DNA from: Tyzzerella sp.
Lineage (GTDB): Bacteria; Bacillota; Clostridia; Lachnospirales; Lachnospiraceae
Assembly: GCA_017410145.1 (NCBI GenBank)
Contig: JAFQRJ010000030.1
Location: 62,001 to 126,000, forward strand
Reading direction: 5' to 3'
DNA length: 64,000 nt
Translations under genes and position numbers: made by a program
Notes under the pieces: model-generated
The model's database searches: none
What the model was told of the DNA's origin: nothing
Seen by the model: the letters and a program-made list of their open reading frames with translations, nothing else
Shown: positions 1 to 64,000 of the stretch, piece after piece
How the letters are laid out: every line of letters starts with the position of its first letter
Numbering within the stretch: position 1 is the stretch's first letter

Positions 1-1893
1 TACACGGAGTGGCTTGGCACAGAGATAGTAAGTGGTGATGCTTGGGCTAAATTCGTAGAAGAAGATGTTTTAACTGCGAAACCACAGATTAAGTTGACAA
101 AAGATGCCGGGGGTAATGTTATTGTTCCGACAGATTCGACATCACTTCGTCTTGCAACGACAGTAGACGATTTGTTATATAGAAGAATTTCCTTCTATCT
201 TTCAAAAGAAACAGCAATAGATAGCGATACTTATAATGAAAATGAATTTAATACAGCTACAACCGATGAAAATGGAAGAATGGTGTATGAAAAACTGTAT
301 TACATTGGAGAGAACAAAGATACAACAGCAGGAACAGAAAGTTACAAACCGACTATCTTCTCATGGCAGTCAGATTACTTTAAGACATTTACATTGACAG
401 GTATTCCGGCTAGTGATTACAAGTTAAACATCAAAGTAGTTCCATACTGGATTACAATGGACGGAACGGAAGTACGAGGAAAAGAGTTGATTACTTGTGT
501 GGCTGATTATGTTCCGGGAATCAATACATCAGAGGCAGTTTCAATAGATTTTCTCGGAGAAAACACCATGCCGATTGCAGGCTACAACGGTCCGAACCGA
601 GCAACACATGCAACGGACACCATGTTGTTCCCAGACACCGTTACTGATGAGTATTTCAAAATGGTTGCAGATGCAGGAGTGAATGTCATTATCGGTACAA
701 ACCTAGATTATGCAGCAGACCCAGACATGGTGAAGGATGCATTGGCATTGGGTGAAAAATATGGTATTGGAATTTATGTAAAGGATAGTAGCATTTATAA
801 CATGAAAACAGCAGATGCTGTAAGAGCCCAGATTTCAAACTATTCGAATTATGAATCGTTTGCCGGAATGTTCATTGTGGATGAGCCGGGAACAGAGAGT
901 TTTCTAAAAAATACTGAGAATGGATATGCTCCTGACTATACATTGTTAGTGGGAATTTTAGAAGGTTTGGGTATCACATATTATGCAAACATGTATCCGA
1001 TTGTAGATGCAGACAAAGAATGGTGGGAAAATATATTTGGTGCACAAGGTATCAATGATACGGACAAAAATGCTTATAAAACATATATTAGCGAGTTCAA
1101 TAGTGCGCTGAATACGAAGGTGATGTCATATGATTATTATCCATTTGATGAGAAACGAAAGAATGATAGTGGTGAATATGATTTGAGTCTGTACTTCTGG
1201 AACATGGCAACTGTCCGTGAACAAGCTCAACTTCTTAACAAGCCATTCTGGGCATATGTGCAGGCCGGTTCACAGTGGAATGATGAACAAAACTATATGA
1301 CATCTACAACACCGTATTATCCGAGTGAGTCACAGTTTAACTGGAATCTAAACACTTCGCTTGCATTTGGTGCGCAGGGTATTCAGTATTTTCCACTTGT
1401 TCAAGTGAACTACTATGCATATGGCTCTGATGCAGCGCATTGGGATTTTGAGCGTAACGGTCTAATCGGTGCATGGGGCAACAAGACACAGTGGTATGAT
1501 TATGCACAAGATGCTAACGCACATATTGCAGCAATTGACAGTGTCCTGATGAATTCATATAGCGAACAAATTATTGCCAGTGGTAGTGCACAAAGTACTA
1601 CAAGTGGATTAACAGATGTGACAACAGATGCATCATACGGAGTATTGAAGACTGTATCTGGGGATGCTCTGGTTGGATACTTTGATTATTGTGGTAAGAC
1701 AGCTCTCTATGTTGTGAATTACCAGATGTTTGAAGGAGAAGCGACAACGACTCAGAATGTTACATTGTCATTTGATAGTGCACATAACATCACAAAGATT
1801 GAAAATGCAGAGACAACGAAAATAAGTGAAAATACAGATACTTTAACGCTGACTATGGAACCAGGAGAAGGTATTCTCCTCGTAATCGAGTAA
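1..1893 (+). CDS. TIM-barrel glycoside hydrolase-like protein, 5'-truncated by window edge
   Basis: The reading frame is open from base 1 to the TAA at 1891-1893, so the N-terminus lies outside the window and 630 residues are visible. The N-terminal third looks like beta-sandwich sequence. The middle (from about 'PIAGYNGPNRATHATD') reads like a (beta/alpha)8 barrel: strands such as 'GVNVIIGTN', 'GIGIYVKD', 'FAGMFIVDEPG', 'VMSYDYYPFD' and 'KPFWAYVQAG' follow each other at barrel-like spacing. The Glu of 'FIVDEPG' sits where clan GH-A-like enzymes carry a catalytic acid. A C-terminal beta domain ends in 'PGEGILLVIE', common at the end of such hydrolases. I cannot assign a numbered family. It precedes a small peptide gene and a sugar-binding lipoprotein, so a role in extracellular glycan breakdown is inferred. 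Confidence 0.75.
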   Translation, partial: YTEWLGTEIVSGDAWAKFVEEDVLTAKPQIKLTKDAGGNVIVPTDSTSLRLATTVDDLLYRRISFYLSKETAIDSDTYNENEFNTATTDENGRMVYEKLYYIGENKDTTAGTESYKPTIFSWQSDYFKTFTLTGIPASDYKLNIKVVPYWITMDGTEVRGKELITCVADYVPGINTSEAVSIDFLGENTMPIAGYNGPNRATHATDTMLFPDTVTDEYFKMVADAGVNVIIGTNLDYAADPDMVKDALALGEKYGIGIYVKDSSIYNMKTADAVRAQISNYSNYESFAGMFIVDEPGTESFLKNTENGYAPDYTLLVGILEGLGITYYANMYPIVDADKEWWENIFGAQGINDTDKNAYKTYISEFNSALNTKVMSYDYYPFDEKRKNDSGEYDLSLYFWNMATVREQAQLLNKPFWAYVQAGSQWNDEQNYMTSTTPYYPSESQFNWNLNTSLAFGAQGIQYFPLVQVNYYAYGSDAAHWDFERNGLIGAWGNKTQWYDYAQDANAHIAAIDSVLMNSYSEQIIASGSAQSTTSGLTDVTTDASYGVLKTVSGDALVGYFDYCGKTALYVVNYQMFEGEATTTQNVTLSFDSAHNITKIENAETTKISENTDTLTLTMEPGEGILLVIE

Positions 1894-1915
1894 TTCGGGA
1901 TTGGAGGGAGATAGC

Positions 1916-2059
1916 ATGATGAATTATCAAGAGCCAGAAATGGAAATTATTAGATTTGAGTCAGTCAGTGTCATTACAGATTCAACATTGTATGTACCAG
2001 GAGATGGAACAAACACAGGAGGTGGCACATCAGAAGGTACTGGCTGGGGTGGATTTTAA
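1916..2059 (+). CDS. Small acidic peptide with YxxPxM motif (47 aa)
   Basis: This short frame starts at ATG 1916 (a second ATG follows at 1919), 5-6 bases after GGAGGGAG, and stops with TAA at 2057-2059. The product begins 'MMNYQEPEMEIIRFESVSVI' and ends in a Gly/Thr-rich tail finishing 'GTGWGGF'. It has no signal peptide, membrane segment or cysteine. Two other peptides of similar size and layout occur in this window at 53182 and 59143; all share Y-x-x-P-x-[LMF], then an aliphatic pair, an N/R-x-F and an acidic Ser/Thr segment. The strong ribosome binding site, start and tight spacing to the upstream hydrolase support real translation. The function is unknown. The Y-x-x-P-x-L element resembles the leader motif bound by RRE domains in lasso-peptide pathways, but no modification gene is visible. 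Confidence 0.7.
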   Translation: MMNYQEPEMEIIRFESVSVITDSTLYVPGDGTNTGGGTSEGTGWGGF

Positions 2060-2084
2060 TTAGGTAACACATTTATATTGGACG

Positions 2085-2112
2085 GGGCAGTAGAAAAATT
2101 TTTCTGTTGCCC
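2085..2112 (+). terminator. Long intercistronic hairpin, possible partial terminator
   Basis: GGGCAGTAGAAAAA pairs with TTTTTCTGTTGCCC (two G:U pairs) to give a long hairpin followed by TTTCC. It lies between the small peptide gene and the binding-protein gene at 2163. It could terminate part of the transcript or protect an mRNA end. The downstream U run is short, so termination would be weak. Confidence 0.5.
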
Positions 2113-2162
2113 TTTCCGAGCATAAAGAAATATGACAAAAATATATAAAAAGGAGAGGTACA

Positions 2163-3761
2163 ATGAAAACAAAAAAGATTTTATGCATGATACTTTCTTT
2201 CATCATGGCAATGCTTACGTTAAGTGGATGTGGCTCGAATAAGACTGGTTCTGAAGGAGAGCAAGCAAATAATTTGGAAATTTATATTTTAGATGCTGGA
2301 TATGGTACCGAGTGGTTGAAAGACATTAAAGATGCCTTTGCAAAGGAAAGTTGGGTTCAAGAAAAATATCCGAATTTGCAGATTGATATTTCAACCAATG
2401 CAGAACAATCTTTTGCAGAAGGTAAAATCACTGCGGGTGCGAAGGCGAATGATTTTGACATACTTTTTGGCGTTAATTTACAAACTTTATTCGGCAAACG
2501 AGGTTCAGATAAACAACCGTATCTTGCTGATTTGACGGACGTGTATGAGGGAACAGTTCCGGGAGAAGAAGTGAAAGTTGGCGATAAACTTTTAGAAAGT
2601 GCAAAGATTGCAAACCAATATACCGATTTGAGTGGAGAAGCTCATTACTATTCACTGCCATGGGCAGGTGGTCTTGCAGGTGTTTTATACAATGCAGATC
2701 TGCTTGCTGAATATGGTGAAGTTCCTGTGACAACAGATCAGATGCTTGCGATCATGGCAAAAATCACAAAAGATAGAGGTTACTCAATTATTCAGTCTAG
2801 TAATGGTACAGATGGTGCATGTTATTGGGAGCATTTATACCCAACATGGTGGGGACAATATGAGGGCTATGAAGGATACATGAGTTTCTGGAATGGTCAA
2901 GTAAATGGAGAATATTCAAAGGATATTTTCAAACAACAAGGAAGATTAGAGTCATTAAAAACATTGGAAAAAGTTCTAGGAACAAAAAGTAAGAATTTGT
3001 ATGAAAGTTCGAATGCTTTGTCTTTCATGGAAGCACAGACAAACTTCTTAATGGGTAACGGAGTATTTATGGCTTGTGGTGACTGGTTTGATCGTGAAAT
3101 GAGTGTTGTAAAAGAAGGACTGAAAAAAGAAGGATATGATTTTGATATTCAAATGATGAAGACTCCGGTTATTAGCTCAATTATTAACAAAACACCATCT
3201 ATCAAAGATGATGCGACTTTAGCAGCAGTTATTAAGGCAGTAGATAATGGGGAAACAAGCTATGCAGATGTAACGGCAGAAGATTTTGCAATCATAGCTG
3301 AGGCACGTCAGATTGTATTCTCAGTAGGAAACTTACATAACGCAGTGGTTCCAGAATATTCAACATCAAAAGATCTTGCAAAAGATTTCCTTCGCTATTT
3401 AGCAACTGATACAGCAAATGAAATTTATGCAAAACAAACTGGTGGCTCAGGTATGTTCTACAAATATGATTTACAGGCAAAAAACCCTGATTTATACAAG
3501 ACACTTTCAGGAACTGCAAGAATGAGAGCAGACTTTTTCAGCAATTCCATTTATCCGGCAAAGGTTTTACCTAGCCCTAATAACTTTAACTTATTTATTT
3601 ACGGTGGTGTTCGTCCATTAAATGCAACACAGTCAAACCAATTTGAAATTTTGTTTACACAGAAAAATCCGAAAACCGCACAGGAAATCTTTGATGCAGA
3701 TATCAAATATTGGAGTGATTCAGTTTGGTCAACCGTACTTGTAAATATCGGTGCAAACTAG
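2163..3761 (+). CDS. ABC transporter sugar-binding lipoprotein
   Basis: The 532-residue product starts with a lipoprotein signal peptide: 'MKTKKILCMIL', a hydrophobic stretch and the lipobox 'LTLSGC', so the mature protein should be anchored by its lipidated Cys. The rest has the pattern of a family 1 extracellular solute-binding protein: 'LEIYILDAGYGTEWLKDI' near the start, 'FDILFGVN' in the first lobe, and 'SNGTDGACYWEHLYPTWWG' in the binding region. ATG 2163 follows AAAAGGAGAGG. No permease or ATPase genes lie beside it in this window, so its transporter must be upstream or elsewhere. It sits between hydrolase genes, so it probably captures oligosaccharides released by them. The ligand is not predictable. 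Confidence 0.85.
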   Translation: MKTKKILCMILSFIMAMLTLSGCGSNKTGSEGEQANNLEIYILDAGYGTEWLKDIKDAFAKESWVQEKYPNLQIDISTNAEQSFAEGKITAGAKANDFDILFGVNLQTLFGKRGSDKQPYLADLTDVYEGTVPGEEVKVGDKLLESAKIANQYTDLSGEAHYYSLPWAGGLAGVLYNADLLAEYGEVPVTTDQMLAIMAKITKDRGYSIIQSSNGTDGACYWEHLYPTWWGQYEGYEGYMSFWNGQVNGEYSKDIFKQQGRLESLKTLEKVLGTKSKNLYESSNALSFMEAQTNFLMGNGVFMACGDWFDREMSVVKEGLKKEGYDFDIQMMKTPVISSIINKTPSIKDDATLAAVIKAVDNGETSYADVTAEDFAIIAEARQIVFSVGNLHNAVVPEYSTSKDLAKDFLRYLATDTANEIYAKQTGGSGMFYKYDLQAKNPDLYKTLSGTARMRADFFSNSIYPAKVLPSPNNFNLFIYGGVRPLNATQSNQFEILFTQKNPKTAQEIFDADIKYWSDSVWSTVLVNIGAN

Positions 3762-3772
3762 AGGTGATTGAT

Positions 3773-5614
3773 ATGAAAAAAATATGTTCTATCGTATTTT
3801 GTAGTATGTTTCTTCTATTGCTTGCATCTTGTGGAAGTGGGGAAGAAGCGAAAACGGAGATAACAGTGGAAGGCGTCAAATTCTGGAGTATTGAGAATAC
3901 TCAAAATATAATGCGTGATGATGCGGCACCAGAAGATGCAACTATGGAATTGAAATTAGATTGTATTAAGGGTGAGACAGAGTCAATTCAGTTGATGATT
4001 AAACCAGAATCCGATGTATCAAAATATACGGTTACCGTGGAAGACTTAAAGAATAAAAAAGCGGATGCTGTGATACCAAGCAGCGAGATAGAGATTTTTG
4101 CTGAACGATACATTGAAACGAAAAATTCATCCTATACCAACCCGATTACAACGTATATGTATCCAGGTTGGTATCCGGATGCATTGATTCCGATTGACCG
4201 TTCAGAAAAGCGAAGAGAGAATAACATTAAGGCAGATAACAATCAAGGCATCTGGTTTAATGTAAATGTTCCGTCTGATGCGGCTGCCGGTGAATATGTA
4301 GGAAATGTAATTGTTACTATTGATGACCAAGTACAAAAGATTCCGATGACGCTTAAGGTATACGACTTAACAATGCCGAATGAAATTCATGCGACAAGTT
4401 CATTTGGAGTTTGGTATGATTACATTTCTTACGGCGAAGGAGACAAGGTCAACGATAAAACCTATGAAAATTATTATTGGTTCTTAGCAAACAAACGTGC
4501 TACACCTTGTGAATTGCCGACTAGCGGATATACAAATTTAACAGAGTATGCGGATTATCTTGTTGATTTTGTTAAGAATGATATAGTTTCCGGTTACAAT
4601 TTGCCTTACAGAAGTCAAAGAGTAAATGGTGTGGATTTGCTTGATAAACAGTATCAAATCGATGTCTTAACAGCGATTATCAACAAAAATATTGAACTGC
4701 GAAAAGCAGGAGATGCAGAAATTAATCTTTTAGACAAGGCTTATCTGTATGCATGGAAGATTACGGATGAACCACAGGCGAGTCAGGCGCAGCAGATCAA
4801 AGACTGTGACCGAATTTTTACAGAAGCTAAGAAAGCAGTTGAGCCGATACTTGCGGATTATCCGGATTTACTTAAGAGTCTTCAGAATATTCGCCATGTT
4901 GTTACTGTGATAGAGTATGACACTGTTTTTGCAGGAGATGAGACAACCGGTGGAGTTCAAACATGGTGTCCACAGATTAACGAGTTTGGAATAGAAGATT
5001 TCAAGCAAATTATGCAGGACAGACGTGCGAACAGCACAAGAATGAACGGAGAGGACTTCTGGTGGTATAACTGTATCAGTCCAGGAAATCCATATCCGAC
5101 ATACCAAATTGATGATAATTTAATTTCATCTCGTATTATGAGATGGATGCAACATGACTTTGATGTAACAGGTACATTATATTGGTGTGTAAATTTCTAT
5201 TATAAATGCGATGATTTTGAAAAGGGAACTTATAGTGTTCGTGATGTGTGGAACGATCCTGCTTCATTTGAAACGGTCAACGGAGATGGACAGTTAGTAT
5301 ATCCGGGAAGTTTATATGGATTAGACACTCCAATTTCCACGCTGCGATTAGAGTCTATTCGTGAAGGAAATGAAGATTACGAATATCTCTGGATGTTTGA
5401 ACAGAAAATCAATGAGTTAAATAAGAAGAATAACACTACATATAATTCGGATGAAATACTAGATTGTTTTTACAAACAGATTTTCCAAGGTGTTATTCCT
5501 AAAACAGATGCTGCTACATTCAAAACAGTTCGTACCGATGTTTTGACGTTATTAGAGAAACTCTATAACGATGAAACAGAAGCAATCAAAGACATTGATA
5601 AATTGCTTCAATAA
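3773..5614 (+). CDS. Secreted GH123-like (DUF4091) glycoside hydrolase lipoprotein
   Basis: The product has 613 residues. I chose ATG 3773, 7 bases after GAGGTG, because it gives a lipoprotein signal peptide ('MKKICSIVFCSMFLLLLASC'); the frame is open further upstream but overlaps the previous gene. An N-terminal beta-sandwich is followed by a barrel domain ending with 'LRLESIREGNEDYEYLWM', the signature of the DUF4091/GH123 catalytic domain. The Asp-Glu pair in 'KITDEPQ' (about D332-E333) matches the catalytic pair of GH123 beta-N-acetylgalactosaminidases, which use substrate-assisted catalysis. The enzyme is expected on the outer face of the membrane, next to the binding protein encoded just upstream. 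Substrate specificity beyond the superfamily is uncertain. A second, cytoplasmic-type member of the superfamily lies at 15803. Confidence 0.8.
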   Translation: MKKICSIVFCSMFLLLLASCGSGEEAKTEITVEGVKFWSIENTQNIMRDDAAPEDATMELKLDCIKGETESIQLMIKPESDVSKYTVTVEDLKNKKADAVIPSSEIEIFAERYIETKNSSYTNPITTYMYPGWYPDALIPIDRSEKRRENNIKADNNQGIWFNVNVPSDAAAGEYVGNVIVTIDDQVQKIPMTLKVYDLTMPNEIHATSSFGVWYDYISYGEGDKVNDKTYENYYWFLANKRATPCELPTSGYTNLTEYADYLVDFVKNDIVSGYNLPYRSQRVNGVDLLDKQYQIDVLTAIINKNIELRKAGDAEINLLDKAYLYAWKITDEPQASQAQQIKDCDRIFTEAKKAVEPILADYPDLLKSLQNIRHVVTVIEYDTVFAGDETTGGVQTWCPQINEFGIEDFKQIMQDRRANSTRMNGEDFWWYNCISPGNPYPTYQIDDNLISSRIMRWMQHDFDVTGTLYWCVNFYYKCDDFEKGTYSVRDVWNDPASFETVNGDGQLVYPGSLYGLDTPISTLRLESIREGNEDYEYLWMFEQKINELNKKNNTTYNSDEILDCFYKQIFQGVIPKTDAATFKTVRTDVLTLLEKLYNDETEAIKDIDKLLQ

Positions 5615-5641
5615 TGAATTGAGAAAATAAGGAGGTACAAT

Positions 5642-8600
5642 ATGTTGAAAACAAAATGGAAAAAGATTTTACTTGTTACGGTTCCGACTCTTGTTGTCTT
5701 TGGACTAGTTTTATTTCTATTATTTTGGTTCAAGTCAAAGAATACAACGGGTAATGTATTAAAAGTAGAATTTTCCGAAACGATTCCAGATGCAGAACTT
5801 GGTGTGGAATACGACTTTGAGCCTTATATATTGAAACAAGAGGATACAGAGTATTCGATGACGGCACAGTACCTGGATGATAATTTTGAATACCAAGATC
5901 TTGAAGTGGATGGATTTAAGTTTACACAGAATGAACTTTCTGACGTTTATATTACAGTAAATGCAAAACGTGGTGAGCTGACTGCCACAGGAGAAGTGAC
6001 TGTTAAAGTCGTGACGAATCCGGACCCGATTGACAAATGGCAAGTTAGTGTATGGTCAGAAGGTGGATTTACAAAGAAACTGAATACAGACCCACAATAT
6101 CTTGCTTCTGAGGAATCAAATTCTTCTATTAAAGTTGAATATATGGGGAATGGGATACTAGGAACACCGCTTTCTATCTTCCCGTTATTGGATTTTGACA
6201 CAGATAAATATATTTCCGTAGAAGATTGGAGTAATGCAGTTCTTACATTTGATGTTTACAATCCGATGGATGAAGAAATTACATTTGGAATGCTTATAAA
6301 ACATCAAGCGTTAGAGGTAAATACTCATTTTGCGCAAAACCCGCAATTCGTGGCTGCACCAAAGCAATGGACGCACGTTGAGTACTCATATCGCTCAATG
6401 TCGGTTACAGAAAACTTTGTATTTGATGAAGAATTTGAAAATTCAGACCACAATATTGTTCAGGTAACATATAGCGGTGCGACAGAAGATGAGTCGGCTT
6501 ATGTATATTCATTCTATGTAGATAATCTTGATATTTGTGATTATGATGCGGAAAGATTCCCAGACTTGGATATCAATATCTATAATGAACATAAGGATTT
6601 CTTGTCTTCAGATGATGCAATGGCAGTGTTCGTAAATAATGTTGCAATCAAAGATGCAATAGCAGCAACAAAATCAACGGAAAAAGTGTCTGAATATAGC
6701 AGACAATCCGTTAAAATTACACTTTCAAATACGGGAAAAGCTGCCACTGCAATGGTTCACTCATTTATCGGAGGTAACCCTACCGGATGGAAACCTTTGG
6801 ATATTACAAATGCTTCTTTGAGTATTGACGTGTTGCCTATCAATGCGGATAATAAAATGACTATCAGATTTGAGTCGGATTACAATGTATTTGGACGAGA
6901 TATCGTCATTGACTTAGGTGATAATACAAGTGGAAAAGGCTGGACATGTACGAAGTTATCCAATGGTTGGTATCGCGTTTCGCTAGATGTGAAAGATGCG
7001 GATATCGGTTCGGCTATGGTAGAAAGTGATTTCATTCGTTGTATGCGTATGTATTTTTCAAATAATGCAGCTACAGCAGGGAAAGCATCTGTTGTGTACC
7101 TAGATAATTTGAATATGACAGGTTATACAACGACACCACATCCTTTGGACGAAGATAATGCATGGGATACGATGTCGCCATATACCAAGATTGAAAAAGA
7201 TGACATTGTTTCTCAAGATGACGATACAAGAGTATTGATTGATGGTAAGGAATTACCAAAGGATAAAGTGAATCATCAGAAAGCAGTTGTTAGTAAAGAT
7301 AGTTTGATGGCTCTTAAAGTTACAATGTCAGAAAATGGTAAGAAAGTTAATGCAGAAACCAGATTCACAATTGGTGGACACTATGTTGGATGGAAACCAA
7401 TTGACATTACAAATGCTACATTTAGTTTGGACGTTAAAGTAGTCAATGCAGATTCAACAGTTGTGTTAAAATTTGAGTCAGATGATAATCTGTTTGGAAA
7501 TGACATTAAGGTATTGCTTGGAAAGAATACAAGTGGAGCAGGTTGGACATGCAAGGAATTAGGCGATGGTTGGTACAGAATATCAGTAATCCCGAAAAAT
7601 GCTAATGTTGAGTGGGGAATGTTCAAACTTGATTTTGTAAAATACTTACGTGTATGCACAACTAATAGTAGTGCAACATCCGGAGAGTCTGCAGTATATT
7701 TGGATAATCTTAAAATGAGTGGACACAAAAAGACATCGGTGAAATTACAGTCGAAAGAACCATGGTTGACACCATCTCCTTATACAGCAATCGAGGATGG
7801 AGACCTTATTAATCTTACAATAGAACAATGTAACATGGATAAAGCTGTAATGGATAGAAACGTGTTGAGCGATCATAGTGCACAGTCACTTCGACTTGAG
7901 CAGAATTCTGGCAAGGAAGATTCTATTCAATGGTCTGCAGTATTCATTTCTGAATTGAACAATTGGAAAGGTGTAGATCTACGTGGAAAGGTTATTTCTT
8001 TTGACCTTAAGACAGAAAACTATAATAGTTGGGTAGGAATTAATATAGAACATACGGAACAAGGAATGCTCGAGGGTGTTTATTTCAATCCAACAGTAGG
8101 TGCAAAAGACAGTCGCTATGAATGTGTTGCACTGTCAAATGGCTGGACTCGTGTCTATGTGTATGTAGAATCTGCATGGGGTGATTACTGCGACTCGGTG
8201 TATAAGATTATGTATACAACCAACACAGAAGGTTCTAACAAAGAAAAAGCGTGTGCGATAAACATAGACAACCTAAAACTTTTGCCAGGTGATGAGAAAC
8301 AAGATGCGTCAAATGTATACTCGGAAATTGCAGACGGCAGCTTAACTGGTTTGACATTTGACCATTCAGTACAATATGGCGATAGCTTTAAATCATTGAA
8401 ACTCACCCTAACTTCGAAGAATGAAGAGACATGGGGATGCGCTGACTTGCAGATAGCAGAACTTACGAGTTGGAAGCCAGTTAATCTCAAAGGGAAAACG
8501 ATTTCCTTTGACGTGAAAACAGTCAATGCAGGTAATATTGGTATTGCACTTGAAACACCAGGTTATGGCATGTCAGAATATGTGTGGATTGATTTAGCGG

Positions 8601-11410
8601 GAAGTGGAGACGGCTGGTCAGTTAAGAAGGCGAGTGATGGCTGGTATCGAGTAAGCATGGATTTAGACACTGCTTTTGGAGTGTATAATAGATCTGTATT
8701 TAAATTCCGCTTTATGATTACAAACCAAGGAAAAGATTATGGTAAAAACACAGTTTTGTATTTGGATAATTTAGATATTGGTGCATTTTCATCATTAACA
8801 TCATATACAGTCGATGAGATGAATGATGCAACAAAAGCATATCATGAAATTGTAGATGGTGTGCTAAATGAGGTAAAAATCGATACTTCTGTATATAGTG
8901 AAGAAAGTCTTCAATCTCTGAAACTCGGAATCGATGCAGGTCGTGGCGAGATATGGGGATGCGCTGACTTGCAGATTGCAGAACTCACTAATTGGAAACC
9001 AGTGAACCTTAAAGGTAAAACAATTACTATGGATGTCAAAGCAGTTAATGCTGCAAATATGCTGGGTATTGCACTTGAAACACCAGGATATGGTTTGTCT
9101 GAATTCATGTGGATTGGTTTAACTGGAAGTGGTGAAGGCTGGTCCGCTGAAGAAATGAGTGATGGTTGGTGTCGCATAACAATGGATTTAGATACGATGT
9201 ACGGTGTATACAGTAGATCCGTATTTAAGTTCCGCATTATGATGACAAATCAAAATCAGGATTATGAAAAGGATTCCGCAATCTATATTGATAATGTGGA
9301 CCTAGGAGAAATTTCATCATTAACATCATATACAGTTGATGAAATCAATGATGCAACAAATGCATATCATGAAGTTGTAGATGGTGTGCTAAATGAGGTA
9401 AAAATCGATACTTCTGTATATAGTGAAGAAAGTCTTCAATCCCTGAAACTCGGAATCAACGCAGGTCGTGATTTGATATATGGTTGTGCAGACTTGCAGA
9501 TAGCAGAACTTACAAATTGGGTATCAGTAAACCTGAAAGACAAAACGATTACATTTGATGTAAAAGCAGTTAATGCAGCCCCAAGAGTAGGTATTGCACT
9601 TGAAACACCGGGATATGGTTTATCCGAATTCATGTGGATTGATTTAACCGGAAGTGGTGAAGGCTGGTCCGTTGCGGAGATGAGTGACGGCTGGTATCGT
9701 GTCACAATGGATTTGGATGCAATGTATGGTGTATACAGCAGATCGGTATTCAAGTTCCGTATTATGATGACAAATCAGAATCAAGATTATGCAAGCGATT
9801 CTGCAATTTATATTGACAACGTGTACCTTGGAGAAGTTTCTTCATTGACAACATATACCGTTGATGAAATCAATGATGCAACAAATGCATATCATGAGAT
9901 TGTAGATGGTGTGCTTAATGAGGTGCAGATTGACACATCTGTTTATAGCATGGGAAGTCTTCAATCTTTGAAACTTGTAATCAATGCAGACCGCGATGAA
10001 GTATGGGGATGTGCAGACTTGCAGATTGCATCACTTACAAATTGGGTATCAGTGAATCTTGCAGGTAAGACAATTACGATGGATGTGAAAGCAGTCAATG
10101 CTGCAAACATGCTGGGTATTGCACTTGAAACACCGGGATATGGTTTATCTGAATTTAAGTGGATAGGTTTGTCAGGAAGTGGTGAAGGCTGGTCCGTTGA
10201 GACACTGAGTGATGGTTGGTGCCGCATAACAATGGATTTGGATGCAATGTATGGTGTATACAGCAGATCGGTATTCAAGTTCCGTATTATGATGACAAAC
10301 CAAAACCAAGATTATACTAACGCATCTGTAATCTATATTGACAATGTAGATTTTGGAGAAGTATCATCTTTGACGACATATGTAGTAGATGAAATTAATG
10401 ATGCAATTAAGGTACATAGCGAAAAAGTAGATAATGTACTAAATACATTAGAGAAAGACTCTTCTGTGTATAGTAATAACAGTTTACAGTCCTTAAAACT
10501 TGGCATTGATGGTGTGAGCAAAGAAGTATGGGCGTGCGTTGATTTGTTTGTATCAGAACTCACGGGGTGGAAACCTGTGTATTTGAAAGGGAAGACAGTT
10601 ACTTTTGATGTTAAGATGTCAAACAGCGCAAACTTCTTTGGAGTTGCTATTGAAAAATCAGGACATGGTTTATCTGAATTTATCTGGGTTGGATTAGACA
10701 GTGCAGGAAATGGCTGGTCTACAGAGGCAATAGCTGATGGCTGGTATCGTGTAACACTAGATTTGGATAAAATGTATGGAGCATATACGACTTCTGTATT
10801 TAAGTTCCGTATTATGATTACAAACCAAGGTCAAGACCAGACAAATGCAACTGCAGTATATGTGGATAATTTTAATCTTGGACCTGTTAGTTCATTAACA
10901 GCCCATGAAACAAGTGAATCTGCTGATAAGTTAAACGTTCACAAAGACAATGTTGACCAAGTGTTAAACACGATGGTAAATGATGGCGGTACATGTAGTA
11001 CGGAAAATAGCACAACTTCCGTTAAAATGGGAATCGATGCAAACCGTGGAGAAACATGGGCATGCATGGACTTGTACGTGTCAGAACAAAATGGTTGGAA
11101 TGGCGTCAATATGACGGGCAAAACAGTTACATTTGACGTGAAAGTAGAAAATTCAGCTAATTACTTTGGATTAAGTGCTGAACTTTCTGGAACTGGACTT
11201 TCTGAGTTCATTTGGGTTGGCTTGGATAGCAATGGCAATGGATGGAGTACTGTTTCAAAAGGTGATGGATGGTATGCGGTAACCATTGATATGGACAAAG
11301 CTTTTGCAGGTTATCAGAGCAATGTGTTTAAGTTCCGTTTCATGATTACAAACAGCGGACAAGATTATGCACAGGCAACAGCAGTCTATTTAGACAATAT
11401 GAATTATTAA
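5642..11410 (+). CDS. Membrane-anchored giant protein with nine tandem beta-sandwich modules
   Basis: This 1922-residue protein starts at ATG 5642 behind AAGGAGGT. It has a positively charged N-terminus and one membrane segment (about residues 9-31, 'LLVTVPTLVVFGLVLFLLFWF'), so it is probably anchored with the rest outside. After a Big-like N-terminal region and one divergent domain, nine modules of about 175 residues follow. Each contains '[GA]xxW.PV[ND]', 'ISFDVK', 'GWxxxxxxDGWYR[VI]', 'VFKFR[FI]M[IM]TNQ' and ends 'YLDNLDIG'. The pattern resembles carbohydrate-binding module sandwiches (CBM11/CBM30-like), but I cannot assign a family. No catalytic motif is apparent. It probably holds polysaccharide at the cell surface for the neighbouring hydrolases and binding protein; a structural or adhesive role is equally possible. 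Confidence 0.8.
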   Translation: MLKTKWKKILLVTVPTLVVFGLVLFLLFWFKSKNTTGNVLKVEFSETIPDAELGVEYDFEPYILKQEDTEYSMTAQYLDDNFEYQDLEVDGFKFTQNELSDVYITVNAKRGELTATGEVTVKVVTNPDPIDKWQVSVWSEGGFTKKLNTDPQYLASEESNSSIKVEYMGNGILGTPLSIFPLLDFDTDKYISVEDWSNAVLTFDVYNPMDEEITFGMLIKHQALEVNTHFAQNPQFVAAPKQWTHVEYSYRSMSVTENFVFDEEFENSDHNIVQVTYSGATEDESAYVYSFYVDNLDICDYDAERFPDLDINIYNEHKDFLSSDDAMAVFVNNVAIKDAIAATKSTEKVSEYSRQSVKITLSNTGKAATAMVHSFIGGNPTGWKPLDITNASLSIDVLPINADNKMTIRFESDYNVFGRDIVIDLGDNTSGKGWTCTKLSNGWYRVSLDVKDADIGSAMVESDFIRCMRMYFSNNAATAGKASVVYLDNLNMTGYTTTPHPLDEDNAWDTMSPYTKIEKDDIVSQDDDTRVLIDGKELPKDKVNHQKAVVSKDSLMALKVTMSENGKKVNAETRFTIGGHYVGWKPIDITNATFSLDVKVVNADSTVVLKFESDDNLFGNDIKVLLGKNTSGAGWTCKELGDGWYRISVIPKNANVEWGMFKLDFVKYLRVCTTNSSATSGESAVYLDNLKMSGHKKTSVKLQSKEPWLTPSPYTAIEDGDLINLTIEQCNMDKAVMDRNVLSDHSAQSLRLEQNSGKEDSIQWSAVFISELNNWKGVDLRGKVISFDLKTENYNSWVGINIEHTEQGMLEGVYFNPTVGAKDSRYECVALSNGWTRVYVYVESAWGDYCDSVYKIMYTTNTEGSNKEKACAINIDNLKLLPGDEKQDASNVYSEIADGSLTGLTFDHSVQYGDSFKSLKLTLTSKNEETWGCADLQIAELTSWKPVNLKGKTISFDVKTVNAGNIGIALETPGYGMSEYVWIDLAGSGDGWSVKKASDGWYRVSMDLDTAFGVYNRSVFKFRFMITNQGKDYGKNTVLYLDNLDIGAFSSLTSYTVDEMNDATKAYHEIVDGVLNEVKIDTSVYSEESLQSLKLGIDAGRGEIWGCADLQIAELTNWKPVNLKGKTITMDVKAVNAANMLGIALETPGYGLSEFMWIGLTGSGEGWSAEEMSDGWCRITMDLDTMYGVYSRSVFKFRIMMTNQNQDYEKDSAIYIDNVDLGEISSLTSYTVDEINDATNAYHEVVDGVLNEVKIDTSVYSEESLQSLKLGINAGRDLIYGCADLQIAELTNWVSVNLKDKTITFDVKAVNAAPRVGIALETPGYGLSEFMWIDLTGSGEGWSVAEMSDGWYRVTMDLDAMYGVYSRSVFKFRIMMTNQNQDYASDSAIYIDNVYLGEVSSLTTYTVDEINDATNAYHEIVDGVLNEVQIDTSVYSMGSLQSLKLVINADRDEVWGCADLQIASLTNWVSVNLAGKTITMDVKAVNAANMLGIALETPGYGLSEFKWIGLSGSGEGWSVETLSDGWCRITMDLDAMYGVYSRSVFKFRIMMTNQNQDYTNASVIYIDNVDFGEVSSLTTYVVDEINDAIKVHSEKVDNVLNTLEKDSSVYSNNSLQSLKLGIDGVSKEVWACVDLFVSELTGWKPVYLKGKTVTFDVKMSNSANFFGVAIEKSGHGLSEFIWVGLDSAGNGWSTEAIADGWYRVTLDLDKMYGAYTTSVFKFRIMITNQGQDQTNATAVYVDNFNLGPVSSLTAHETSESADKLNVHKDNVDQVLNTMVNDGGTCSTENSTTSVKMGIDANRGETWACMDLYVSEQNGWNGVNMTGKTVTFDVKVENSANYFGLSAELSGTGLSEFIWVGLDSNGNGWSTVSKGDGWYAVTIDMDKAFAGYQSNVFKFRFMITNSGQDYAQATAVYLDNMNY
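8795..11407 (+). repeat. 525-bp tandem repeat array inside the giant protein gene
   Basis: The boundary 'TTAACA/TTGACA' plus the codons for SSLT[SA/TT]Y recurs at 8795, 9320, 9845, 10370 and 10895, exactly 525 bases apart. The copies at 8795, 9320 and 9845 are very similar at the nucleotide level, with long identical runs; the last two diverge. Four older, more diverged modules precede them from about 6600. The array encodes modules 5 to 9 of the protein. Confidence 0.9.
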
Positions 11411-11423
11411 TTTTAACAATAAG

Positions 11424-11455
11424 ACCGGAGTTTTACTATGTTGTAGAACTCCGGT
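11424..11455 (+). terminator. Hairpin between giant protein and GH38 genes
   Basis: ACCGGAGTT and AACTCCGGT form a perfect 9-bp stem around a 14-base loop. A clear U run is missing (GAAAGTGTTTATATT follows), so it may be a weak terminator or an mRNA-processing and stability element between the surface-protein genes and the cytoplasmic enzyme genes. Confidence 0.5.
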
Positions 11456-11514
11456 GAAAGTGTTTATATTGAAGATGTAAAAAAATAAAAATAAGTTAAA
11501 AAGGGGAATAAAAA

Positions 11515-14500
11515 GTGATATCGACTAGTTCCTATTACGAGAGAGCAGAAGTACTTCTGAAAGAATTAAAAAAACTAATTTTGCGGCAGGAAATTCCTTT
11601 GACCGATTTTCTATTTATGGAAACTGGTTACAAAAAAGGATCAATTTTGCCATCGCCAGATAATGAAAATTGGAAACTTTTTCATGAGAATGACACATGG
11701 GCAGGGAAACCAGATTTTCATGCTTGGTTCTATAAACATATTATTTTAGCAGATGATTTGTTAAACCAAACGGTTCGTTTTGATTTTCGAACGGAAAAAA
11801 CAGGGTGGCCGTCAACGAATCCACAATTTATAGCATATGTGGATGGGAATATTGTGCAAGGTTTGGATACGAATCATACTTATATTGAAGTCAAAGGTAA
11901 AAAAGAATTTGACCTTCACATTTATGCATATACCGCAATGGATATTTATGAAAAATTACAGTTCAAATCAAATATTCATGTTATTAATGAAAAAGTTGAA
12001 AAACTTTATTATGATTTGATAGTTCCATTTTCTGTGTTGGAGTTTCTAAGTGAGAATTCAAAAGAGTATTATGATATTCTTACGACTGTTAACCATGCAC
12101 TCACTTTTGTAGATTTTGATCAAGCGGGAAACATAGAATTCGATAAATCGATTGATGCTGCAACAGATTATTTTGAAAAAGAATTTTATCAACATATTTG
12201 TCATACGCAGAGAACAACCGTTACTTGCGCAGGACAAACTCATATTGATGTTGCGTGGTTATGGACAATTGCTCAAGCAAGAGAAAAAGCACAGCGTAGC
12301 TATGCGACTGTGATTGCATATATGGAGAAATATAAAGATTATCATTTCTTTTGCTCACAACCAGTTCTGTACAAAGCAATTAAGGAAGAAGCTCCGGATT
12401 TGTATAAAAAAATCAAAGAAATGGTTAAAGAGGGACGATTTGAAGCAGATGGTGCGATGTGGGTTGAAGCAGATTGCAACCTAATTAGTGGAGAGAGTAT
12501 GGTTCGCCAATTCTTATTTGGCAAACGATTTTTCAAGGAAGAGTTTGGCATTGATAGTCGAATTCTCTGGCTGCCGGATGTATTTGGATATTCCGCAGCG
12601 ATGCCGCAGATTTGCAAAATGTCCGGTGTTGATTCATTTGTAACTTCTAAAATATCATGGAACGACACCAATACGATGCCTCATGATGTTTTTGAGTGGC
12701 AGGGAATTGACGGGACAAGCCTGTTTACTTATTTCCTTACGGCGCAACAAATTACAAGTAACAACAAGCGTAACACAACGTACAATGCAGAAGTGTCACC
12801 GAATTACCTAGCAGGAACTTATGAACGATTCCAAGACAAAGGTTTGTCGGATAATGTGTTACTTGCTTATGGATATGGAGATGGTGGCGGCGGTCCTACT
12901 GTAGAGCAATTAGAATATATTCACCGTCTGGAGCGAGGAATTCCAGGATGCCCAAATGCGAAAATATCAACTGTTTCGTCATTTATAGATGAGTTAAAGG
13001 AGAAGACGAAGGGTCGTCTTGCAAAATGGGTAGGAGAACTTTATTTGGAATTTCATCGTGGAACTTACACTGCAATCGGAAAAAACAAGAAGAATAATCG
13101 TTATGCAGAGTTTTTATTGCATAATCTTGAAGCTGTAAGTACGATGGATTATTTGCTTACAGGAACAACATATCCTACACAAGATATCAATGCTTTGTGG
13201 GAAACAGTGTTAACGTTACAGTTTCATGATATTATTCCAGGCAGTTCAATTAAAGAAGTCTATGATGACAGTGACAGAATGTATACGGAAGTGTTCGAGA
13301 AGGCAGAAAGCATGTTGAAACAGTCTTTTGCAAACATTTCAAAACTTGCGTCAGATACAAATATAATATTTAATGGTCAGCCATATAAAACAAATGCACC
13401 AATATTGATGAATGGGAAATATACCAGCGTAAATGATGTCCCTTCATATGGCTTCATTACGTGTAATGATTTTGAAGAGACAAATCATGTTATATTGGAA
13501 GAACATTCGTTGGAAAATGATTATTATATCATTGAATTTAATGATAACTATGACATTATTCGAATGTATGACAAAGAAAACCAAAGAGAAATCTTAAAAG
13601 AGGGTACATATGGTAATGAGTTGATTGTGTATGATGATTTTTCCAGAGAGTATGAAGCATGGGAAATGCGAGAATTTTATACAGAAAAATCATATCCGTT
13701 ACATACATATGAAAGAGTAGAGCAGATTGATTTAGGACATAAAAAAGGAATTAAAATAGTTAGAAAGTATAGAGAGTCTACAATTGAACAAACGGTATTT
13801 TTACTAAATAATAGTCCGCGAATTGATTTTGAAACAGAAATAGATTGGCATCAAGAAAATAAAATCTTAAAAACGCAATTTCCAGTTGATGTTCATGCAG
13901 ATAAAGCAACGTTTGATATTCAATTTGGTAATATTGAACGTCCAACATATCGGAATACGTCTTGGGAGGCAGCTAAGTTCGAATCTTGCGCTCACAAATA
14001 TGTAGATATTTCGGAAGGTGACTATGGTGTTGCGTTACTTAATGATTGTAAATATGGATATGATGTTTTAGATGGACATTTAGGGTTGACATTGCTTCGT
14101 TGTCCAACATACCCATATAAAGATGCAGATAAAGGTGTACACAGTTTTACATATTCGTTATGTTCGCATAAAGGAAGTTTGGCTCAAAGTGATGTTGTCG
14201 CCTTGGCATTTGATTTAAATAATCCAATCATCCAATATCAAAGTGAGTCTGGTGGCAATGGACAAATTTCAGAATATTCTTTAATAAATTGCGACAAAAA
14301 TAACATAGTTATTGACACGATTAAAAAAGCGGAAAATGAAAACAGCATAATTGTTCGTCTTTATGAAACGCATAATATTCGTTCCGATGTCAGTTTTAAT
14401 CTGGGCTTTGATTTTGAAAGTGCATTCGTTTGCGATCTGCTTGAAAATAATTTATATCAAATTAATAGTGATTCAAGAACTATTAATTTGAAAGTAAAAC

Positions 14501-14535
14501 CTTTTGAGATAGTAACTCTAAAATTTAACGTTTAA
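11515..14535 (+). CDS. GH38 alpha-mannosidase
   Basis: The 1006-residue protein has no signal peptide and starts at GTG 11515, 8 bases after AAGGGG. It has the GH38 order: the N-terminal catalytic domain with 'HIDVAWLW' (H243, D245, zinc ligands in the family), 'WLPDVFGY' (nucleophile Asp about D355), 'EFHRGTYT', and the helical/beta middle domain with 'TLQFHDIIPGSSI'. The C-terminal beta domains include 'TDWH'-like 'EIDWHQENKILKTQFPV'. The length fits bacterial class II-type alpha-mannosidases. It should remove alpha-linked mannose in the cytoplasm from imported glycans. It is followed 11 bases later by the fucosidase gene, so the two are probably cotranscribed. Confidence 0.93.
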   Translation: MISTSSYYERAEVLLKELKKLILRQEIPLTDFLFMETGYKKGSILPSPDNENWKLFHENDTWAGKPDFHAWFYKHIILADDLLNQTVRFDFRTEKTGWPSTNPQFIAYVDGNIVQGLDTNHTYIEVKGKKEFDLHIYAYTAMDIYEKLQFKSNIHVINEKVEKLYYDLIVPFSVLEFLSENSKEYYDILTTVNHALTFVDFDQAGNIEFDKSIDAATDYFEKEFYQHICHTQRTTVTCAGQTHIDVAWLWTIAQAREKAQRSYATVIAYMEKYKDYHFFCSQPVLYKAIKEEAPDLYKKIKEMVKEGRFEADGAMWVEADCNLISGESMVRQFLFGKRFFKEEFGIDSRILWLPDVFGYSAAMPQICKMSGVDSFVTSKISWNDTNTMPHDVFEWQGIDGTSLFTYFLTAQQITSNNKRNTTYNAEVSPNYLAGTYERFQDKGLSDNVLLAYGYGDGGGGPTVEQLEYIHRLERGIPGCPNAKISTVSSFIDELKEKTKGRLAKWVGELYLEFHRGTYTAIGKNKKNNRYAEFLLHNLEAVSTMDYLLTGTTYPTQDINALWETVLTLQFHDIIPGSSIKEVYDDSDRMYTEVFEKAESMLKQSFANISKLASDTNIIFNGQPYKTNAPILMNGKYTSVNDVPSYGFITCNDFEETNHVILEEHSLENDYYIIEFNDNYDIIRMYDKENQREILKEGTYGNELIVYDDFSREYEAWEMREFYTEKSYPLHTYERVEQIDLGHKKGIKIVRKYRESTIEQTVFLLNNSPRIDFETEIDWHQENKILKTQFPVDVHADKATFDIQFGNIERPTYRNTSWEAAKFESCAHKYVDISEGDYGVALLNDCKYGYDVLDGHLGLTLLRCPTYPYKDADKGVHSFTYSLCSHKGSLAQSDVVALAFDLNNPIIQYQSESGGNGQISEYSLINCDKNNIVIDTIKKAENENSIIVRLYETHNIRSDVSFNLGFDFESAFVCDLLENNLYQINSDSRTINLKVKPFEIVTLKFNV

Positions 14536-14546
14536 AGAGGTGTAGT

Positions 14547-15785
14547 ATGATAATGAAAGAACAGCGGATAGAAAATTTCGAAAAACTAGGTTTTGGACTT
14601 TTTGTTCATTATGGACTCTATTCTTTGCTAGAAAAAGGAGAGTGGGTTTATGATCAAAAACCAGAATTACGAAAAGAATATTCTTCACTAATGAACGATT
14701 TCAGTGCGGAAAAATTTGATACAGATCGGTTAGCACAACTTGCAAAAAAGGCAGGTGCTAAGTATATTGTATTGACTTTACGTCATCACGATGGTTTTTC
14801 TTTATATGATACCAAGGGGTTAAATTGTTTTGATGCGCCGCACTCTAAAGCGAAAAGAGATATTGCAAAAGACTTTGTTGAAAGTTGTAACAAATACGGT
14901 ATTGTGCCATTTTTTTATCACACTACACTTGATTGGTACGAAGAAAGCTTTCATACGGATTTTAAGAGTTATCAAAAATATTTGAGAAAAAGTATCGAAT
15001 TGCTTTGTACTAATTATGGAAAAATTGGTGGTTTTTGGTTCGATGGGAATTGGTCAAAACCAGATGAGGATTGGGAAGAGGATGAACTTTATCGCCTGAT
15101 TCGTCAATATCAGCCGGATGCTATCATTATTAATAATTCTGGTTTACACCAACGAGGAAAGCATGGTAATGAGGAAATTGATAGTGTAACATTTGAAAGA
15201 GGAAGACCAGAATTTCATCAAAATATAGGTGATGGAAAATACCGTGCTGGGGAAATGTGTCAAACATTTAATTCGCATTGGGGATGTGCTTCAACTGATT
15301 TTTCTTACAAGTCTGTTCAAACAATTTTACGAGACTTAATAGAATGTCGCCGCTTTTCTTGTAATTTTCTTTTGAATATTGGTCCTCTGCCAGATGGAAG
15401 TATTAGGTTAATTGAGCAAGGAATGCTAGAAGAAATTGGTAATTGGATTCGGATTTTCGGGGAAAGTATTTATGACACAGCACCTTGCCAAATAAAATGT
15501 TTTGAAGAGGATGGTTTTGTATTGTCAAAAGGTGATGACTACTATTTATTTGTTTTTGACTTATGGGTCAATGGAGATGGAAATGTTAGTATCGGTTCGG
15601 GAACTTATAAAGAAGTTAGATTGCAAAACATATCTATAGATGATTACTCTATTAAATGGATTGATAATGGAGAGCAATTGAAATATTCCGTAATTGATAA
15701 TGAGATTGTCGTTCATGCCACGCCTTTCGAATATGGCTCGAACTACGTTGTTCGAGTAGCTAAAATATCAAAAAAAGAAATTTGA
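14547..15785 (+). CDS. GH29 alpha-L-fucosidase
   Basis: The 412-residue protein has the GH29 barrel features: 'LGFGLFVHYGLYS' near the N-terminus, 'YIVLTLRHHDGFSLYDTK' (HHDGF is a family hallmark), and 'IGGFWFDGNWS', whose Asp (about D166) is in the position of the catalytic nucleophile. The family normally uses a retaining mechanism on terminal L-fucose. It lacks a signal peptide, so it acts inside the cell. It lies 11 bases after the GH38 gene and directly before a GH123-like gene, which suggests coordinated trimming of a fucosylated glycan. ATG 14547 follows AGAGGTG; an in-frame ATG two codons later (14553) is a possible alternative. Confidence 0.92.
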   Translation: MIMKEQRIENFEKLGFGLFVHYGLYSLLEKGEWVYDQKPELRKEYSSLMNDFSAEKFDTDRLAQLAKKAGAKYIVLTLRHHDGFSLYDTKGLNCFDAPHSKAKRDIAKDFVESCNKYGIVPFFYHTTLDWYEESFHTDFKSYQKYLRKSIELLCTNYGKIGGFWFDGNWSKPDEDWEEDELYRLIRQYQPDAIIINNSGLHQRGKHGNEEIDSVTFERGRPEFHQNIGDGKYRAGEMCQTFNSHWGCASTDFSYKSVQTILRDLIECRRFSCNFLLNIGPLPDGSIRLIEQGMLEEIGNWIRIFGESIYDTAPCQIKCFEEDGFVLSKGDDYYLFVFDLWVNGDGNVSIGSGTYKEVRLQNISIDDYSIKWIDNGEQLKYSVIDNEIVVHATPFEYGSNYVVRVAKISKKEI

Positions 15786-15802
15786 GGGGAGGGTGTTATT
15801 CA

Positions 15803-17425
15803 ATGATTGAAATGAAATGCATTAGTTGTTTGGAAAAAATATTTCCATCCACAAATCCAGCATTGGTTCAGACGAAGTATTCCATGCTTGCAAATGAAAA
15901 ATTTAGTTTTCAAGTCGTTTTCAAATCAACTCAAACCGGGGTTGTGGAATTGCGTATCAAAAGCGACCTAGAACCTTATTTGAGAATGTATACCGTTGAA
16001 CTTGCACCGTCAATTGTTTCGAAAATGGCTGATTCTGATGATTATTTAATTTTTAATGAGAATAGTAGCACGCTATATCCCGATATTCTTATGCCATATG
16101 ATGGGAAATTTACTGTTGTTGAAAATCACTGGCAATCTGTATGGGTTACAGTTGAAAGTAATCAAGGATTGCCAGTAGGAAATCATACGATTTGTTTCGA
16201 AATTGGGGATTATTTTGTAAAAGACACAATAGCAACTACGGAATATAATGTGGAAGTTTTAGATGCATCTTTAACAAAGTCGAATTTGATATATACAAAT
16301 TGGCTACATTATGATAGCATTTCTGCTTATTACAATACAAAGGTCTTTTCGAAAAAATTCGATGTGCTTTTAGAAAATTATATTAAAAATGCAGTGAATC
16401 ACGGAATGAATATGTTATTCACACCGCTTTTTACGCCACCGTTAGACACAGCTCCAAATATTTATAGAAGAACTGTGCAGCTCGTTGATGTAGAAGTGCA
16501 TGGTGACTCGTATTCGTTTGATTTTAGTCGACTGAAAAGATTTATGGATAAAGCAAGAGAATTAGGAATTGAATATTTTGAAATGAGCCATTTAACAACA
16601 CAGTGGGGGGCAGAGTTTACACCTAAAATTATTGCGCGAAAAAATAATAAGAAAGTGCGTATTTTTGGCTGGGATAAAAAATCCACTTCCCATGAATATT
16701 TAAATTTTTTGGATTGTTTTTTGCCTCAACTTACAAAGTTTTTGTCGAGTGCAGGGTATTCTAAGAAGTGTTTTTTTCATATTTCTGATGAACCGAATGA
16801 AAATTATGTTGCAACTTACGAATGCATATCAAAACACATCAGAAAGCATTTAGTAGGATATCCAATCATGGATGCTTTGAGTGACCCGGTGTTTTATGAA
16901 AAAGGTCTTATTGATTTACCAATTTCAGCAACCGAATATATTTCTGATTTTATAAAAAAGGATATTACTGCCTGGGCTTATTACTGTGGAGAACAACACA
17001 GGAACAATCTTTCAAATAGATTATTCAATATGCCTTCTCTGCGCAATCGTATTATTGGAATTCAGTTGTATTTGAATGATATTCGTGGATTTTTACATTG
17101 GGGCTATAATTTTTATAACTCATATCTGTCGAGAACAGAGATCAATCCGTATGTTGTTACTGATGCAGGAAAAACATATCTTAGCGGGGACAGTTTTATT
17201 GTTTATCCGGGAAAAAAAGAACCAATTAATTCACTTCGACATGAAGTGTTCTTTGATGCAATACAAGATTATCGGTTACTATGTTCGCTAGAATGTAAAA
17301 TAGGCAAAGAAAAGGTGAAGAAAATATTATCTGAAGAAGGCATAGAAGGTTTTGAACAATATCCTCATGATGAAACTTGGTTTTTGAATCTACGCGATAG
17401 ATTAAACCGGTTGTTGGTATCATAG
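15803..17425 (+). CDS. Cytoplasmic GH123-like (DUF4091) protein
   Basis: I chose ATG 15803, about 9 bases after GAGGGGAGGG, giving 540 residues; the open frame runs further upstream and overlaps the fucosidase stop. The N-terminal half is a beta-sandwich ('MLANEKFSFQVVFKST'). The catalytic half contains 'FFHISDEPNENY' (about D329-E330), the acidic pair of GH123, and ends with 'SLRHEVFFDAIQDYRLL', equivalent to the DUF4091 C-terminal signature. The family includes beta-N-acetylgalactosaminidases. There is no signal peptide. It is only distantly similar to the lipoprotein at 3773, so the two are not recent duplicates and may act on different linkages or compartments. Its stop is 1 base from the end of the convergent araC-type gene. 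Confidence 0.78.
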   Translation: MIEMKCISCLEKIFPSTNPALVQTKYSMLANEKFSFQVVFKSTQTGVVELRIKSDLEPYLRMYTVELAPSIVSKMADSDDYLIFNENSSTLYPDILMPYDGKFTVVENHWQSVWVTVESNQGLPVGNHTICFEIGDYFVKDTIATTEYNVEVLDASLTKSNLIYTNWLHYDSISAYYNTKVFSKKFDVLLENYIKNAVNHGMNMLFTPLFTPPLDTAPNIYRRTVQLVDVEVHGDSYSFDFSRLKRFMDKARELGIEYFEMSHLTTQWGAEFTPKIIARKNNKKVRIFGWDKKSTSHEYLNFLDCFLPQLTKFLSSAGYSKKCFFHISDEPNENYVATYECISKHIRKHLVGYPIMDALSDPVFYEKGLIDLPISATEYISDFIKKDITAWAYYCGEQHRNNLSNRLFNMPSLRNRIIGIQLYLNDIRGFLHWGYNFYNSYLSRTEINPYVVTDAGKTYLSGDSFIVYPGKKEPINSLRHEVFFDAIQDYRLLCSLECKIGKEKVKKILSEEGIEGFEQYPHDETWFLNLRDRLNRLLVS

Positions 17426-17426
17426 T

Positions 17427-18284
17427 TTATTTCATAGTGTTTCTATATTCTTGTGGAGTTATTCCGGCAAATTTTTTAAATGTTCGATTAAAATGGCTTA
17501 AACTATCAAAGCCAACTTCAATTGAAATGTAAAGGATACTACAATCCGTTTGAGCCAAAAGTTTGCAAGCATGCTCCATTTTAAGTTTCGTCATGTAGGA
17601 AACTAAAGTTTGTCCTGTATATTTTTTAAAATATTGCAGAAAAACGGATACAGAATAGTTGCTTAATTTGTAAATTTCTGTTAGTGGAAGCGAGAAATAT
17701 TCTGGTGTGTTAATTTTCACAATAATTTCGGAAAGCCATGCTGGGATATTGGAATCTAAATTTGAGCTGTCATTCATAATTAGCTTAGTAAAAGCAATAG
17801 AACAAATAGTATTCACTAAAGAATGGGAAAGAGCAATCTTTGTTTGATGTTCTTCTTTATCCAAATAGTTAATGATACTAGCAGTATATAAAATGAATTC
17901 TAATTCGTTGTCGGTTAAAGAAAATATTTGGGATGAATTTTCGATTTTATCAACTAATTGTTCATTTAATTTGGCACAAATACTTTTGAACAAACTGGTT
18001 TCCACTGAAAAATTAATATGGGCAAGTTCCTCAGATGTTGATTCTAAAATATCATGTTCACCATAAGGTGGAATGAAAACGAGATCATTTTTGTGTAACG
18101 CATTTTCTTCGTCAAGAAAACGGTGAGTGGCACTTCCACGTAAAATGATGAAAAACTCATAAAAGTTGCCATGTTTGTGCATTCCGGTAGCTCCTTTCCA
18201 CCAATGGAATTCGATGCCACCGTTTTTGATCCAATTTGTACCAATTGCGGAGTTGATTATGTTAAAATCGTTTTTTAAAATCAT
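17427..18284 (-). CDS. AraC-family transcriptional regulator with cupin-like sensor
   Basis: The 285-residue product reads from ATG at 18284 (complement) to TAA at 17427-17429. The start was chosen over an upstream one because it begins with 'MILKNDFNIINSAIGTNWI', follows a purine-rich GGGGGC site, and keeps the promoter outside the gene. The N-terminal half is cupin-like ('MHKHGNFYEFFIILRGSATH', 'LVFIPPYGEHDI'), the sugar-sensing fold of this class. The C-terminal half has two helix-turn-helix motifs ('LPLTEIYKLSNYSVSVFLQY' and 'ILYISIEVGFDSLSHFNRTF') ending 'FKKFAGITPQEYRN'. It probably senses a glycan breakdown product and activates the flanking operons. It is the only regulator in the first glycan locus and is convergent with the upstream enzymes. 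Confidence 0.9.
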   Translation of the reverse strand: MILKNDFNIINSAIGTNWIKNGGIEFHWWKGATGMHKHGNFYEFFIILRGSATHRFLDEENALHKNDLVFIPPYGEHDILESTSEELAHINFSVETSLFKSICAKLNEQLVDKIENSSQIFSLTDNELEFILYTASIINYLDKEEHQTKIALSHSLVNTICSIAFTKLIMNDSSNLDSNIPAWLSEIIVKINTPEYFSLPLTEIYKLSNYSVSVFLQYFKKYTGQTLVSYMTKLKMEHACKLLAQTDCSILYISIEVGFDSLSHFNRTFKKFAGITPQEYRNTMK

Positions 18285-18321
18285 ATTTTGTTGCCCCCGT
18301 TTTGCTCTAATATATACTATT

Positions 18322-18349
18322 ATTATAACGGTTTTGTACGATTTTACAA
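18322..18349 (-). promoter_or_regulatory. Promoter of the araC-type gene
   Basis: Read on the minus strand, TTGTAA and TATAAT are separated by 16 bases, about 40 bases upstream of the regulator's start codon. The 101-base gap to the divergent GH78 gene must also hold that gene's promoter, so the two are likely to be regulated together. Confidence 0.6.
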
Positions 18350-18385
18350 TAGCGGCAAAGATTAAATTTTGAAAGGGGAAGATAT

Positions 18386-20482
18386 ATGTTTCAGATGGCA
18401 TTGCCAGTTTGGCAAAAAGGATATAAAAAAGAAATCAATCATAGATTGAGATTCAAAACTGTATTATATGGAGAGCGCAGTGAAGGTGTCTCTTTTAAAA
18501 TCGCCACATCCGGAATCTATAATTTATTTATAAATGAAACGTTTGTTGCGTGTGGCCCAGCCAGGGCCGGCAAAAATCATTTCCGATTAGACGAATATGA
18601 TATTACAAGATTTCTAGGACAGTCTGTTTCAGTAATCGTAATTGAAGTATGCGGTTATAACACGAACGCATTTAATATTCAAAATCAGGAGTCCTTTGTT
18701 CAAATTGAAATTGCAGAAAATGGTCAACCAATTAAATGGACGGGTGGTTCCCATTTCCAAGCTCAAATAAATCCGCATTATTACAAGAAAACGCAGCGCT
18801 ACAGTTTCCAACGTCCAATGTCGGAAGCGTATCATTATAAAAATCCAGATGACTTTTTTAGAGTGGATTATGTTGAAAACGCTGTGGAACTGGAATGTTT
18901 GAAAGAAAAAAATATCATTCCGCGTTATGCTCCTTATCCTATGTACGAGCGTGAAATAGCATTGCCAATTTCAGAAGGTAATATAGATATTGTCAATCCA
19001 GAATGCTATAAGAGTGACCGTGCGTGGAATAATATTGGAGAGCAGTTAATCGGATTTAAAACAAGTGAACTAGATGTATTTCCAACCCAAGAATGTCAAG
19101 ATTTCGAATTTGTACATTTAAAACCTATAAATTCAAATCAACCAATACAACTTACGGAGAAAACTTTTGCATTATATTCATTCCCGCATCTTTGCTGTGG
19201 ATTGCTGTCTGCAAAGATAAAGTGCAACGCTAAAACGCGAATCTACATAATATTTGATGAGATTTTATCTGATAATTCCGTAAATTTTCTTCGTTTGGAA
19301 TGCGCCAATGCTATAAGATACGATTTGGATGTGGGAGTGCATAATTTACATCTTTTCGAATCTTATACTATGAAATATGTTCAATTCTGTGTTCTTTTCG
19401 GGGATTGCAGAGTTGAAAACATTGAAATTATTGAAAATAAGCATCCTTCTGTAGAATTTCAATTCAATAGTGATGATGAAGAAATGAAGTTAATCGTAGA
19501 CGCAGCCATAGAAACATACAGACATAATGCGATTGACATATTTATGGATTGTCCTTCAAGAGAGAGAGCAGGGTGGTTATGTGACAGTTATTTTACCGCT
19601 AGGGTAGAGAGAGTCCTTACGGGAAATAATTTAATCGAAAAAAGTTTTTTGGAAAATTTCTTGCATGAAGATAGTTACGATTATCTTCCGGATGGTATTT
19701 TTCCAATGTGCTACCCAGCGGACCATTATGATGGGAATTTTATTCCTAATTGGAATTTCTGGCTGGTGCTTGAATTGAAGGATTATCTATTACGTTCATC
19801 AGATAAAGTTCTGATTGAAAACTATAAGAGTAAGATTGAAAAATTATTCGATTATTTTCTGAAATTTGAAAATCAAGATGGGTTATTGGAAGATTTAGAT
19901 GGCTGGGTTTTTGTTGAATGGTCAAAGGCAAACGATTTTGTGCAAAATATTAACTATCCAACAAATATGATGTACTATGCGGCGTTAAAGGCTGCAGGCG
20001 AGTTATATGACAATGAAGTATGGATATGTCGAGCTCAAAATATCAAGCATAAAATATTAGAACAATCCTTTAACGGAGAATTCTTTACGGACCATGCAAT
20101 AAGGACTGATGGCACATTATTTAATCCAGGTGATATCACTGAAGTTACGCAATATTATGCATTTTTTTGTGAAATCGCGACACCAGAAACGCACAATGAA
20201 TTATTTGATAAATTGATTTCAGATTTTGGACCTAGTCGTAAAACAAATAATCTTTGGTCAAACGTTCATTTTGCAGCACCTTTTATAGGATATTATTTGA
20301 GATTAGAAATCATGATGAGATACGGATTCCATCAGGATGTTTATGAAAATATAAAAGGTTATTTTTTAAACATGGCAGAGCAGACAGGAACTCTTTGGGA
20401 AAAAGCGGATCCATTTGCCAGCTGTGACCATGGGTTTGCAAGTTATATTTTATATTGGCTTAGTCAAATGAATCGCATGTGA
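18386..20482 (+). CDS. GH78-like alpha-L-rhamnosidase
   Basis: The 698-residue protein starts at ATG 18386 after GAAAGGGG. The N-terminal half is beta-rich ('FKIATSGIYNLFINETFVAC', 'YDITRFL' and 'VIVIEVCGYNTNAF'), like the substrate-binding domains of GH78. The catalytic (alpha/alpha)6 domain starts around 'FMDCPSRERAGWLCDSYFTA', the counterpart of the family's DCPxRxExxGW signature, and continues with 'DGIFPMCYPADHYDGNFIPN' and 'FVEWSKAN'. GH78 enzymes hydrolyse alpha-L-rhamnosides by inversion. It has no signal peptide. It is divergent from the regulator gene and 37 bases upstream of the alpha-galactosidase, with which it probably forms an operon. Other six-hairpin glycosidase families are possible. 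Confidence 0.8.
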   Translation: MFQMALPVWQKGYKKEINHRLRFKTVLYGERSEGVSFKIATSGIYNLFINETFVACGPARAGKNHFRLDEYDITRFLGQSVSVIVIEVCGYNTNAFNIQNQESFVQIEIAENGQPIKWTGGSHFQAQINPHYYKKTQRYSFQRPMSEAYHYKNPDDFFRVDYVENAVELECLKEKNIIPRYAPYPMYEREIALPISEGNIDIVNPECYKSDRAWNNIGEQLIGFKTSELDVFPTQECQDFEFVHLKPINSNQPIQLTEKTFALYSFPHLCCGLLSAKIKCNAKTRIYIIFDEILSDNSVNFLRLECANAIRYDLDVGVHNLHLFESYTMKYVQFCVLFGDCRVENIEIIENKHPSVEFQFNSDDEEMKLIVDAAIETYRHNAIDIFMDCPSRERAGWLCDSYFTARVERVLTGNNLIEKSFLENFLHEDSYDYLPDGIFPMCYPADHYDGNFIPNWNFWLVLELKDYLLRSSDKVLIENYKSKIEKLFDYFLKFENQDGLLEDLDGWVFVEWSKANDFVQNINYPTNMMYYAALKAAGELYDNEVWICRAQNIKHKILEQSFNGEFFTDHAIRTDGTLFNPGDITEVTQYYAFFCEIATPETHNELFDKLISDFGPSRKTNNLWSNVHFAAPFIGYYLRLEIMMRYGFHQDVYENIKGYFLNMAEQTGTLWEKADPFASCDHGFASYILYWLSQMNRM

Positions 20483-20519
20483 AATTTAAATCACTGCTTG
20501 ATATATGAAGGAGGTAGCT

Positions 20520-22697
20520 ATGGCAATTACATTTGATACATCACTAAAACGGTTTTTGCTAAAAACTAAAAATTCAGAATATGCTTTTAGCATTGTTTAT
20601 GATAAGTTTCTAAAACATGATTTTTATGGAAAAAACAAAGAAGAAATAAAAGTACCATATTATTCATTTTCGCCATATGTTGAAAATTCAGACCCTTGGT
20701 ACTCACTGGCAGATAATATGTCAGAATTTGCTTTTTTTGGAAGTGGAGATTTTCGATGCAGTTCCCTTCGCATGCGTGGAAAAAATGGCGATAGTTGTAC
20801 ATATTTTGAATATAGAGGATATGAGATTTTCGATGGGCGTAAAAATATTCCTGGTATTCCTTTTTCTAGAGCACAAGAAGACACAGAAACTCTTGCTGTA
20901 GAATTATTTGATGATTTAAATCAGTGCAAATTAACTTTATATTATACCGTATTTCCAGAGTATGATATTATCTCAAGATACTTTACTATAGAAAATATGG
21001 GAGAATGTGAAGTAAAACTAGAAAAGGCTATGTGTATCAATTTAGACCTTCCTGGTCATTCTTATGACATGCTTTCTTTATATGGATTACATCCGTATGA
21101 GCGCAGTGTACAGCGAGTACCACTTTTTCATGGTAATCAGCGTGTGATGAGCAGGCGTGGAGCGTCTAGTCACCAAATGAATCCTTTTATTGCAATTCTG
21201 GATAGAGATGCAACCGAAAACAACGGTGAAGTGTTTGGATTTAATTTTGTGTATAGTGGTTGTTTTCTAGATGAGGTCGAGGTTGATCATGCCGGAAATA
21301 CAAGAGTCGGAATTGGATTGGGTGATGAAAATTTTGCTTATACCGTAGAACCTGGAAGGTGTTTTAATTCGCCGGAAGCAATCATGATTTATTCATCTAA
21401 TGGGCTGGGTGAAATGTCAAGAAAAATGCATGCTTTCATACGTGCTGCGATTGTTCCGAAAGAGGTATTTGCTCAGCGGCCAGTTGTACTTAATACTTGG
21501 GAAGCTTGCTATTTCGATATTAATGAAGAAATTCTACTTGGATTTGCAAAAGAAGGCATTCAGTATGGCATGGATATGCTGGTTATGGATGATGGATGGT
21601 TTGGCAAACGAAATAATGAAAGAGCAGGACTGGGTGATTGGTATACGAATTTAGAAAAATTACCTGATGGTTTAAGAAATTTTGCATGTAAAGTAAAAGA
21701 AACAGGTATGAAGTTTGGAATTTGGATTGAGCCTGAAATGGTGAATCCAGATAGCGACTTGTATCGTGCTCATCCAGACTGGTGTTTGGTTTGTAAGGGA
21801 AGGAAAGGTTCTTTATCACGTGAGCAATTAGTGCTTGATTTATGCAACCCGGAAGTCTTGGAATATTTGAAAAAGACGTTTCGTCAAACATTTGCTGATG
21901 TTCCAATTGATTATATCAAATGGGATTTTAATAGACATTTGTCAGAGGTAGGGTCCCCTTATTTGCCGCCAAAACAGCAAGACGAAGTGTTTTATCGTTT
22001 TCAATTAGGAGTTTATGAACTATATGACTGGTTTATTCATGAATATCCAAATGTGATGATTGAAAATTGTAGCGGTGGTGGTGGTCGTTACGATCTCGCA
22101 ATGATGGCTCTATCCACTCAGATTTGGACAAGTGACAATACGCTGGGACCGGACCGAGTTAAAATACAGTATGGTTCAAGCATTGCATATCCAGCATATG
22201 TTATGTCTTGTCACGTATCAGACCCTGAATTGCATGAGGGATTTTTGGAACGTTTGAAGTATAAATATCATGTGGCATTAGGTGGCATGCTTGGTTATGA
22301 ATTAAATATCTTAAAAACAAAGCAAGAAATCAAGGATGAGATTAAAAGCCAGATAGTTTTTTATCGAAAAGTAGAGGATTTGATTAAACGTGGTGATTTA
22401 TATCGTCTGATTTCTCCGTTTGAAAACGAACAAGAAATTTCGGCTTATTACTACAAGACTTCTAGTGAAACGTCTGAAAAGAATGAACGGATTCTGCTTT
22501 CCTTCTTGCAAAACAAAGGCACGAGAGAAAAGAAGGAGATATTGCTTCAAGTTGCAGTTTCTGAGAAAGATGCTATATATATGGATGAAATAAGTGGAGA
22601 AGAGTTTAAGGGTTCTGAACTTATTACAGGAATCGCTATAACAACGTCTGAAAAAAATGAATTTTCTAAGATGTGGCTTTTCACAAAAAAAGAATAA
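20520..22697 (+). CDS. GH36 alpha-galactosidase
   Basis: ATG 20520 lies 5 bases after AAGGAGGT and gives 725 residues; an upstream ATG at 20505 would put the ribosome binding site inside the gene. The N-terminal super-sandwich domain is followed by the barrel: 'DMLVMDDGWFGKRN', 'KFGIWIEPEMVNPDSDLY', 'DYIKWDFNRH' with the nucleophile Asp (about D469), 'ENCSGGGGRYD', and 'QIWTSDNT' with the acid/base Asp (about D539). These are the hallmarks of GH36 and typical length is about 730. It removes alpha-galactose (or, in some subgroups, alpha-GalNAc) from oligosaccharides in the cytoplasm. It is the last gene of the first glycan locus and is followed by a strong terminator. Confidence 0.94.
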   Translation: MAITFDTSLKRFLLKTKNSEYAFSIVYDKFLKHDFYGKNKEEIKVPYYSFSPYVENSDPWYSLADNMSEFAFFGSGDFRCSSLRMRGKNGDSCTYFEYRGYEIFDGRKNIPGIPFSRAQEDTETLAVELFDDLNQCKLTLYYTVFPEYDIISRYFTIENMGECEVKLEKAMCINLDLPGHSYDMLSLYGLHPYERSVQRVPLFHGNQRVMSRRGASSHQMNPFIAILDRDATENNGEVFGFNFVYSGCFLDEVEVDHAGNTRVGIGLGDENFAYTVEPGRCFNSPEAIMIYSSNGLGEMSRKMHAFIRAAIVPKEVFAQRPVVLNTWEACYFDINEEILLGFAKEGIQYGMDMLVMDDGWFGKRNNERAGLGDWYTNLEKLPDGLRNFACKVKETGMKFGIWIEPEMVNPDSDLYRAHPDWCLVCKGRKGSLSREQLVLDLCNPEVLEYLKKTFRQTFADVPIDYIKWDFNRHLSEVGSPYLPPKQQDEVFYRFQLGVYELYDWFIHEYPNVMIENCSGGGGRYDLAMMALSTQIWTSDNTLGPDRVKIQYGSSIAYPAYVMSCHVSDPELHEGFLERLKYKYHVALGGMLGYELNILKTKQEIKDEIKSQIVFYRKVEDLIKRGDLYRLISPFENEQEISAYYYKTSSETSEKNERILLSFLQNKGTREKKEILLQVAVSEKDAIYMDEISGEEFKGSELITGIAITTSEKNEFSKMWLFTKKE

Positions 22698-22704
22698 AAA
22701 ATCA

Positions 22705-22741
22705 AGGTTGTCAAGAAAAAATACTTGACAACCTATTTTTT
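22705..22741 (+). terminator. Rho-independent terminator after alpha-galactosidase gene
   Basis: AGGTTGTCAAG and CTTGACAACCT form a perfect 11-bp stem with an 8-base loop, followed by ATTTTTT. It ends the glycan operon. Its 3' arm also contains TTGACA, used as the -35 box of the next promoter. Confidence 0.93.
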
Positions 22742-22753
22742 ATCCGTTATGAT
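22725..22753 (+). promoter_or_regulatory. Sigma-A promoter of the ylxM-ffh operon, embedded in terminator
   Basis: TTGACA (22725-22730) and TATGAT (22748-22753) are 17 bases apart. The expected start point near 22760 leaves a very short leader, since the ribosome binding site AAAGGTGA is at 22757-22764 and ATG is at 22770. The -35 box coincides with the 3' arm of the upstream terminator hairpin. Confidence 0.7.
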
Positions 22754-22769
22754 AGCAAAGGTGATAAAA

Positions 22770-23111
22770 ATGGATGAGATTTTAAAACAATCTTTGTTGT
22801 ACGATTTCTATGGTGAATTGTTAACAGAACACCAGAAGGAAATCTATGAACAGTTCATCGTAGAAGATTTATCCCTGAGTGAAATCGCAAAAGATGCCGG
22901 TATCAGCAGACAGGGTGTACATGATTTGATTAAACGATGCAACAAGATTTTAGAAGAATATGAAGCAAAGTTGCACTTGGTAGAGAAGTTTCTTTCCATT
23001 AAGGAAAAGGTACATCAGATAAATGGGCTTTTAGAAGAAGCAGAGAAAGATGAAAGTCAGTTGATTCAAGACATAAGAAAGATTTCAGGAGAGATTATAG
23101 AGGAGTTATAG
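22770..23111 (+). CDS. ylxM: YlxM-family helix-turn-helix protein, SRP-associated
   Basis: The 113-residue product 'MDEILKQSLLYDFYGELL' matches the start of YlxM (p13), a sigma-70 region-4-like DNA-binding fold with 'SLSEIAKDAGISRQGVHDLI' as the helix-turn-helix. In Firmicutes it is encoded directly before ffh and in streptococci it stimulates SRP GTPase activity. ATG 22770 follows AAAGGTGA; the frame is open further upstream but that part overlaps the terminator and promoter. The stop is 1 base before the ffh start, so translation is likely coupled. The C-terminal part is a charged, probably helical tail. Confidence 0.92.
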   Translation: MDEILKQSLLYDFYGELLTEHQKEIYEQFIVEDLSLSEIAKDAGISRQGVHDLIKRCNKILEEYEAKLHLVEKFLSIKEKVHQINGLLEEAEKDESQLIQDIRKISGEIIEEL

Positions 23112-23112
23112 G

Positions 23113-24471
23113 ATGGCATTTGATAGTTTGTCGGAAAAACTTCAGAATGTGTTCAAGAATCTTCGCAGTAAGGGACGTCTTACGGAGGATGATGTAAAAG
23201 CAGCACTGAAAGAAGTTAAGATGGCTCTCTTAGAAGCAGACGTTAACTTTAAGGTTGTAAAAGGATTTGTAAAAGATGTTCAGGAGCGTGCCATTGGGCA
23301 GGACGTAATGAACGGATTGAATCCGGGACAGATGGTAATCAAGATTGTAAATGAGGAACTTGTGAAGCTCATGGGTTCTGAGACAACTGAGATTAAGCTG
23401 CAACCGGGGCAGGCGACCACCGTGATTATGATGGCGGGTCTGCAGGGTGCCGGTAAGACGACCACAACTGCTAAGATTGCCGGTAAATTCAAATTAAAAG
23501 GCAAGAAGCCATTGCTGGTTGCGTGCGATGTGTATCGTCCGGCTGCGATTAAACAATTGCAGATTAACGGGGAGAAGCAAGGTGTAGAAGTATTTTCCAT
23601 GGGTGAGAATCACAAGCCTGCGAACATTGCAAAGGCAGCACTTGAACATGCGGCGAAGAATGGAAATAATATAGTAATTCTTGATACGGCAGGACGACTT
23701 CATATTGATGAAGACATGATGGCTGAATTGCAAGAGATAAAAGAAACTGTGGACGTGCACCAGACCATTTTAGTTGTGGATGCCATGACAGGTCAGGATG
23801 CGGTTAATGTTGCAAACAGTTTCAATGAGAAAATCGGAATCGACGGAGTTATCGTTACGAAGTTAGATGGCGATACACGAGGCGGTGCAGCACTTTCTAT
23901 TAAGGCAGTTACCGGAAGACCGATTCTCTATGTAGGTATGGGTGAAAAACTTTCCGATTTGGAACAGTTTTATCCAGATAGAATGGCTTCCCGAATCTTG
24001 GGAATGGGCGATGTTTTGAGTCTGATTGAAAAAGCAGGCGAGAGCATTGACGAAGAACAAGCCAAAGAAATGACACGAAAAATGAAGAAAGCTCAGTTTG
24101 ACTTTGAGGATTATCTGATGAGTATGCAGCAGATGAAGAAGATGGGCGGACTTTCCAGTGTCATGGGTATGATGCCTGGTCTTGGCATGATGGGTAATGC
24201 CAAAATCAAGGATGAAGACATGGATGCAGGCGAGAAGCAGATGGCAAGAATCGAATCAATTATCTATTCGATGACCAAAGAAGAACGCCGCAATCCGGAC
24301 ATTTTAAATCCATCAAGAAAACACCGAATCGCAAGAGGCGCCGGTGTGGATATCAGTGAAGTAAATCGTCTCGTGAAACAGTTTGAACAAATGAAAAAGA
24401 TGATGAAGCAGCTTCCTGGCATGATGGGTGGCAGAGGTGGTAAGAAAGGAAAATTTAGATTTCCTTTTTAA
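23113..24471 (+). CDS. ffh: Signal recognition particle GTPase Ffh
   Basis: The 452-residue protein has the full NGM layout. The N domain begins 'MAFDSLSEKLQNVFKNLR'. The GTPase domain has G1 'GLQGAGKTTT', 'DVYRPAAIKQL', G3 'DTAGR', G4 'TKLDGD' and the closing 'GGAALS'. The methionine-rich M domain includes 'MKKMGGLSSVMGMMPGLGMM' and the RNA-binding 'SRKHRIARGAG'. With 4.5S/6S RNA it delivers nascent membrane and secreted proteins to FtsY and the Sec translocon. The length and order are normal, with ylxM before and rpsP after. Confidence 0.98.
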   Translation: MAFDSLSEKLQNVFKNLRSKGRLTEDDVKAALKEVKMALLEADVNFKVVKGFVKDVQERAIGQDVMNGLNPGQMVIKIVNEELVKLMGSETTEIKLQPGQATTVIMMAGLQGAGKTTTTAKIAGKFKLKGKKPLLVACDVYRPAAIKQLQINGEKQGVEVFSMGENHKPANIAKAALEHAAKNGNNIVILDTAGRLHIDEDMMAELQEIKETVDVHQTILVVDAMTGQDAVNVANSFNEKIGIDGVIVTKLDGDTRGGAALSIKAVTGRPILYVGMGEKLSDLEQFYPDRMASRILGMGDVLSLIEKAGESIDEEQAKEMTRKMKKAQFDFEDYLMSMQQMKKMGGLSSVMGMMPGLGMMGNAKIKDEDMDAGEKQMARIESIIYSMTKEERRNPDILNPSRKHRIARGAGVDISEVNRLVKQFEQMKKMMKQLPGMMGGRGGKKGKFRFPF

Positions 24472-24522
24472 CACATAGATAAAACTAACAAAAATAAAAA
24501 AAGTAATGTGAGGTAAAGAAAA

Positions 24523-24768
24523 ATGGCAGTAAAAATCAGATTAAGAAGAATGGGACAAAAGAAAGCTCCTTTCTACAGAATTATCGTAGCAGATTCACGT
24601 TCACCAAGAGATGGTAAATTCATCGAAGAAATCGGATACTACGATCCAACAAAAGAACCAAGTGTAATCAAAGTTGATGAAGAAGCAGCTAAAAAATGGT
24701 TAAACAATGGTGCTCAACCTACAGAAATGGTTGGAAAAATTTTCAAAGTAGCAGGTATTGAAAAATAA
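24523..24768 (+). CDS. rpsP: 30S ribosomal protein S16
   Basis: The 81-residue basic protein begins '[20 protein letters not shown]' and contains '[20 protein letters not shown]', the family signature, with the usual bacterial length. S16 binds 16S rRNA in the 5' domain and is needed for 30S assembly. It follows ffh after 51 bases and is preceded by GAGGTAAAG. Its codon choice is noticeably biased (few rare codons), as expected for a highly expressed gene. Confidence 0.98.
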
Positions 24769-24797
24769 TCTGCTCCAAGATAGTGGAGGTACAGGTA

Positions 24798-25025
24798 ATG
24801 CGTGAATTAGTAGAAGTAATTGCAAAGGCATTAGTTGATCATCCTGAAGAAGTTGTTGTTACCGAAAGAGAAGATGGAAAGGCACTTGTAATCGAGGTGA
24901 AAGTGGCTGAATCTGATATGGGTAAAGTAATCGGTAAGCAAGGAAGAATTGCAAAAGCAATCCGTTCCGTTGTAAAAGCCGCAGCAGCAAAGGAAGACAA
25001 AAAGGTAATCGTAGACATCGCATAA
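24798..25025 (+). CDS. khpA: KhpA/YlqC KH-domain RNA-binding protein
   Basis: I chose ATG 24798 (75 residues, '[20 protein letters not shown]'); the longer frame from GTG 24783 would include the GGAGGT ribosome binding site. The KH signature '[20 protein letters not shown]' contains the GxxG loop as GKQG. KhpA partners with KhpB to bind RNA and influences cell division and elongation in Gram-positives. Its position between rpsP and rimM is the standard Firmicutes arrangement. Confidence 0.95.
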
Positions 25026-25056
25026 TGCGGTGTCTTCGCTTTCTAAAAGGAGTTAT

Positions 25057-25563
25057 ATGGAACAATTATTACAGGTGGGAGTGATTTCCTCTACCCATGG
25101 TGTCAGAGGAGAGGTGAAGGTGTTCCCGACAACAGACGACGTAAAACGTTTTAAAAAATTGAAAAAGGTGATTCTTGATACAGGAAGAGAACATCTGCCT
25201 TTGGAAGTGGAAAACGTCAAGTTCTTTAAACAGTTTGCAATTGTGAAGTTTAAAGGGATTGACAACATCAATGACATTGAAAAATATAAGGGCAAAAGCC
25301 TTTTGGTAGATAGAGAAAATGCAGTAAAGCTTCGCAAAGACGAATACTTTATTGCTGATATGATTGGACTTCAGGTATACACAGAAGATGGGGAAGCTTT
25401 TGGCGTTCTCAAAGACGTGCTGGAAACGGGTGCAAATGATGTATATATTATTGATACCCCAAAGCATGGCGAGGTTTTGATTCCAGCCATTAAGCAGTGT
25501 GTGTTAGATGTGGATATCGAAGGACAAAAGATGATGATTCATTTGATGGAAGGATTGGTGTAG
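25057..25563 (+). CDS. rimM: Ribosome maturation factor RimM
   Basis: ATG 25057, 5 bases after AAAAGGAG, gives 168 residues, the usual size; earlier in-frame starts have no ribosome binding site. The N-terminal RimM beta-barrel has '[20 protein letters not shown]' and the C-terminal PRC-barrel has '[17 protein letters not shown]' and '[14 protein letters not shown]'. RimM binds S19 and helps mature the 30S head. The trmD start lies two bases after the stop, which suggests translational coupling. Confidence 0.96.
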
Positions 25564-25565
25564 TC

Positions 25566-26303
25566 ATGAACTTTCATATATTAACCTTATTTCCGGAAAT
25601 GGTAATGGATGGGCTTAGCACAAGTATTATAGGCAGAGCACAAGACAAAGGTCTGCTTTCGGTAGAAGCAATTAATATTCGCGATTTCGCTGAGAACAAA
25701 CATAATCGTGTGGATGACTATACATACGGTGGGGGAGCCGGAATGCTTATGCAGGCAGGTCCGGTTTATGGTGCGTATCAGTCTGTTGTAGAAAAAGCAA
25801 AAAGCAAACCTCGTGTGATTTATTTGTCCCCGCAAGGTGAGACCTTTTCCCAAGCAAAAGCAGAGGAACTGGCAAATGAAGAAGAATTGATTTTCCTTTG
25901 CGGTCATTATGAAGGGATTGACGAACGTGTCTTAGAGGAAATCGTAACCGATTATGTTTCCATTGGGGATTACGTTCTGACGGGTGGAGAACTGCCGGCA
26001 ATGGTTATGATTGATGCAATTTCCCGTTTGATTCCGGGGGTGCTTCACAATGATGTTTCTGCAGAGTTTGAAAGTTTCCAAGATAATCTTTTGGAATATC
26101 CGCAGTACACAAGGCCGGAAGAATGGCATGGAAAAAGGGTTCCGGATATTTTGCTTTCCGGTCACCATGCGAATGTAGAGAAGTGGAGAAGGGAACAATC
26201 TATTATCAGAACTGCAGAGCGGAGACCGGATTTGCTGGAAAAAGCAAATTTAACGCAAAAAGAGAAAGAATTTGTAAAAAAACACTTGAAAGTATTAGAA
26301 TAG
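25566..26303 (+). CDS. trmD: tRNA (guanine-N1)-methyltransferase TrmD
   Basis: From ATG 25566 the product has 245 residues, the normal size. It starts 'MNFHILTLFPEMV' and contains 'VDDYTYGGGAGMLMQ', 'LSPQGETFSQAKAEEL', 'LIFLCGHYEGIDERV' and 'SIGDYVLTGGELPAM', which form the trefoil-knot SAM-binding site of this SPOUT enzyme. It methylates G37 of tRNAs that read CNN codons and prevents +1 frameshifts. The ribosome binding site lies inside the end of rimM. Confidence 0.98.
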   Translation: MNFHILTLFPEMVMDGLSTSIIGRAQDKGLLSVEAINIRDFAENKHNRVDDYTYGGGAGMLMQAGPVYGAYQSVVEKAKSKPRVIYLSPQGETFSQAKAEELANEEELIFLCGHYEGIDERVLEEIVTDYVSIGDYVLTGGELPAMVMIDAISRLIPGVLHNDVSAEFESFQDNLLEYPQYTRPEEWHGKRVPDILLSGHHANVEKWRREQSIIRTAERRPDLLEKANLTQKEKEFVKKHLKVLE

Positions 26304-26394
26304 TATGGTAGAATGTCTAAGATTGTGAGAAGAAAGAGATGGTCCTCTGGTACCAAAGAGTATTAAGAACGTCCGAATAATAAGGAGGAACACA

Positions 26395-26742
26395 ATGAAC
26401 GATATTATTAAGAAAATTGAAGCTGAACAATTAAAAGCAGAAGCACCTGCATTTAACGTTGGTGATACTGTAAGAGTATACGGTAAAATCAAAGAAGGAA
26501 ACCGTGAAAGAATTCAGGTTTTCGAAGGTGTAGTACTTAAAAAGCAAGGTGGCGGAGCAAGAGAAACATTTACAGTTAGAAAGAATTCTAATGGTATTGG
26601 CGTAGAAAAAACTTGGCCATTACACTCACCAAACGTAGAAAAAGTAGAAGTTATCCGTAGAGGTAAGGTAAGACGTGCAAAACTTAACTACTTAAGAGGA
26701 CGCGTTGGTAAGAGAGCTAAGGTAAAAGAATTAGTAAAATAG
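26395..26742 (+). CDS. rplS: 50S ribosomal protein L19
   Basis: The 115-residue product contains '[20 protein letters not shown]', '[20 protein letters not shown]' and '[20 protein letters not shown]', the conserved L19 blocks. L19 sits at the 30S-50S interface. ATG 26395 follows AAGGAGG. The 91-base gap from trmD contains a small imperfect hairpin around CTCTGGTACCAAAGAG and could be the leader reported for L19 genes in Firmicutes, but I could not confirm a consensus. A terminator follows the gene. Confidence 0.97.
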
Positions 26743-26750
26743 TAAGTGTG

Positions 26751-26786
26751 AAAGGGACAACTAAATAATACTAGTTGTCCTTTTTT
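26751..26786 (+). terminator. Rho-independent terminator after rplS
   Basis: AAAGGGACAACTA pairs with TAGTTGTCCTTTTTT (one G:U) around an 8-base loop; the 3' arm ends in six T. It separates the ribosomal genes from the signal peptidase gene, whose ATG follows only 17 bases later, so read-through or an internal promoter must supply lepB. Confidence 0.9.
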
Positions 26787-26802
26787 GTTTTCAGGTGATG
26801 AT

Positions 26803-27372
26803 ATGTCTAACTTAAGATTTGGAAAAAAGAAAAGACGAATCAATTATGATGTAGTCCGTGCGATATTGAAGTGGACGTTTCAGATTGCAATTGTGTGTTT
26901 TATTGCATTTGTTTTCGTTTGGTATTTCGGTAAGCGAGTAAGCGTGATCGGAAACTCAATGAATCCCGAACTGAAGAATGGTGATGTTACATTGATTAAC
27001 AAAGTTGTTTATAATATGAGTACTCCGAAACGAGGGGATGTGGTAGCATTCTCTGCCGCCGGAGGCGGTGACTCCCATTATTATATCAAGCGTATCGTGG
27101 GGCTTCCGGGAGAGACAATCGAGATTCAGGAAGGAAAGATTCTGGTAAACGGAAAAGAAATCAAGGAAAGATATCGAACAACAGCCTTGGAGGATGTCGG
27201 TGTTTTAAGTGAACCGATGAAATTGGGAAATAATGAATATTTTGTCCTGGGTGATGACAGGCAAAATAGTGAGGATAGCAGAAATGCTGACATTGGCAAT
27301 GTGAAAAGGACCGATATTATAGGCAAGGTCTGGTTTGTGGTTGCCGGCGAAAATTTTGGATTTGTTAGATAG
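26803..27372 (+). CDS. lepB: Type I signal peptidase (first copy)
   Basis: ATG 26803 after CAGGTGAT gives 189 residues. A basic N-terminus is followed by one membrane segment ('FQIAIVCFIAFVFVWYF'). The catalytic Ser is in 'VIGNSMNPEL' (S52) and the general-base Lys in 'YYIKRIVGLPGETIEI' (K96), with box E 'LGDDRQNSEDSR'. It cleaves signal peptides of Sec- and Tat-exported proteins on the outer face of the membrane. A second paralogue lies at 28258, with the GTPase gene rbgA between them. The two share only the catalytic boxes closely, so they are not a recent duplication. Confidence 0.95.
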   Translation: MSNLRFGKKKRRINYDVVRAILKWTFQIAIVCFIAFVFVWYFGKRVSVIGNSMNPELKNGDVTLINKVVYNMSTPKRGDVVAFSAAGGGDSHYYIKRIVGLPGETIEIQEGKILVNGKEIKERYRTTALEDVGVLSEPMKLGNNEYFVLGDDRQNSEDSRNADIGNVKRTDIIGKVWFVVAGENFGFVR

Positions 27373-27383
27373 AGGGAAAAAAG

Positions 27384-28235
27384 ATGCATTTTCAATGGTA
27401 TCCTGGTCATATGACAAAAGCGAAACGTATGATGCAGGAAGATATTAAATTAATAGATTTAGTGATTGAGCTGGTGGATGCCAGGATTCCGATGAGTAGC
27501 CGTAATCCTGACATTGATGAATTGGGAAAAAACAAGGCGAGATTAATCTTGTTGAATAAATCTGACCTGGCTGAAGATAGGCAAAACGATGCTTGGGCAG
27601 CATATTTTAAGGAGAAAGGATATTCCGTTGTAAAGGTGAATTCCAAAAAAGGCGGCGGGATTAAGTCGATTCATGCTGTTATTCAGGAGGCTTGCAAAGA
27701 AAAAATTGAAAGAGACCGCAAAAGAGGTATCTTAAATCGTCCGGTAAGGGCCATGGTTGTTGGGATACCAAATGTAGGCAAATCTACATTTATCAATGCG
27801 TTGGCAGGAAAAGCATGTGCCAAGACGGGGAACAAACCTGGGGTAACGAAGGGGAAACAATGGATTCGTTTGAATAAGAATGTGGAACTTTTAGATACAC
27901 CGGGAATCTTGTGGCCGAAGTTTGAGGACCAGACGGTGGGACTCCGTTTGGCTTTTATCGGTTCCATTAAGGATGAGATTCTAAATACAGAAGAATTGGC
28001 TGCAGAGATGATTCAATTCATGAAAAAATATTATAGGGGTGTATTAGCCGAAAAGTATGCTATAATAGAATCTGATGATCCATATCAATGTCTTGCAGAT
28101 ATTGCAAAAAGCAGACACTGCCTGCTTCGCGGTAACGAACTTGATATGGGCAAGGCGGCAATTTTACTGGTGGATGATTTTAGAAGCGGAAGACTTGGAA
28201 GAATTACATTGGAATTCCCGGAAGATTATAAATAA
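27384..28235 (+). CDS. rbgA: Ribosome biogenesis GTPase RbgA/YlqF
   Basis: The 283-residue protein is a circularly permuted GTPase: G4 'LLNKSDL' comes first, then G1 'GIPNVGKSTFINAL', G2-like 'KPGVTKGKQWI' and G3 'LLDTPGILWP'. The start 'MHFQWYPGHMTKAKRMMQED' is typical of the family. It acts late in 50S assembly (L16, L27, L36 incorporation in Bacillus). It begins 11 bases after lepB with AGAGGGAAAAAAG as a weak ribosome binding site. The C-terminal ANTAR-like helices run to the end. Confidence 0.97.
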   Translation: MHFQWYPGHMTKAKRMMQEDIKLIDLVIELVDARIPMSSRNPDIDELGKNKARLILLNKSDLAEDRQNDAWAAYFKEKGYSVVKVNSKKGGGIKSIHAVIQEACKEKIERDRKRGILNRPVRAMVVGIPNVGKSTFINALAGKACAKTGNKPGVTKGKQWIRLNKNVELLDTPGILWPKFEDQTVGLRLAFIGSIKDEILNTEELAAEMIQFMKKYYRGVLAEKYAIIESDDPYQCLADIAKSRHCLLRGNELDMGKAAILLVDDFRSGRLGRITLEFPEDYK

Positions 28236-28257
28236 ATGACTGAAAGAAGGGGCGAGA

Positions 28258-28887
28258 ATGGCGCGTAGATATCGCTATGAGCATTGGAAGAAAAAACGAG
28301 CAAGAGAAAGAAGAAAGGCAGAGCATTTGGCTAACCAAAGCATTGCCGAGAGAACGGCAAGAGAGCTGCTTGGTTGGGTGGTTTATATTTTGGTTGTTGT
28401 GTGTGCAACTTACTTAATTATCACATATGTAGGGCAACGAACCAAGGTGAGCGGAGATTCTATGCTGAATACCTTGCATGATGAAGACAATCTGATTGTA
28501 GATAAGATTTCCTATCGTTTCCGCAAGCCGGAACGTTACGAGATTATTGTATTCCCATATCGTTATGCAGAGGACACATATTATATTAAACGTATTATCG
28601 GGCTTCCGGGTGAAACTGTTCAGATTATTGACGGATATGTTTACATTAACGGAGAACAGTTGGATGAACATTATGGGCGAGAAGTGATTGATGAAGACAG
28701 ATATGGTCTTGCGGCGGAACCGATTAAACTAGGCAAGGATGAATATTTCGTTTTGGGAGACAACCGAAACCATAGTTCAGACAGCAGAGAACCGAACGTA
28801 GGTGTATTACATAGGGATGAGTTGATTGGTAGAGCGTGGGTACGTATCTGGCCATTGAATAGTATTGGAGTAATTTCTCATGAGTAA
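28258..28887 (+). CDS. lepB: Type I signal peptidase (second copy)
   Basis: The 209-residue protein starts at ATG 28258 after AAGGGGCGAG. A long basic N-terminus (about 40 residues, rich in Arg and Lys) precedes one membrane segment ('WVVYILVVVCATYLIITYV'). Catalytic Ser is in 'VSGDSMLNTL' (S68), Lys in 'YYIKRIIGLPGETVQI' (K111), with 'LGDNRNHSSDSR' as box E. Two signal peptidases encoded side by side fits an organism that exports many very large proteins. The gene overlaps rnhB by 8 bases. Confidence 0.95.
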   Translation: MARRYRYEHWKKKRARERRKAEHLANQSIAERTARELLGWVVYILVVVCATYLIITYVGQRTKVSGDSMLNTLHDEDNLIVDKISYRFRKPERYEIIVFPYRYAEDTYYIKRIIGLPGETVQIIDGYVYINGEQLDEHYGREVIDEDRYGLAAEPIKLGKDEYFVLGDNRNHSSDSREPNVGVLHRDELIGRAWVRIWPLNSIGVISHE

Positions 28888-29638
28888 AAGCATTAGTGAA
28901 ATAAAGAAAGAATTTGAACAGGCTGACAGACAGACTTTGTTATCGTTGTATGAGGTATATGCTGACGATAATCGAGCAGGTGTTGTCAGCCTGCTTTCGA
29001 AATATAAGAAACAGGAAGAAAAATTAGAGGAAGAGAAAAAACGCATCGAAAATATGAGTATTTACGAGCGTAAGTATGCCGATTTTCCATATATTTGTGG
29101 AATCGATGAGGTGGGACGAGGACCGCTTGCGGGGCCTGTAGTTGCAGGCGCAGTTATTTTGCCAAAAGACTGTGACATCTTGTATCTCAATGATTCCAAA
29201 AAATTGTCTGAGAAAATGCGAGAGGCATTGTATGATGAGATTATGGAAAAGGCAGTTGCAACCGGAATTGGAATTGTAGGTCCTGGAAGAATTGATGAGA
29301 TTAATATTTTACAGGCAACCTATGAAGCAATGCGTATGGCAATTGATAATCTGAGAGTTCGACCGGATTTGCTGCTTAATGATGCAGTAACCATTCCAGA
29401 AGTAAATATCAAGCAGGTTCCGATTATCAAAGGTGATGCAAAGAGTATTTCCATTGCGGCAGCCAGCATCATCGCAAAAGTGACAAGAGACCGTTTGATG
29501 GTGCAGTACGAAGAAGTGCTGCCGGGATACGGATTTGCAAGTAATAAAGGCTATGGTTCTTCCGCACATATTCAGGCAATCCAGGAACTGGGAGCGACAC
29601 CGATACATAGACAGAGTTTTATTAGAAACTTTGTGTAG
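28880..29638 (+). CDS. rnhB: Ribonuclease HII
   Basis: The 252-residue protein has an N-terminal helical extension of about 65 residues typical of Firmicutes RNase HII, then 'ICGIDEVGRGPLAGPVVAGA' with the metal-binding Asp-Glu, 'LNDSKKLSEKMRE', 'LLNDAVTIP' (third acidic residue) and 'SISIAAASIIAKVTRDRLM', ending 'HRQSFIRNFV'. In the third acidic motif the common 'D[AG]' appears as NDA. It nicks RNA-DNA hybrids and removes misincorporated ribonucleotides. It overlaps the upstream lepB stop. Confidence 0.97.
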   Translation: MSKSISEIKKEFEQADRQTLLSLYEVYADDNRAGVVSLLSKYKKQEEKLEEEKKRIENMSIYERKYADFPYICGIDEVGRGPLAGPVVAGAVILPKDCDILYLNDSKKLSEKMREALYDEIMEKAVATGIGIVGPGRIDEINILQATYEAMRMAIDNLRVRPDLLLNDAVTIPEVNIKQVPIIKGDAKSISIAAASIIAKVTRDRLMVQYEEVLPGYGFASNKGYGSSAHIQAIQELGATPIHRQSFIRNFV

Positions 29639-29820
29639 GGGGAAGCATGCCTAGCTAGGGTGTGTTTGTGTTTTGCTGGGGTCCTGTTGGTGGGAGTTTA
29701 CGGTGCAACGCAGGTTGCTCTGGTTTTGATACCCTTTTCGGTCTAATTTCTTGTTACATGACTTTAGATTCTTTTCACACCGTAATGGCGAGAAAACAGG
29801 ATGGATTTGAGTGGACGTAT
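29639..29820 (+). other. Unassigned spacer with 8-bp inverted repeat
   Basis: This 182-base gap is richer in G and T than its surroundings. TTACGGTG (29698-29705) and CACCGTAA (29778-29785) are exact inverted repeats 72 bases apart. The yraN frame is open through it but the encoded residues (Cys- and Gly-rich) do not resemble YraN. I recognise no known RNA or element. Confidence 0.4.
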
Positions 29821-30174
29821 ATGCAAAATAAAAGAAACATTGGAAATGAGTATGAAAGAATTGCGGGTAAATATCTAGAAAAGCATGGCTATCAGATTAT
29901 CGAATACAATTTCTACAGCAGACATGGGGAGATAGACATTATTGCTAAGCATGAAGGGTATCTTGTGTTCGTGGAAGTGAAGTATCGTAAAGATGACAGT
30001 ACAGGTTCACCATTGGATGCAGTAACCGTACAGAAGCAAAGGGCAATATCAAAATGTGCCATGTATTATATGAATAGGAATCGTCTGCAAGATGCAGCGG
30101 TTCGCTTTGATGTGATTGGAATTCAGGGAAATGAAGTAGCATTAGTGCAAAATGCATTTGATTTTGTAATATAA
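29821..30174 (+). CDS. yraN: YraN/UPF0102 nuclease-fold protein
   Basis: From ATG 29821 the product has 117 residues, the usual family length. It contains 'NIGNEYERIAGKYLEKHGY', 'HGEIDIIAKHEGYLVFVEVK', which carries the endonuclease-like D...ExK core, and 'RFDVIGI'. The ribosome binding site is weak (GAGTGGA), so ATG 29785 (12 residues earlier) is a possible alternative. The role of UPF0102 is poorly defined; the gene is commonly found beside rnhB, as here. Confidence 0.87.
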   Translation: MQNKRNIGNEYERIAGKYLEKHGYQIIEYNFYSRHGEIDIIAKHEGYLVFVEVKYRKDDSTGSPLDAVTVQKQRAISKCAMYYMNRNRLQDAAVRFDVIGIQGNEVALVQNAFDFVI

Positions 30175-30190
30175 AGGATGAGAAACAGGT

Positions 30191-31039
30191 ATGAGTAGAC
30201 TAAATTATGCGAACCAAGAATATATATTTGAAGAAAAACAAGTGGGTGATGTTCTTTACCTGTCATACCCATTACTAGAACAAACGGGCATTGTAAATCA
30301 TGGATTTTCCACACGTATTGGTGGTGTGAGTGAAGGTATCTTTAGTTCCATGAATTTAAGTTTTAGCCGCGGTGATGATGAAGCAAGTGTTCGCGAGAAT
30401 TTCAAACGAATGGCAGAGGCTATTGGGGTAGAGCCGAATAGCTTGATTTTTGCAGCACAGACACATACGACAAATGTAAGAAAAGTAACTGCCGGGGACA
30501 AGGGCAAAGGAATTCTTTATCCACTCGATTATCAGGATGTGGATGGCCTCATTACAAATGAGCCTGGCATTTGCTTGACAACCTTCTACGCAGACTGTGT
30601 TCCATTGTTTTTTATAGACCCTGTACACAAGGCAATTGGACTTAGTCATTCTGGATGGCGTGGTACTGTCGGTAAGATGGGGCAGGAGACACTTCACAGA
30701 ATGAAGGAAGAGTATGGAACAGATGCAAAGGATGTAATCGCAGCAGTCGGACCGTCTATCTGTCAGGACTGTTATGAAGTCAGCGAGGATGTAATAGATA
30801 AATTTAAGGAAGCGTTTGATGAAAAATACTGGAGTGAATTGTTTTACAAGAAAGAAAACAATAAGTTCCAGTTGAATCTTTGGAAGGCAAATGAGATAAT
30901 CTTATTAGAAGCAGGTGTTCACAGAGAGAACATAGCAGTAACCAATGTATGTACAAACTGCAATAGTGACGTGCTGTTTTCGCATAGAGCAACGAAGGGA
31001 CAGCGGGGCAGTTTGGCAGCATTTATGGCATTGAAATAG
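30191..31039 (+). CDS. pgeF: PgeF/YfiH-family multicopper oxidoreductase-like enzyme
   Basis: The 282-residue protein contains 'HGFSTRIGGVSEGIFSSMNL', 'AAQTHTTNV', 'DGLITNEPGICLTTFYADCV' with the metal-binding Cys, 'IGLSHSGWRGTVGKM' with the His, and 'TNCNSDVLFSHRATKGQRGS'. These are the hallmarks of the DUF152/YfiH family, reported as purine nucleoside phosphorylase/deaminase and, for PgeF, as a peptidoglycan-editing factor. ATG 30191 follows AAAGGATGAGAAACAGGT. It lies 16 bases after yraN, probably in the same operon. Confidence 0.92.
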   Translation: MSRLNYANQEYIFEEKQVGDVLYLSYPLLEQTGIVNHGFSTRIGGVSEGIFSSMNLSFSRGDDEASVRENFKRMAEAIGVEPNSLIFAAQTHTTNVRKVTAGDKGKGILYPLDYQDVDGLITNEPGICLTTFYADCVPLFFIDPVHKAIGLSHSGWRGTVGKMGQETLHRMKEEYGTDAKDVIAAVGPSICQDCYEVSEDVIDKFKEAFDEKYWSELFYKKENNKFQLNLWKANEIILLEAGVHRENIAVTNVCTNCNSDVLFSHRATKGQRGSLAAFMALK

Positions 31040-31063
31040 TTAAGCAGTAGGAGGAAAAAGATT

Positions 31064-31900
31064 ATGGAAAATGAAATTAACAGATTGACAAAGTACATAA
31101 GCGATAAGGTCCCGGAATTGATTGATTTTGCAATAGGCGTGGTGCTTGCATTACTTGTATTCTGGATAGGCGCAAAACTGATTAAGTGGATACGTAAACT
31201 GATTCGCATTTCGATGGAAAAAGGTGGCGTGGATAAAGGGGTGCGCCAGTTTGTAGATTCTTTGGTGAAATTTGCACTGTACGCCATTTTAATCTTCTCT
31301 ATCGGAAGTAAGTTTGGTTTGGATACTACTTCGGTGGCAGCGGCACTTGCATCCTGTGGTGTAGCAATTGGTTTGGCTTTGCAAGGAAGCTTATCAAACT
31401 TTGCAGGTGGAGTTCTCATCTTAGTATTAAAACCATTTGTGGTGGGAGATTATATTGTAGAAGATAATAAAGGCCGAGAAGGAACGGTAAAAGAGATTCA
31501 ACTTTTCTACACCAAACTATTAACAGTTGACAACAAGACAGTTATTATTCCGAATGGTTCCTTGGCAAATACAAGTCTTACAAATGTGACTGCCCAGGAT
31601 AAGAGAAGATTGGATTTATCCGTTGGCATTTCATATGATGCTGATTTGAAAAAGGCAAAAGAATTGATCGAAGGATTGTTCCGTGCAGATGCGGATATCC
31701 TAAAAGAAGAAGATATCAATGTATTCGTAGATAATCTCGGAGAAAGTTCGGTTGTTATCGGAGCACGCGGTTGGGTGAAGAAAGATGCTTATTGGACTGC
31801 AAAATGGAGACTGACCGAGAATATCAAGTTGACATTGGATGAAAATGGAATTGAGATTCCGTTTAATCAGGTTGTTGTGCATGTGAAAGAAAACCATTAA
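31064..31900 (+). CDS. mscS: MscS-family mechanosensitive channel
   Basis: The 278-residue protein begins after AGGAGGAAAAAG. Three hydrophobic segments are visible: 'LIDFAIGVVLALLVFWIGAK', 'VKFALYAILIFSIGSKFGL' and the pore helix 'AAALASCGVAIGLALQGSLS', followed by the conserved 'NFAGGVLILVLKPFVVGDYI'. The C-terminal beta and alpha/beta domains ('VIIPNGSLANTSLTN') form the cytoplasmic cage. It releases small solutes under hypo-osmotic stress. The length is normal for the small MscS class. Confidence 0.95.
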   Translation: MENEINRLTKYISDKVPELIDFAIGVVLALLVFWIGAKLIKWIRKLIRISMEKGGVDKGVRQFVDSLVKFALYAILIFSIGSKFGLDTTSVAAALASCGVAIGLALQGSLSNFAGGVLILVLKPFVVGDYIVEDNKGREGTVKEIQLFYTKLLTVDNKTVIIPNGSLANTSLTNVTAQDKRRLDLSVGISYDADLKKAKELIEGLFRADADILKEEDINVFVDNLGESSVVIGARGWVKKDAYWTAKWRLTENIKLTLDENGIEIPFNQVVVHVKENH

Positions 31901-31917
31901 AAAATCACGTTTTACGA

Positions 31918-31946
31918 TTGAAACAAGATGTGTCACGTGTTATACT
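31918..31946 (+). promoter_or_regulatory. Candidate promoter of small ORF-GNAT pair
   Basis: TTGAAA (31918-31923) and TATACT (31941-31946) are 17 bases apart, 35 bases upstream of the 31981 start codon. A second -10-like TATAAT is at 31952-31957. CACGTG lies in the spacer. Confidence 0.5.
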
Positions 31947-31980
31947 AAACGTATAATAAAAAAGAAAGAAGGTGGATATT

Positions 31981-32130
31981 ATGACAATAATTAAACCTAT
32001 TCAAGCTACTCCGGTATTGAATAAGCGAGATTCAGCTAAGTTGATTTCGCAAATAAAGCCCCCTACAAAAGAAGCTCAAAAAAGAAATAATCTACTGTGT
32101 AATATCCTAGCCGGTATTCGAGAAAGATGA
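31981..32130 (+). CDS. Small basic protein (49 aa), coupled to GNAT gene
   Basis: ATG 31981 lies 8 bases after AAGGTGG and the frame ends at TGA 32128-32130. The product starts 'MTIIKPIQATPVLNKRDSAK' and is rich in Lys and Arg, without signal or membrane segment. The stop overlaps the next start as ATGA, so the acetyltransferase is translated by coupling. The size, basic character, and tight coupling to a GNAT gene resemble a toxin-antitoxin pair, in which the upstream protein would be the antitoxin. I do not recognise the family, and GNAT toxins usually have longer ribbon-helix-helix antitoxins, so this is inference. Confidence 0.7.
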   Translation: MTIIKPIQATPVLNKRDSAKLISQIKPPTKEAQKRNNLLCNILAGIRER

Positions 32131-32708
32131 ATTATTTAAAAGAGAAAGACCTTTTAGATATTGAACAAAATGTGAGATTATTTTCTGTTGATGAGATAGA
32201 AGATATCTCACATTATTTGTTTGACAGTAAGATTGAAGAATACAATGAGTTTCTTAAAAAAGCGAAGCTATTTTCAAATCTGAATATTAGTAAAACATTT
32301 CTATTAGTACATAAGTACACCGATGAGCTGATTGCTTATATGACATTATCAGCAGATTCCATTAAATTAACAACTGAAGAAAAGGATATGCATGAAATAG
32401 GGAAAGTACCCTATGCTTCTATTGCTGCACTAAAAATTGGGAAATTGGCAGTAAATAAAGGGCTAAGTGATATTGTAAAACGTAAAGGATATGGTTCCTT
32501 TATGTTGGACTTGGCCAGAGCATATGCTTTTGAAATGAACAAATTAGGTATAGCATGTCGATTTATTACTGTTGATGCAGATATTGAATATGACGAGAAT
32601 ACTCCTGAGTTTTATAAGAAAAATGGATTTGTGGAAAATTTAAGTAACAGAAGTAGAAATGCAAGTCATACAATCAGTATGAGAAAAGATATTTTTTCGG
32701 ATGATTAA
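32127..32708 (+). CDS. GNAT-family acetyltransferase
   Basis: The 193-residue protein has the GNAT order. 'LLVHKYTDELIAYMTLSADS' forms the central strands. 'IGKLAVNKG' is motif A's strand and 'RKGYGSFMLD' is the acetyl-CoA pyrophosphate-binding loop (R-x-x-x-G-x pattern). 'FITVDADIEYDENTPEFYKK' leads to 'FYKKNGF', the usual motif B ending. The substrate is unknown: small molecule, ribosomal protein or charged tRNA are all possible. Its start overlaps the stop of the upstream 49-codon gene by four bases (ATGA). A strong bidirectional terminator follows. Confidence 0.83.
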   Translation: MNYLKEKDLLDIEQNVRLFSVDEIEDISHYLFDSKIEEYNEFLKKAKLFSNLNISKTFLLVHKYTDELIAYMTLSADSIKLTTEEKDMHEIGKVPYASIAALKIGKLAVNKGLSDIVKRKGYGSFMLDLARAYAFEMNKLGIACRFITVDADIEYDENTPEFYKKNGFVENLSNRSRNASHTISMRKDIFSDD

Positions 32709-32746
32709 AGTAGCGTGTGTGAAGGGGTAAATGTTTGTGAAGCAAC

Positions 32747-32798
32747 AAAAAAGACTGTTATAAAGTAAAATTATATTACTTCAATAACAGTCTTTTTT
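32747..32798. terminator. Strong bidirectional terminator
   Basis: AAAAAAGACTGTTAT and ATAACAGTCTTTTTT form a perfect 15-bp stem; an inner AAGTAA/TTACTT pair can extend it. The A and T runs on both sides make it active in either direction. It lies between the GNAT gene and the prophage relic. Confidence 0.92.
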
Positions 32799-32800
32799 AC

Positions 32801-32811
32801 AGCCGAAAATG
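32801..32811. other. Candidate attachment-site copy (3' end of tRNA-Thr)
   Basis: AGCCGAAAATG matches the end of the tRNA-Thr gene at 36348-36358 exactly, and ACTC follows in both after one or two differing bases. The two copies bracket all the phage-like genes, as expected for attL and attR of an element inserted into the tRNA 3' end. Eleven matching bases alone could arise by chance. Confidence 0.5.
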
Positions 32812-32812
32812 T

Positions 32813-32917
32813 ACTCACAACGGAGCAAAATACATATCTGGTGCGAAAGATAACATCTGGGAACCAGGTGCTCCGGGAGTATATGAAAACATTTGGAAAA
32901 AAGTAGAGAGCGAATAA
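32813..32917 (+). pseudogene. C-terminal fragment of a phage tail/baseplate-type protein
   Basis: The frame encodes 'THNGAKYISGAKDNIWEPG' and 'PGVYENIWKKV' before TAA at 32915-32917. The pattern HNG-K-Y-S-DN-WEPG-PGVY-W is typical of the chitin-binding-like end of structural proteins encoded just before the lysis genes in Firmicutes phages. There is no start codon or ribosome binding site, and the preceding bases are terminator and the att-like repeat, so only the tail of the gene remains. Confidence 0.65.
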
Positions 32918-32945
32918 GGTCTTATGAAATATTCCGTTAATCATG

Positions 32946-32974
32946 TTGTTAAAAATTTCCTTTTGTCGTATAAT
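32946..32974 (+). promoter_or_regulatory. Promoter of the 32998 gene
   Basis: TTGTTA and TATAAT are separated by 17 bases. TATAAT ends 23 bases before the ATG at 32998, and GAAAGGAG is between them. An own promoter is expected for a cargo gene inserted in a phage late region. Confidence 0.65.
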
Positions 32975-32997
32975 GTCGATGAAAGGAGTATTTGTAA

Positions 32998-33537
32998 ATG
33001 GAATGGTTAATCAAAAACACAGATTTCTGTATGGCAATCACATCAATCTGCTCAGTCATTATTTCTTTATTTGCGATGTTTATAACAATTTATACTGCAG
33101 TATTGCAAAGAAAGCAAAACATGTTAAGTTTAGCTCCGGCTGTAGACGTGTTTTCGATGAATTATAGAGACGAAATCGGATTGGAGATTTCTAATAATGG
33201 ACTAGGACTTTTGATTGTGGATAAGATTGTTTTTACAAGAAAAGACGGAATGCAAGCATATTCGCTCATTGACCTTATGCCAGACGACATTGCTTGGAAA
33301 AATTATCTTTTTACAGACAATGTGTTTTCAATTGCACCTGGTACAAAAGTTATAATTCTGCAACTTACATCAGAGGATAGTAAGGAAAGAACATATGCTA
33401 GAAGTAAACTGCGAGAGATATCGATTCATATCGAATATTCAGACGTGTATAATAATAAAAGCGAATTTGATGTGAGTCTTGAATATAGCTACGAGGACGA
33501 GAAAAGTCAAATCCAAGAAGTAAATTTACCAGTATAA
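32998..33537 (+). CDS. Membrane-anchored hypothetical protein
   Basis: The 179-residue protein starts at ATG 32998 behind GAAAGGAG. An N-terminal membrane helix covers about residues 11-34 ('CMAITSICSVIISLFAMFIT'), followed by a basic stretch 'LQRKQN' (so the rest is probably cytoplasmic) and a beta-rich domain ('GLEISNNGLGLLIVDKIVF', 'ISIHIEYSDVYNN'). I do not recognise the family by name. It has its own promoter and terminator and lies just upstream of the deoxyribosyltransferase-like gene inside the prophage relic, so it is probably cargo rather than a structural phage gene. A role with the neighbouring gene is inference. Confidence 0.75.
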   Translation: MEWLIKNTDFCMAITSICSVIISLFAMFITIYTAVLQRKQNMLSLAPAVDVFSMNYRDEIGLEISNNGLGLLIVDKIVFTRKDGMQAYSLIDLMPDDIAWKNYLFTDNVFSIAPGTKVIILQLTSEDSKERTYARSKLREISIHIEYSDVYNNKSEFDVSLEYSYEDEKSQIQEVNLPV

Positions 33538-33556
33538 ATTATTGCAAGAGAAGAAG

Positions 33557-33583
33557 AAAACGCATCAGAGTTGGGGCGTTTTT
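33557..33583 (+). terminator. Terminator after membrane protein gene
   Basis: AAAACGC and GCGTTTT(T) form a 7-bp stem around a 12-base loop, with the T run contained in and following the 3' arm. Confidence 0.75.
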
Positions 33584-33585
33584 AG

Positions 33586-33614
33586 TTGAATATTTTCTGA
33601 AATGGGTATATTAT
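33586..33614 (+). promoter_or_regulatory. Promoter of the 33655 gene
   Basis: TTGAAT and TATTAT are separated by 17 bases and lie 41 bases upstream of the ATG at 33655, directly after a terminator. Confidence 0.5.
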
Positions 33615-33654
33615 GGTAGTGAGGTCTTAACGTATGGCGTACAAAGGAGAAGAA

Positions 33655-34398
33655 ATGAGCACGGAAAATGATACAGTCAAAAAAGAAAGAACTTGCTTTA
33701 TAATAACACCTATAGGAAATCCAAAATCTGAAATATTTCGGAAAGCAACAGGTGTAATTGAAAGCGTTATTCGACCAATTCTAAAATCATATGGATTCAG
33801 CGAGGTGAAAGCTGCGCATGAAATATGTGAGGTTGGTTCGATAAGCAACCAAGTGATAAATAGAATTATTGATAGCGACTTGGTAATTGCTAATTTAACT
33901 AGCAATAATCCAAATGTGATGTATGAGCTATGTTTGCGTCATGTGGTAGCGAAGCCAATTATCCATATCTGTGAGAAAGGAACTGATTTGCCATTTGATA
34001 TTAAAGATAACAGAACAATTTTTTATGACGATGACATGTTAGGAGCATCCGAATTAAAAGAAGAGTTGGAAAAATTCGTGAAAGAAATTGAATACGACAA
34101 AACATATAATGATAACCCAATATACAATGCTCAAAAAATGGGACTTTTGCTAAAGGATTTGTCAGATGACAAAGGAAATGATGAAATGCGTTTGTTACAA
34201 GCAATACTGAGTAATATCGACGGGTTAAAAAATTCAATCGAACATACGAACAAAACAGCAAATTATACATCCTATATATTGGATTCTCAATATACTAATG
34301 AACGTTCCCCGAAACGCTATACGTTTAGTAATTGGTTTAATGATCAAAAAGAACAGTCAGATGACAAAAATGATGGTGATGACATCGTCATTATATAA
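33655..34398 (+). CDS. Nucleoside-deoxyribosyltransferase/TIR-like domain protein, possible defence effector
   Basis: ATG 33655, 6 bases after AAAGGAG, gives 247 residues; an earlier ATG (33634) would swallow that site. The N-terminal ~150 residues have 'RTCFIITPIGNPKSEIFRKA' (first strand), 'DSDLVIANLTSNNPNVMYEL' (the D...NPNV-YE signature with a candidate catalytic Glu), 'KPIIHICEKGTDLPFDIKD' and 'RTIFYDDD'. This is the pattern of nucleoside 2-deoxyribosyltransferase-like domains, related in fold to TIR domains and found in some anti-phage proteins. The C-terminal part is helical and charged, without an obvious domain. The location in a prophage next to a membrane protein fits defence cargo, but no activity can be assigned. 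Confidence 0.72.
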   Translation: MSTENDTVKKERTCFIITPIGNPKSEIFRKATGVIESVIRPILKSYGFSEVKAAHEICEVGSISNQVINRIIDSDLVIANLTSNNPNVMYELCLRHVVAKPIIHICEKGTDLPFDIKDNRTIFYDDDMLGASELKEELEKFVKEIEYDKTYNDNPIYNAQKMGLLLKDLSDDKGNDEMRLLQAILSNIDGLKNSIEHTNKTANYTSYILDSQYTNERSPKRYTFSNWFNDQKEQSDDKNDGDDIVII

Positions 34399-34420
34399 TA
34401 TTAAAAACTTTAATCAAATT

Positions 34421-34447
34421 AAGACATCCTAACAAGGGTGTCTTTTC
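34421..34447 (+). terminator. Terminator after deoxyribosyltransferase-like gene
   Basis: AAGACATCC and GGGTGTCTT pair (one G:U) around TAACAA, followed by TTCTTATGC. A near copy occurs at 34525. Confidence 0.8.
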
Positions 34448-34524
34448 TTATGCCCAAATGAGACCACAACAAACCACCTCAACTACTGTACAATAAATTT
34501 CAAGGGTATAATACGAAGTTAGTA

Positions 34525-34550
34525 AAGGACATCCACTAGGGTGTCTTTTT
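34525..34550 (+). terminator. Second, near-duplicate terminator
   Basis: AGGACATCC and GGGTGTCTTTTT pair around ACTA, followed by CTATGC. Both hairpin and flanks resemble the terminator at 34421, about 104 bases upstream. A TATAAT box lies between them at 34507 with no good -35. Confidence 0.75.
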
Positions 34551-34586
34551 CTATGCAAAAAAAAGAAAGAAAGGGTGATTAGATGA

Positions 34587-34895
34587 ATGGAAGGGTACGT
34601 AACTCGCCTCGAGTATGAGGAACACAACAAGCGCATGGAAGACGAGCATAAGCGCATGAATCACCGATTAAAAGAGGCAGAAGAAAGTCTTAGACAAATC
34701 GGTGAATTAACTATTTCTGTAAAAGAAATAGCAATCAGTATGAAAAACATGTCAGAAGAACAAAAAGCCCTTAGAACTGACATGGAAGAGATGAAGGGCA
34801 GAGACGGTGAAATGTGGCGAAAGGTCACAGGATATATCGTAACGACAGTTATAGGAATTGTCGTAGGATACATATTTACACAATTAGGAATGTAG
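34587..34895 (+). CDS. XhlA-like phage lysis accessory protein
   Basis: The 102-residue protein is a charged coiled coil ('YEEHNKRMEDEHKRMNHRLK') ending in one membrane helix ('VTGYIVTTVIGIVVGYIFTQ') . This is the layout of haemolysin XhlA-type proteins encoded just before holins in Firmicutes prophages. ATG 34587 lies about 10 bases after AAAGGGTGATT; an overlapping ATG at 34583 in another frame opens only a dozen codons. It starts the lysis cassette of the relic. Confidence 0.78.
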   Translation: MEGYVTRLEYEEHNKRMEDEHKRMNHRLKEAEESLRQIGELTISVKEIAISMKNMSEEQKALRTDMEEMKGRDGEMWRKVTGYIVTTVIGIVVGYIFTQLGM

Positions 34896-34907
34896 GAGGA
34901 AATTATC

Positions 34908-35240
34908 ATGACAATTAACACAATCATTACAATTTTAGTAATTATCGTAGCATTAGTGGGTTTAGGTATCGCAGCATACCTTTACTTCAAACAAAAGAAA
35001 CTGAGCGAGATTCGAGCAGACGTGTATCAGTTGTTCTTGGAAGCAGAACACAGATACACCGAAACCAAGCAAGGCAAACAGAAGTTAAAATGGGTAGTTT
35101 CAAGAGCGCGTGGTCTTCTGCCGGATTGGATACAAATCTTTATTACTGAAGCAGCGTTAGAGAAGATTATTGATTTATGGTTTAAAGCTGTTAAGGATTT
35201 ATTGGACGATGGAAAATACAACAAATCTGTAAAGCGATAA
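34908..35240 (+). CDS. Phage holin (LL-H family-like)
   Basis: The 110-residue protein has one N-terminal membrane helix ('IITILVIIVALVGLGIAAYL') followed by a charged cytoplasmic tail with 'FLEAEHRYTETKQGKQKLKW', the motif seen in LL-H-type holins. Holins make the membrane hole that lets the endolysin reach the wall. ATG 34908 follows AGGAGGAAATTATC, 12 bases after the XhlA-like gene. It is intact even though the neighbouring endolysin is broken. Confidence 0.82.
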   Translation: MTINTIITILVIIVALVGLGIAAYLYFKQKKLSEIRADVYQLFLEAEHRYTETKQGKQKLKWVVSRARGLLPDWIQIFITEAALEKIIDLWFKAVKDLLDDGKYNKSVKR

Positions 35241-35256
35241 GTTGCACCGGTGCAAC
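35241..35256. repeat. Perfect 16-bp palindrome between holin and endolysin
   Basis: GTTGCACCGGTGCAAC reads the same on both strands, with no spacer, starting at the base after the holin stop. A gapless palindrome is more like a protein-binding site than an RNA hairpin. Confidence 0.7.
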
Positions 35257-35271
35257 AGGAAGGAGAATGTT

Positions 35272-36197
35272 ATGTCAGTAACACAAGCACAGTTAAAACA
35301 ACATTTTATTGTATTAGGAAACAAAGGGACAATCTATGTATGGGGTGCTAATGGTCAAATCATTACCGAAGATCTCATGGATATGCTCTACAAGTATTTC
35401 AAATCAAATACATACAATCGTGATATTACGATGGAAAACTGAAAGAAGGAAAAGGAAAGCAAGGAGCTGACTGCTTCGGGGCAATTTGTCCGGTATCCGG
35501 ATATGACACAACCGCAGCAGGATATTATAATCGATGCGTTCAAAAAGGAACAATCTCATCCATTCCTAAAAACAAGGTTTGTTTGGTGTTCAAAAAGAAC
35601 TCAAAGGGTGCTATCAATCATGTGGGATGTTATACCGGTGATGGATATGTATCTGAAATGGCATCCAGCAAGAAAAACTATCAGCGAAAGAAGTTGGAAG
35701 GAAATGGATGGGACCTTTGGGGAATGCCGGACTTTATTTCTGATATCAATACTGTACAAGGTGCAGCAGCTGTATCCGGAAAAGAATACACCAAGATTGA
35801 AGGATTGATTGATACAGTAGCAGAGGTTCAGATTTGGTTAAATGCAACCTTTAATGCAGGACTTGTAGTAGATAACTGCTATGGACCAAAGACAAAGGCC
35901 GCATTAGTCAAAGCATTACAATCCACTCTTAATGACTTGTATAATGCAGGACTTAAAGAAGATGGAGAGTTCGGACCAAAAACCAAAGCTGCATGCAAAA
36001 CACTCGTCCAAGGAAGCAAAGGAATGCTTGTTAAGATTCTTCAGGCATTACTTATCTGTCATGGTTATTATTCAGCATATCTGGATGGAGACTTTGGAGG
36101 AAAGACAGCAACAGCAGTTTACAACTTCCAAGCACGTGCAGGGTTGAAGAGAGATAAGAAACCAGGACCGAATACATTTGAAGAATTGTGTGCTTAG
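35272..36197 (+). pseudogene. Frameshifted NlpC/P60-type endolysin with two peptidoglycan-binding repeats
   Basis: ATG 35272, after AAGGAGA, opens a frame ('SVTQAQLKQHF', 'YVWGANGQIITEDLM') that stops at TGA 35440-35442. The same protein continues in the next frame from about 35424 ('YYDGKLKEGKGKQGADCFGA', 'SKGAINHVGCYTGDGYVSEM') to 36197, so one base has been lost (or two gained) between 35424 and 35440. The catalytic Cys is at 35472-35474 but the usual DCSG reads DCFG; the catalytic His is in 'INHVGCYTG'. Two peptidoglycan-binding repeats follow ('VDNCYGPKTKAALVKALQ' and 'LDGDFGGKTATAVYNFQ'). A sequencing error or slippage could also explain the shift. Confidence 0.85.
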
Positions 36198-36203
36198 AAA
36201 AAT

Positions 36204-36227
36204 ACCCACAGTCGATTGGCTGTGGGT
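36204..36227. terminator. Hairpin after endolysin, better oriented for minus strand
   Basis: ACCCACAG and CTGTGGGT form an 8-bp stem with an 8-base loop. On the minus strand it is followed by ATTTTTC; on the plus strand it is followed by an A run, so it is a better terminator for leftward transcription. Confidence 0.55.
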
Positions 36228-36230
36228 GTA

Positions 36231-36252
36231 AAAAAAGTAGCAAAAAAGTAGC
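36231..36252. repeat. Tandem AAAAAAGTAGC repeat near the attachment site
   Basis: AAAAAAGTAGC occurs twice head to tail (36231-36241 and 36242-36252), about 100 bases from the tRNA end. Short direct repeats at such positions often serve as arm-type integrase binding sites. Confidence 0.55.
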
Positions 36253-36282
36253 AGACTAATATATAAAATGATATAAAAAAAT

Positions 36283-36324
36283 AAAATCAAGACCCTAAAA
36301 AGCCTTGATTTTACTGGGTTTTTT
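36283..36324 (+). terminator. Terminator between prophage relic and tRNA-Thr
   Basis: AAAATCAAG and CTTGATTTT form a 9-bp stem with a 12-base loop; ACCC in the loop can also pair with GGGTTTTTT just downstream. It can end rightward transcription from the relic, and A/T runs on both sides allow it to end the leftward tRNA transcript too. The rest of the gene-free stretch 36198-36616 holds the tRNA, tandem repeat, aro promoter and leader described separately. Confidence 0.75.
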
Positions 36325-36347
36325 ATAATATTTAATATTATTCAGAG

Positions 36348-36420
<73 letters not shown>

Positions 36421-36520
36421 AAGTGACGTTTGCCACATGCTTTAGTATACTTGCTAACACTTTCAAAGTCAAGAGAAACTTTGGTTGAAAAACTTTTTCG
36501 CTTTAAAGCCTTAAAGCATA

Positions 36521-36548
36521 TTGACAAACAAAACCAGAGTGCTATAAT
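36521..36548 (+). promoter_or_regulatory. Strong sigma-A promoter of the aro operon
   Basis: Consensus TTGACA and TATAAT are separated by 16 bases. Transcription should start near 36555, giving a leader of about 60 bases before the aroB ATG. A GCTTTAA/TTAAAGC inverted repeat (36500-36517) lies just upstream of the -35 box. Confidence 0.85.
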
Positions 36549-36562
36549 TAAAGACAAATTTC

Positions 36563-36600
36563 AACCGGTATTTGGCTGACAAGTACCGGTTCTTTTATTA
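36563..36600 (+). promoter_or_regulatory. Leader hairpin with U-rich tail upstream of aroB
   Basis: AACCGGTA and TACCGGTT form a perfect 8-bp stem around a 13-base loop, followed by CTTTTATTA. It lies inside the predicted 5' leader and looks like an intrinsic terminator or attenuator. No T-box or leader peptide is apparent. It may set the level of aro expression. Confidence 0.6.
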
Positions 36601-36616
36601 GAAGAGGGTAAACACT

Positions 36617-37663
36617 ATGATTCGCATGGAATTAGGAAAAAACAGCTATAACATAGAACTGGAAAGAGGAAACCTAAATAGAGCGTCTGAATTATTAAAC
36701 TTAGACCGCAAAGTGATGATTATCACAGATGAGGGAATTCCGATTCAATATGCTGAGAAAGTTGCAGGACAAAGCAAGGAAGCGTACATAAAAGTAGTTC
36801 CACAGGGAGAGGGAAGCAAGTCGCTACAGACAGCGGAAGAAATTCTAACAGAGATGTTGAAGTATCAATTCAGCCGCAAGGACTGTGTGGTATCAGTAGG
36901 CGGTGGAGTAGTTGGAGACCTTGGTGGATTTGTTGCTTCTCTTTATATGCGTGGTGTTGACTTCTATAACGTTCCAACCACCCTATTATCCCAAGTGGAT
37001 TCCTCTATTGGTGGGAAAACGGCAGTGAATTTGGCAGGAATTAAAAATATTATTGGTGCATTTTACCAACCGAAGGCAGTGTTGATTGACCCGGATACAT
37101 TGGACACTCTGCCGGAGCGACAGCTTGTTAATGGCTTGTTTGAAGCAATCAAAATGGGTGCGACAAATGACAAAGAGTTGTTTGATTTATTCTTGAACGG
37201 TGGATTACCAAAGTATCCGGAAGGAACTGCCAGTGACAGTTCCTGTAGGTGGAAAGAAAATCTTGACTTGATTATTGAGAAAGCCTTATTGGTGAAAAAA
37301 TATGTGGTGGAGCAGGATGAAAAGGAAAGTCACCTGCGTAAAATCTTAAACTTTGGTCATACCATTGGTCATGGATTTGAAAGTGCAGCTCATGGAAGAT
37401 ATTTGCATGGTGAATGCGTAGCGCTTGGTATGCTTTATATGAGCAGTGAGGAAGTGCAGGAACAATTGTGTGAGATTTATGAAAATTTAGGTTTTGAACT
37501 TCCGGAATTTTATTCCTTTAATCTAGAAGAGGTAAAAGAAGCGGTGCTTCACGATAAAAAGGCAAGCAATCGTAATTGTTCGGTTGTATTTGTATCAGAA
37601 ATTGGAAAAGGAAGTATTGAAGAGTGGCCGATGGAAGAGGTGCTCGAAAGATTGGAGTTTTAG
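36617..37663 (+). CDS. aroB: 3-dehydroquinate synthase
   Basis: The 348-residue protein has 'VVSVGGGVVGDLGGFVASLY' (NAD-binding), 'YNVPTTLLSQVDSSIGGKTA', 'NLAGIKNIIGAFYQPKAVLI', 'NFGHTIGHGFE' (zinc ligand His) and 'HGECVALGMLYM', all hallmarks of AroB. It converts DAHP to 3-dehydroquinate, step two of the shikimate pathway. ATG 36617 follows AGAGGG. It is the first gene of the aro operon, 3 bases ahead of aroC. Confidence 0.97.
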   Translation: MIRMELGKNSYNIELERGNLNRASELLNLDRKVMIITDEGIPIQYAEKVAGQSKEAYIKVVPQGEGSKSLQTAEEILTEMLKYQFSRKDCVVSVGGGVVGDLGGFVASLYMRGVDFYNVPTTLLSQVDSSIGGKTAVNLAGIKNIIGAFYQPKAVLIDPDTLDTLPERQLVNGLFEAIKMGATNDKELFDLFLNGGLPKYPEGTASDSSCRWKENLDLIIEKALLVKKYVVEQDEKESHLRKILNFGHTIGHGFESAAHGRYLHGECVALGMLYMSSEEVQEQLCEIYENLGFELPEFYSFNLEEVKEAVLHDKKASNRNCSVVFVSEIGKGSIEEWPMEEVLERLEF

Positions 37664-37666
37664 AAC

Positions 37667-38764
37667 ATGAAAAATGTATTTGGGAATAATATTACAGTAA
37701 CCTTATTTGGAGAAAGTCACGGGGAGCAGATAGGTGCAGTTCTTGACGGCATTGCACCTGGTATTGAGATTGACATGGAGTTTATCTGTAAGCAGCTAGA
37801 GCTTCGCAAACCACAGGGAAAGATTTCTACCCAGCGAGTAGAGACAGATGAACCACATATTGTGAGTGGTGTGTTTGAAGGAAAAACTACTGGAACCCCG
37901 ATTTGCATTCTGTTTGAAAACAGCAACACAAAGAGCAAGGATTATTCGAAAACAAAGAACCTGATGCGCCCTGGGCATGCAGATTTTACCGCAATCGAGA
38001 AGTACCATGGATTTGCGGATTACCGTGGTGGCGGTCATTTTTCAGGAAGAATCACAACTCCGATTGTAGCTGTTGGTGCAATTCTAATCAAAGCACTGCA
38101 GAACAAAGGCATTTATATTGGAAGTCATATTCAAAAGTGTGGGCCAATTAAGGATAGGGGCTTCGAAGATTACGCGTCAGATATTGCTGAGTTAAACAAT
38201 AAAATATTTCCGGTTTTAGATAAGAAAGCAGCGGAAGAAATGCATGGCCTTATGGTAAGTGCAGCGGAGGAAGGCGACAGTGTCGGCGGTGTTTTGGAAA
38301 CCGTTGTAACCGGTATTCCATCCGGCGTTGGTGAGCCTTGGTTTGATTCCATGGAAAGTATGCTTGCGCATGCACTATTTAGTGTGCCTGCAGTCAAAGG
38401 CGTGGAGTTTGGTGAAGGCTTCCACTTTGCAGATATGAAGGGCAGTGAGGCCAATGATGCATTTGAGGTCAAAGATGGCAAAGTGGTGACAAAGACAAAT
38501 CACAACGGCGGAATCAACGGTGGTATTACAAACGGAATGCCGATTCGCTTCCAAACGGTAGTAAAACCGACTGCATCTATTTATAAGAAGCAGGAAACTG
38601 TAAATATAGAAACCATGGAAAATGAAATACTTCAGATTCATGGAAGACATGACCCTGCAATCATTCCTCGTGCTAGAGTAGTAGTGGATAGTATGACAGC
38701 AATTGTACTTGCTGACATGTTGGCAGTACGTTTCGGAACAGACTGGCTTTTGGGAGAGAACTAA
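37667..38764 (+). CDS. aroC: Chorismate synthase
   Basis: The 365-residue protein starts 'MKNVFGNNITVTLFGESHG' and contains 'RPGHADFTAIEKYHGFADYR' and 'GGGHFSGRITT' (family signatures for FMN and substrate binding), 'KTNHNGGINGGITNGMPIRF' and 'RHDPAIIPRARVVVDSM'. It removes phosphate from EPSP to give chorismate. It lies 3 bases after aroB and 1 base before aroA. The length is normal. Confidence 0.97.
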   Translation: MKNVFGNNITVTLFGESHGEQIGAVLDGIAPGIEIDMEFICKQLELRKPQGKISTQRVETDEPHIVSGVFEGKTTGTPICILFENSNTKSKDYSKTKNLMRPGHADFTAIEKYHGFADYRGGGHFSGRITTPIVAVGAILIKALQNKGIYIGSHIQKCGPIKDRGFEDYASDIAELNNKIFPVLDKKAAEEMHGLMVSAAEEGDSVGGVLETVVTGIPSGVGEPWFDSMESMLAHALFSVPAVKGVEFGEGFHFADMKGSEANDAFEVKDGKVVTKTNHNGGINGGITNGMPIRFQTVVKPTASIYKKQETVNIETMENEILQIHGRHDPAIIPRARVVVDSMTAIVLADMLAVRFGTDWLLGEN

Positions 38765-38765
38765 T

Positions 38766-39974
38766 ATGAGAGTGACAATTACACCGGGCAAGGCGAAAGG
38801 ATCAATTCTTGCTCCACCATCGAAAAGTATGGCCCATCGTCTTTTAATGGGGGCAGGACTTTCTGACGGAACATCGGTTGTTGACAACATTGACCTGAGT
38901 GAAGATATTAAGGCGACGCTTGGAATCCTCGAAGCACTTGGTGGACAATATACCATGGAAGACCGTAAGGTTATTATGAAAGGCACAGGCGGTAAGAAAT
39001 TGCAGACGAAGCAGGCACTGGATAGCAAGGAAAGCGGAAGTACATTGCGTTTCTTTATTCCCCTCGTCTTGACAGGTGGAGGTGCTACAGAATTTATTGG
39101 TGCAAAGCGTTTGTTTGAGCGCCCTCTAGGTATATATGAAGACATTTGCAAGGAGCAAGGCATCGTTTTTGAAAAAGACGAGATGGGTCTTAAAGTGGAA
39201 GGGCAACTGAAAGCAGCTCATTACAAGGTTCCTGGAAATATTAGCAGCCAGTTTATAACAGGGCTCTTGTATGCACTGCCATTATTGGAGGAAGATAGTG
39301 TATTGGAAGTCCTACCACCGATTGAAAGCAAGGCATACATAGATATGACATTGGAGGCACTTGATACGTTTGGTATTGAAATCAGACAAGAGGGACATGT
39401 ATTTTATATCAAAGGAAATCAAGTCTATCAGGCGAAAAATGTAGCTGTAGAAGGTGATTATTCCAATGCGGCATTTTTGGATGCATTCAATTTGATTGGA
39501 GGAGACGTAAATGTAAATGGATTGCGAGAAGACAGTCTTCAAGGTGACCAGGTTTATCAAAAGTATTATGAAGTTTTGAAAGAAGATAATCCGGTTATGG
39601 ATATTGCAGAATGTCCGGATTTAGGTCCAATTTTGATTGGTCTCGCAGCCGCCCTGCATGGTGCACGTTTTACAGGAACAAAACGTTTACAAATCAAGGA
39701 AAGCGACCGTGGAGCAGTAATGGCAGAAGAACTGAAAAAGTTTGGAATTCAGGTGGATGTGATGGAAAATGAAATCGTTGTTCATTCAGGAAACCTGCAG
39801 AAGCCACAAGAAGCATTAAGCAGTCACAATGACCATCGGATTGCAATGACAATGGCAACGCTTTGTGCGATTACCGGTGGCGTGATTGAGGGAGCCGAAT
39901 CTGTGAAAAAGAGTTTCCCAAACTATTTTGAAATGATAGAAACACTGGGGATTCATGTGACGAGAGAAGTATAA
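38766..39974 (+). CDS. aroA: 3-phosphoshikimate 1-carboxyvinyltransferase (EPSP synthase)
   Basis: ATG 38766 directly after the aroC stop gives 402 residues ('MRVTITPGKAKGSILAPPSK'). It contains 'LDSKESGSTLRFFIPLVL' (PEP and phosphate binding), 'PGNISSQFITGLLYALPLLE', 'VEGDYSNAAFLDAF', 'KESDRGAVMAEELKKFG' and 'SHNDHRIAMTMA'. An earlier in-frame start at 38703 lies inside aroC and is unlikely. It joins PEP to shikimate-3-phosphate. At 402 residues it is slightly shorter than the usual 420-430. Confidence 0.96.
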   Translation: MRVTITPGKAKGSILAPPSKSMAHRLLMGAGLSDGTSVVDNIDLSEDIKATLGILEALGGQYTMEDRKVIMKGTGGKKLQTKQALDSKESGSTLRFFIPLVLTGGGATEFIGAKRLFERPLGIYEDICKEQGIVFEKDEMGLKVEGQLKAAHYKVPGNISSQFITGLLYALPLLEEDSVLEVLPPIESKAYIDMTLEALDTFGIEIRQEGHVFYIKGNQVYQAKNVAVEGDYSNAAFLDAFNLIGGDVNVNGLREDSLQGDQVYQKYYEVLKEDNPVMDIAECPDLGPILIGLAAALHGARFTGTKRLQIKESDRGAVMAEELKKFGIQVDVMENEIVVHSGNLQKPQEALSSHNDHRIAMTMATLCAITGGVIEGAESVKKSFPNYFEMIETLGIHVTREV

Positions 39975-39990
39975 GACGGAGGAAATAGAT

Positions 39991-41019
39991 ATGAATTGTG
40001 AATTCAAAAGAAAATTACCGATACCAAAGAAGGTAAAAGCCATGTATCCGGTAACGGACAAGATGCGTGAAGATTTTGAAACTCGCGATGCAGAGATTAA
40101 GAAAGTCTTATCGGGAGAGAGTGACAAATTCTTGCTAATAATTGGACCATGTTCTGCGGACTATGAAGAATCTGTAATGGATTACATTGACCGGTTACGT
40201 CCGGTACAAGACAAGGTACAAGACAAGATTATTATCATTCCTCGAATCTATACGAATAAACCGAGAACCACAGGTGCCGGTTACAAGGGTATGCTACATC
40301 AGCCAGACCCATTGCATGATTCCGATATGTTGGCAGGTCTGACAAAGATTCGTAAAGTGCATATGAGAGCCCTTCGTGAAACCGGATTTTCATGTGCTGA
40401 TGAAATGCTATATCCGGAAAATTACAGATACTTATCTGATTTATTAGCATATGTAGCAGTAGGCGCCCGCTCCGTGGAAAATCAGCAACACCGTCTGACA
40501 GCAAGTGCAATCGATGTGCCGGTGGGGATGAAGAATCCAACCAGCGGGGATTTGTCGATTATGATGAATTCCATCACTGCAGCGCAAAGTGGTCACACCT
40601 TCATTTATAGAGGATGGGAAGTGGAAAGCACAGGCAACCCATATGCCCATGCAATTCTTCGTGGAGGTATGAATGCACAGGGTGAAAACATTGCGAACTA
40701 TCACTATGAAGATTTGATGAAGGTCTATGACTATTATCAGAGCAAAGACTTAAAGAATATGAGTGTTGTAATTGATGCAAACCATGCAAACTCAAATAAG
40801 AAATTCTTAGAGCAAATCCGAATCAGTAAAGACGTGATGCATAGCCGCCGCGTAAACAAGGACATTCGTTCCTTGGTAAAAGGGCTGATGATAGAAAGCT
40901 ACATTGTAGATGGGGCACAGCCTGCGACTTGCGGCACATACGGACAGTCCATTACGGACCCATGTCTTGGTTGGGAAAAGACGGAGAAGCTCATCTATGA
41001 ATTAGCAGAGGAAATGTAG
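39991..41019 (+). CDS. aroF: DAHP synthase, class I AroFGH type
   Basis: The 342-residue protein contains 'FLLIIGPCSADYEESVMDYI', 'IPRIYTNKPRTTGAGYKGML', 'GARSVENQQHRLTASAIDVP', 'VGMKNPTSGD', 'VIDANHANSNKK' and 'YGQSITDPCLGWEKT'. These are the metal and substrate motifs of class I alpha DAHP synthases, which condense PEP and erythrose 4-phosphate. It lies 16 bases after aroA and ends the operon. Which aromatic amino acid inhibits it is not visible; other symbols (aroG, aroH) would be equally acceptable. Confidence 0.95.
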   Translation: MNCEFKRKLPIPKKVKAMYPVTDKMREDFETRDAEIKKVLSGESDKFLLIIGPCSADYEESVMDYIDRLRPVQDKVQDKIIIIPRIYTNKPRTTGAGYKGMLHQPDPLHDSDMLAGLTKIRKVHMRALRETGFSCADEMLYPENYRYLSDLLAYVAVGARSVENQQHRLTASAIDVPVGMKNPTSGDLSIMMNSITAAQSGHTFIYRGWEVESTGNPYAHAILRGGMNAQGENIANYHYEDLMKVYDYYQSKDLKNMSVVIDANHANSNKKFLEQIRISKDVMHSRRVNKDIRSLVKGLMIESYIVDGAQPATCGTYGQSITDPCLGWEKTEKLIYELAEEM

Positions 41020-41031
41020 AAAATGATAAGC

Positions 41032-41076
41032 AAAAAGAGATTGAGTTGGTTATTATACCAATTCCATCTCTTTTTT
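41032..41076 (+). terminator. Terminator of the aro operon
   Basis: AAAAAGAGAT pairs with ATCTCTTTTT and the inner GAGTTGGT/ACCAATTC extends the stem, followed by T. Strong Rho-independent shape. Confidence 0.88.
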
Positions 41077-41112
41077 GTTGGAAAATTATGGATAAATGCA
41101 CAAATGGATTGT

Positions 41113-41172
41113 GATATTTGCAATAATTTATTGGATATTTGCAGAGAAGTCAAAAAGATTTTTTGCTACTAT
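41113..41172 (+). promoter_or_regulatory. Candidate activator operator and promoter of the second glycan locus
   Basis: GATATTTGCA occurs as a direct repeat at 41113-41122 and 41134-41143, exactly 21 bases apart (two helical turns), the geometry used by AraC-family activators. A -10-like TACTAT is at 41167-41172 with no good -35, as expected when an activator bound next to it recruits the polymerase. The remaining bases to ATG 41218 hold only the ribosome binding site. Confidence 0.55.
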
Positions 41173-41217
41173 TAATCTAGGAGAAATAATGCGATTAAAC
41201 GAGAAAGGAGACCAAAT

Positions 41218-43050
41218 ATGAATCATTATTTCAAAAAACACAAAATAAAACCGCAGGGTTGGATGCGACAACAACTAGAAATACAAGCAAAAGGGTTGTC
41301 TGGAAATTTGGATAAATTTTGGCCAGATATTAAAGACAGTGCTTGGATTGGCGGTGATAGAGAAGGATGGGAACGCGTACCGTATTGGTTGGATGGCTTT
41401 ATCCCTTTAGCATGGTTCTTAGAGGACGAAGATATGAAAGGACGTGCTGATAAATACATTAATGCCATCGTAGATCGCCAGAAAGAAGACGGGTGGATTT
41501 GTCCGGGGAATGATGAGGATAGAAAGCACTATGATGTTTGGGCCGTATTTTTAATTGGAAAAGTATTCACTGTTTACTGGGAGTTTACCGGAAGTGAAAA
41601 AGTAAAAGAAAGTTTATACAAAGCTATGAAATGTCTCTATCAAATGATGGTGGAAGATAAAGTATCATTATTTGAATGGGGGAAATTCAGATGGTTTGAA
41701 TGCTTAATCCCTCTTCATTTCCTCTATGACCATTATCAAGAAGATTGGATTCTGGAGTTGGGAAAAATTCTTAGAGAGCAAGGTATCAAATTTACAGATT
41801 ACATAGAGTGCTGGAAAAGACCGATGAACAAGTGGGTACTAGAAACACATGCAGTTAACCTGATGATGATGTTAAAGTATGAAGCCTTGTGCAGTAAGTT
41901 TTTTGGGGAACCATATGAAAACGTTGCTGAAAAACTATGGAACATATTAATAGAGTACAATGGGACGGCAGTTGGCACGACCACCGGTGATGAATGCTTG
42001 GCAGGCCTGAAGAATAATCAAGGAACAGAACTTTGTGCAGTTGTAGAACAAATGTATTCCTTCGAGCTCCTTTATCATATTACAAAAGATTCGATATGGG
42101 CAGAGCGACTTGAAAAAATAGCGTTCAATGCGTTGCCGGCTACTATAAGTGATGATATGTGGACGCATCAATATGTGCAACAGGTAAATCAAATTGCATG
42201 TATCGGATTTCCGGGTAAATCCTACTTCCGAACAAATGGTTCAGAAGCACACATATTTGGATTGGAACCACATTTTGGGTGCTGTACTTCAAACCTTCAT
42301 CAAGGATGGCCAAAGTTATTATGGAGCGCATTCATGGAAGATGACGGAATAGAATGCACCATGATGTTGCCATCTACATATGAAACTAAAATCTCGGATA
42401 AAAACGTAAAAGTCACATTGGTAACAGAATATCCTTTCCGTCATTCTTGTAAATACATTGTGGAGACAGAGGAACCGGTGGAATTTCAATTCAAAGTCAG
42501 AATTCCGGCATGGTCAAAACAATACAAAGTAGACGAAGAAATGAAGGACAACGAAGGGTATTGGGTGTTGAAACAAGTATGGGATGGCAAGCAAGAGTTT
42601 ACAATCACTTTGTTTGATGAACCTCATCTTGTGGATAGACCATCGGGACTAAAAGTTGCAGAATATGGTCCGCTTGTTTTTTGTCTTCCAATTGAAGCAG
42701 AGTACAAAATGCACGAATATGAAAGAGATGGTGTGGAACGTAAATTCCCATATTGTGATTATGAACTTTTTCCTACATCTGAATGGAGATTTGGATATAA
42801 CAGTGATACATTTTCACCTTGTGAGAATGAGGGCGATGAAATTCCATTTTCTTCAAAACAACCACGTATTACGTTACAGACACAGATGAGACCAATAGAG
42901 TGGGAGTATGAAGATGGTTATGACAGCGTTGCAGCAGCTTGTCCAACAGGTGCAGAAAGAGAAGGCGATTTGGTAACTATGGCATTGTACCCATACGGAT
43001 GTGCGAAACTCCGGATGACAGAAATGCCATTAACTATTAATAAAAAATAG
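41218..43050 (+). CDS. GH127-like (DUF1680) glycoside hydrolase
   Basis: The 610-residue protein has no signal peptide and starts at ATG 41218 after AAAGGAG. An (alpha/alpha)6 barrel spans 'WERVPYWLDGFIPLAWFLED', 'IVDRQKEDGWICPGN' and 'WETHAVN'-like 'LETHAVNLMMM'. The region 'FGCCTSNLHQGWPKL' matches the Cys-Cys zinc/nucleophile motif of GH127 beta-L-arabinofuranosidases, and beta-sandwich domains follow ('VEFQFKVRIPAWSKQY'). GH127, GH142 and GH146 share the fold, so substrate is uncertain, but removal of L-arabinofuranose or a related sugar is likely. It leads the second glycan operon. Confidence 0.8.
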   Translation: MNHYFKKHKIKPQGWMRQQLEIQAKGLSGNLDKFWPDIKDSAWIGGDREGWERVPYWLDGFIPLAWFLEDEDMKGRADKYINAIVDRQKEDGWICPGNDEDRKHYDVWAVFLIGKVFTVYWEFTGSEKVKESLYKAMKCLYQMMVEDKVSLFEWGKFRWFECLIPLHFLYDHYQEDWILELGKILREQGIKFTDYIECWKRPMNKWVLETHAVNLMMMLKYEALCSKFFGEPYENVAEKLWNILIEYNGTAVGTTTGDECLAGLKNNQGTELCAVVEQMYSFELLYHITKDSIWAERLEKIAFNALPATISDDMWTHQYVQQVNQIACIGFPGKSYFRTNGSEAHIFGLEPHFGCCTSNLHQGWPKLLWSAFMEDDGIECTMMLPSTYETKISDKNVKVTLVTEYPFRHSCKYIVETEEPVEFQFKVRIPAWSKQYKVDEEMKDNEGYWVLKQVWDGKQEFTITLFDEPHLVDRPSGLKVAEYGPLVFCLPIEAEYKMHEYERDGVERKFPYCDYELFPTSEWRFGYNSDTFSPCENEGDEIPFSSKQPRITLQTQMRPIEWEYEDGYDSVAAACPTGAEREGDLVTMALYPYGCAKLRMTEMPLTINKK

Positions 43051-43061
43051 GAGGAATTCTT

Positions 43062-44654
43062 ATGAGGAAACGAAACATGTCAAAAATCATTGCAATTACA
43101 CTTGCAGCTTGTTGCACAGTTGGATTGCTAGGATGTGGAAAAACTAATTCAAAATCATCGGACAACACGACGATTCAGTTTTACAGTTGGGGAAATGAAA
43201 CGGAAGTAGAAGTGACAAGAGAATTGGTAAAACAATTTAACGAGACAAATACAGATGGTATTACAGTTGAATTCACACCAATTCCATCAGGAGATTATGA
43301 AACAAAAGTAACAAATGCACTTCGTGGACGTAATGTTCCAGACGTAATTATCGCCGGTGATGGTGAAATCAAAAGCTGGATTGAAAAAGGTGGAATTGCA
43401 GTCTTAGATGATTATGTTGCGGAAAGCAAAGAACTTGATTTGGATGCTATGTGGTCGGATGCAGTAAATCGTTATCGTTATGATGTATCATCTCGTAAAG
43501 GCGGTACAGGAAAATTATATGGTATCGTGCGTGACTACTCTCCATCTGCATTATTTTATAACGTGGATGCGATGAAAGCAGTAGGCATTACTTGCATATC
43601 ACTCACAGAACAAGAATCTATGGAACAATATGGAACGAAGGAAGCTTATTTTACAAAAGACGGAAAACTCTATTTCAACAATAAAATTGCTTTGACTTGG
43701 GAGTCATTCCTTGCACTTTCACAAAAACTCACATCGAATACAGCGGCTCCTGTTCGTAATGACCAAAGTATTACCAAATATGGACTTTACGCTATTAACT
43801 GGTTCTGTTTTGGATGGTCAGTGGGAGGCAATTGCTTAGAGTGGGCAGAAGATGCTTCACTTGCTACCGGTGGAAAATATGAGTTCACGCTGTTTGATGA
43901 AACGAAAAATTACAAAGTGACAGAAGGAAACACACTTACTGTTAACGGTGTAACATATAACGCAGGTGAGATTGTATCATATTCAGATAAAGCAGCTTTA
44001 ACAGCAGACCAAAAGGCACTTTGCGTAGAACTTCCTTCACAGATGGAGGCTATGCAATACTTTGTTGATTTATCTGTAAAACATGGTGTATCACCAAAGC
44101 CTGAAGTGTCTGCTTCAAACTCTACATATGGTTTGTTTTCAAGCCAGCAGTGTGCAATGTTACTTGATACCAGATATGCAGTGGGTATCTTCAGAGAAAC
44201 AATCGGCGACAGCTTTGATTGGGACGTAGCTCCACTTCCGGCACATAAAGATGGCATTCAGGCAGGACATAGTGGTTCACTTGCATATTGTATTCCGGAA
44301 AAGAGTACAAAGAAGGATGCTGCATGGAAGTTCATCGAATTCATGGCAGGGGAAGAAGGCCAGAAAAAATATACAGAAAAAGGATTTATTATTCCAAATA
44401 CAATGGAACTTGCTGAGAGCGAAGTGTTCTTGCAATCTTCACAAAAGCCTGCAAATTCACAAATTTTTGTAGATGCTGCTTATTATCACAGATCAGGTGA
44501 CTGGGGATATCTTCCAAGTAAAGCATGGATTAATGAATGGTCTGTAGATTTGAATGATGATGTGTTGATGGGCAAAATGTCCTTAAAAGAGTTACGAGAG
44601 AAGACACAGAAGAGTACACAGGAAATTATTGATGCATATTACGGAGGCGAATGA
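43062..44654 (+). CDS. ABC transporter sugar-binding lipoprotein (family 1)
   Basis: The 530-residue protein has a signal peptide ending in the lipobox 'VGLLGC', then 'IQFYSWGNETEVEVTRELVK', 'VEFTPIPSGDYETKVTNALR', 'RNVPDVIIAG' and 'WKFIEFMAGEEGQKKYTEKG', typical of MalE/UgpB-type binding proteins. It overlaps the next gene by 4 bases (ATGA), and two permease genes follow, so this is a complete importer apart from the ATPase. It probably binds oligosaccharides from the surface enzymes encoded downstream. Confidence 0.92.
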   Translation: MRKRNMSKIIAITLAACCTVGLLGCGKTNSKSSDNTTIQFYSWGNETEVEVTRELVKQFNETNTDGITVEFTPIPSGDYETKVTNALRGRNVPDVIIAGDGEIKSWIEKGGIAVLDDYVAESKELDLDAMWSDAVNRYRYDVSSRKGGTGKLYGIVRDYSPSALFYNVDAMKAVGITCISLTEQESMEQYGTKEAYFTKDGKLYFNNKIALTWESFLALSQKLTSNTAAPVRNDQSITKYGLYAINWFCFGWSVGGNCLEWAEDASLATGGKYEFTLFDETKNYKVTEGNTLTVNGVTYNAGEIVSYSDKAALTADQKALCVELPSQMEAMQYFVDLSVKHGVSPKPEVSASNSTYGLFSSQQCAMLLDTRYAVGIFRETIGDSFDWDVAPLPAHKDGIQAGHSGSLAYCIPEKSTKKDAAWKFIEFMAGEEGQKKYTEKGFIIPNTMELAESEVFLQSSQKPANSQIFVDAAYYHRSGDWGYLPSKAWINEWSVDLNDDVLMGKMSLKELREKTQKSTQEIIDAYYGGE

Positions 44655-45556
44655 TGAAGAAAAAGAAAAGAGATAATATCTTTGGTGTTTTGTTTGCAAT
44701 GTCTCCGCTGGTGGGGTTTGCCTTGTTCGGTGTATTACCATTGATATTCTCGATTGTGCTTTCGTTTGGGAATCTTCCAACCTACAATCTTTTAGATATT
44801 GAATTTTGTGGATTGGACAATTACATCAGAATCTTTACGGAAGATGCAGAGTTTGGGCAATCGATTGGTAACACATTCCTTTACTCCTTTATTACTGTCG
44901 GAGGAACCGTAGTAATATCTTTAATTGCATCCTTGTTTTTAAACAAGATTAAGCGCGGTGGCAAATTGATTCGTATCATACTGTTTATTCCATATGTATG
45001 CTCCGTAGTTGCTACTTCGACCATGTGGAAGTGGTTATTTGATTACAATTACGGTGTTTTGAATGATATTGTAGAGTTTTTTGGAATGACCCGTGTCAAC
45101 TGGTTGGGTGAAGCAGCAACAGCCATGCCGATTATGATATTGATGAGTATATGGGGCGGTTTGGGATATAACATGATTCTTTATTCTGCCGCACTCAACT
45201 CCGTAAGCCGTACCTATTATGAAGCAGCAGAACTAGATGGTGCAGGTAGCATAAAACAGTTCTTTTCTATCACGTTGCCAATGATTTCGCCAACTACCTT
45301 CTTCATTATGGTTATGGGATTCATCGGGGCCTTGCAAAGCTTTGCAAATTTCCAAGTGATGACACCATCCGGTGGTCCGGACGGAACAACATGGACGATG
45401 GTATTCCGCGTTTGGTACGTTGCCTTTGTAGAGGATTCCTACCGATATGGAATGGGTTATGCAAGTGCAATGAGTTGGATTGTCGGCGGCATAGTGATGA
45501 TTTTTACTGCGATTATGTTTGGACTTAGCAGGAGGTGGGTAAATTATGACGTTTAA
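44651..45556 (+). CDS. Sugar ABC transporter permease (MalF type)
   Basis: The 301-residue protein has six hydrophobic segments, the first being 'GVLFAMSPLVGFALFGVLPL'. The EAA loop is 'YYEAAELDGAGSIKQFFSIT', where the permease contacts its ATPase. It overlaps the binding-protein stop (ATGA) and the next permease start, so the three are translationally coupled. No ATP-binding subunit is encoded here; Firmicutes often share one MsmK/UgpC-type ATPase among such importers. Confidence 0.94.
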   Translation: MMKKKKRDNIFGVLFAMSPLVGFALFGVLPLIFSIVLSFGNLPTYNLLDIEFCGLDNYIRIFTEDAEFGQSIGNTFLYSFITVGGTVVISLIASLFLNKIKRGGKLIRIILFIPYVCSVVATSTMWKWLFDYNYGVLNDIVEFFGMTRVNWLGEAATAMPIMILMSIWGGLGYNMILYSAALNSVSRTYYEAAELDGAGSIKQFFSITLPMISPTTFFIMVMGFIGALQSFANFQVMTPSGGPDGTTWTMVFRVWYVAFVEDSYRYGMGYASAMSWIVGGIVMIFTAIMFGLSRRWVNYDV

Positions 45557-46376
45557 AAGTACAGTCAAACAAGTTGGAATGTATCTGGTTTTAGTTTTGA
45601 TGTGCATGGCAGTTCTTCTACCATTTGCAATCATCATTTCCACTTCCTTGAAAACCTATGCGGACTCCGTGAAAGTACCGTTTACCTTTAACCCGGGATA
45701 TGTGGATTTCAGTGCGTACAAATCAGTTTTGCAATCTGGAGCAGTGTGGAAAGGACTTACAAATACGCTGTTTGTAGTATTGCCTATTATGGTAATCGGT
45801 GTTCTTACATCAGCACTCTCGGCGTATGCATTTGCAAAAATCAATTTTAAGGCGAAGGGAATGATGTTTACAGTCCTCATGTTTTCCATGATGCTTCCCG
45901 GGGTTATTACCATGACTCCTGCGTATGTAATCTATGACATGATTGGATGGACAGATACCTATTTACCTTTGATGATTCCAAATGCATTTGGTACTGCAGC
46001 ATGTGTATTCTATCTCCGCCAATTTTTTGCGGGAATTCCTAATGAGCTGATAGAAGCCGGGGAAATGGACGGGCTAGGAAGATTTGGCGTATTTACGAGA
46101 ATTATGTTGCCATTATCAAAGCCAGCTTTGACTGCGCAAATGATTTTATGGTTTATCGCTGGTTACAACGATTATTTCGGACCAATGTTATATCTGAACA
46201 CGGAAGATAAATATACCTTACAACTTGTTTTGAAATTAATGGCTGGTAGTTCAGAAAGCCATTGGCCGAAGGTAATGGCATGTTGTATTGTGACCATGAT
46301 TCCGCTACTCATCATGTACTTTGCGGCGCAAAAGAAATTTGTAGAAGGAATCACAATGACAGGACTGAAAGGTTAA
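45546..46376 (+). CDS. Sugar ABC transporter permease (MalG type)
   Basis: The 276-residue protein has the six-helix MalG layout: 'LVLVLMCMAVLLPFAIIIST' as the first helix, 'TLFVVLPIMVIGVLTSALSA' next, and the EAA loop 'LIEAGEMDGLGRFGVFTRIM'. The C-terminus ends 'FVEGITMTGLKG', a tail shared by this subfamily. It overlaps the MalF-type gene by 11 bases. Together they form the translocation pore for the 43062 binding protein. Confidence 0.94.
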   Translation: MTFKSTVKQVGMYLVLVLMCMAVLLPFAIIISTSLKTYADSVKVPFTFNPGYVDFSAYKSVLQSGAVWKGLTNTLFVVLPIMVIGVLTSALSAYAFAKINFKAKGMMFTVLMFSMMLPGVITMTPAYVIYDMIGWTDTYLPLMIPNAFGTAACVFYLRQFFAGIPNELIEAGEMDGLGRFGVFTRIMLPLSKPALTAQMILWFIAGYNDYFGPMLYLNTEDKYTLQLVLKLMAGSSESHWPKVMACCIVTMIPLLIMYFAAQKKFVEGITMTGLKG

Positions 46377-46390
46377 GAAGGAGGGAAAGA

Positions 46391-47905
46391 ATGAAAAAAA
46401 TTAAAAGAATCGTTCTATTTCTCTCGGTTACAGCCATGATGGTAACATCGATTGGTTGCACGAAAGAAGTGGCACAGAACAACTATCTGGATGCAGAAGC
46501 AGGATATGACAAAGAGTTGTTTTACCAAAACTTAGGAACTATTCAGGCAGCAGACCCACAAATAATTACAGTGGGGAATACATTTTACATGTATGCTACC
46601 AATGCGGAAGCAAGTGGAAATACCAATTATATTTGTGCGTGGTCCAGTAAAAACCTAACCGATTGGAAACTGGAGGGAAAGGCATTCATACCAGCCAGAG
46701 ATGCATGGGCTGTAAGCTCCCTTTGGGCTCCGGAAGTTATCGAGGTAAATGGGACTTATTACATGTACTATTCAGGACATAATATTGCTACCGGTAAAAT
46801 GGGGGTTGGTGTAGCAGTTTCTGATTCGCCTACGGGACCATTCCATGAATTGGAAGGAACCTTTGGTGGAAAGACCTATTCAAGAACAGAACAGCCAATT
46901 AATCCGGGATTTCCAATTATTGATGCCAATCCATTCATTGACGAAGATGGTCGCGTATATCTCTATGTTTCACGAGATCAGGTGGACAAGGAATCTTCTG
47001 TTTTCGGAATGGAATTAGACAAAGATATGGTGACGATACTTAGCGTTACAGAAAAAGCTCTTGTGAAGCCTTCACAAGAATGGGAAAATCCAACAGCAGG
47101 AAATAAATGGAACGAAGCACCATTTATGATAAAAAAAGATGAGAAGTACTATCTGATGTATTCCGCAAATTACTATCAGAACAGTACCTATTCTGTAGGA
47201 CTTTCGATCAGTGATAATCCATTATCCGGATTCAAAAAAGTGGATTACAATCCGATATTAGAAGCAAACCCTGATTGGCCACACATTTCAGGTACTGGTC
47301 ATAATTGCATCTTCCCATCTCCGGATGGAACAGAACTTTGGATGGCATACCACAGCCACATTGATACTACAAATGGCGGTAGCGAGCGAAAAATTAATTT
47401 CGACAAAATCACTTTCGATGAAGAAGGAAGACTCCTTGTACAGGGACCTTCCATTAGCCCGCAGGTGTTGCCATCCGGAGTATCTGAGTATCAGAATATC
47501 GCGGCTGAAGCAACGGTGTCTGCAACAATATCAGACGGTGTGGAATTGCTCACAGATGATATTGTGAATTATCTATATAACGATGTGGAACTTTATGAAT
47601 ATGTTTCAGAGGGAACCAATAAAATAACCTTCTCCTATGAGGAAGCCAAGAACATCAAAGCTATCATGGTTTATGACAGTGCAGATTACCTGTATGCAGG
47701 AAAGGAAGCTACTGTGAAGGTTGGCGGACATTCCTTTGAGTTAAAATTTAATCCGGATTACTGCTATGTGGATGAATACGGGTTTGAAATGAAGATCCCT
47801 GGAAGTGCAGCAATTTTAGAATTTAAAGAACTCGAAGCAGATGAGATTACATTTACATTTAAAGATGAAATCAACATCAATGAGATTGTTATTTTAGGAA
47901 AGTAG
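46391..47905 (+). CDS. GH43 lipoprotein with C-terminal beta-sandwich
   Basis: ATG 46391, after AGAAGGAGGGAAAG, gives 504 residues; the frame is open upstream inside the permease gene but without a start context. The signal peptide ends with the lipobox 'VTSIGC'. The five-bladed propeller of GH43 carries the Asp of 'AADPQIITVGNTFYMYAT', the Asp of 'PIIDANPFIDEDGRVYLY' and the Glu of 'KWNEAPFMIKKDEKYYL', the family's catalytic triad. A discoidin/CBM-like domain of about 120 residues follows. Expected activities are arabinofuranosidase, xylosidase or galactanase at the cell surface. It is closely similar to the GH43 domain inside the giant protein at 53322. Confidence 0.87.
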   Translation: MKKIKRIVLFLSVTAMMVTSIGCTKEVAQNNYLDAEAGYDKELFYQNLGTIQAADPQIITVGNTFYMYATNAEASGNTNYICAWSSKNLTDWKLEGKAFIPARDAWAVSSLWAPEVIEVNGTYYMYYSGHNIATGKMGVGVAVSDSPTGPFHELEGTFGGKTYSRTEQPINPGFPIIDANPFIDEDGRVYLYVSRDQVDKESSVFGMELDKDMVTILSVTEKALVKPSQEWENPTAGNKWNEAPFMIKKDEKYYLMYSANYYQNSTYSVGLSISDNPLSGFKKVDYNPILEANPDWPHISGTGHNCIFPSPDGTELWMAYHSHIDTTNGGSERKINFDKITFDEEGRLLVQGPSISPQVLPSGVSEYQNIAAEATVSATISDGVELLTDDIVNYLYNDVELYEYVSEGTNKITFSYEEAKNIKAIMVYDSADYLYAGKEATVKVGGHSFELKFNPDYCYVDEYGFEMKIPGSAAILEFKELEADEITFTFKDEININEIVILGK

Positions 47906-47920
47906 GCAGGAGGATAGCGT

Positions 47921-50900
47921 ATGAAGAAGAAAATTAATAAAAAACATATTTTCATCTTGAGCGGAGTGCTTGCCTTGTTAGTAGTAGGAATTGTTGGATT
48001 GGTTTTACTTCAAAAGTCAGAATTGTTTCGTTTTGCTTATGAAGTAGAACTGCCGACGAAAGAATCCAATATCGTAATAGATGAAAACACATCTATCGAT
48101 GGAAAACGAGATGAAAAGTTTTGGAATGACAACACGTTAGTGTTTACAGAAACCAAGAGTGGGATAAATGTTACGTCTTGGGCGCATTTGGGAGAACATG
48201 GATTATATCTGTTTACCGAAACAGATGATACCAGTGTGTATTGGTCCAAGGAAAAGCAATTTTTCGAAAATGATTCTGTGGAGTACTACATAGACCCAAG
48301 ACCGCAGTATTCTATGCAGCTTGATGCTTTAAAGTCAGACGTGAAAGTACGTACCGATAATATCCAGGTACGTGTAGATACGGAAGGCAGATCATCCACT
48401 TGGTTTGGCCGTAAGACAGAGTCAGGCTATCCATGGGTAGCAGGAGATTTTGAAGTCCTTACTGCATCCATTGTGGATGGCGAAGCAAATAAAAAAGATG
48501 GTGCGAAAGGATATAGTGTAGAAACCTTTATTCCATGGGAAGCGATGGGACTTGAAACCACACCAGAGGAAATCGGTGTGATGCCGGCATTCAATAATGT
48601 GGATAACCGAGAAGACACTGCTCGTAAGTGGTTTACGGTAAAAGGTATGAACCACGGAGCGCCAACCAGCTATGCAAGAGTAGATAAAGATGGATTCGTG
48701 CAAATTGCAGATGGAATCGAACTTGAAAAGGAACTTAAGGCAGACTGGAACGACAAAGCGTATAAAGGAGACGCCATTACACTGACAGAGGTAAATGCGA
48801 CAAATACTAAGCCGGAAGTCAGAGGAGAACTGAAAGCATTCCTTGGAGATGAGGGTGTGTATTTCCTTGTGGCAGTCAAAGATAAGGTGCTCTCCAGATA
48901 TGCGGATGGCATTTGGGATAATGACGGCATTGAAATCGTAATTGATACACAGGCAAAAGGCGGAGATAACGGCTTTCATGATGGGATATTCCGATTGGCA
49001 GTAGATGTTGACGAAGGAATTGAAACAGATATCTGCATGACGGGATATGACGATTATGTGGCTGTGAGACGAGCTGTATTCTGTAAAACGTCCGTTTCGG
49101 AATATAAAGAAACAAGCGCTTACGATTACAAGAACACCTTGGTGTTTGAAGTGATGGTGCCATACAGTTCAATGGGACTATCTAAGAAGCCTTCTCAGAT
49201 TTCTTTTGCATGGGCAGTAAAAACCCCGAATGAAACATCTTACATTTTGAACAGAAGAAATGGTATAGGAGGCATGGAAGGACAGGATTGGCTATGGTCT
49301 AACAGACATTATCCACAAAATCCAGGTGAATATTATCTTCTCACATCGAAAGGATTAGAGGGTGATTATACATTCCCTACATGGACTGCATGGGATAAAT
49401 GTAAGGTTCGCTCGCAAGCATCAACCAGATATGATTACCGAGGCTATGCAGCAAAAGACGGCCTCTATATCAATATGGTTCAGTATGTTGACCAGATTAA
49501 ATTTGGCGGTGTAAGTGGCAAGTGGAAAGACATTACTCACATCGAAATGGAATTATGGAATGGCGATGTGGGATATGGCTGGGATGGAACTTACCTGGCG
49601 TTCTTCCCGGACGGAAGCCATTATACTAACAGTCAGGTAAATGTAACCGATTTGGAATACACATGTACGATTACAGACAGAGGTGCTGGATATAAGGGTG
49701 GATTCCGATATGAACTTTCTTATGAAATCTATTTAGGTTTTGAAAATAATAAAGAAAATCCGGCAGACGGGCCTTATGCATTTGTACAAATGATGAGTTG
49801 TACACCGGGAGAGTCAAAAGTGGGATATGAAAATTCAATCCGGATTGTGAAAGATGAAGACAGAAAACTTTGGGCAGATGATTGTAAATCGTACGAATTC
49901 CGTGAGGATGGTATTGTTGCGAGAGATATAGGTACAAACAACGAAGAACCACAAAAGCCATCCTATAATTTCCCAAAATGGACAGCATGGGAGGACCTAA
50001 CAGTACACTCGGATGTACCGACCAGATATGATTACCGAGGATTTGCAGCAGAAGACGGACTCTACTTGAATGTAGTGCAATATGTAGACAAGGTAAAACA
50101 AGGTGGAGTGGCAGACACATGGAAAGACATCACCCATGTGGAAATGGAATTGTGGAACGGAGACGTAGGCTATGGTTGGGATGGAACCTATTTGGCATTC
50201 TTCCCGGATGGAAGTCATTACATTAACAGCGATTTGAATGTAACTGCACTTGAGTATCAGTGTACCGTGACAGACCGAGGAGCAAATTATGCTGACGGCT
50301 ATCGCTTTGAACTTTCTTATGAAATCTATCTTGGATTTGAAAACAACTTGGCAAATCCGGAAGATGGTCCATATGCCTTTATCCAGTTTATGAGTCATAC
50401 TCCGGGTGAAACGGAGGAAGGCTACGAAAAAGCTGAGACCATCACCAAAGACGGAGATAGAAAGCTTTGGACAGAGGAATCCAAGTCTGTAGAATTCCGT
50501 GAAGACGGAGCTGCTAGAAAAGATAGCGTATATGATATCTCAGCCTATGAAGACAAGATTGCACAGTACAAGCAAGATTGGGAAGAAAAAGGTAAGGCTG
50601 GAGAGACAACCATATTTATTGGAGATTCCTTCTTCGACGGAGAATTCTGGTCTACCTTCTACGATTTGTATTGGAGTAGAGAGGTGCTTCGATGTGGAGT
50701 AAGTTCTTCGACTTCATACGACTGGGAAGTGTTTACAACAGAATTCTTAAAGGATACCAATCCGAAAAATATTGTAATGCACATCGGTACAAACAATATT
50801 TACGATGATAATAAGAATGCAGAAGTGACTGTAAAAGCATTACAGAGAATGTTCTCTTACATGCACGAGACCTTACCAACAACAAATCTATACTACTTTG

Positions 50901-52234
50901 GAATCTCACTACGTACTTATGATGAAGCCAAAATTGCAATTGCCAAAGAAGTAAATGCAACTATGGAAACGTGGTGTGCAGACAAAGATTATATCACCTT
51001 CATTGGCAGTACAGTAGAACGTTTAACTGGCGATATGTTAAGGGATAATGTTCATCCAAGAGAAGACAGTGAATGTAATGCCTACAAGATATTTGTAGAG
51101 GAATTGGCAAATTCGGGTATTGAGATGGGTACCTTATTCCCAGCCTGGGAAAACTGTACGGTTCGTTCCAAAGCTCAGGGACGATATGACTATCGAGGCT
51201 ATGCGGCAGATGATGGTGTGTATATCAATATGGTGCAATATGTGGACACATTGAATGTGGGTGGAACTAGCGGCGTATGGAAAGACATTACCCATGTGGA
51301 AATGGAACTCTTTAACCATGGTGTAGGCTATGGTTGGGATGGAACTTACATGGCATTCTTCCCGGACGGAAGCTATTACATTAATAACGAAACCAATGTG
51401 ACAGGTATGAAATATGCATGTGAGGTTACAGACCGCGGTGCAGAGTATGCGGACGGTTATCGTTATAAACTGTCTTACGAAATCTATCTTGGATTTGAGA
51501 ACAACAAGGGAAGTCAGGACGGACCATATGCATATGTACAATTTATGAGTCATACACCGGGTGAAACCAGTGAAGGATATGAAAGGTCAGTTGTCATCAC
51601 AAAAGACGGAGATAGAAATCTTTGGACAGACGATTGTAAATCATACGAATTCCGTAAGAGAGGAATTGTGAATTGTGACGATACACCAACATTTGCATTT
51701 CCAACAGTGGCTGATTTTACAACAATCAATGCTGATTTACAATCTGTAGACCCGAACCTTTACAACTTCCAGATGTGGACCACAGATAGTGGACTCTATA
51801 CATATTTCGTACAGAAGGTTCCTACAGTCACACTGAATAACAGTGACAACTGGAAGAACACTCATGTAGAAATGGAAATTTGGCAAGGAGATTTTGGCCA
51901 TGGTTGGGGTGGAACATACATTGCGTTGTTCCCGGATGAAACCCTATACATTAACAATGAGTGGAACGTAAAGAGTAAGAACCTACACGTCAACATCAAT
52001 GACCTTGCAAATGGAGAGACAGAGATTGAATATTACTTCTATCTGGAATTTGATAATAACCTAAATAGCAGCGACCCTTCGTATGCTTATGTAAAACAAT
52101 ATCAATTCTTGCCGGGGGTAAGCACAACTGGTCTACATTCACAAGTGATTACACGCGACGGAAGACAACTGATAACGGGAACTGAAAATTCATTCCAGGT
52201 GCATGAGAGCATCGATGCAAAAATGAATAATTAA
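47921..52234 (+). CDS. Giant membrane-anchored SGNH esterase with CBM9-like and recurrent binding modules
   Basis: The 1437-residue protein starts behind AGGAGG and has an N-terminal membrane anchor (about residues 9-30, 'HIFILSGVLALLVVGIVGLV'). Two CBM9/DOMON-like domains follow (about 45-235 and 245-450, 'GIEIVIDTQAKGG'), then two copies of an uncharacterised ~180-residue module (about 483-665 and 683-863). An SGNH hydrolase lies at about 890-1066, with the blocks 'FIGDSFFD', 'GVSSSTSYDW', 'MHIGTNNIYDD' and 'DNVHP'. A third module (about 1068-1250) and a variant (about 1257-1437) complete it. It probably removes acetyl or other esters from a bound polysaccharide. The 52256 GH43 gene starts 21 bases later. 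Confidence 0.85.
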   Translation: MKKKINKKHIFILSGVLALLVVGIVGLVLLQKSELFRFAYEVELPTKESNIVIDENTSIDGKRDEKFWNDNTLVFTETKSGINVTSWAHLGEHGLYLFTETDDTSVYWSKEKQFFENDSVEYYIDPRPQYSMQLDALKSDVKVRTDNIQVRVDTEGRSSTWFGRKTESGYPWVAGDFEVLTASIVDGEANKKDGAKGYSVETFIPWEAMGLETTPEEIGVMPAFNNVDNREDTARKWFTVKGMNHGAPTSYARVDKDGFVQIADGIELEKELKADWNDKAYKGDAITLTEVNATNTKPEVRGELKAFLGDEGVYFLVAVKDKVLSRYADGIWDNDGIEIVIDTQAKGGDNGFHDGIFRLAVDVDEGIETDICMTGYDDYVAVRRAVFCKTSVSEYKETSAYDYKNTLVFEVMVPYSSMGLSKKPSQISFAWAVKTPNETSYILNRRNGIGGMEGQDWLWSNRHYPQNPGEYYLLTSKGLEGDYTFPTWTAWDKCKVRSQASTRYDYRGYAAKDGLYINMVQYVDQIKFGGVSGKWKDITHIEMELWNGDVGYGWDGTYLAFFPDGSHYTNSQVNVTDLEYTCTITDRGAGYKGGFRYELSYEIYLGFENNKENPADGPYAFVQMMSCTPGESKVGYENSIRIVKDEDRKLWADDCKSYEFREDGIVARDIGTNNEEPQKPSYNFPKWTAWEDLTVHSDVPTRYDYRGFAAEDGLYLNVVQYVDKVKQGGVADTWKDITHVEMELWNGDVGYGWDGTYLAFFPDGSHYINSDLNVTALEYQCTVTDRGANYADGYRFELSYEIYLGFENNLANPEDGPYAFIQFMSHTPGETEEGYEKAETITKDGDRKLWTEESKSVEFREDGAARKDSVYDISAYEDKIAQYKQDWEEKGKAGETTIFIGDSFFDGEFWSTFYDLYWSREVLRCGVSSSTSYDWEVFTTEFLKDTNPKNIVMHIGTNNIYDDNKNAEVTVKALQRMFSYMHETLPTTNLYYFGISLRTYDEAKIAIAKEVNATMETWCADKDYITFIGSTVERLTGDMLRDNVHPREDSECNAYKIFVEELANSGIEMGTLFPAWENCTVRSKAQGRYDYRGYAADDGVYINMVQYVDTLNVGGTSGVWKDITHVEMELFNHGVGYGWDGTYMAFFPDGSYYINNETNVTGMKYACEVTDRGAEYADGYRYKLSYEIYLGFENNKGSQDGPYAYVQFMSHTPGETSEGYERSVVITKDGDRNLWTDDCKSYEFRKRGIVNCDDTPTFAFPTVADFTTINADLQSVDPNLYNFQMWTTDSGLYTYFVQKVPTVTLNNSDNWKNTHVEMEIWQGDFGHGWGGTYIALFPDETLYINNEWNVKSKNLHVNINDLANGETEIEYYFYLEFDNNLNSSDPSYAYVKQYQFLPGVSTTGLHSQVITRDGRQLITGTENSFQVHESIDAKMNN

Positions 52235-52255
52235 GTTGCCTGGAAGGAGAAGATT

Positions 52256-53161
52256 ATGCTTTACAGAACAAATATCACAAACATCGGAGACCCATTTGTG
52301 GTCTTCGATGGAAAAGAATATATTATGTACGCTACAACTTTTGACGCAAAGGGATTCCGTTATTACACTTCGGAGAATCTTACAGACTGGAAAGACGGCG
52401 GTCTGGCACTTGACCTGTCAGATAGTTGGGCAGACAAAGACTTCTGGGCACCAGAGGTGATTCAAAGACCGAAAGACGGAAAATATGTCATGCATTTTTC
52501 GGCTCGCGGAATAAACAATAAAAGCCTTCGTATCGGTGTAGCCGTAGCTGACAATCCACGAGGACCGTTTGTGCAAGTGGCAAATGAGCCAATGTTTGAC
52601 TTTGGCTATGCGGCAATTGACGGACATGTATTTATCGATGACGATGGACAAGCTTACTTGTATTATTCACGAGATTGTTGCGAAAACCTTATTGGTAAAG
52701 CGCATGTGAGTCAGATTCATGTAGTAAAGCTGAATGACGATCTGACAAAAGTGACAAGCGGACCAACCCTTTTAACAACTCCGACTTATCCTTTTGAACA
52801 TGATGGCGATGGTTCATGGATCTGGAATGAAGGCCCGGCTGTGCTAAAGAAGGATGGAAAATATCATCTGTTCTATTCAGCAAATTATTATGCAAGTAGA
52901 AAATACTGTGTCTGTGTGGCAACATCAGATAAGCCAGATGGTGATTTCGTGAAATCGGAAGAGGAAAATCCTATCCTACATGCAGATATGATAGATGTGG
53001 ATTTTTCCGGACCGGGACACAACAGTTTTTTTAGAGATAAAGAAGAAAACTTAAAAACTGCATTCCATATTCATACGGATGCAAACAAGCCGAGTGATAA
53101 TAGAAGGGCTTGTATTGCAGATGTAGTGTATGAGGATGGGAAGTATGGGATTGTGCTATAG
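52256..53161 (+). CDS. Cytoplasmic GH43 glycoside hydrolase (copy 1)
   Basis: The 301-residue protein lacks a signal peptide and is a minimal GH43 propeller: 'NIGDPFVVFDGKEYIMYATT' with the base Asp, 'DFWAPEVIQRPKDGKY', 'AAIDGHVFIDDDGQAYLYYS' with the second Asp, and 'WIWNEGPAVLKKDGKYHLFY' with the acid Glu. It would release arabinose or xylose from imported oligosaccharides. A copy at 58215 has the same length and differs by eye at about 40 positions. It is followed 20 bases later by a 41-residue peptide gene. ATG 52256 follows AAGGAGAAG. Confidence 0.88.
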   Translation: MLYRTNITNIGDPFVVFDGKEYIMYATTFDAKGFRYYTSENLTDWKDGGLALDLSDSWADKDFWAPEVIQRPKDGKYVMHFSARGINNKSLRIGVAVADNPRGPFVQVANEPMFDFGYAAIDGHVFIDDDGQAYLYYSRDCCENLIGKAHVSQIHVVKLNDDLTKVTSGPTLLTTPTYPFEHDGDGSWIWNEGPAVLKKDGKYHLFYSANYYASRKYCVCVATSDKPDGDFVKSEEENPILHADMIDVDFSGPGHNSFFRDKEENLKTAFHIHTDANKPSDNRRACIADVVYEDGKYGIVL

Positions 53162-53181
53162 AAGTCAGAGGAGGGAATAAA

Positions 53182-53307
53182 ATGGAAAGAAAAGAATTAT
53201 ATAATTCACCGGAGCTTCAGGTGATTAATTTTGTTGACAATCGGGATATTGTTACTGCATCAGGCGATGGAGACCAAGATGTTTGGCAAGAAGATATATT
53301 TGACTAG
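53182..53307 (+). CDS. Small acidic peptide with YxxPxL motif (41 aa)
   Basis: ATG 53182 lies 6 bases after GAGGAGGG and the frame stops at TAG 53305-53307. The product begins 'MERKELYNSPELQVINF' and ends with an acidic, Trp-containing tail 'DVWQEDIFD'. No signal, membrane segment or Cys is present. It shares layout with the peptides at 1916 and 59143: Y-x-x-P-x-[LMF], an aliphatic pair, F, then 'DIVTAS'. It sits between the cytoplasmic GH43 gene and the next giant protein gene. The function is unknown. Confidence 0.72.
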   Translation: MERKELYNSPELQVINFVDNRDIVTASGDGDQDVWQEDIFD

Positions 53308-53321
53308 GTGTGGAGGCTTCT

Positions 53322-56300
53322 ATGAAAAAATTAGTAAAATTTTTTATGGTAAATATTTTTATAGTTACGATGCTCATTGCAATGTTTCCGTCAAAATCTG
53401 TAGAAGCAGCGGGAACCCAAAACCCGCTGGTTTCTATCGATTTTGCACAGGGTGCAGGCAATGTAACACTTACTGGTGCTGAAATTGTCAATGATTCCAT
53501 TCGAGGTAATGTTCTGAAACTGAATGGTACTGGAAGCCGTACATCCTATGGTACTTACACAACGGACGTCTTTCAGAATAACGACTGGACAAATGGGATG
53601 ACGCTTTCTGCGTGGATTCAGACGAGCGAAGGCAGTAATGTGCACGGCACAACACCAATCTATTGTGTTGATATGGCCAATCGAGGCTACATTGCTACGT
53701 TGTGTTCTCTGGAGACGACAACAAATACCAATGGAAATGAAGGAGGCTTTGTTGAACCATGTCTCTGGAACGACCCGGCAGATGCCGCAACGGGCACAAA
53801 CAAGACTACGGAGGGTGAGTGGCAACTGGTGACAGTTGTATATGATCCTGTAGCGAACAACATGAGAATCTATATCAATGGTGAATATTACTCTACCAAT
53901 ACAATTAATAACGGTGATATTGCAACTTTAATGACACAGATTACGATTGCCAAATCCATTACCTTAGGCTCGTGGAATTGTTCTTGGTGGCAGCATGGCG
54001 ATTATAAAGGAATGATTGACGATTTTAAACTTTGGAATCATGCTTTGTCTGAAACTGAAATCAAGGAATTATATCAATCTACAAAAGCCGAGGAGCAAGG
54101 CTTGTTTGAAATGACTCAAGGAGGCTCCATTCGTATTGCGATGCCTTATGGACTCCGATTCCAAGTTAAAATGGATTCAGATGTTAAAACATATGTGGAA
54201 CAGAAAAGTGGTAAAGTAGGAATGTTTATCTTCCCGGCTGATTATCTTGTGGATAGTGGCAAAGAGGGTGATGTGCATTACAAAAATGTAGAAGAATTAG
54301 TGAATAATGCGCCGAATGATCATCGAATCAATCTGGATTTAACCAGTAAATTGTATGAAAAAGACGGTTACTGGTACGGAAACGGAGCCATTGTAAATAT
54401 CAAAGATAAGAATATGTCACGTGAATTTGTAGGCATTGCTTATTATGAAGTGAATGGCGTACGCATCTTAGCACATACAAGTAGCGTGAAAGATACAACA
54501 AGAAGTGCGGCACAGGTAGCACTATTAACTCATGCGGATAAAACAAATGAGTTCTCTGATGAGGCAGATAAGTTACTTGTCAATTATATTGACCACTTGA
54601 AACTAGCCGGTGTAGAAGATAGTGCACCTAGTCGCTATAAAGTTCGTGGATTTGCGGCAGATGACGGGTTGCATATTTATGCGGTACAGTATGTTGATAA
54701 TGTTGTTCAAACTGGGAATGAGTGGAATGAACAGACACATCTGGAGGCACAAATTTGGCAACATAATATGGGATATGGTGTAGACCATGGTCTGGCTGTA
54801 GATACATACTGTGCATTTTTCTTAAATGGAAACTACTTCCTCAACAACCCGACAAATACAACGGTTGAGTATAATTGTGTAATCAAAGATCGGGGCAATA
54901 CAGAAGAATATCGCTATGAAATCTGTTATGAGATATTCCTACAGTTTCCAAATAATGTGGGAAATCCTGAGGGGCCATATGCATTTGTACAGTTCAAACA
55001 TCATATGCCAAAAGAAGAGGCAGTTGGTTTTGAAAATGCCCATAAAGTGCATTGGGAGGATACCCGTTACTTGTGGCAAGACAAGAGTGAATCCACTGAA
55101 TTTCGTTTGACAGGTATGGTTGAACAACCAATGGGGATTACACGTTATGCGGAGAAGATAGCAGATCGTAAGTCACAGTGGGAAGAAAAAGGAACCGATG
55201 GAAAGACGACATTGTTTATCGGAGACTCTTTCTTTGACACCGATTTTTGGACTGATTTTTATACCAACTATTATGCCGGAAAAGATGCACTGTTACTTGG
55301 TATAGGCGGAACCACCACTTATGATTGGGAAACATGGGCGACTGAGTGGTTAAAAGACATTCAGCCAAAGAATATTGTAATGCATATGGGCACCAACAAT
55401 ATATATGATGATGGGGATGATGCAGAATGCACCGTTTTGGCACTTCAAAAAATGTTTGGGGTGATACATAAAAACGTTCCGAACACACCTATTTATTGGT
55501 TTGGAATTTCCTATCGTTCATATGGTGAAGCAAAGATTGCGAAAGCAAAAGAGATTAATGCACAGATGAAAACGTGGTGTGAAGGGCAAGAGTATATCAC
55601 TTATATTGACACACCGGATAAGTTGGCAGCAGACATGTTGTCGGATGGAACCCACCCAAAGGTGGAATCCTACTACGTATTTGCAGATGCATTAAAAGAG
55701 ACAAATATAGAGATTGAAGATAGTGCGTTGCCGGTGAAAAGCGATGCACCTACCCGTTATTCCGTATCTGGTTATGCAGCAAATAATGGACTATATCTCA
55801 AAGTGAAACAGTATGTGAATCAATACGTGACGGAAGGTGATGTATGGTCAGAACAGACGCACTTGGAAGCATCCATCTGGCAGCATAATATGGGACATGG
55901 TGTGGCAAATAGCCTTGGAGTTGATACCTATTGCAGATTTATGTTAACTGATACGGATGGTGACTCGAATTATGATTATGATATTAACAATCTAACGAAT
56001 ATTAAGAATGTCACCAATCATGTGACCATTACCGAACGAAGCGAAGGTTATCGTTATGAAATCTGCTATGACATCTTCATTGAATTTGACAATAATGTAG
56101 GAAGTGCTGATGGACCATATGCGTTTGTACAGTTTAGACATCATATGCCTGGCGAATCCCAGGAAGGATTTGAATCAGCATATATGGAACACAGAGATGG
56201 AAGCCGTTACTTATACCGAGATAACTGTAATTCTTATGAATTCCGTGCGGCTGGTATCGTGGCAAAGAAGGTAGATTATCTTTCGACAACAGCTGACTAT

Positions 56301-58193
56301 AATAAAGAGTTGTTTTACCAGAATCAAGGAACGATTCAGGCGGCGGACCCAAGTGTTATCACAGTAGGAGACACATTCTATCTGTATGCTACAGATGCAC
56401 AAGAGGGATATGATTGCACCTCAATCCGTGTATGGTCTAGTAAAAACCTTACAGATTGGATTGAAGTTGGACAGGCTTTTAGACCGGCTTCAGATGCTTG
56501 GGCAGTAAGTGACCTTTGGGCAGCAGAAGTGATTGCAGCCAACGGAAAGTATTACATGTATTATTCGGGTCGTAATCGCGAAACCGAATTGATGGGAGTT
56601 GGTGTAGCGGTTTCTGATTCTCCAACGGGTCCATTTAAAAATGAACAACCAATTGACTTGGGATTCCCTGCAATCGATCCAAATCCATTTATAGATGATG
56701 CTGGAAATGTATATCTTTATGTATCGCAAGATCAAGTGAATAAGGTTTCGGCAGTCTATGGATGTAAGCTGGCGAGCGATATGGTTACAATCGAACACAT
56801 TTCAGAGGGACCACTTGTTGAACCATCTGAAAGTTGGGAATATCCAAACGGGAACAAATCATGGAATGAGGCACCATATGTATTTAAACATGGTAATAAG
56901 TATTACTTAACATATTCTGCAAATTTCTATCAAAACAAAGATTATGGATTAGGACTGGCAGTTAGTGATAATCCATTGTCCGGATTTGAAAAAGTGGATT
57001 ATAACCCATTCTTTGTGGTAGATGATGCATGGACACATGTATCTGGTACAGGGCACTGTAGTTTCTTCCCATCACCGGATGGCACGGAACTTTGGGTTGC
57101 ATACCATAGTCACATTGACACAGAAAAAGGAGGATATCAACGAAAGATTAATTTTGATAAAGTCACATTTGACAATGACGGAAGACTGGTTATATCAGGA
57201 CCTTCCGTTACACCGCAAGTACTTCCGTCTGGAGTATCTGATTACGGAAACATTGCATCGAAAGCGACTGTATCAGCGACACAGGATGAAAATGTTGGTC
57301 TACTTACAGACGGAATTGTAAATTATCGCACCGCAAATATAGATAGATATGAGTATAGTTCTACAGGCGCAAATACAATTACATTCACTTTTGATAAAAT
57401 TCAAAAAATTAAAGGCATTATGATTTATGACAGTGCCAATACAACAGTAGGTGGAAGTGAAGTGTCCGTGACTGTAGGAGAATATTCATACAATATGTCA
57501 CTGGATTCAAGTGATATTCCTGGAACAGCATCTATTTTGGAGATGGATGAGACAGAAGCAAGTGTTGTAACACTTACATTTGCAGGAGATGTAAGCCTAA
57601 GCGAGATTGCAATTCTTGCAGATGTACAGATTGAGAAGCCGGAAGGATTTCCGGAAATAGCTGATTTTTCAACTATTGCTAGTGACTTACAATCTGTGGA
57701 TCCAGATATTTATAATTTCCAAATGTGGACCACAGACAGTGGACTTTATGCTTATTTTGTTCAAATAGTTCCAAATGTAACGTTGACTGAACAAGATAAT
57801 TTTAACAACACTCACGTAGAGATGGAATTGTGGAACCACTGTGTAGGTTGGGGGGCTCAAACTGGCGCTGGAACTTATATTGGTCTGTTCCCGGATGAGA
57901 GTATTTACATTAACAATGAAACTAATGTAAAGAGTAAGTCTTTGTGTGTAAATCGCGTTGAACTCATTAGTGGAGAGACAAGAATTGAGTATTATTTCTA
58001 TTTGGAATTTGATAACAATTTGGAGAACCCGCAAGATGGACCATACGCATATGTAAAACAATATCAATTCTTGCCGGGGGTAAGTACAAACGGATTGAAT
58101 TCCCAAGTGGTTGAGCGAGATAGATTACTTCTTACAGGAACTGAAAAATCATTCCAAGTGCATGCAACCATTGATGAAAAGATGTATCACTAG
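53322..58193 (+). CDS. Giant secreted SGNH esterase-GH43 fusion with LamG and recurrent modules
   Basis: I chose ATG 53322, 5 bases after GGAGG, over GTG 53310 because it gives a clean signal peptide ('MKKLVKFFMVNIFIVTML' to 'SVEAAG'). The 1623 residues hold a LamG/laminin-G-like domain (about 35-255), an uncharacterised 'GGSIRI' module (about 260-426), a recurrent binding module (about 433-601), an SGNH hydrolase (about 620-796, 'FIGDSFFD', 'MHMGTNNIYDD', 'DGTHP'), a second binding module (about 807-983), a GH43 propeller (about 993-1310, triad in 'AADPSV', 'AIDPNPFID', 'WNEAPYV'), a discoidin-like domain (about 1310-1436) and a variant module. It combines esterase and glycosidase on one chain. 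No wall-anchor motif is seen. Confidence 0.88.
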   Translation: MKKLVKFFMVNIFIVTMLIAMFPSKSVEAAGTQNPLVSIDFAQGAGNVTLTGAEIVNDSIRGNVLKLNGTGSRTSYGTYTTDVFQNNDWTNGMTLSAWIQTSEGSNVHGTTPIYCVDMANRGYIATLCSLETTTNTNGNEGGFVEPCLWNDPADAATGTNKTTEGEWQLVTVVYDPVANNMRIYINGEYYSTNTINNGDIATLMTQITIAKSITLGSWNCSWWQHGDYKGMIDDFKLWNHALSETEIKELYQSTKAEEQGLFEMTQGGSIRIAMPYGLRFQVKMDSDVKTYVEQKSGKVGMFIFPADYLVDSGKEGDVHYKNVEELVNNAPNDHRINLDLTSKLYEKDGYWYGNGAIVNIKDKNMSREFVGIAYYEVNGVRILAHTSSVKDTTRSAAQVALLTHADKTNEFSDEADKLLVNYIDHLKLAGVEDSAPSRYKVRGFAADDGLHIYAVQYVDNVVQTGNEWNEQTHLEAQIWQHNMGYGVDHGLAVDTYCAFFLNGNYFLNNPTNTTVEYNCVIKDRGNTEEYRYEICYEIFLQFPNNVGNPEGPYAFVQFKHHMPKEEAVGFENAHKVHWEDTRYLWQDKSESTEFRLTGMVEQPMGITRYAEKIADRKSQWEEKGTDGKTTLFIGDSFFDTDFWTDFYTNYYAGKDALLLGIGGTTTYDWETWATEWLKDIQPKNIVMHMGTNNIYDDGDDAECTVLALQKMFGVIHKNVPNTPIYWFGISYRSYGEAKIAKAKEINAQMKTWCEGQEYITYIDTPDKLAADMLSDGTHPKVESYYVFADALKETNIEIEDSALPVKSDAPTRYSVSGYAANNGLYLKVKQYVNQYVTEGDVWSEQTHLEASIWQHNMGHGVANSLGVDTYCRFMLTDTDGDSNYDYDINNLTNIKNVTNHVTITERSEGYRYEICYDIFIEFDNNVGSADGPYAFVQFRHHMPGESQEGFESAYMEHRDGSRYLYRDNCNSYEFRAAGIVAKKVDYLSTTADYNKELFYQNQGTIQAADPSVITVGDTFYLYATDAQEGYDCTSIRVWSSKNLTDWIEVGQAFRPASDAWAVSDLWAAEVIAANGKYYMYYSGRNRETELMGVGVAVSDSPTGPFKNEQPIDLGFPAIDPNPFIDDAGNVYLYVSQDQVNKVSAVYGCKLASDMVTIEHISEGPLVEPSESWEYPNGNKSWNEAPYVFKHGNKYYLTYSANFYQNKDYGLGLAVSDNPLSGFEKVDYNPFFVVDDAWTHVSGTGHCSFFPSPDGTELWVAYHSHIDTEKGGYQRKINFDKVTFDNDGRLVISGPSVTPQVLPSGVSDYGNIASKATVSATQDENVGLLTDGIVNYRTANIDRYEYSSTGANTITFTFDKIQKIKGIMIYDSANTTVGGSEVSVTVGEYSYNMSLDSSDIPGTASILEMDETEASVVTLTFAGDVSLSEIAILADVQIEKPEGFPEIADFSTIASDLQSVDPDIYNFQMWTTDSGLYAYFVQIVPNVTLTEQDNFNNTHVEMELWNHCVGWGAQTGAGTYIGLFPDESIYINNETNVKSKSLCVNRVELISGETRIEYYFYLEFDNNLENPQDGPYAYVKQYQFLPGVSTNGLNSQVVERDRLLLTGTEKSFQVHATIDEKMYH

Positions 58194-58214
58194 GTTGTTA
58201 AGAAGGAGGATATT

Positions 58215-59120
58215 ATGCTTTACAGAACTAATATAACAAATATCGGAGACCCATTCGTGGTCTCCGATGGAGATAACTATATTATGTATGCCACAACCTT
58301 TGACGCAAAAGGCTTTCGCTATTACACTTCTGAAAATCTTACAGAGTGGAAAGATGGCGGCGTGGCACTTGACCTGTCAGATAGCTGGGCATACAAGGAC
58401 TTTTGGGCTCCGGAAGTCATTCAAAGACCTACGGATGGAAAATATGTAATGCATTTTTCAGCCCGTGGTAGAGAGAATAAAAGTCTTCGCATTGGTGTGG
58501 CTGTAGCGGATAAGCCACAGGGGCCATTCATACAAGTGAAAAATGAGCCGATGTTCGATTTTGGATATGCAGCAATTGACGGTCATGTGTTTATTGATGA
58601 GGATGGTCAAAGCTATCTTTATTATTCCAGAGATTGCTGTGAAAATGTGATAGGTGATAGCCATGTCAGTCAGTTGTACGTAGTGAAGTTAAACGATGAA
58701 TTGACAGAGGTGGTGGGAGAACCCAAGCTTCTTACCACACCGACCTATCCATACGAGCATGATGGAGATGGTTCGTGGCTTTGGAATGAAGGACCAGCAG
58801 TTCTTAAGAAGGACGGAAAATATCATTTATTCTATTCGGCGAATTATTATGCCAGCAGAAAATATTGTGTATGCGTAGCGACTTCGGACAAGCCGGATGG
58901 TGATTTTGTGAAATCGGAAACGGACAACCCTATCTTACATGCGGATATGTTAGATGTGGATTTTTCAGGACCAGGACACAACAGTTTCTTTAAAGATAAA
59001 AAAGGTAGCTTAAAAACGGCATTCCATATTCATACAGATGCAAGCAAGCCAAGTGATAACAGAAGGGCTTGTATCGCAGATGTGGTGTATGAAGATGGTA
59101 AGTATCTAATTGTGTTGTAG
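58215..59120 (+). CDS. Cytoplasmic GH43 glycoside hydrolase (copy 2)
   Basis: The 301-residue protein is a duplicate of the 52256 product with the same length, start ('MLYRTNITNIGDPFVV') and triad ('IGDPFVVSDG', 'AAIDGHVFIDEDG', 'WLWNEGPAVLKKDG'). Most differences are conservative and cluster around the region after 'VVKLNDELTEV'. ATG 58215 lies 7 bases after AAGGAGG and 21 bases after the giant gene, a spacing identical to that of the first copy. It is probably kept for dosage or for a slightly different substrate. Confidence 0.88.
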   Translation: MLYRTNITNIGDPFVVSDGDNYIMYATTFDAKGFRYYTSENLTEWKDGGVALDLSDSWAYKDFWAPEVIQRPTDGKYVMHFSARGRENKSLRIGVAVADKPQGPFIQVKNEPMFDFGYAAIDGHVFIDEDGQSYLYYSRDCCENVIGDSHVSQLYVVKLNDELTEVVGEPKLLTTPTYPYEHDGDGSWLWNEGPAVLKKDGKYHLFYSANYYASRKYCVCVATSDKPDGDFVKSETDNPILHADMLDVDFSGPGHNSFFKDKKGSLKTAFHIHTDASKPSDNRRACIADVVYEDGKYLIVL

Positions 59121-59142
59121 AAGTTAAAGGAGGGATTTGAAA

Positions 59143-59280
59143 GTGATACAAAAAGAATCTTATACCTCTCCGCAATTCGCTGTGTTGAACTTCAATTTAG
59201 AAGAGTATGTCAACACGACGATGAATGATGTTATTTCTGCATCTAATGATGTGTATGAAGATGACCCGTTTGATATTTAA
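59143..59280 (+). CDS. Small acidic peptide with YxxPxF motif (45 aa)
   Basis: GTG 59143 follows AAAGGAGGG with 9 bases between, and the frame stops at TAA 59278-59280. The product begins 'MIQKESYTSPQFAVLNF' and ends 'DVYEDDPFDI'. It has no signal, membrane segment or Cys. It occupies the same place as the peptide at 53182, between the duplicated GH43 gene and a giant secreted protein gene. Conserved features are Y-x-x-P-x-F, the aliphatic pair, F, and a V-I-S-A-S stretch. Its function is unknown. Confidence 0.72.
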   Translation: MIQKESYTSPQFAVLNFNLEEYVNTTMNDVISASNDVYEDDPFDI

Positions 59281-59297
59281 AGGAAGGAAGGAAGAAC

Positions 59298-62200
59298 ATG
59301 AGAAAGGGAAAAATAAGAACGCTATTTTTAAGCATTTTAACAGTTCTATGCAGTGTGTTTGTCGTGTGCATAGGACAAGAAAGCAAGGTTTTAGCGGCAG
59401 AAAGTAAGTTTGAAATGACGCCAGGCGGTTCCATTCGTATCGTAGAACCTTATGGATTAAGGTTTCAAGTGAGGATGAGTGCCGATGTGAAGGAGAAGGC
59501 AACAGAAGTAGGAATGTTAATCTTCCCTGTTGATTATCTTGAGAACAATGGCACAGATGGCGACGTGTACTATGAGAGCGTTGAAGAACTTGCTAAGACC
59601 AATCAGACAAATCACAGAATAAAACTTAATCTAACAAGTAAGTTGTTTGAAAAGGACGGCTATTGGTATGGTAATGGTGCTATTGTCAACATCAAAGATA
59701 AAAATATGACACGTAAATTTACTGCTATTGCATATTATGTAGATGGTGATAATACTACTGTATGGGCTGATACGACCCGACTTACAAATACAACAAGAAG
59801 TGCATCTCAGATTGCGCTTTTGGCACATGCTGATAAAACAACTACATATCAAGCAGAGACAGATAAATTACTTCTGAAATATGTTGGTTATACAAAGGAT
59901 TCTGATTTGAAGGATGTAAAAATAGGGGCAATTCCTTTGTTTGTAGATAACGGTGACAACGTTGCTAAATCATACTGGAGTGCAGAATATGTAGATGGTG
60001 GCGTTAAGGTTATGATAGACGTGAACGATACCATATCTATTGATGCAAACGACCTGGGATATAGCGACAATGTTGAAATTCAAATGCAAGCAGTTGATAA
60101 TCACTGGAAAACAAAAGGAGCAACATTGAATTTCTTATGTGATGCAAGTGGAAGAACGTGGTCGCGTTGTTGGAATGGATATGGATATGATGCAATTGAA
60201 TTAGCGGCTGAAGATTACAACTGCAATTTTAATGCAACGGAAACAGGCTATCAAGTGGAATTGTTTGTTAGTTACCGTGCATTAAATTCAACAGAAGCAG
60301 AAGCAAAAGGCAATGTTCGTATTTGTCCGATGCTCCGTAATCGTTCTGATGCAGGAAATAACGCAAGTTTAACATCAGAGTTATTAGGATGCAACTGGTT
60401 CTCAACGAAATCATGGCTTGTTTTGAATACAGATAATAAATTTATTCATTCATACTCGGAAGAGTTTACATTAGCATCGAAAAATGCAGAAGCATCAAAT
60501 ATTCTTAAAAACATGGCTACACTTAGAGCAGACAATGGTGGCAAGATGATGAAGACAGAAATGGGAAATCAAGCCCATATGGATAGTTCTTGGTGTATTG
60601 ATGGTCTTGCAAGTGATTTAATTGGAACAAACTATGTGTTCATGGGACTTGATGGAAGAGCGACTGTAATGACAAAAGGAAATGTTGTTATTTGTATAAG
60701 CGATGATAATGTGGCATTGGCTTCACAGTTTGTAGATAATGGCTGGAATCTGTTGGCTACAAAGTGCAGGGCAGCAATGGGAATCAATGGCGGTTTTGAC
60801 GGAGCACTTTCTAGCACAACTTCTTACTATTACAAATATTGTAATGAAGGTGAAACAATAGCAACTTCAGGTGTATATAGTCTAGTATTCGGAAAGGGAG
60901 CTATTAAAAAATCAGACCTGGTATATGAAACAATGTCTGCTTATCACAGTTTCTCTGCTGTAAATAAAGACTATTATAAGGAAATCAACAATACAATGAA
61001 TGGAATGCCTTCAGTGGCTGTAACGAATGGAGGCAGAATCTATACTATTTATATGACAGGTGCAGACGGCGAGTACCAAATGAAAAATAGTGGTGTCTTA
61101 AAATATAGTGATGATAATGGTAAGACATGGAGCAATCTGTTTGTCATTGATACATGGAATAGTCAAAAGATTAATAGTACGAAACAAATAGTAGCTAGTG
61201 ATTTTGAATTAAAAGTAGATCCAAATACAAATGTACTCTATGTTACATATACAACACGTCCAAATGCAAATGGTGTAGTACCAATGGATACACAGACATG
61301 GATGTTCACAGTTTCTAATCCGGATTCAAAGGACATGTCTGAAGATGTATTGGATATTAGTAAACATTGGAATACAGAATTGGGTTATGTAAGAAACGGA
61401 TTTACCGTTTTAAAGAATGGTGATTTTATCATCGTTCCGGATGAAACAAAACAGTCAGCAAAGAGTCCTGTTTATATCTCAAAGGACAAAGGACAAACAT
61501 GGGATGTTCTTGGACAGATTTATATGCCACAGGCAACAAGTTTTGATGAATCTGTCATCGTTGAAAGAAAAGATGGTTCACTCATGTGCTTTGCTTGTAC
61601 TCAAACAGGTTTCTTGTGTACAAGTTCATCTTATGATGGTGGAAAAACTTGGTCTGTTGGTAAATTGACTGACATACCAAACCCAACAAGCAGATTTGCA
61701 GTTACTTGTCTTGCAAGTGGAAATCTTGTAATGGTATCAAATAACAATTCATCTAATAGAATTGGAATGGTGGTTTCTATTTCAAAGGATAATGGTAATA
61801 CATGGGAAGATAAGATTTGTCTTTTCGATGGATATGCATCATATCCAACTGTGGCTCTTGATCAATCCACAGGAAAAGAAAGAATTCACATTGTATTCGA
61901 TGATGGACGATACTACTATGGTCAATGGCGTACTGGCGTAGAAGAAGGTACGAAGTATGAATATTATGCTGGAATTTATCATGATATCTTGACAGAAGAA
62001 GAAATTTTAGCAGGTGGAGATCCAAATGCGGATGAGTTGGAATTGCTCTTTGTGGGAGATTCTTACACGGACAGACCATGGTGCTTAGGTTTTGACAATG
62101 CACTTGGAACATATGGTGCAGATACAATTGGTATTGGTGGAACAGAGGTTTACCAATGGAATAACGAAACAAAACTTGCAGAAGTAGTAGCAAAGAATCC

Positions 62201-64000
62201 TAAGAATCTCTTTATTAATATCGGTATTAATAATATTGGAAATGCTCGAGAAGATGGTGAAACAACAGGTAATCAAGTGGTTGCTTATTTGGAAGCGTTG
62301 AAAGCGGCATTACCAGATACTGAAATCTACTACAACATGCTTGTGTATCCTACAACTGGCTGGCATGATTACAATTCAATTACAGTATCCAATGCTATTG
62401 TAGAAGCCTATATTGATGGTGATACAAATGACAATGTACACAAGATTGATATACGTGATGATATTAAGAGATGTGGTGAGGCTGATGGAGCGAAATTCAA
62501 TGACGGTTTACATATGTCTGCACCAGGATATACAATTCTTTTTGATAAATTAAAAAAAGAAATTGGAATGGGAAGAAGTGCGGATGAGTTAAATATTGTT
62601 AGCAGTATAGGACAAGAAGTTTCCAAATATAAATGGGCTAAGTGGGAAGATTGCATGGTCCAGTCGAGCGCCCCTACTCGTTACAATGTACGAGGATATG
62701 CGGCTGATGATGGATTATATTTCAATGCAGTACAATATGTAGATAACATTGTTTCCACGGGAGATGTTTGGAGAGAACAAACACATCTTGAAATGGAAAT
62801 GTGGCAATGGAATGGTGTAGGAAGTAATACTGGCTTTGTCTATGGTGCATTCTGGTTGGATGGAAGCTATTATCTTGTTAATTCTGATAATGTTTTTCCT
62901 TATGGTGTTACCTTTGTAAAAAACAATGTAACCATCACTGATCGAGGAGAAAATTACACAGATGGTTATCGCTACAAAGTTTCTTATGAGGTTTATATCC
63001 AATTTAAAAATAATTTGGAAAATCCAAATGATGGACCTTATGCATATGTACACTTTAGGCATCATATGCCAAACGAAACAGAAGAAGGGTTTGAGCAAGC
63101 TGTTCTGGAACGGAGAGATAATGAACGTGATTTGTGGCGCGATGAATATAGTTCTTATGAATTCCGTAAAGTCGGCATTATAAGAAGAGATGGACTTAGC
63201 AAATTTGAGACGAATTTAGAACAGTGGAATGCTTTACAGAATACATGGATTCCTACAGAAAAAGGATATTATTCATATAGTATGGGGGATACTTTTGCAA
63301 TGTCTCAGACGTCTGCAACAAATTTCATTTATGAGGCAGATGTTCTTTTTGCTGAGAACAAAGGGGCTGCTTCGTTAGTATTCCGTTCAGGGGATGCTCC
63401 TTACGAGGGGTCTTATGTGGCAAATGTTGATAAATCACAGGGATTAATTCGTGTCTTCAAATTCCCGGGTGGGGCAAATATAGGAACAGCGCCATTGAAG
63501 GAGAACAAGAAGGATTATCACTTGCGAGTAGAAGTAGTGGGAGACTTGATTAAATTCTATGTGGATGGAGAATTGGCAGTAACAGGAAACGATGCCACAT
63601 TTGCAACAGGGAAACTAGGATTGTTGACATGGTATTCTACGGTTATCTATCAAAATGTAACATATCGTGAGATTACATCGGATGATGTTTTGGCATTGGA
63701 TAACTTGAAAGTGACAGGTGGAGATGTGCAAATGGCTCCATCATATAGTAAAAATGTTGCTTCATACAACGTATTTATGCCAGGCGGCACAGATGAAATC
63801 AATGTGCTAGCTACAGCAGGAGACGGTGTGGAATTAACATATGTACTGAAGAATGATAGTGGCGTTGTGTACGACAAGGGCAATATGGAAAGTGGTACAA
63901 AGCAAAAAATTACACCTTCATACGGAGTAAGTACTATGGTGATTAAGATGAAGAAAGGTGATATGGCATCTTCTATGACACTTAAAATCACAAATAAATC
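59298..64000 (+). CDS. Giant secreted Asp-box propeller-SGNH protein, 3'-truncated by window edge
   Basis: ATG 59298 after AAGGAAGGAAG opens a frame that stays open to base 64000 (1567 residues seen). A signal peptide ends about residue 34 ('LAAESK'). Then come a 'GGSIRI' module (about 36-195), a CBM9-like domain (about 215-375), a novel region, and a propeller with four Asp boxes ('YSDDNGKTWS', 'ISKDKGQTWD', 'SSYDGGKTWS', 'ISKDNGNTWE', about residues 602-840) of the sialidase/BNR type. An SGNH hydrolase (about 912-1090, 'FVGDSYTD', 'NIGINNIGN', 'DGLHMS'), a recurrent binding module (about 1110-1300), a LamG/CBM66-like domain and a cadherin-like sandwich follow. The FRIP arginine motif of true sialidases reads 'GMPSVAV', so sialidase activity is doubtful. 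Confidence 0.85.
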   Translation, partial: MRKGKIRTLFLSILTVLCSVFVVCIGQESKVLAAESKFEMTPGGSIRIVEPYGLRFQVRMSADVKEKATEVGMLIFPVDYLENNGTDGDVYYESVEELAKTNQTNHRIKLNLTSKLFEKDGYWYGNGAIVNIKDKNMTRKFTAIAYYVDGDNTTVWADTTRLTNTTRSASQIALLAHADKTTTYQAETDKLLLKYVGYTKDSDLKDVKIGAIPLFVDNGDNVAKSYWSAEYVDGGVKVMIDVNDTISIDANDLGYSDNVEIQMQAVDNHWKTKGATLNFLCDASGRTWSRCWNGYGYDAIELAAEDYNCNFNATETGYQVELFVSYRALNSTEAEAKGNVRICPMLRNRSDAGNNASLTSELLGCNWFSTKSWLVLNTDNKFIHSYSEEFTLASKNAEASNILKNMATLRADNGGKMMKTEMGNQAHMDSSWCIDGLASDLIGTNYVFMGLDGRATVMTKGNVVICISDDNVALASQFVDNGWNLLATKCRAAMGINGGFDGALSSTTSYYYKYCNEGETIATSGVYSLVFGKGAIKKSDLVYETMSAYHSFSAVNKDYYKEINNTMNGMPSVAVTNGGRIYTIYMTGADGEYQMKNSGVLKYSDDNGKTWSNLFVIDTWNSQKINSTKQIVASDFELKVDPNTNVLYVTYTTRPNANGVVPMDTQTWMFTVSNPDSKDMSEDVLDISKHWNTELGYVRNGFTVLKNGDFIIVPDETKQSAKSPVYISKDKGQTWDVLGQIYMPQATSFDESVIVERKDGSLMCFACTQTGFLCTSSSYDGGKTWSVGKLTDIPNPTSRFAVTCLASGNLVMVSNNNSSNRIGMVVSISKDNGNTWEDKICLFDGYASYPTVALDQSTGKERIHIVFDDGRYYYGQWRTGVEEGTKYEYYAGIYHDILTEEEILAGGDPNADELELLFVGDSYTDRPWCLGFDNALGTYGADTIGIGGTEVYQWNNETKLAEVVAKNPKNLFINIGINNIGNAREDGETTGNQVVAYLEALKAALPDTEIYYNMLVYPTTGWHDYNSITVSNAIVEAYIDGDTNDNVHKIDIRDDIKRCGEADGAKFNDGLHMSAPGYTILFDKLKKEIGMGRSADELNIVSSIGQEVSKYKWAKWEDCMVQSSAPTRYNVRGYAADDGLYFNAVQYVDNIVSTGDVWREQTHLEMEMWQWNGVGSNTGFVYGAFWLDGSYYLVNSDNVFPYGVTFVKNNVTITDRGENYTDGYRYKVSYEVYIQFKNNLENPNDGPYAYVHFRHHMPNETEEGFEQAVLERRDNERDLWRDEYSSYEFRKVGIIRRDGLSKFETNLEQWNALQNTWIPTEKGYYSYSMGDTFAMSQTSATNFIYEADVLFAENKGAASLVFRSGDAPYEGSYVANVDKSQGLIRVFKFPGGANIGTAPLKENKKDYHLRVEVVGDLIKFYVDGELAVTGNDATFATGKLGLLTWYSTVIYQNVTYREITSDDVLALDNLKVTGGDVQMAPSYSKNVASYNVFMPGGTDEINVLATAGDGVELTYVLKNDSGVVYDKGNMESGTKQKITPSYGVSTMVIKMKKGDMASSMTLKITNK

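Follow-up and report, generated by a model that had tools for sequence, protein, structure and literature searches.

Three very short genes in a 64,000-nucleotide stretch of DNA from a Tyzzerella species (hereafter the window) encode real peptides, members of a family with 19 copies found in the same genome, a Lachnospiraceae assembly that is 68% complete. These peptides are probably RiPP precursors of a kind resembling those of the linear polyphosphorylated peptides (LPPs); they would be served by an enzyme set encoded elsewhere in the genome, and would be exported as a core that may work with a partner surface protein.

All three genes lie on the forward strand, each packed between co-directional genes. 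Peptide 1 (1916..2059, 47 amino acids, ribosome-binding site at 1903-1908) has its leader, Y4 to F14, at nucleotides 1925-1957 and the conserved Ser23 of a T-x-S motif at 1982-1984, and its Gly/acidic tail ends in TGWGGF. Peptide 2 (53182..53307, 41 amino acids, ribosome-binding site at 53170-53175) has the head YNSPELQVINF...DIVTAS and an acidic tail, while peptide 3 (59143..59280, 45 amino acids, ribosome-binding site at 59129-59134), with a GTG start and the head YTSPQFAVLNF, is a divergent member. The strong ribosome-binding sites claimed for these frames of 47, 41 and 45 residues in an earlier note on this DNA are indeed present: GGAGGG stands 6-8 nt ahead of each, and the preceding gene ends 20-22 nt before each start. 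No family in Pfam, NCBIfam or PHROGs reached its cut-off with any of the three peptides, the weak matches being one to DUF7456 (E 0.0098, 15.9 bits where the cut-off is 27) and the other to a PHROG (E 0.07).

The same note had placed genes for exported proteins just downstream, and this is true of all three peptides, the next gene being exported-looking, on the same strand, and 103, 14 and 17 nt away, respectively. After peptide 1 comes an exported solute-binding protein (SBP_bac_1; 2163..3761, forward), and after peptides 2 and 3 come exported multidomain glycan proteins: one with Laminin_G_3, GDSL lipase, GH43 and SIRD domains (53322..58193, forward; its likely ATG is at 53322, the longest frame running from 53310), and one with SIRD, BNR_2 and GDSL lipase domains that runs off the end of the window (59298..63998, forward), so that the SIRD domain is common to both. 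Upstream, peptides 2 and 3 each follow a gene for a family 43 glycosyl hydrolase (52256..53161 and 58215..59120, both forward), and peptide 1 follows a gene that runs off the window start (1..1893, forward); no Pfam family was found for its stretch 94-1893, part of which matches our profile of P380, a group of exported partner proteins of about 340-400 residues. A domain GGSIRIVEPYGLRFQVRM... is shared by exported partners in the window (59298-63998 and 53310-58193) and at loci L057 and L080, with no Pfam match over it.

With peptide 1 alone as query, eight further sites were found in its own genome (E 7e-12 to 0.25). A profile built from eleven sequences (A2) gave 19 matches there, 18 of them at E<=0.01, and one built from 37 (A6) gave the same 19, all at E<=0.01, so the three copies seen by the earlier note were three of 19. 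They are spread over 13 contigs, including C14 but not C3. The family head reads Y-x-x-P-x-[LMF]-x-[IV]-x-x-F ... D-[VI]-[VI]-x-x-S and is followed by a variable acidic tail; the consensus is Y-E-x-P-E-M-E-I-x-x-F, D-[VI]-[VI]-T-x-S, followed by a short, variable end with many Gly, Asp and Glu residues. Among the 37 members the Tyr and the Pro are each kept in 36, the Phe in 29 and the Ser in 32, with the Ser at Tyr+19 in 27 of those 32. The conserved head and variable tail that had been described from three copies hold for the whole set, mean identity within the genome falling from 47% in the first 11 residues of the leader to 11% in the final 10. The shared motif is beyond chance: on 60 RRE loci (873,606 bases) profile A6 made 19 matches at E<1, 16 of them at E<0.01, and on the reversed sequences it made none. 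The motif is also conserved in other genomes, in relatives (one of which, G004, has 13 precursor matches and one RRE) and probably beyond the Lachnospiraceae. One copy on contig C11 (L054:6994-7107) lies 204 nt after a Sortase-domain gene (7312-8151) and before what appears by eye to be an rpsF/ssb-like region, with no obvious glycan gene run around it.

The head is under purifying selection. Over the 11 leader codons of the 19 copies pN/pS was 0.56 (with pS near saturation), as against 0.89 over the last 10 codons; in the leader of the paralogues C18b and C27 pN was 0.07 and pS 0.58, and for an orthologous pair from two relatives (G005 and G006, 37 codons) the values were 0.18 and 0.79, the latter saturated. 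The exception to the leader pattern of pN below pS was the comparison of peptide 1 with its nearest paralogue, C8, where 44 ungapped codons (pN 0.41, pS 0.50) showed little constraint over the whole length. There is next to no chance that these are attenuator-type leader ORFs or chance frames in which translation matters and the peptide does not: short frames just upstream of operon genes, and the weak constraint between peptide 1 and C8, would suit that idea, but an amino-acid motif kept across phyla, the empty search of reversed sequence, pN well below pS in the C18b/C27 leader and the G005/G006 pair, and the several copies that stand after an exported gene all speak against it.

How might such scattered peptides be matured? 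In a sample of 61 genomes, with the peptide query taken from the Tyzzerella genome (G000) alone and the RRE query from Pfam, all nine peptide-positive genomes carried PF05402, which was present in 31 of the 61 (E<=0.01; p=0.0012). Among 150 genomes of the family (149 genera), 12 of 12 peptide-positives carried the RRE, found in 43 of the 150 (p=8.9e-8) and thus also, in the same kind, in 31 of the 138 peptide-negatives; removal of three weak matches (G062, G127 and G178) left nine of nine (p=6.8e-6). Within the genus it was present in six of six positives and none of four negatives. The family and genus tests are not independent, because positives contributed sequences to the query alignments A6 and A3 (from the 150 genomes, these were G000, G016 and G034; from the genus, every one of the six), a dependence that the 61-genome test alone avoids, and the p-values ignore relatedness among genomes. 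In G062 two frames (L198:6405-6770 and 10319-10771) with the related leader KYEKPxxxxxxxxEGVYAASG represent a different precursor type, near genes for a 422-residue RRE-containing protein, an S26-like peptidase and an exporter.

In the Tyzzerella genome the RRE is encoded on contig C3 (L075:10562-10825), together with a signal peptidase (the one strong match in the genome), a membrane protein weakly like polysaccharide deacetylase, and an exporter. The probable kinase (E 1.6e-92 to profile A5) is encoded on C20 next to a small membrane protein, and two NTP_transf_5 proteins (PF14907) are both on C14. None of the 19 precursors is on the RRE contig, and the link between peptide and RRE therefore rests on co-occurrence and on relatives. 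In six of these (G005, G006, G034, G111, G021 and G153) the peptide is encoded within the enzyme cluster. G005 has two such runs, one comprising exported protein, peptide, S26-type peptidase, kinase, RRE, ABC exporter and NTP_transf_5, and the other peptide, membrane protein, exported protein, kinase, RRE and peptidase. Faecalimonas umbilicata DSM 103426 (G006) has kinase, RRE, peptidase, exporter, membrane protein, a 3638-residue M26-type surface protein and peptide; G034 has kinase, RRE, peptidase, NTP_transf_5, a BspA-type LRR protein, peptide and membrane protein; G021 has kinase, RRE, peptidase, exported protein, peptide, exporter and an NTP_transf_5-like protein, with a gap in the middle; G153 has peptide, exported protein, membrane protein, kinase, RRE, peptidase and exporter; and G111 has exported protein, peptide, lipoprotein, kinase, RRE, two exported proteins and a protein with a peptidase-like start. 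Judged by gene order and strand, each run would be a single operon. At three places in G162 a peptide and an RRE are separated by no more than about 0.5-2 kb. The genome-level link to RRE and peptidase genes, which the earlier note had proposed looking for, is thus seen in the joint gene runs of relatives and, for the RRE, also in co-occurrence in all three samples.

Two observations on these runs may be added. The 3638-residue protein of F. umbilicata (L080:4543-15459), which carries M26 IgA1-endopeptidase domains, shares its gene run with RiPP-type enzymes and a peptide. Four loci (L075:11270-12223, L084:2636-3586, L086:10549-11502 and L080:3164-4309) encode a membrane-anchored protein, about 317-381 residues long, with a weak likeness to the PIA N-deacetylase IcaB; it sits between peptidase and exporter in three hubs and adjoins a peptide in G006.

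Among 60 named RRE loci the peptidase is present at 57, the kinase at 51, the two together at 48 and NTP_transf_5 at 19, and a family peptide (E<1) was found within the searched flanks of 18. Five of these 18 are from Bifidobacterium or other Actinomycetota (L132, L135, L140, L148 and, at E 0.47 only, L141), and the sequences point to probable family members in Bifidobacterium and Coriobacteriia. Gordonibacter pamelaeae, Bifidobacterium simiarum, B. scaligerum and B. tissieri (L132, L135, L140 and L148) have RRE, signal-peptidase and kinase genes together with YxxP peptides.

By its sequence the C3 protein is a discrete PqqD-type RRE of the lasso/LPP type. At E<0.001 the RRE profile matched only TbiB1, TfuB1, LppB (9x8z) and PbaB1 (9x90) in the PDB, all discussed as RRE-leader complexes in the main text of Popov et al. 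(2026; PMC13381572). In the solved LppB complex described there, Asp70 holds the leader Tyr and Asn33 fixes a kink at the Pro (PMC13381572); the former aligns with the nearly invariant Asp71 of the family RREs and the latter with their invariant Asn34. The peptidase has Ser25, His63 and Asp78 invariant in 11 of 11 members, these being the kinds of residue used by LppS (PMC13381572, main text), and its best NCBIfam model is the archaeal-type signal peptidase I TIGR02228 (E 0.0018, below cut-off). Conserved in the kinase family are a GTGKSTH loop and N-x-DKP; against Pfam the first member had no family, with one weak ABC_tran match among 28 members, and the best matches of the family to known structures, PEPCK (1ii2, E 0.011) and HprK (1ko7, E 0.11) among them, are all weak, so that the description HprK/PEPCK-like is only probable. 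The exporter beside the RRE is an MsbA-like ABC_membrane/ABC_tran protein.

In most of these respects the system recalls the LPPs, which have been described in Bacilli (Popov et al., 2026) and are called restricted to Bacillota in the main text of that paper, where words beginning Lachnospir or Clostrid are absent (PMC13381572). Shared features are the YxxP leader, the discrete RRE, the archaeal-type signal peptidase, the MsbA-like exporter, the NTP transferase, variable tails, polysaccharide-related surroundings and a conserved Ser (at Tyr+18 in LPPs, Tyr+19 here); the HprK-like kinase of LPPs may have its counterpart in the P-loop kinase-like family noted above (on C20, and at 51 of 60 loci), weak though its match to known HprK is. 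The LPP consensus, however, is YxxPxVLxHQxIxFETxxS, the leader ending in F-E-T with cleavage after T-1 and phosphorylation of S3 (PMC13381572), whereas here ...VLxHQxIxFETxxS is replaced by ...[LM]x[IV]xxF...D[VI][VI]xxS, with HQ and FET absent. LPP clusters have one to three precursor ORFs each (PMC13381572), in contrast to up to 19 unlinked precursors per RRE here, none of those in the Tyzzerella genome lying in the enzyme cluster; further differences are that the neighbours include exported proteins and tail-resembling membrane proteins, and that there are probable members in Actinomycetota. Because the full LPP consensus is not present, we describe the system as LPP-like and stop short of classing it as LPP.

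The earlier note had pointed to Y-x-x-P-x-L as the leader motif that RRE (B1) domains bind in lasso-peptide biosynthesis. As lasso precursors the peptides would have this leader read by a lasso B1 protein, and would be cut by a B2 peptidase and cyclized by an asparagine-synthetase-like enzyme. A [Y/W]xxPx[L/V] leader and a discrete RRE are indeed lasso features, and the paeninodin type adds an HprK-like kinase and an NTP transferase (lasso features as given in PMC13381572); moreover, the models that best match the RRE here are NF033530 and NF033536, both for lasso PqqD proteins, although neither match reaches the cut-off. But the leader has Tyr, not Trp; B2 (PF13471) has no match at E<=1 in the 68% complete Tyzzerella genome; the cyclase motif SGGxDS occurs in just one of 78 RRE/peptide loci, in a frame that by eye is NAD-synthetase-like; and a signal-peptidase-type protein is present in 57 of the 60 named RRE loci. 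A lasso product is accordingly not supported, and we regard the lasso reading as very improbable.

The neighbourhoods of the peptides suggest another kind of association. Of the 19 Tyzzerella copies, 17 have one or more exported neighbours on their own strand, several copies standing after, not before, the exported gene. By a simple hydrophobicity rule 18 of 38 neighbours look exported, compared with 32 of the 184 other genes in the stretches examined (p=1.6e-4). The next gene encodes a P380 protein at eight sites (a tandem pair on C11 being counted once, and the P380 on C14 being split in two frames), one P380 member having a weak Listeria-Bacteroides repeat match. At seven of these eight sites P380 is followed by a small single-pass membrane protein with an acidic linker; as homology among the latter is partly driven by acidic low complexity, we claim no single family for them. 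Conceivably, then, the peptides are not RiPPs but small adaptors (chaperones, anchors or regulators of the exported partner) that act in glycan operons and never meet the RRE pathway. The frequency of exported neighbours, and the recurrence of P380 and of the small membrane proteins, would accord with this, but it leaves unexplained both the association with the RRE, in co-occurrence and in runs of peptide, kinase, RRE and peptidase, and the division of conservation between leader and tail, and we think it improbable.

The LPP-like reading can be set out as a series of steps, of which RRE binding, cutting, phosphorylation and export are proposed by analogy with LppA, LppB, LppS and LppK. Each precursor gene would lie close against the gene of an exported surface or glycan-active protein, and the two would probably share a transcript. 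One discrete cytoplasmic RRE (C3) would bind the Y-x-x-P-x-[LM] leader; the HprK/PEPCK-like kinase (C20) would phosphorylate the conserved Ser of D-[VI]-[VI]-x-x-S, with the NTP_transf_5 enzyme (C14) perhaps acting after it; and the archaeal-type signal peptidase beside the RRE would cut just before that Ser, its position at Tyr+19 in place of the LPP Tyr+18 leading us to expect the cut after [VI][VI] or T. The MsbA-like exporter, also beside the RRE, would then export the core, and one machine would thus serve about 20 scattered precursors. The suggestion of the earlier note that the peptides may be precursors for an unlinked modifying system, with a YxxP leader read by an RRE, fits the co-occurrence, the gene runs in relatives, the scattered enzymes of the Tyzzerella genome and the conserved RRE residues that hold Tyr and Pro. 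Prochlorosins provide a precedent, in that one modifying enzyme (of the lanthipeptide type) serves many genome-scattered precursors; the likeness lies in the many precursors per enzyme set, and no family relation is claimed.

An alternative that overlaps with this scheme, and differs from it in chemistry only, is that these are true RiPP precursors whose main modification is something other than phosphorylation, for example glycan linkage by NTP_transf_5 or by an enzyme of the glycan operon. NTP_transf_5, encoded at 19 of the 60 named loci and twice in the Tyzzerella genome, and the glycan context would favour such a modification, and the LPP final product was not identified by its authors (PMC13381572, main text); on the other side, the kinase is the commoner of the two enzymes, and the Ser is kept in most members of the family, so we consider this alternative unlikely, though not negligibly so.

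On the LPP-like reading, the role of the core at the cell surface is a matter for conjecture. Outside the cell it would most likely work with the partner surface protein and, at many loci, also with the small single-pass membrane protein, which can carry a similar tail. Trp occurs in the last seven residues of 11 of 19 Tyzzerella peptides, eight of 22 other peptides, 12 of 22 membrane proteins (a list chosen by homology and by eye) and seven of 11 P380 proteins, compared with 26 of 390 in the background. Moreover, the tails of the peptides resemble the C-terminus of the neighbouring single-pass membrane protein more than shuffling would give. With 18 hand-picked pairs p was 6.5e-4 overall and 0.12 within genomes. 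A search limited to 6 kb, in which the closest small single-pass protein was picked automatically, gave 32 pairs from 70 peptide matches at 65 loci, some of which overlap (p=5e-5); after removal of one duplicate locus, the remaining 31 pairs gave p=2e-5 against shuffled pairs and 0.008 when shuffling was within genomes. The 11 Tyzzerella pairs alone gave p 0.023, and G016, G162 and G004 alone (two, four and three pairs) were not significant.

The resemblance is clear in about eight of the 31 pairs, a score of at least 28 being reached by eight true pairs and by 3.7% of mismatched ones; most pairs have no clear match. Clear tail pairs share DEDGWTxIIVKP (G016, L090: 7525-7746 and 6701-7441), EYELPFIP (G016, L041: 1441-1572 and 820-1419), ELPFVP (G004, L219), DLPEVPI/ELPAVPI (Tyzzerella contig C9, L051), GW[ST]GYY (G162, L195), DTPIG (L179) and DD..WG (Tyzzerella contig C11, L053). 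In the L090 pair, five of the 11 shared residues have synonymous codon differences, and the match has therefore been kept at the protein level and does not reflect recent copying. Peptides 1-3 have no such membrane protein on the same strand within 6 kb.

According to the positive-inside rule the tail of the membrane protein would lie outside the cell, and with both tails outside, the simplest reading is that one extracellular partner would read both; the co-encoded exported protein is the first candidate for this partner. A more specific scheme, which we offer tentatively and regard as rather doubtful, is that one set of RRE, kinase, peptidase and exporter matures the 20 or so scattered peptides, every one of them dedicated to an exported surface protein encoded with it, and that exported peptide and membrane-tethered partner carry the same C-terminal ligand. 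Free peptide and tether would then compete for, or jointly engage, one extracellular receptor, and so determine whether the surface protein stays on the cell, or at which place.

In the open-access papers searched we found none beyond PMC13381572 on such Lachnospiraceae peptides or on an RRE/S26/HprK set in gut bacteria. What is new here is the number of scattered precursors per RRE (up to 19), the exported neighbour at 17 of 19 copies, the probable members in Bifidobacterium and Coriobacteriia, and the resemblance of tails.

Mining for RiPPs usually seeks precursors beside their enzymes, and most precursors of the Tyzzerella genome would be missed in this way, because they are seated in runs of genes for glycan and surface proteins. 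The occurrence of the enzymes in Bifidobacterium and Coriobacteriia suggests that the set reaches into these groups. A class of phosphopeptide-type RiPPs is now tied to particular neighbours (GH43, BNR-repeat, BspA-type LRR, M26-type and carbohydrate-binding surface proteins), and with such concrete neighbours the role of LPP- and paeninodin-type peptides becomes directly testable.
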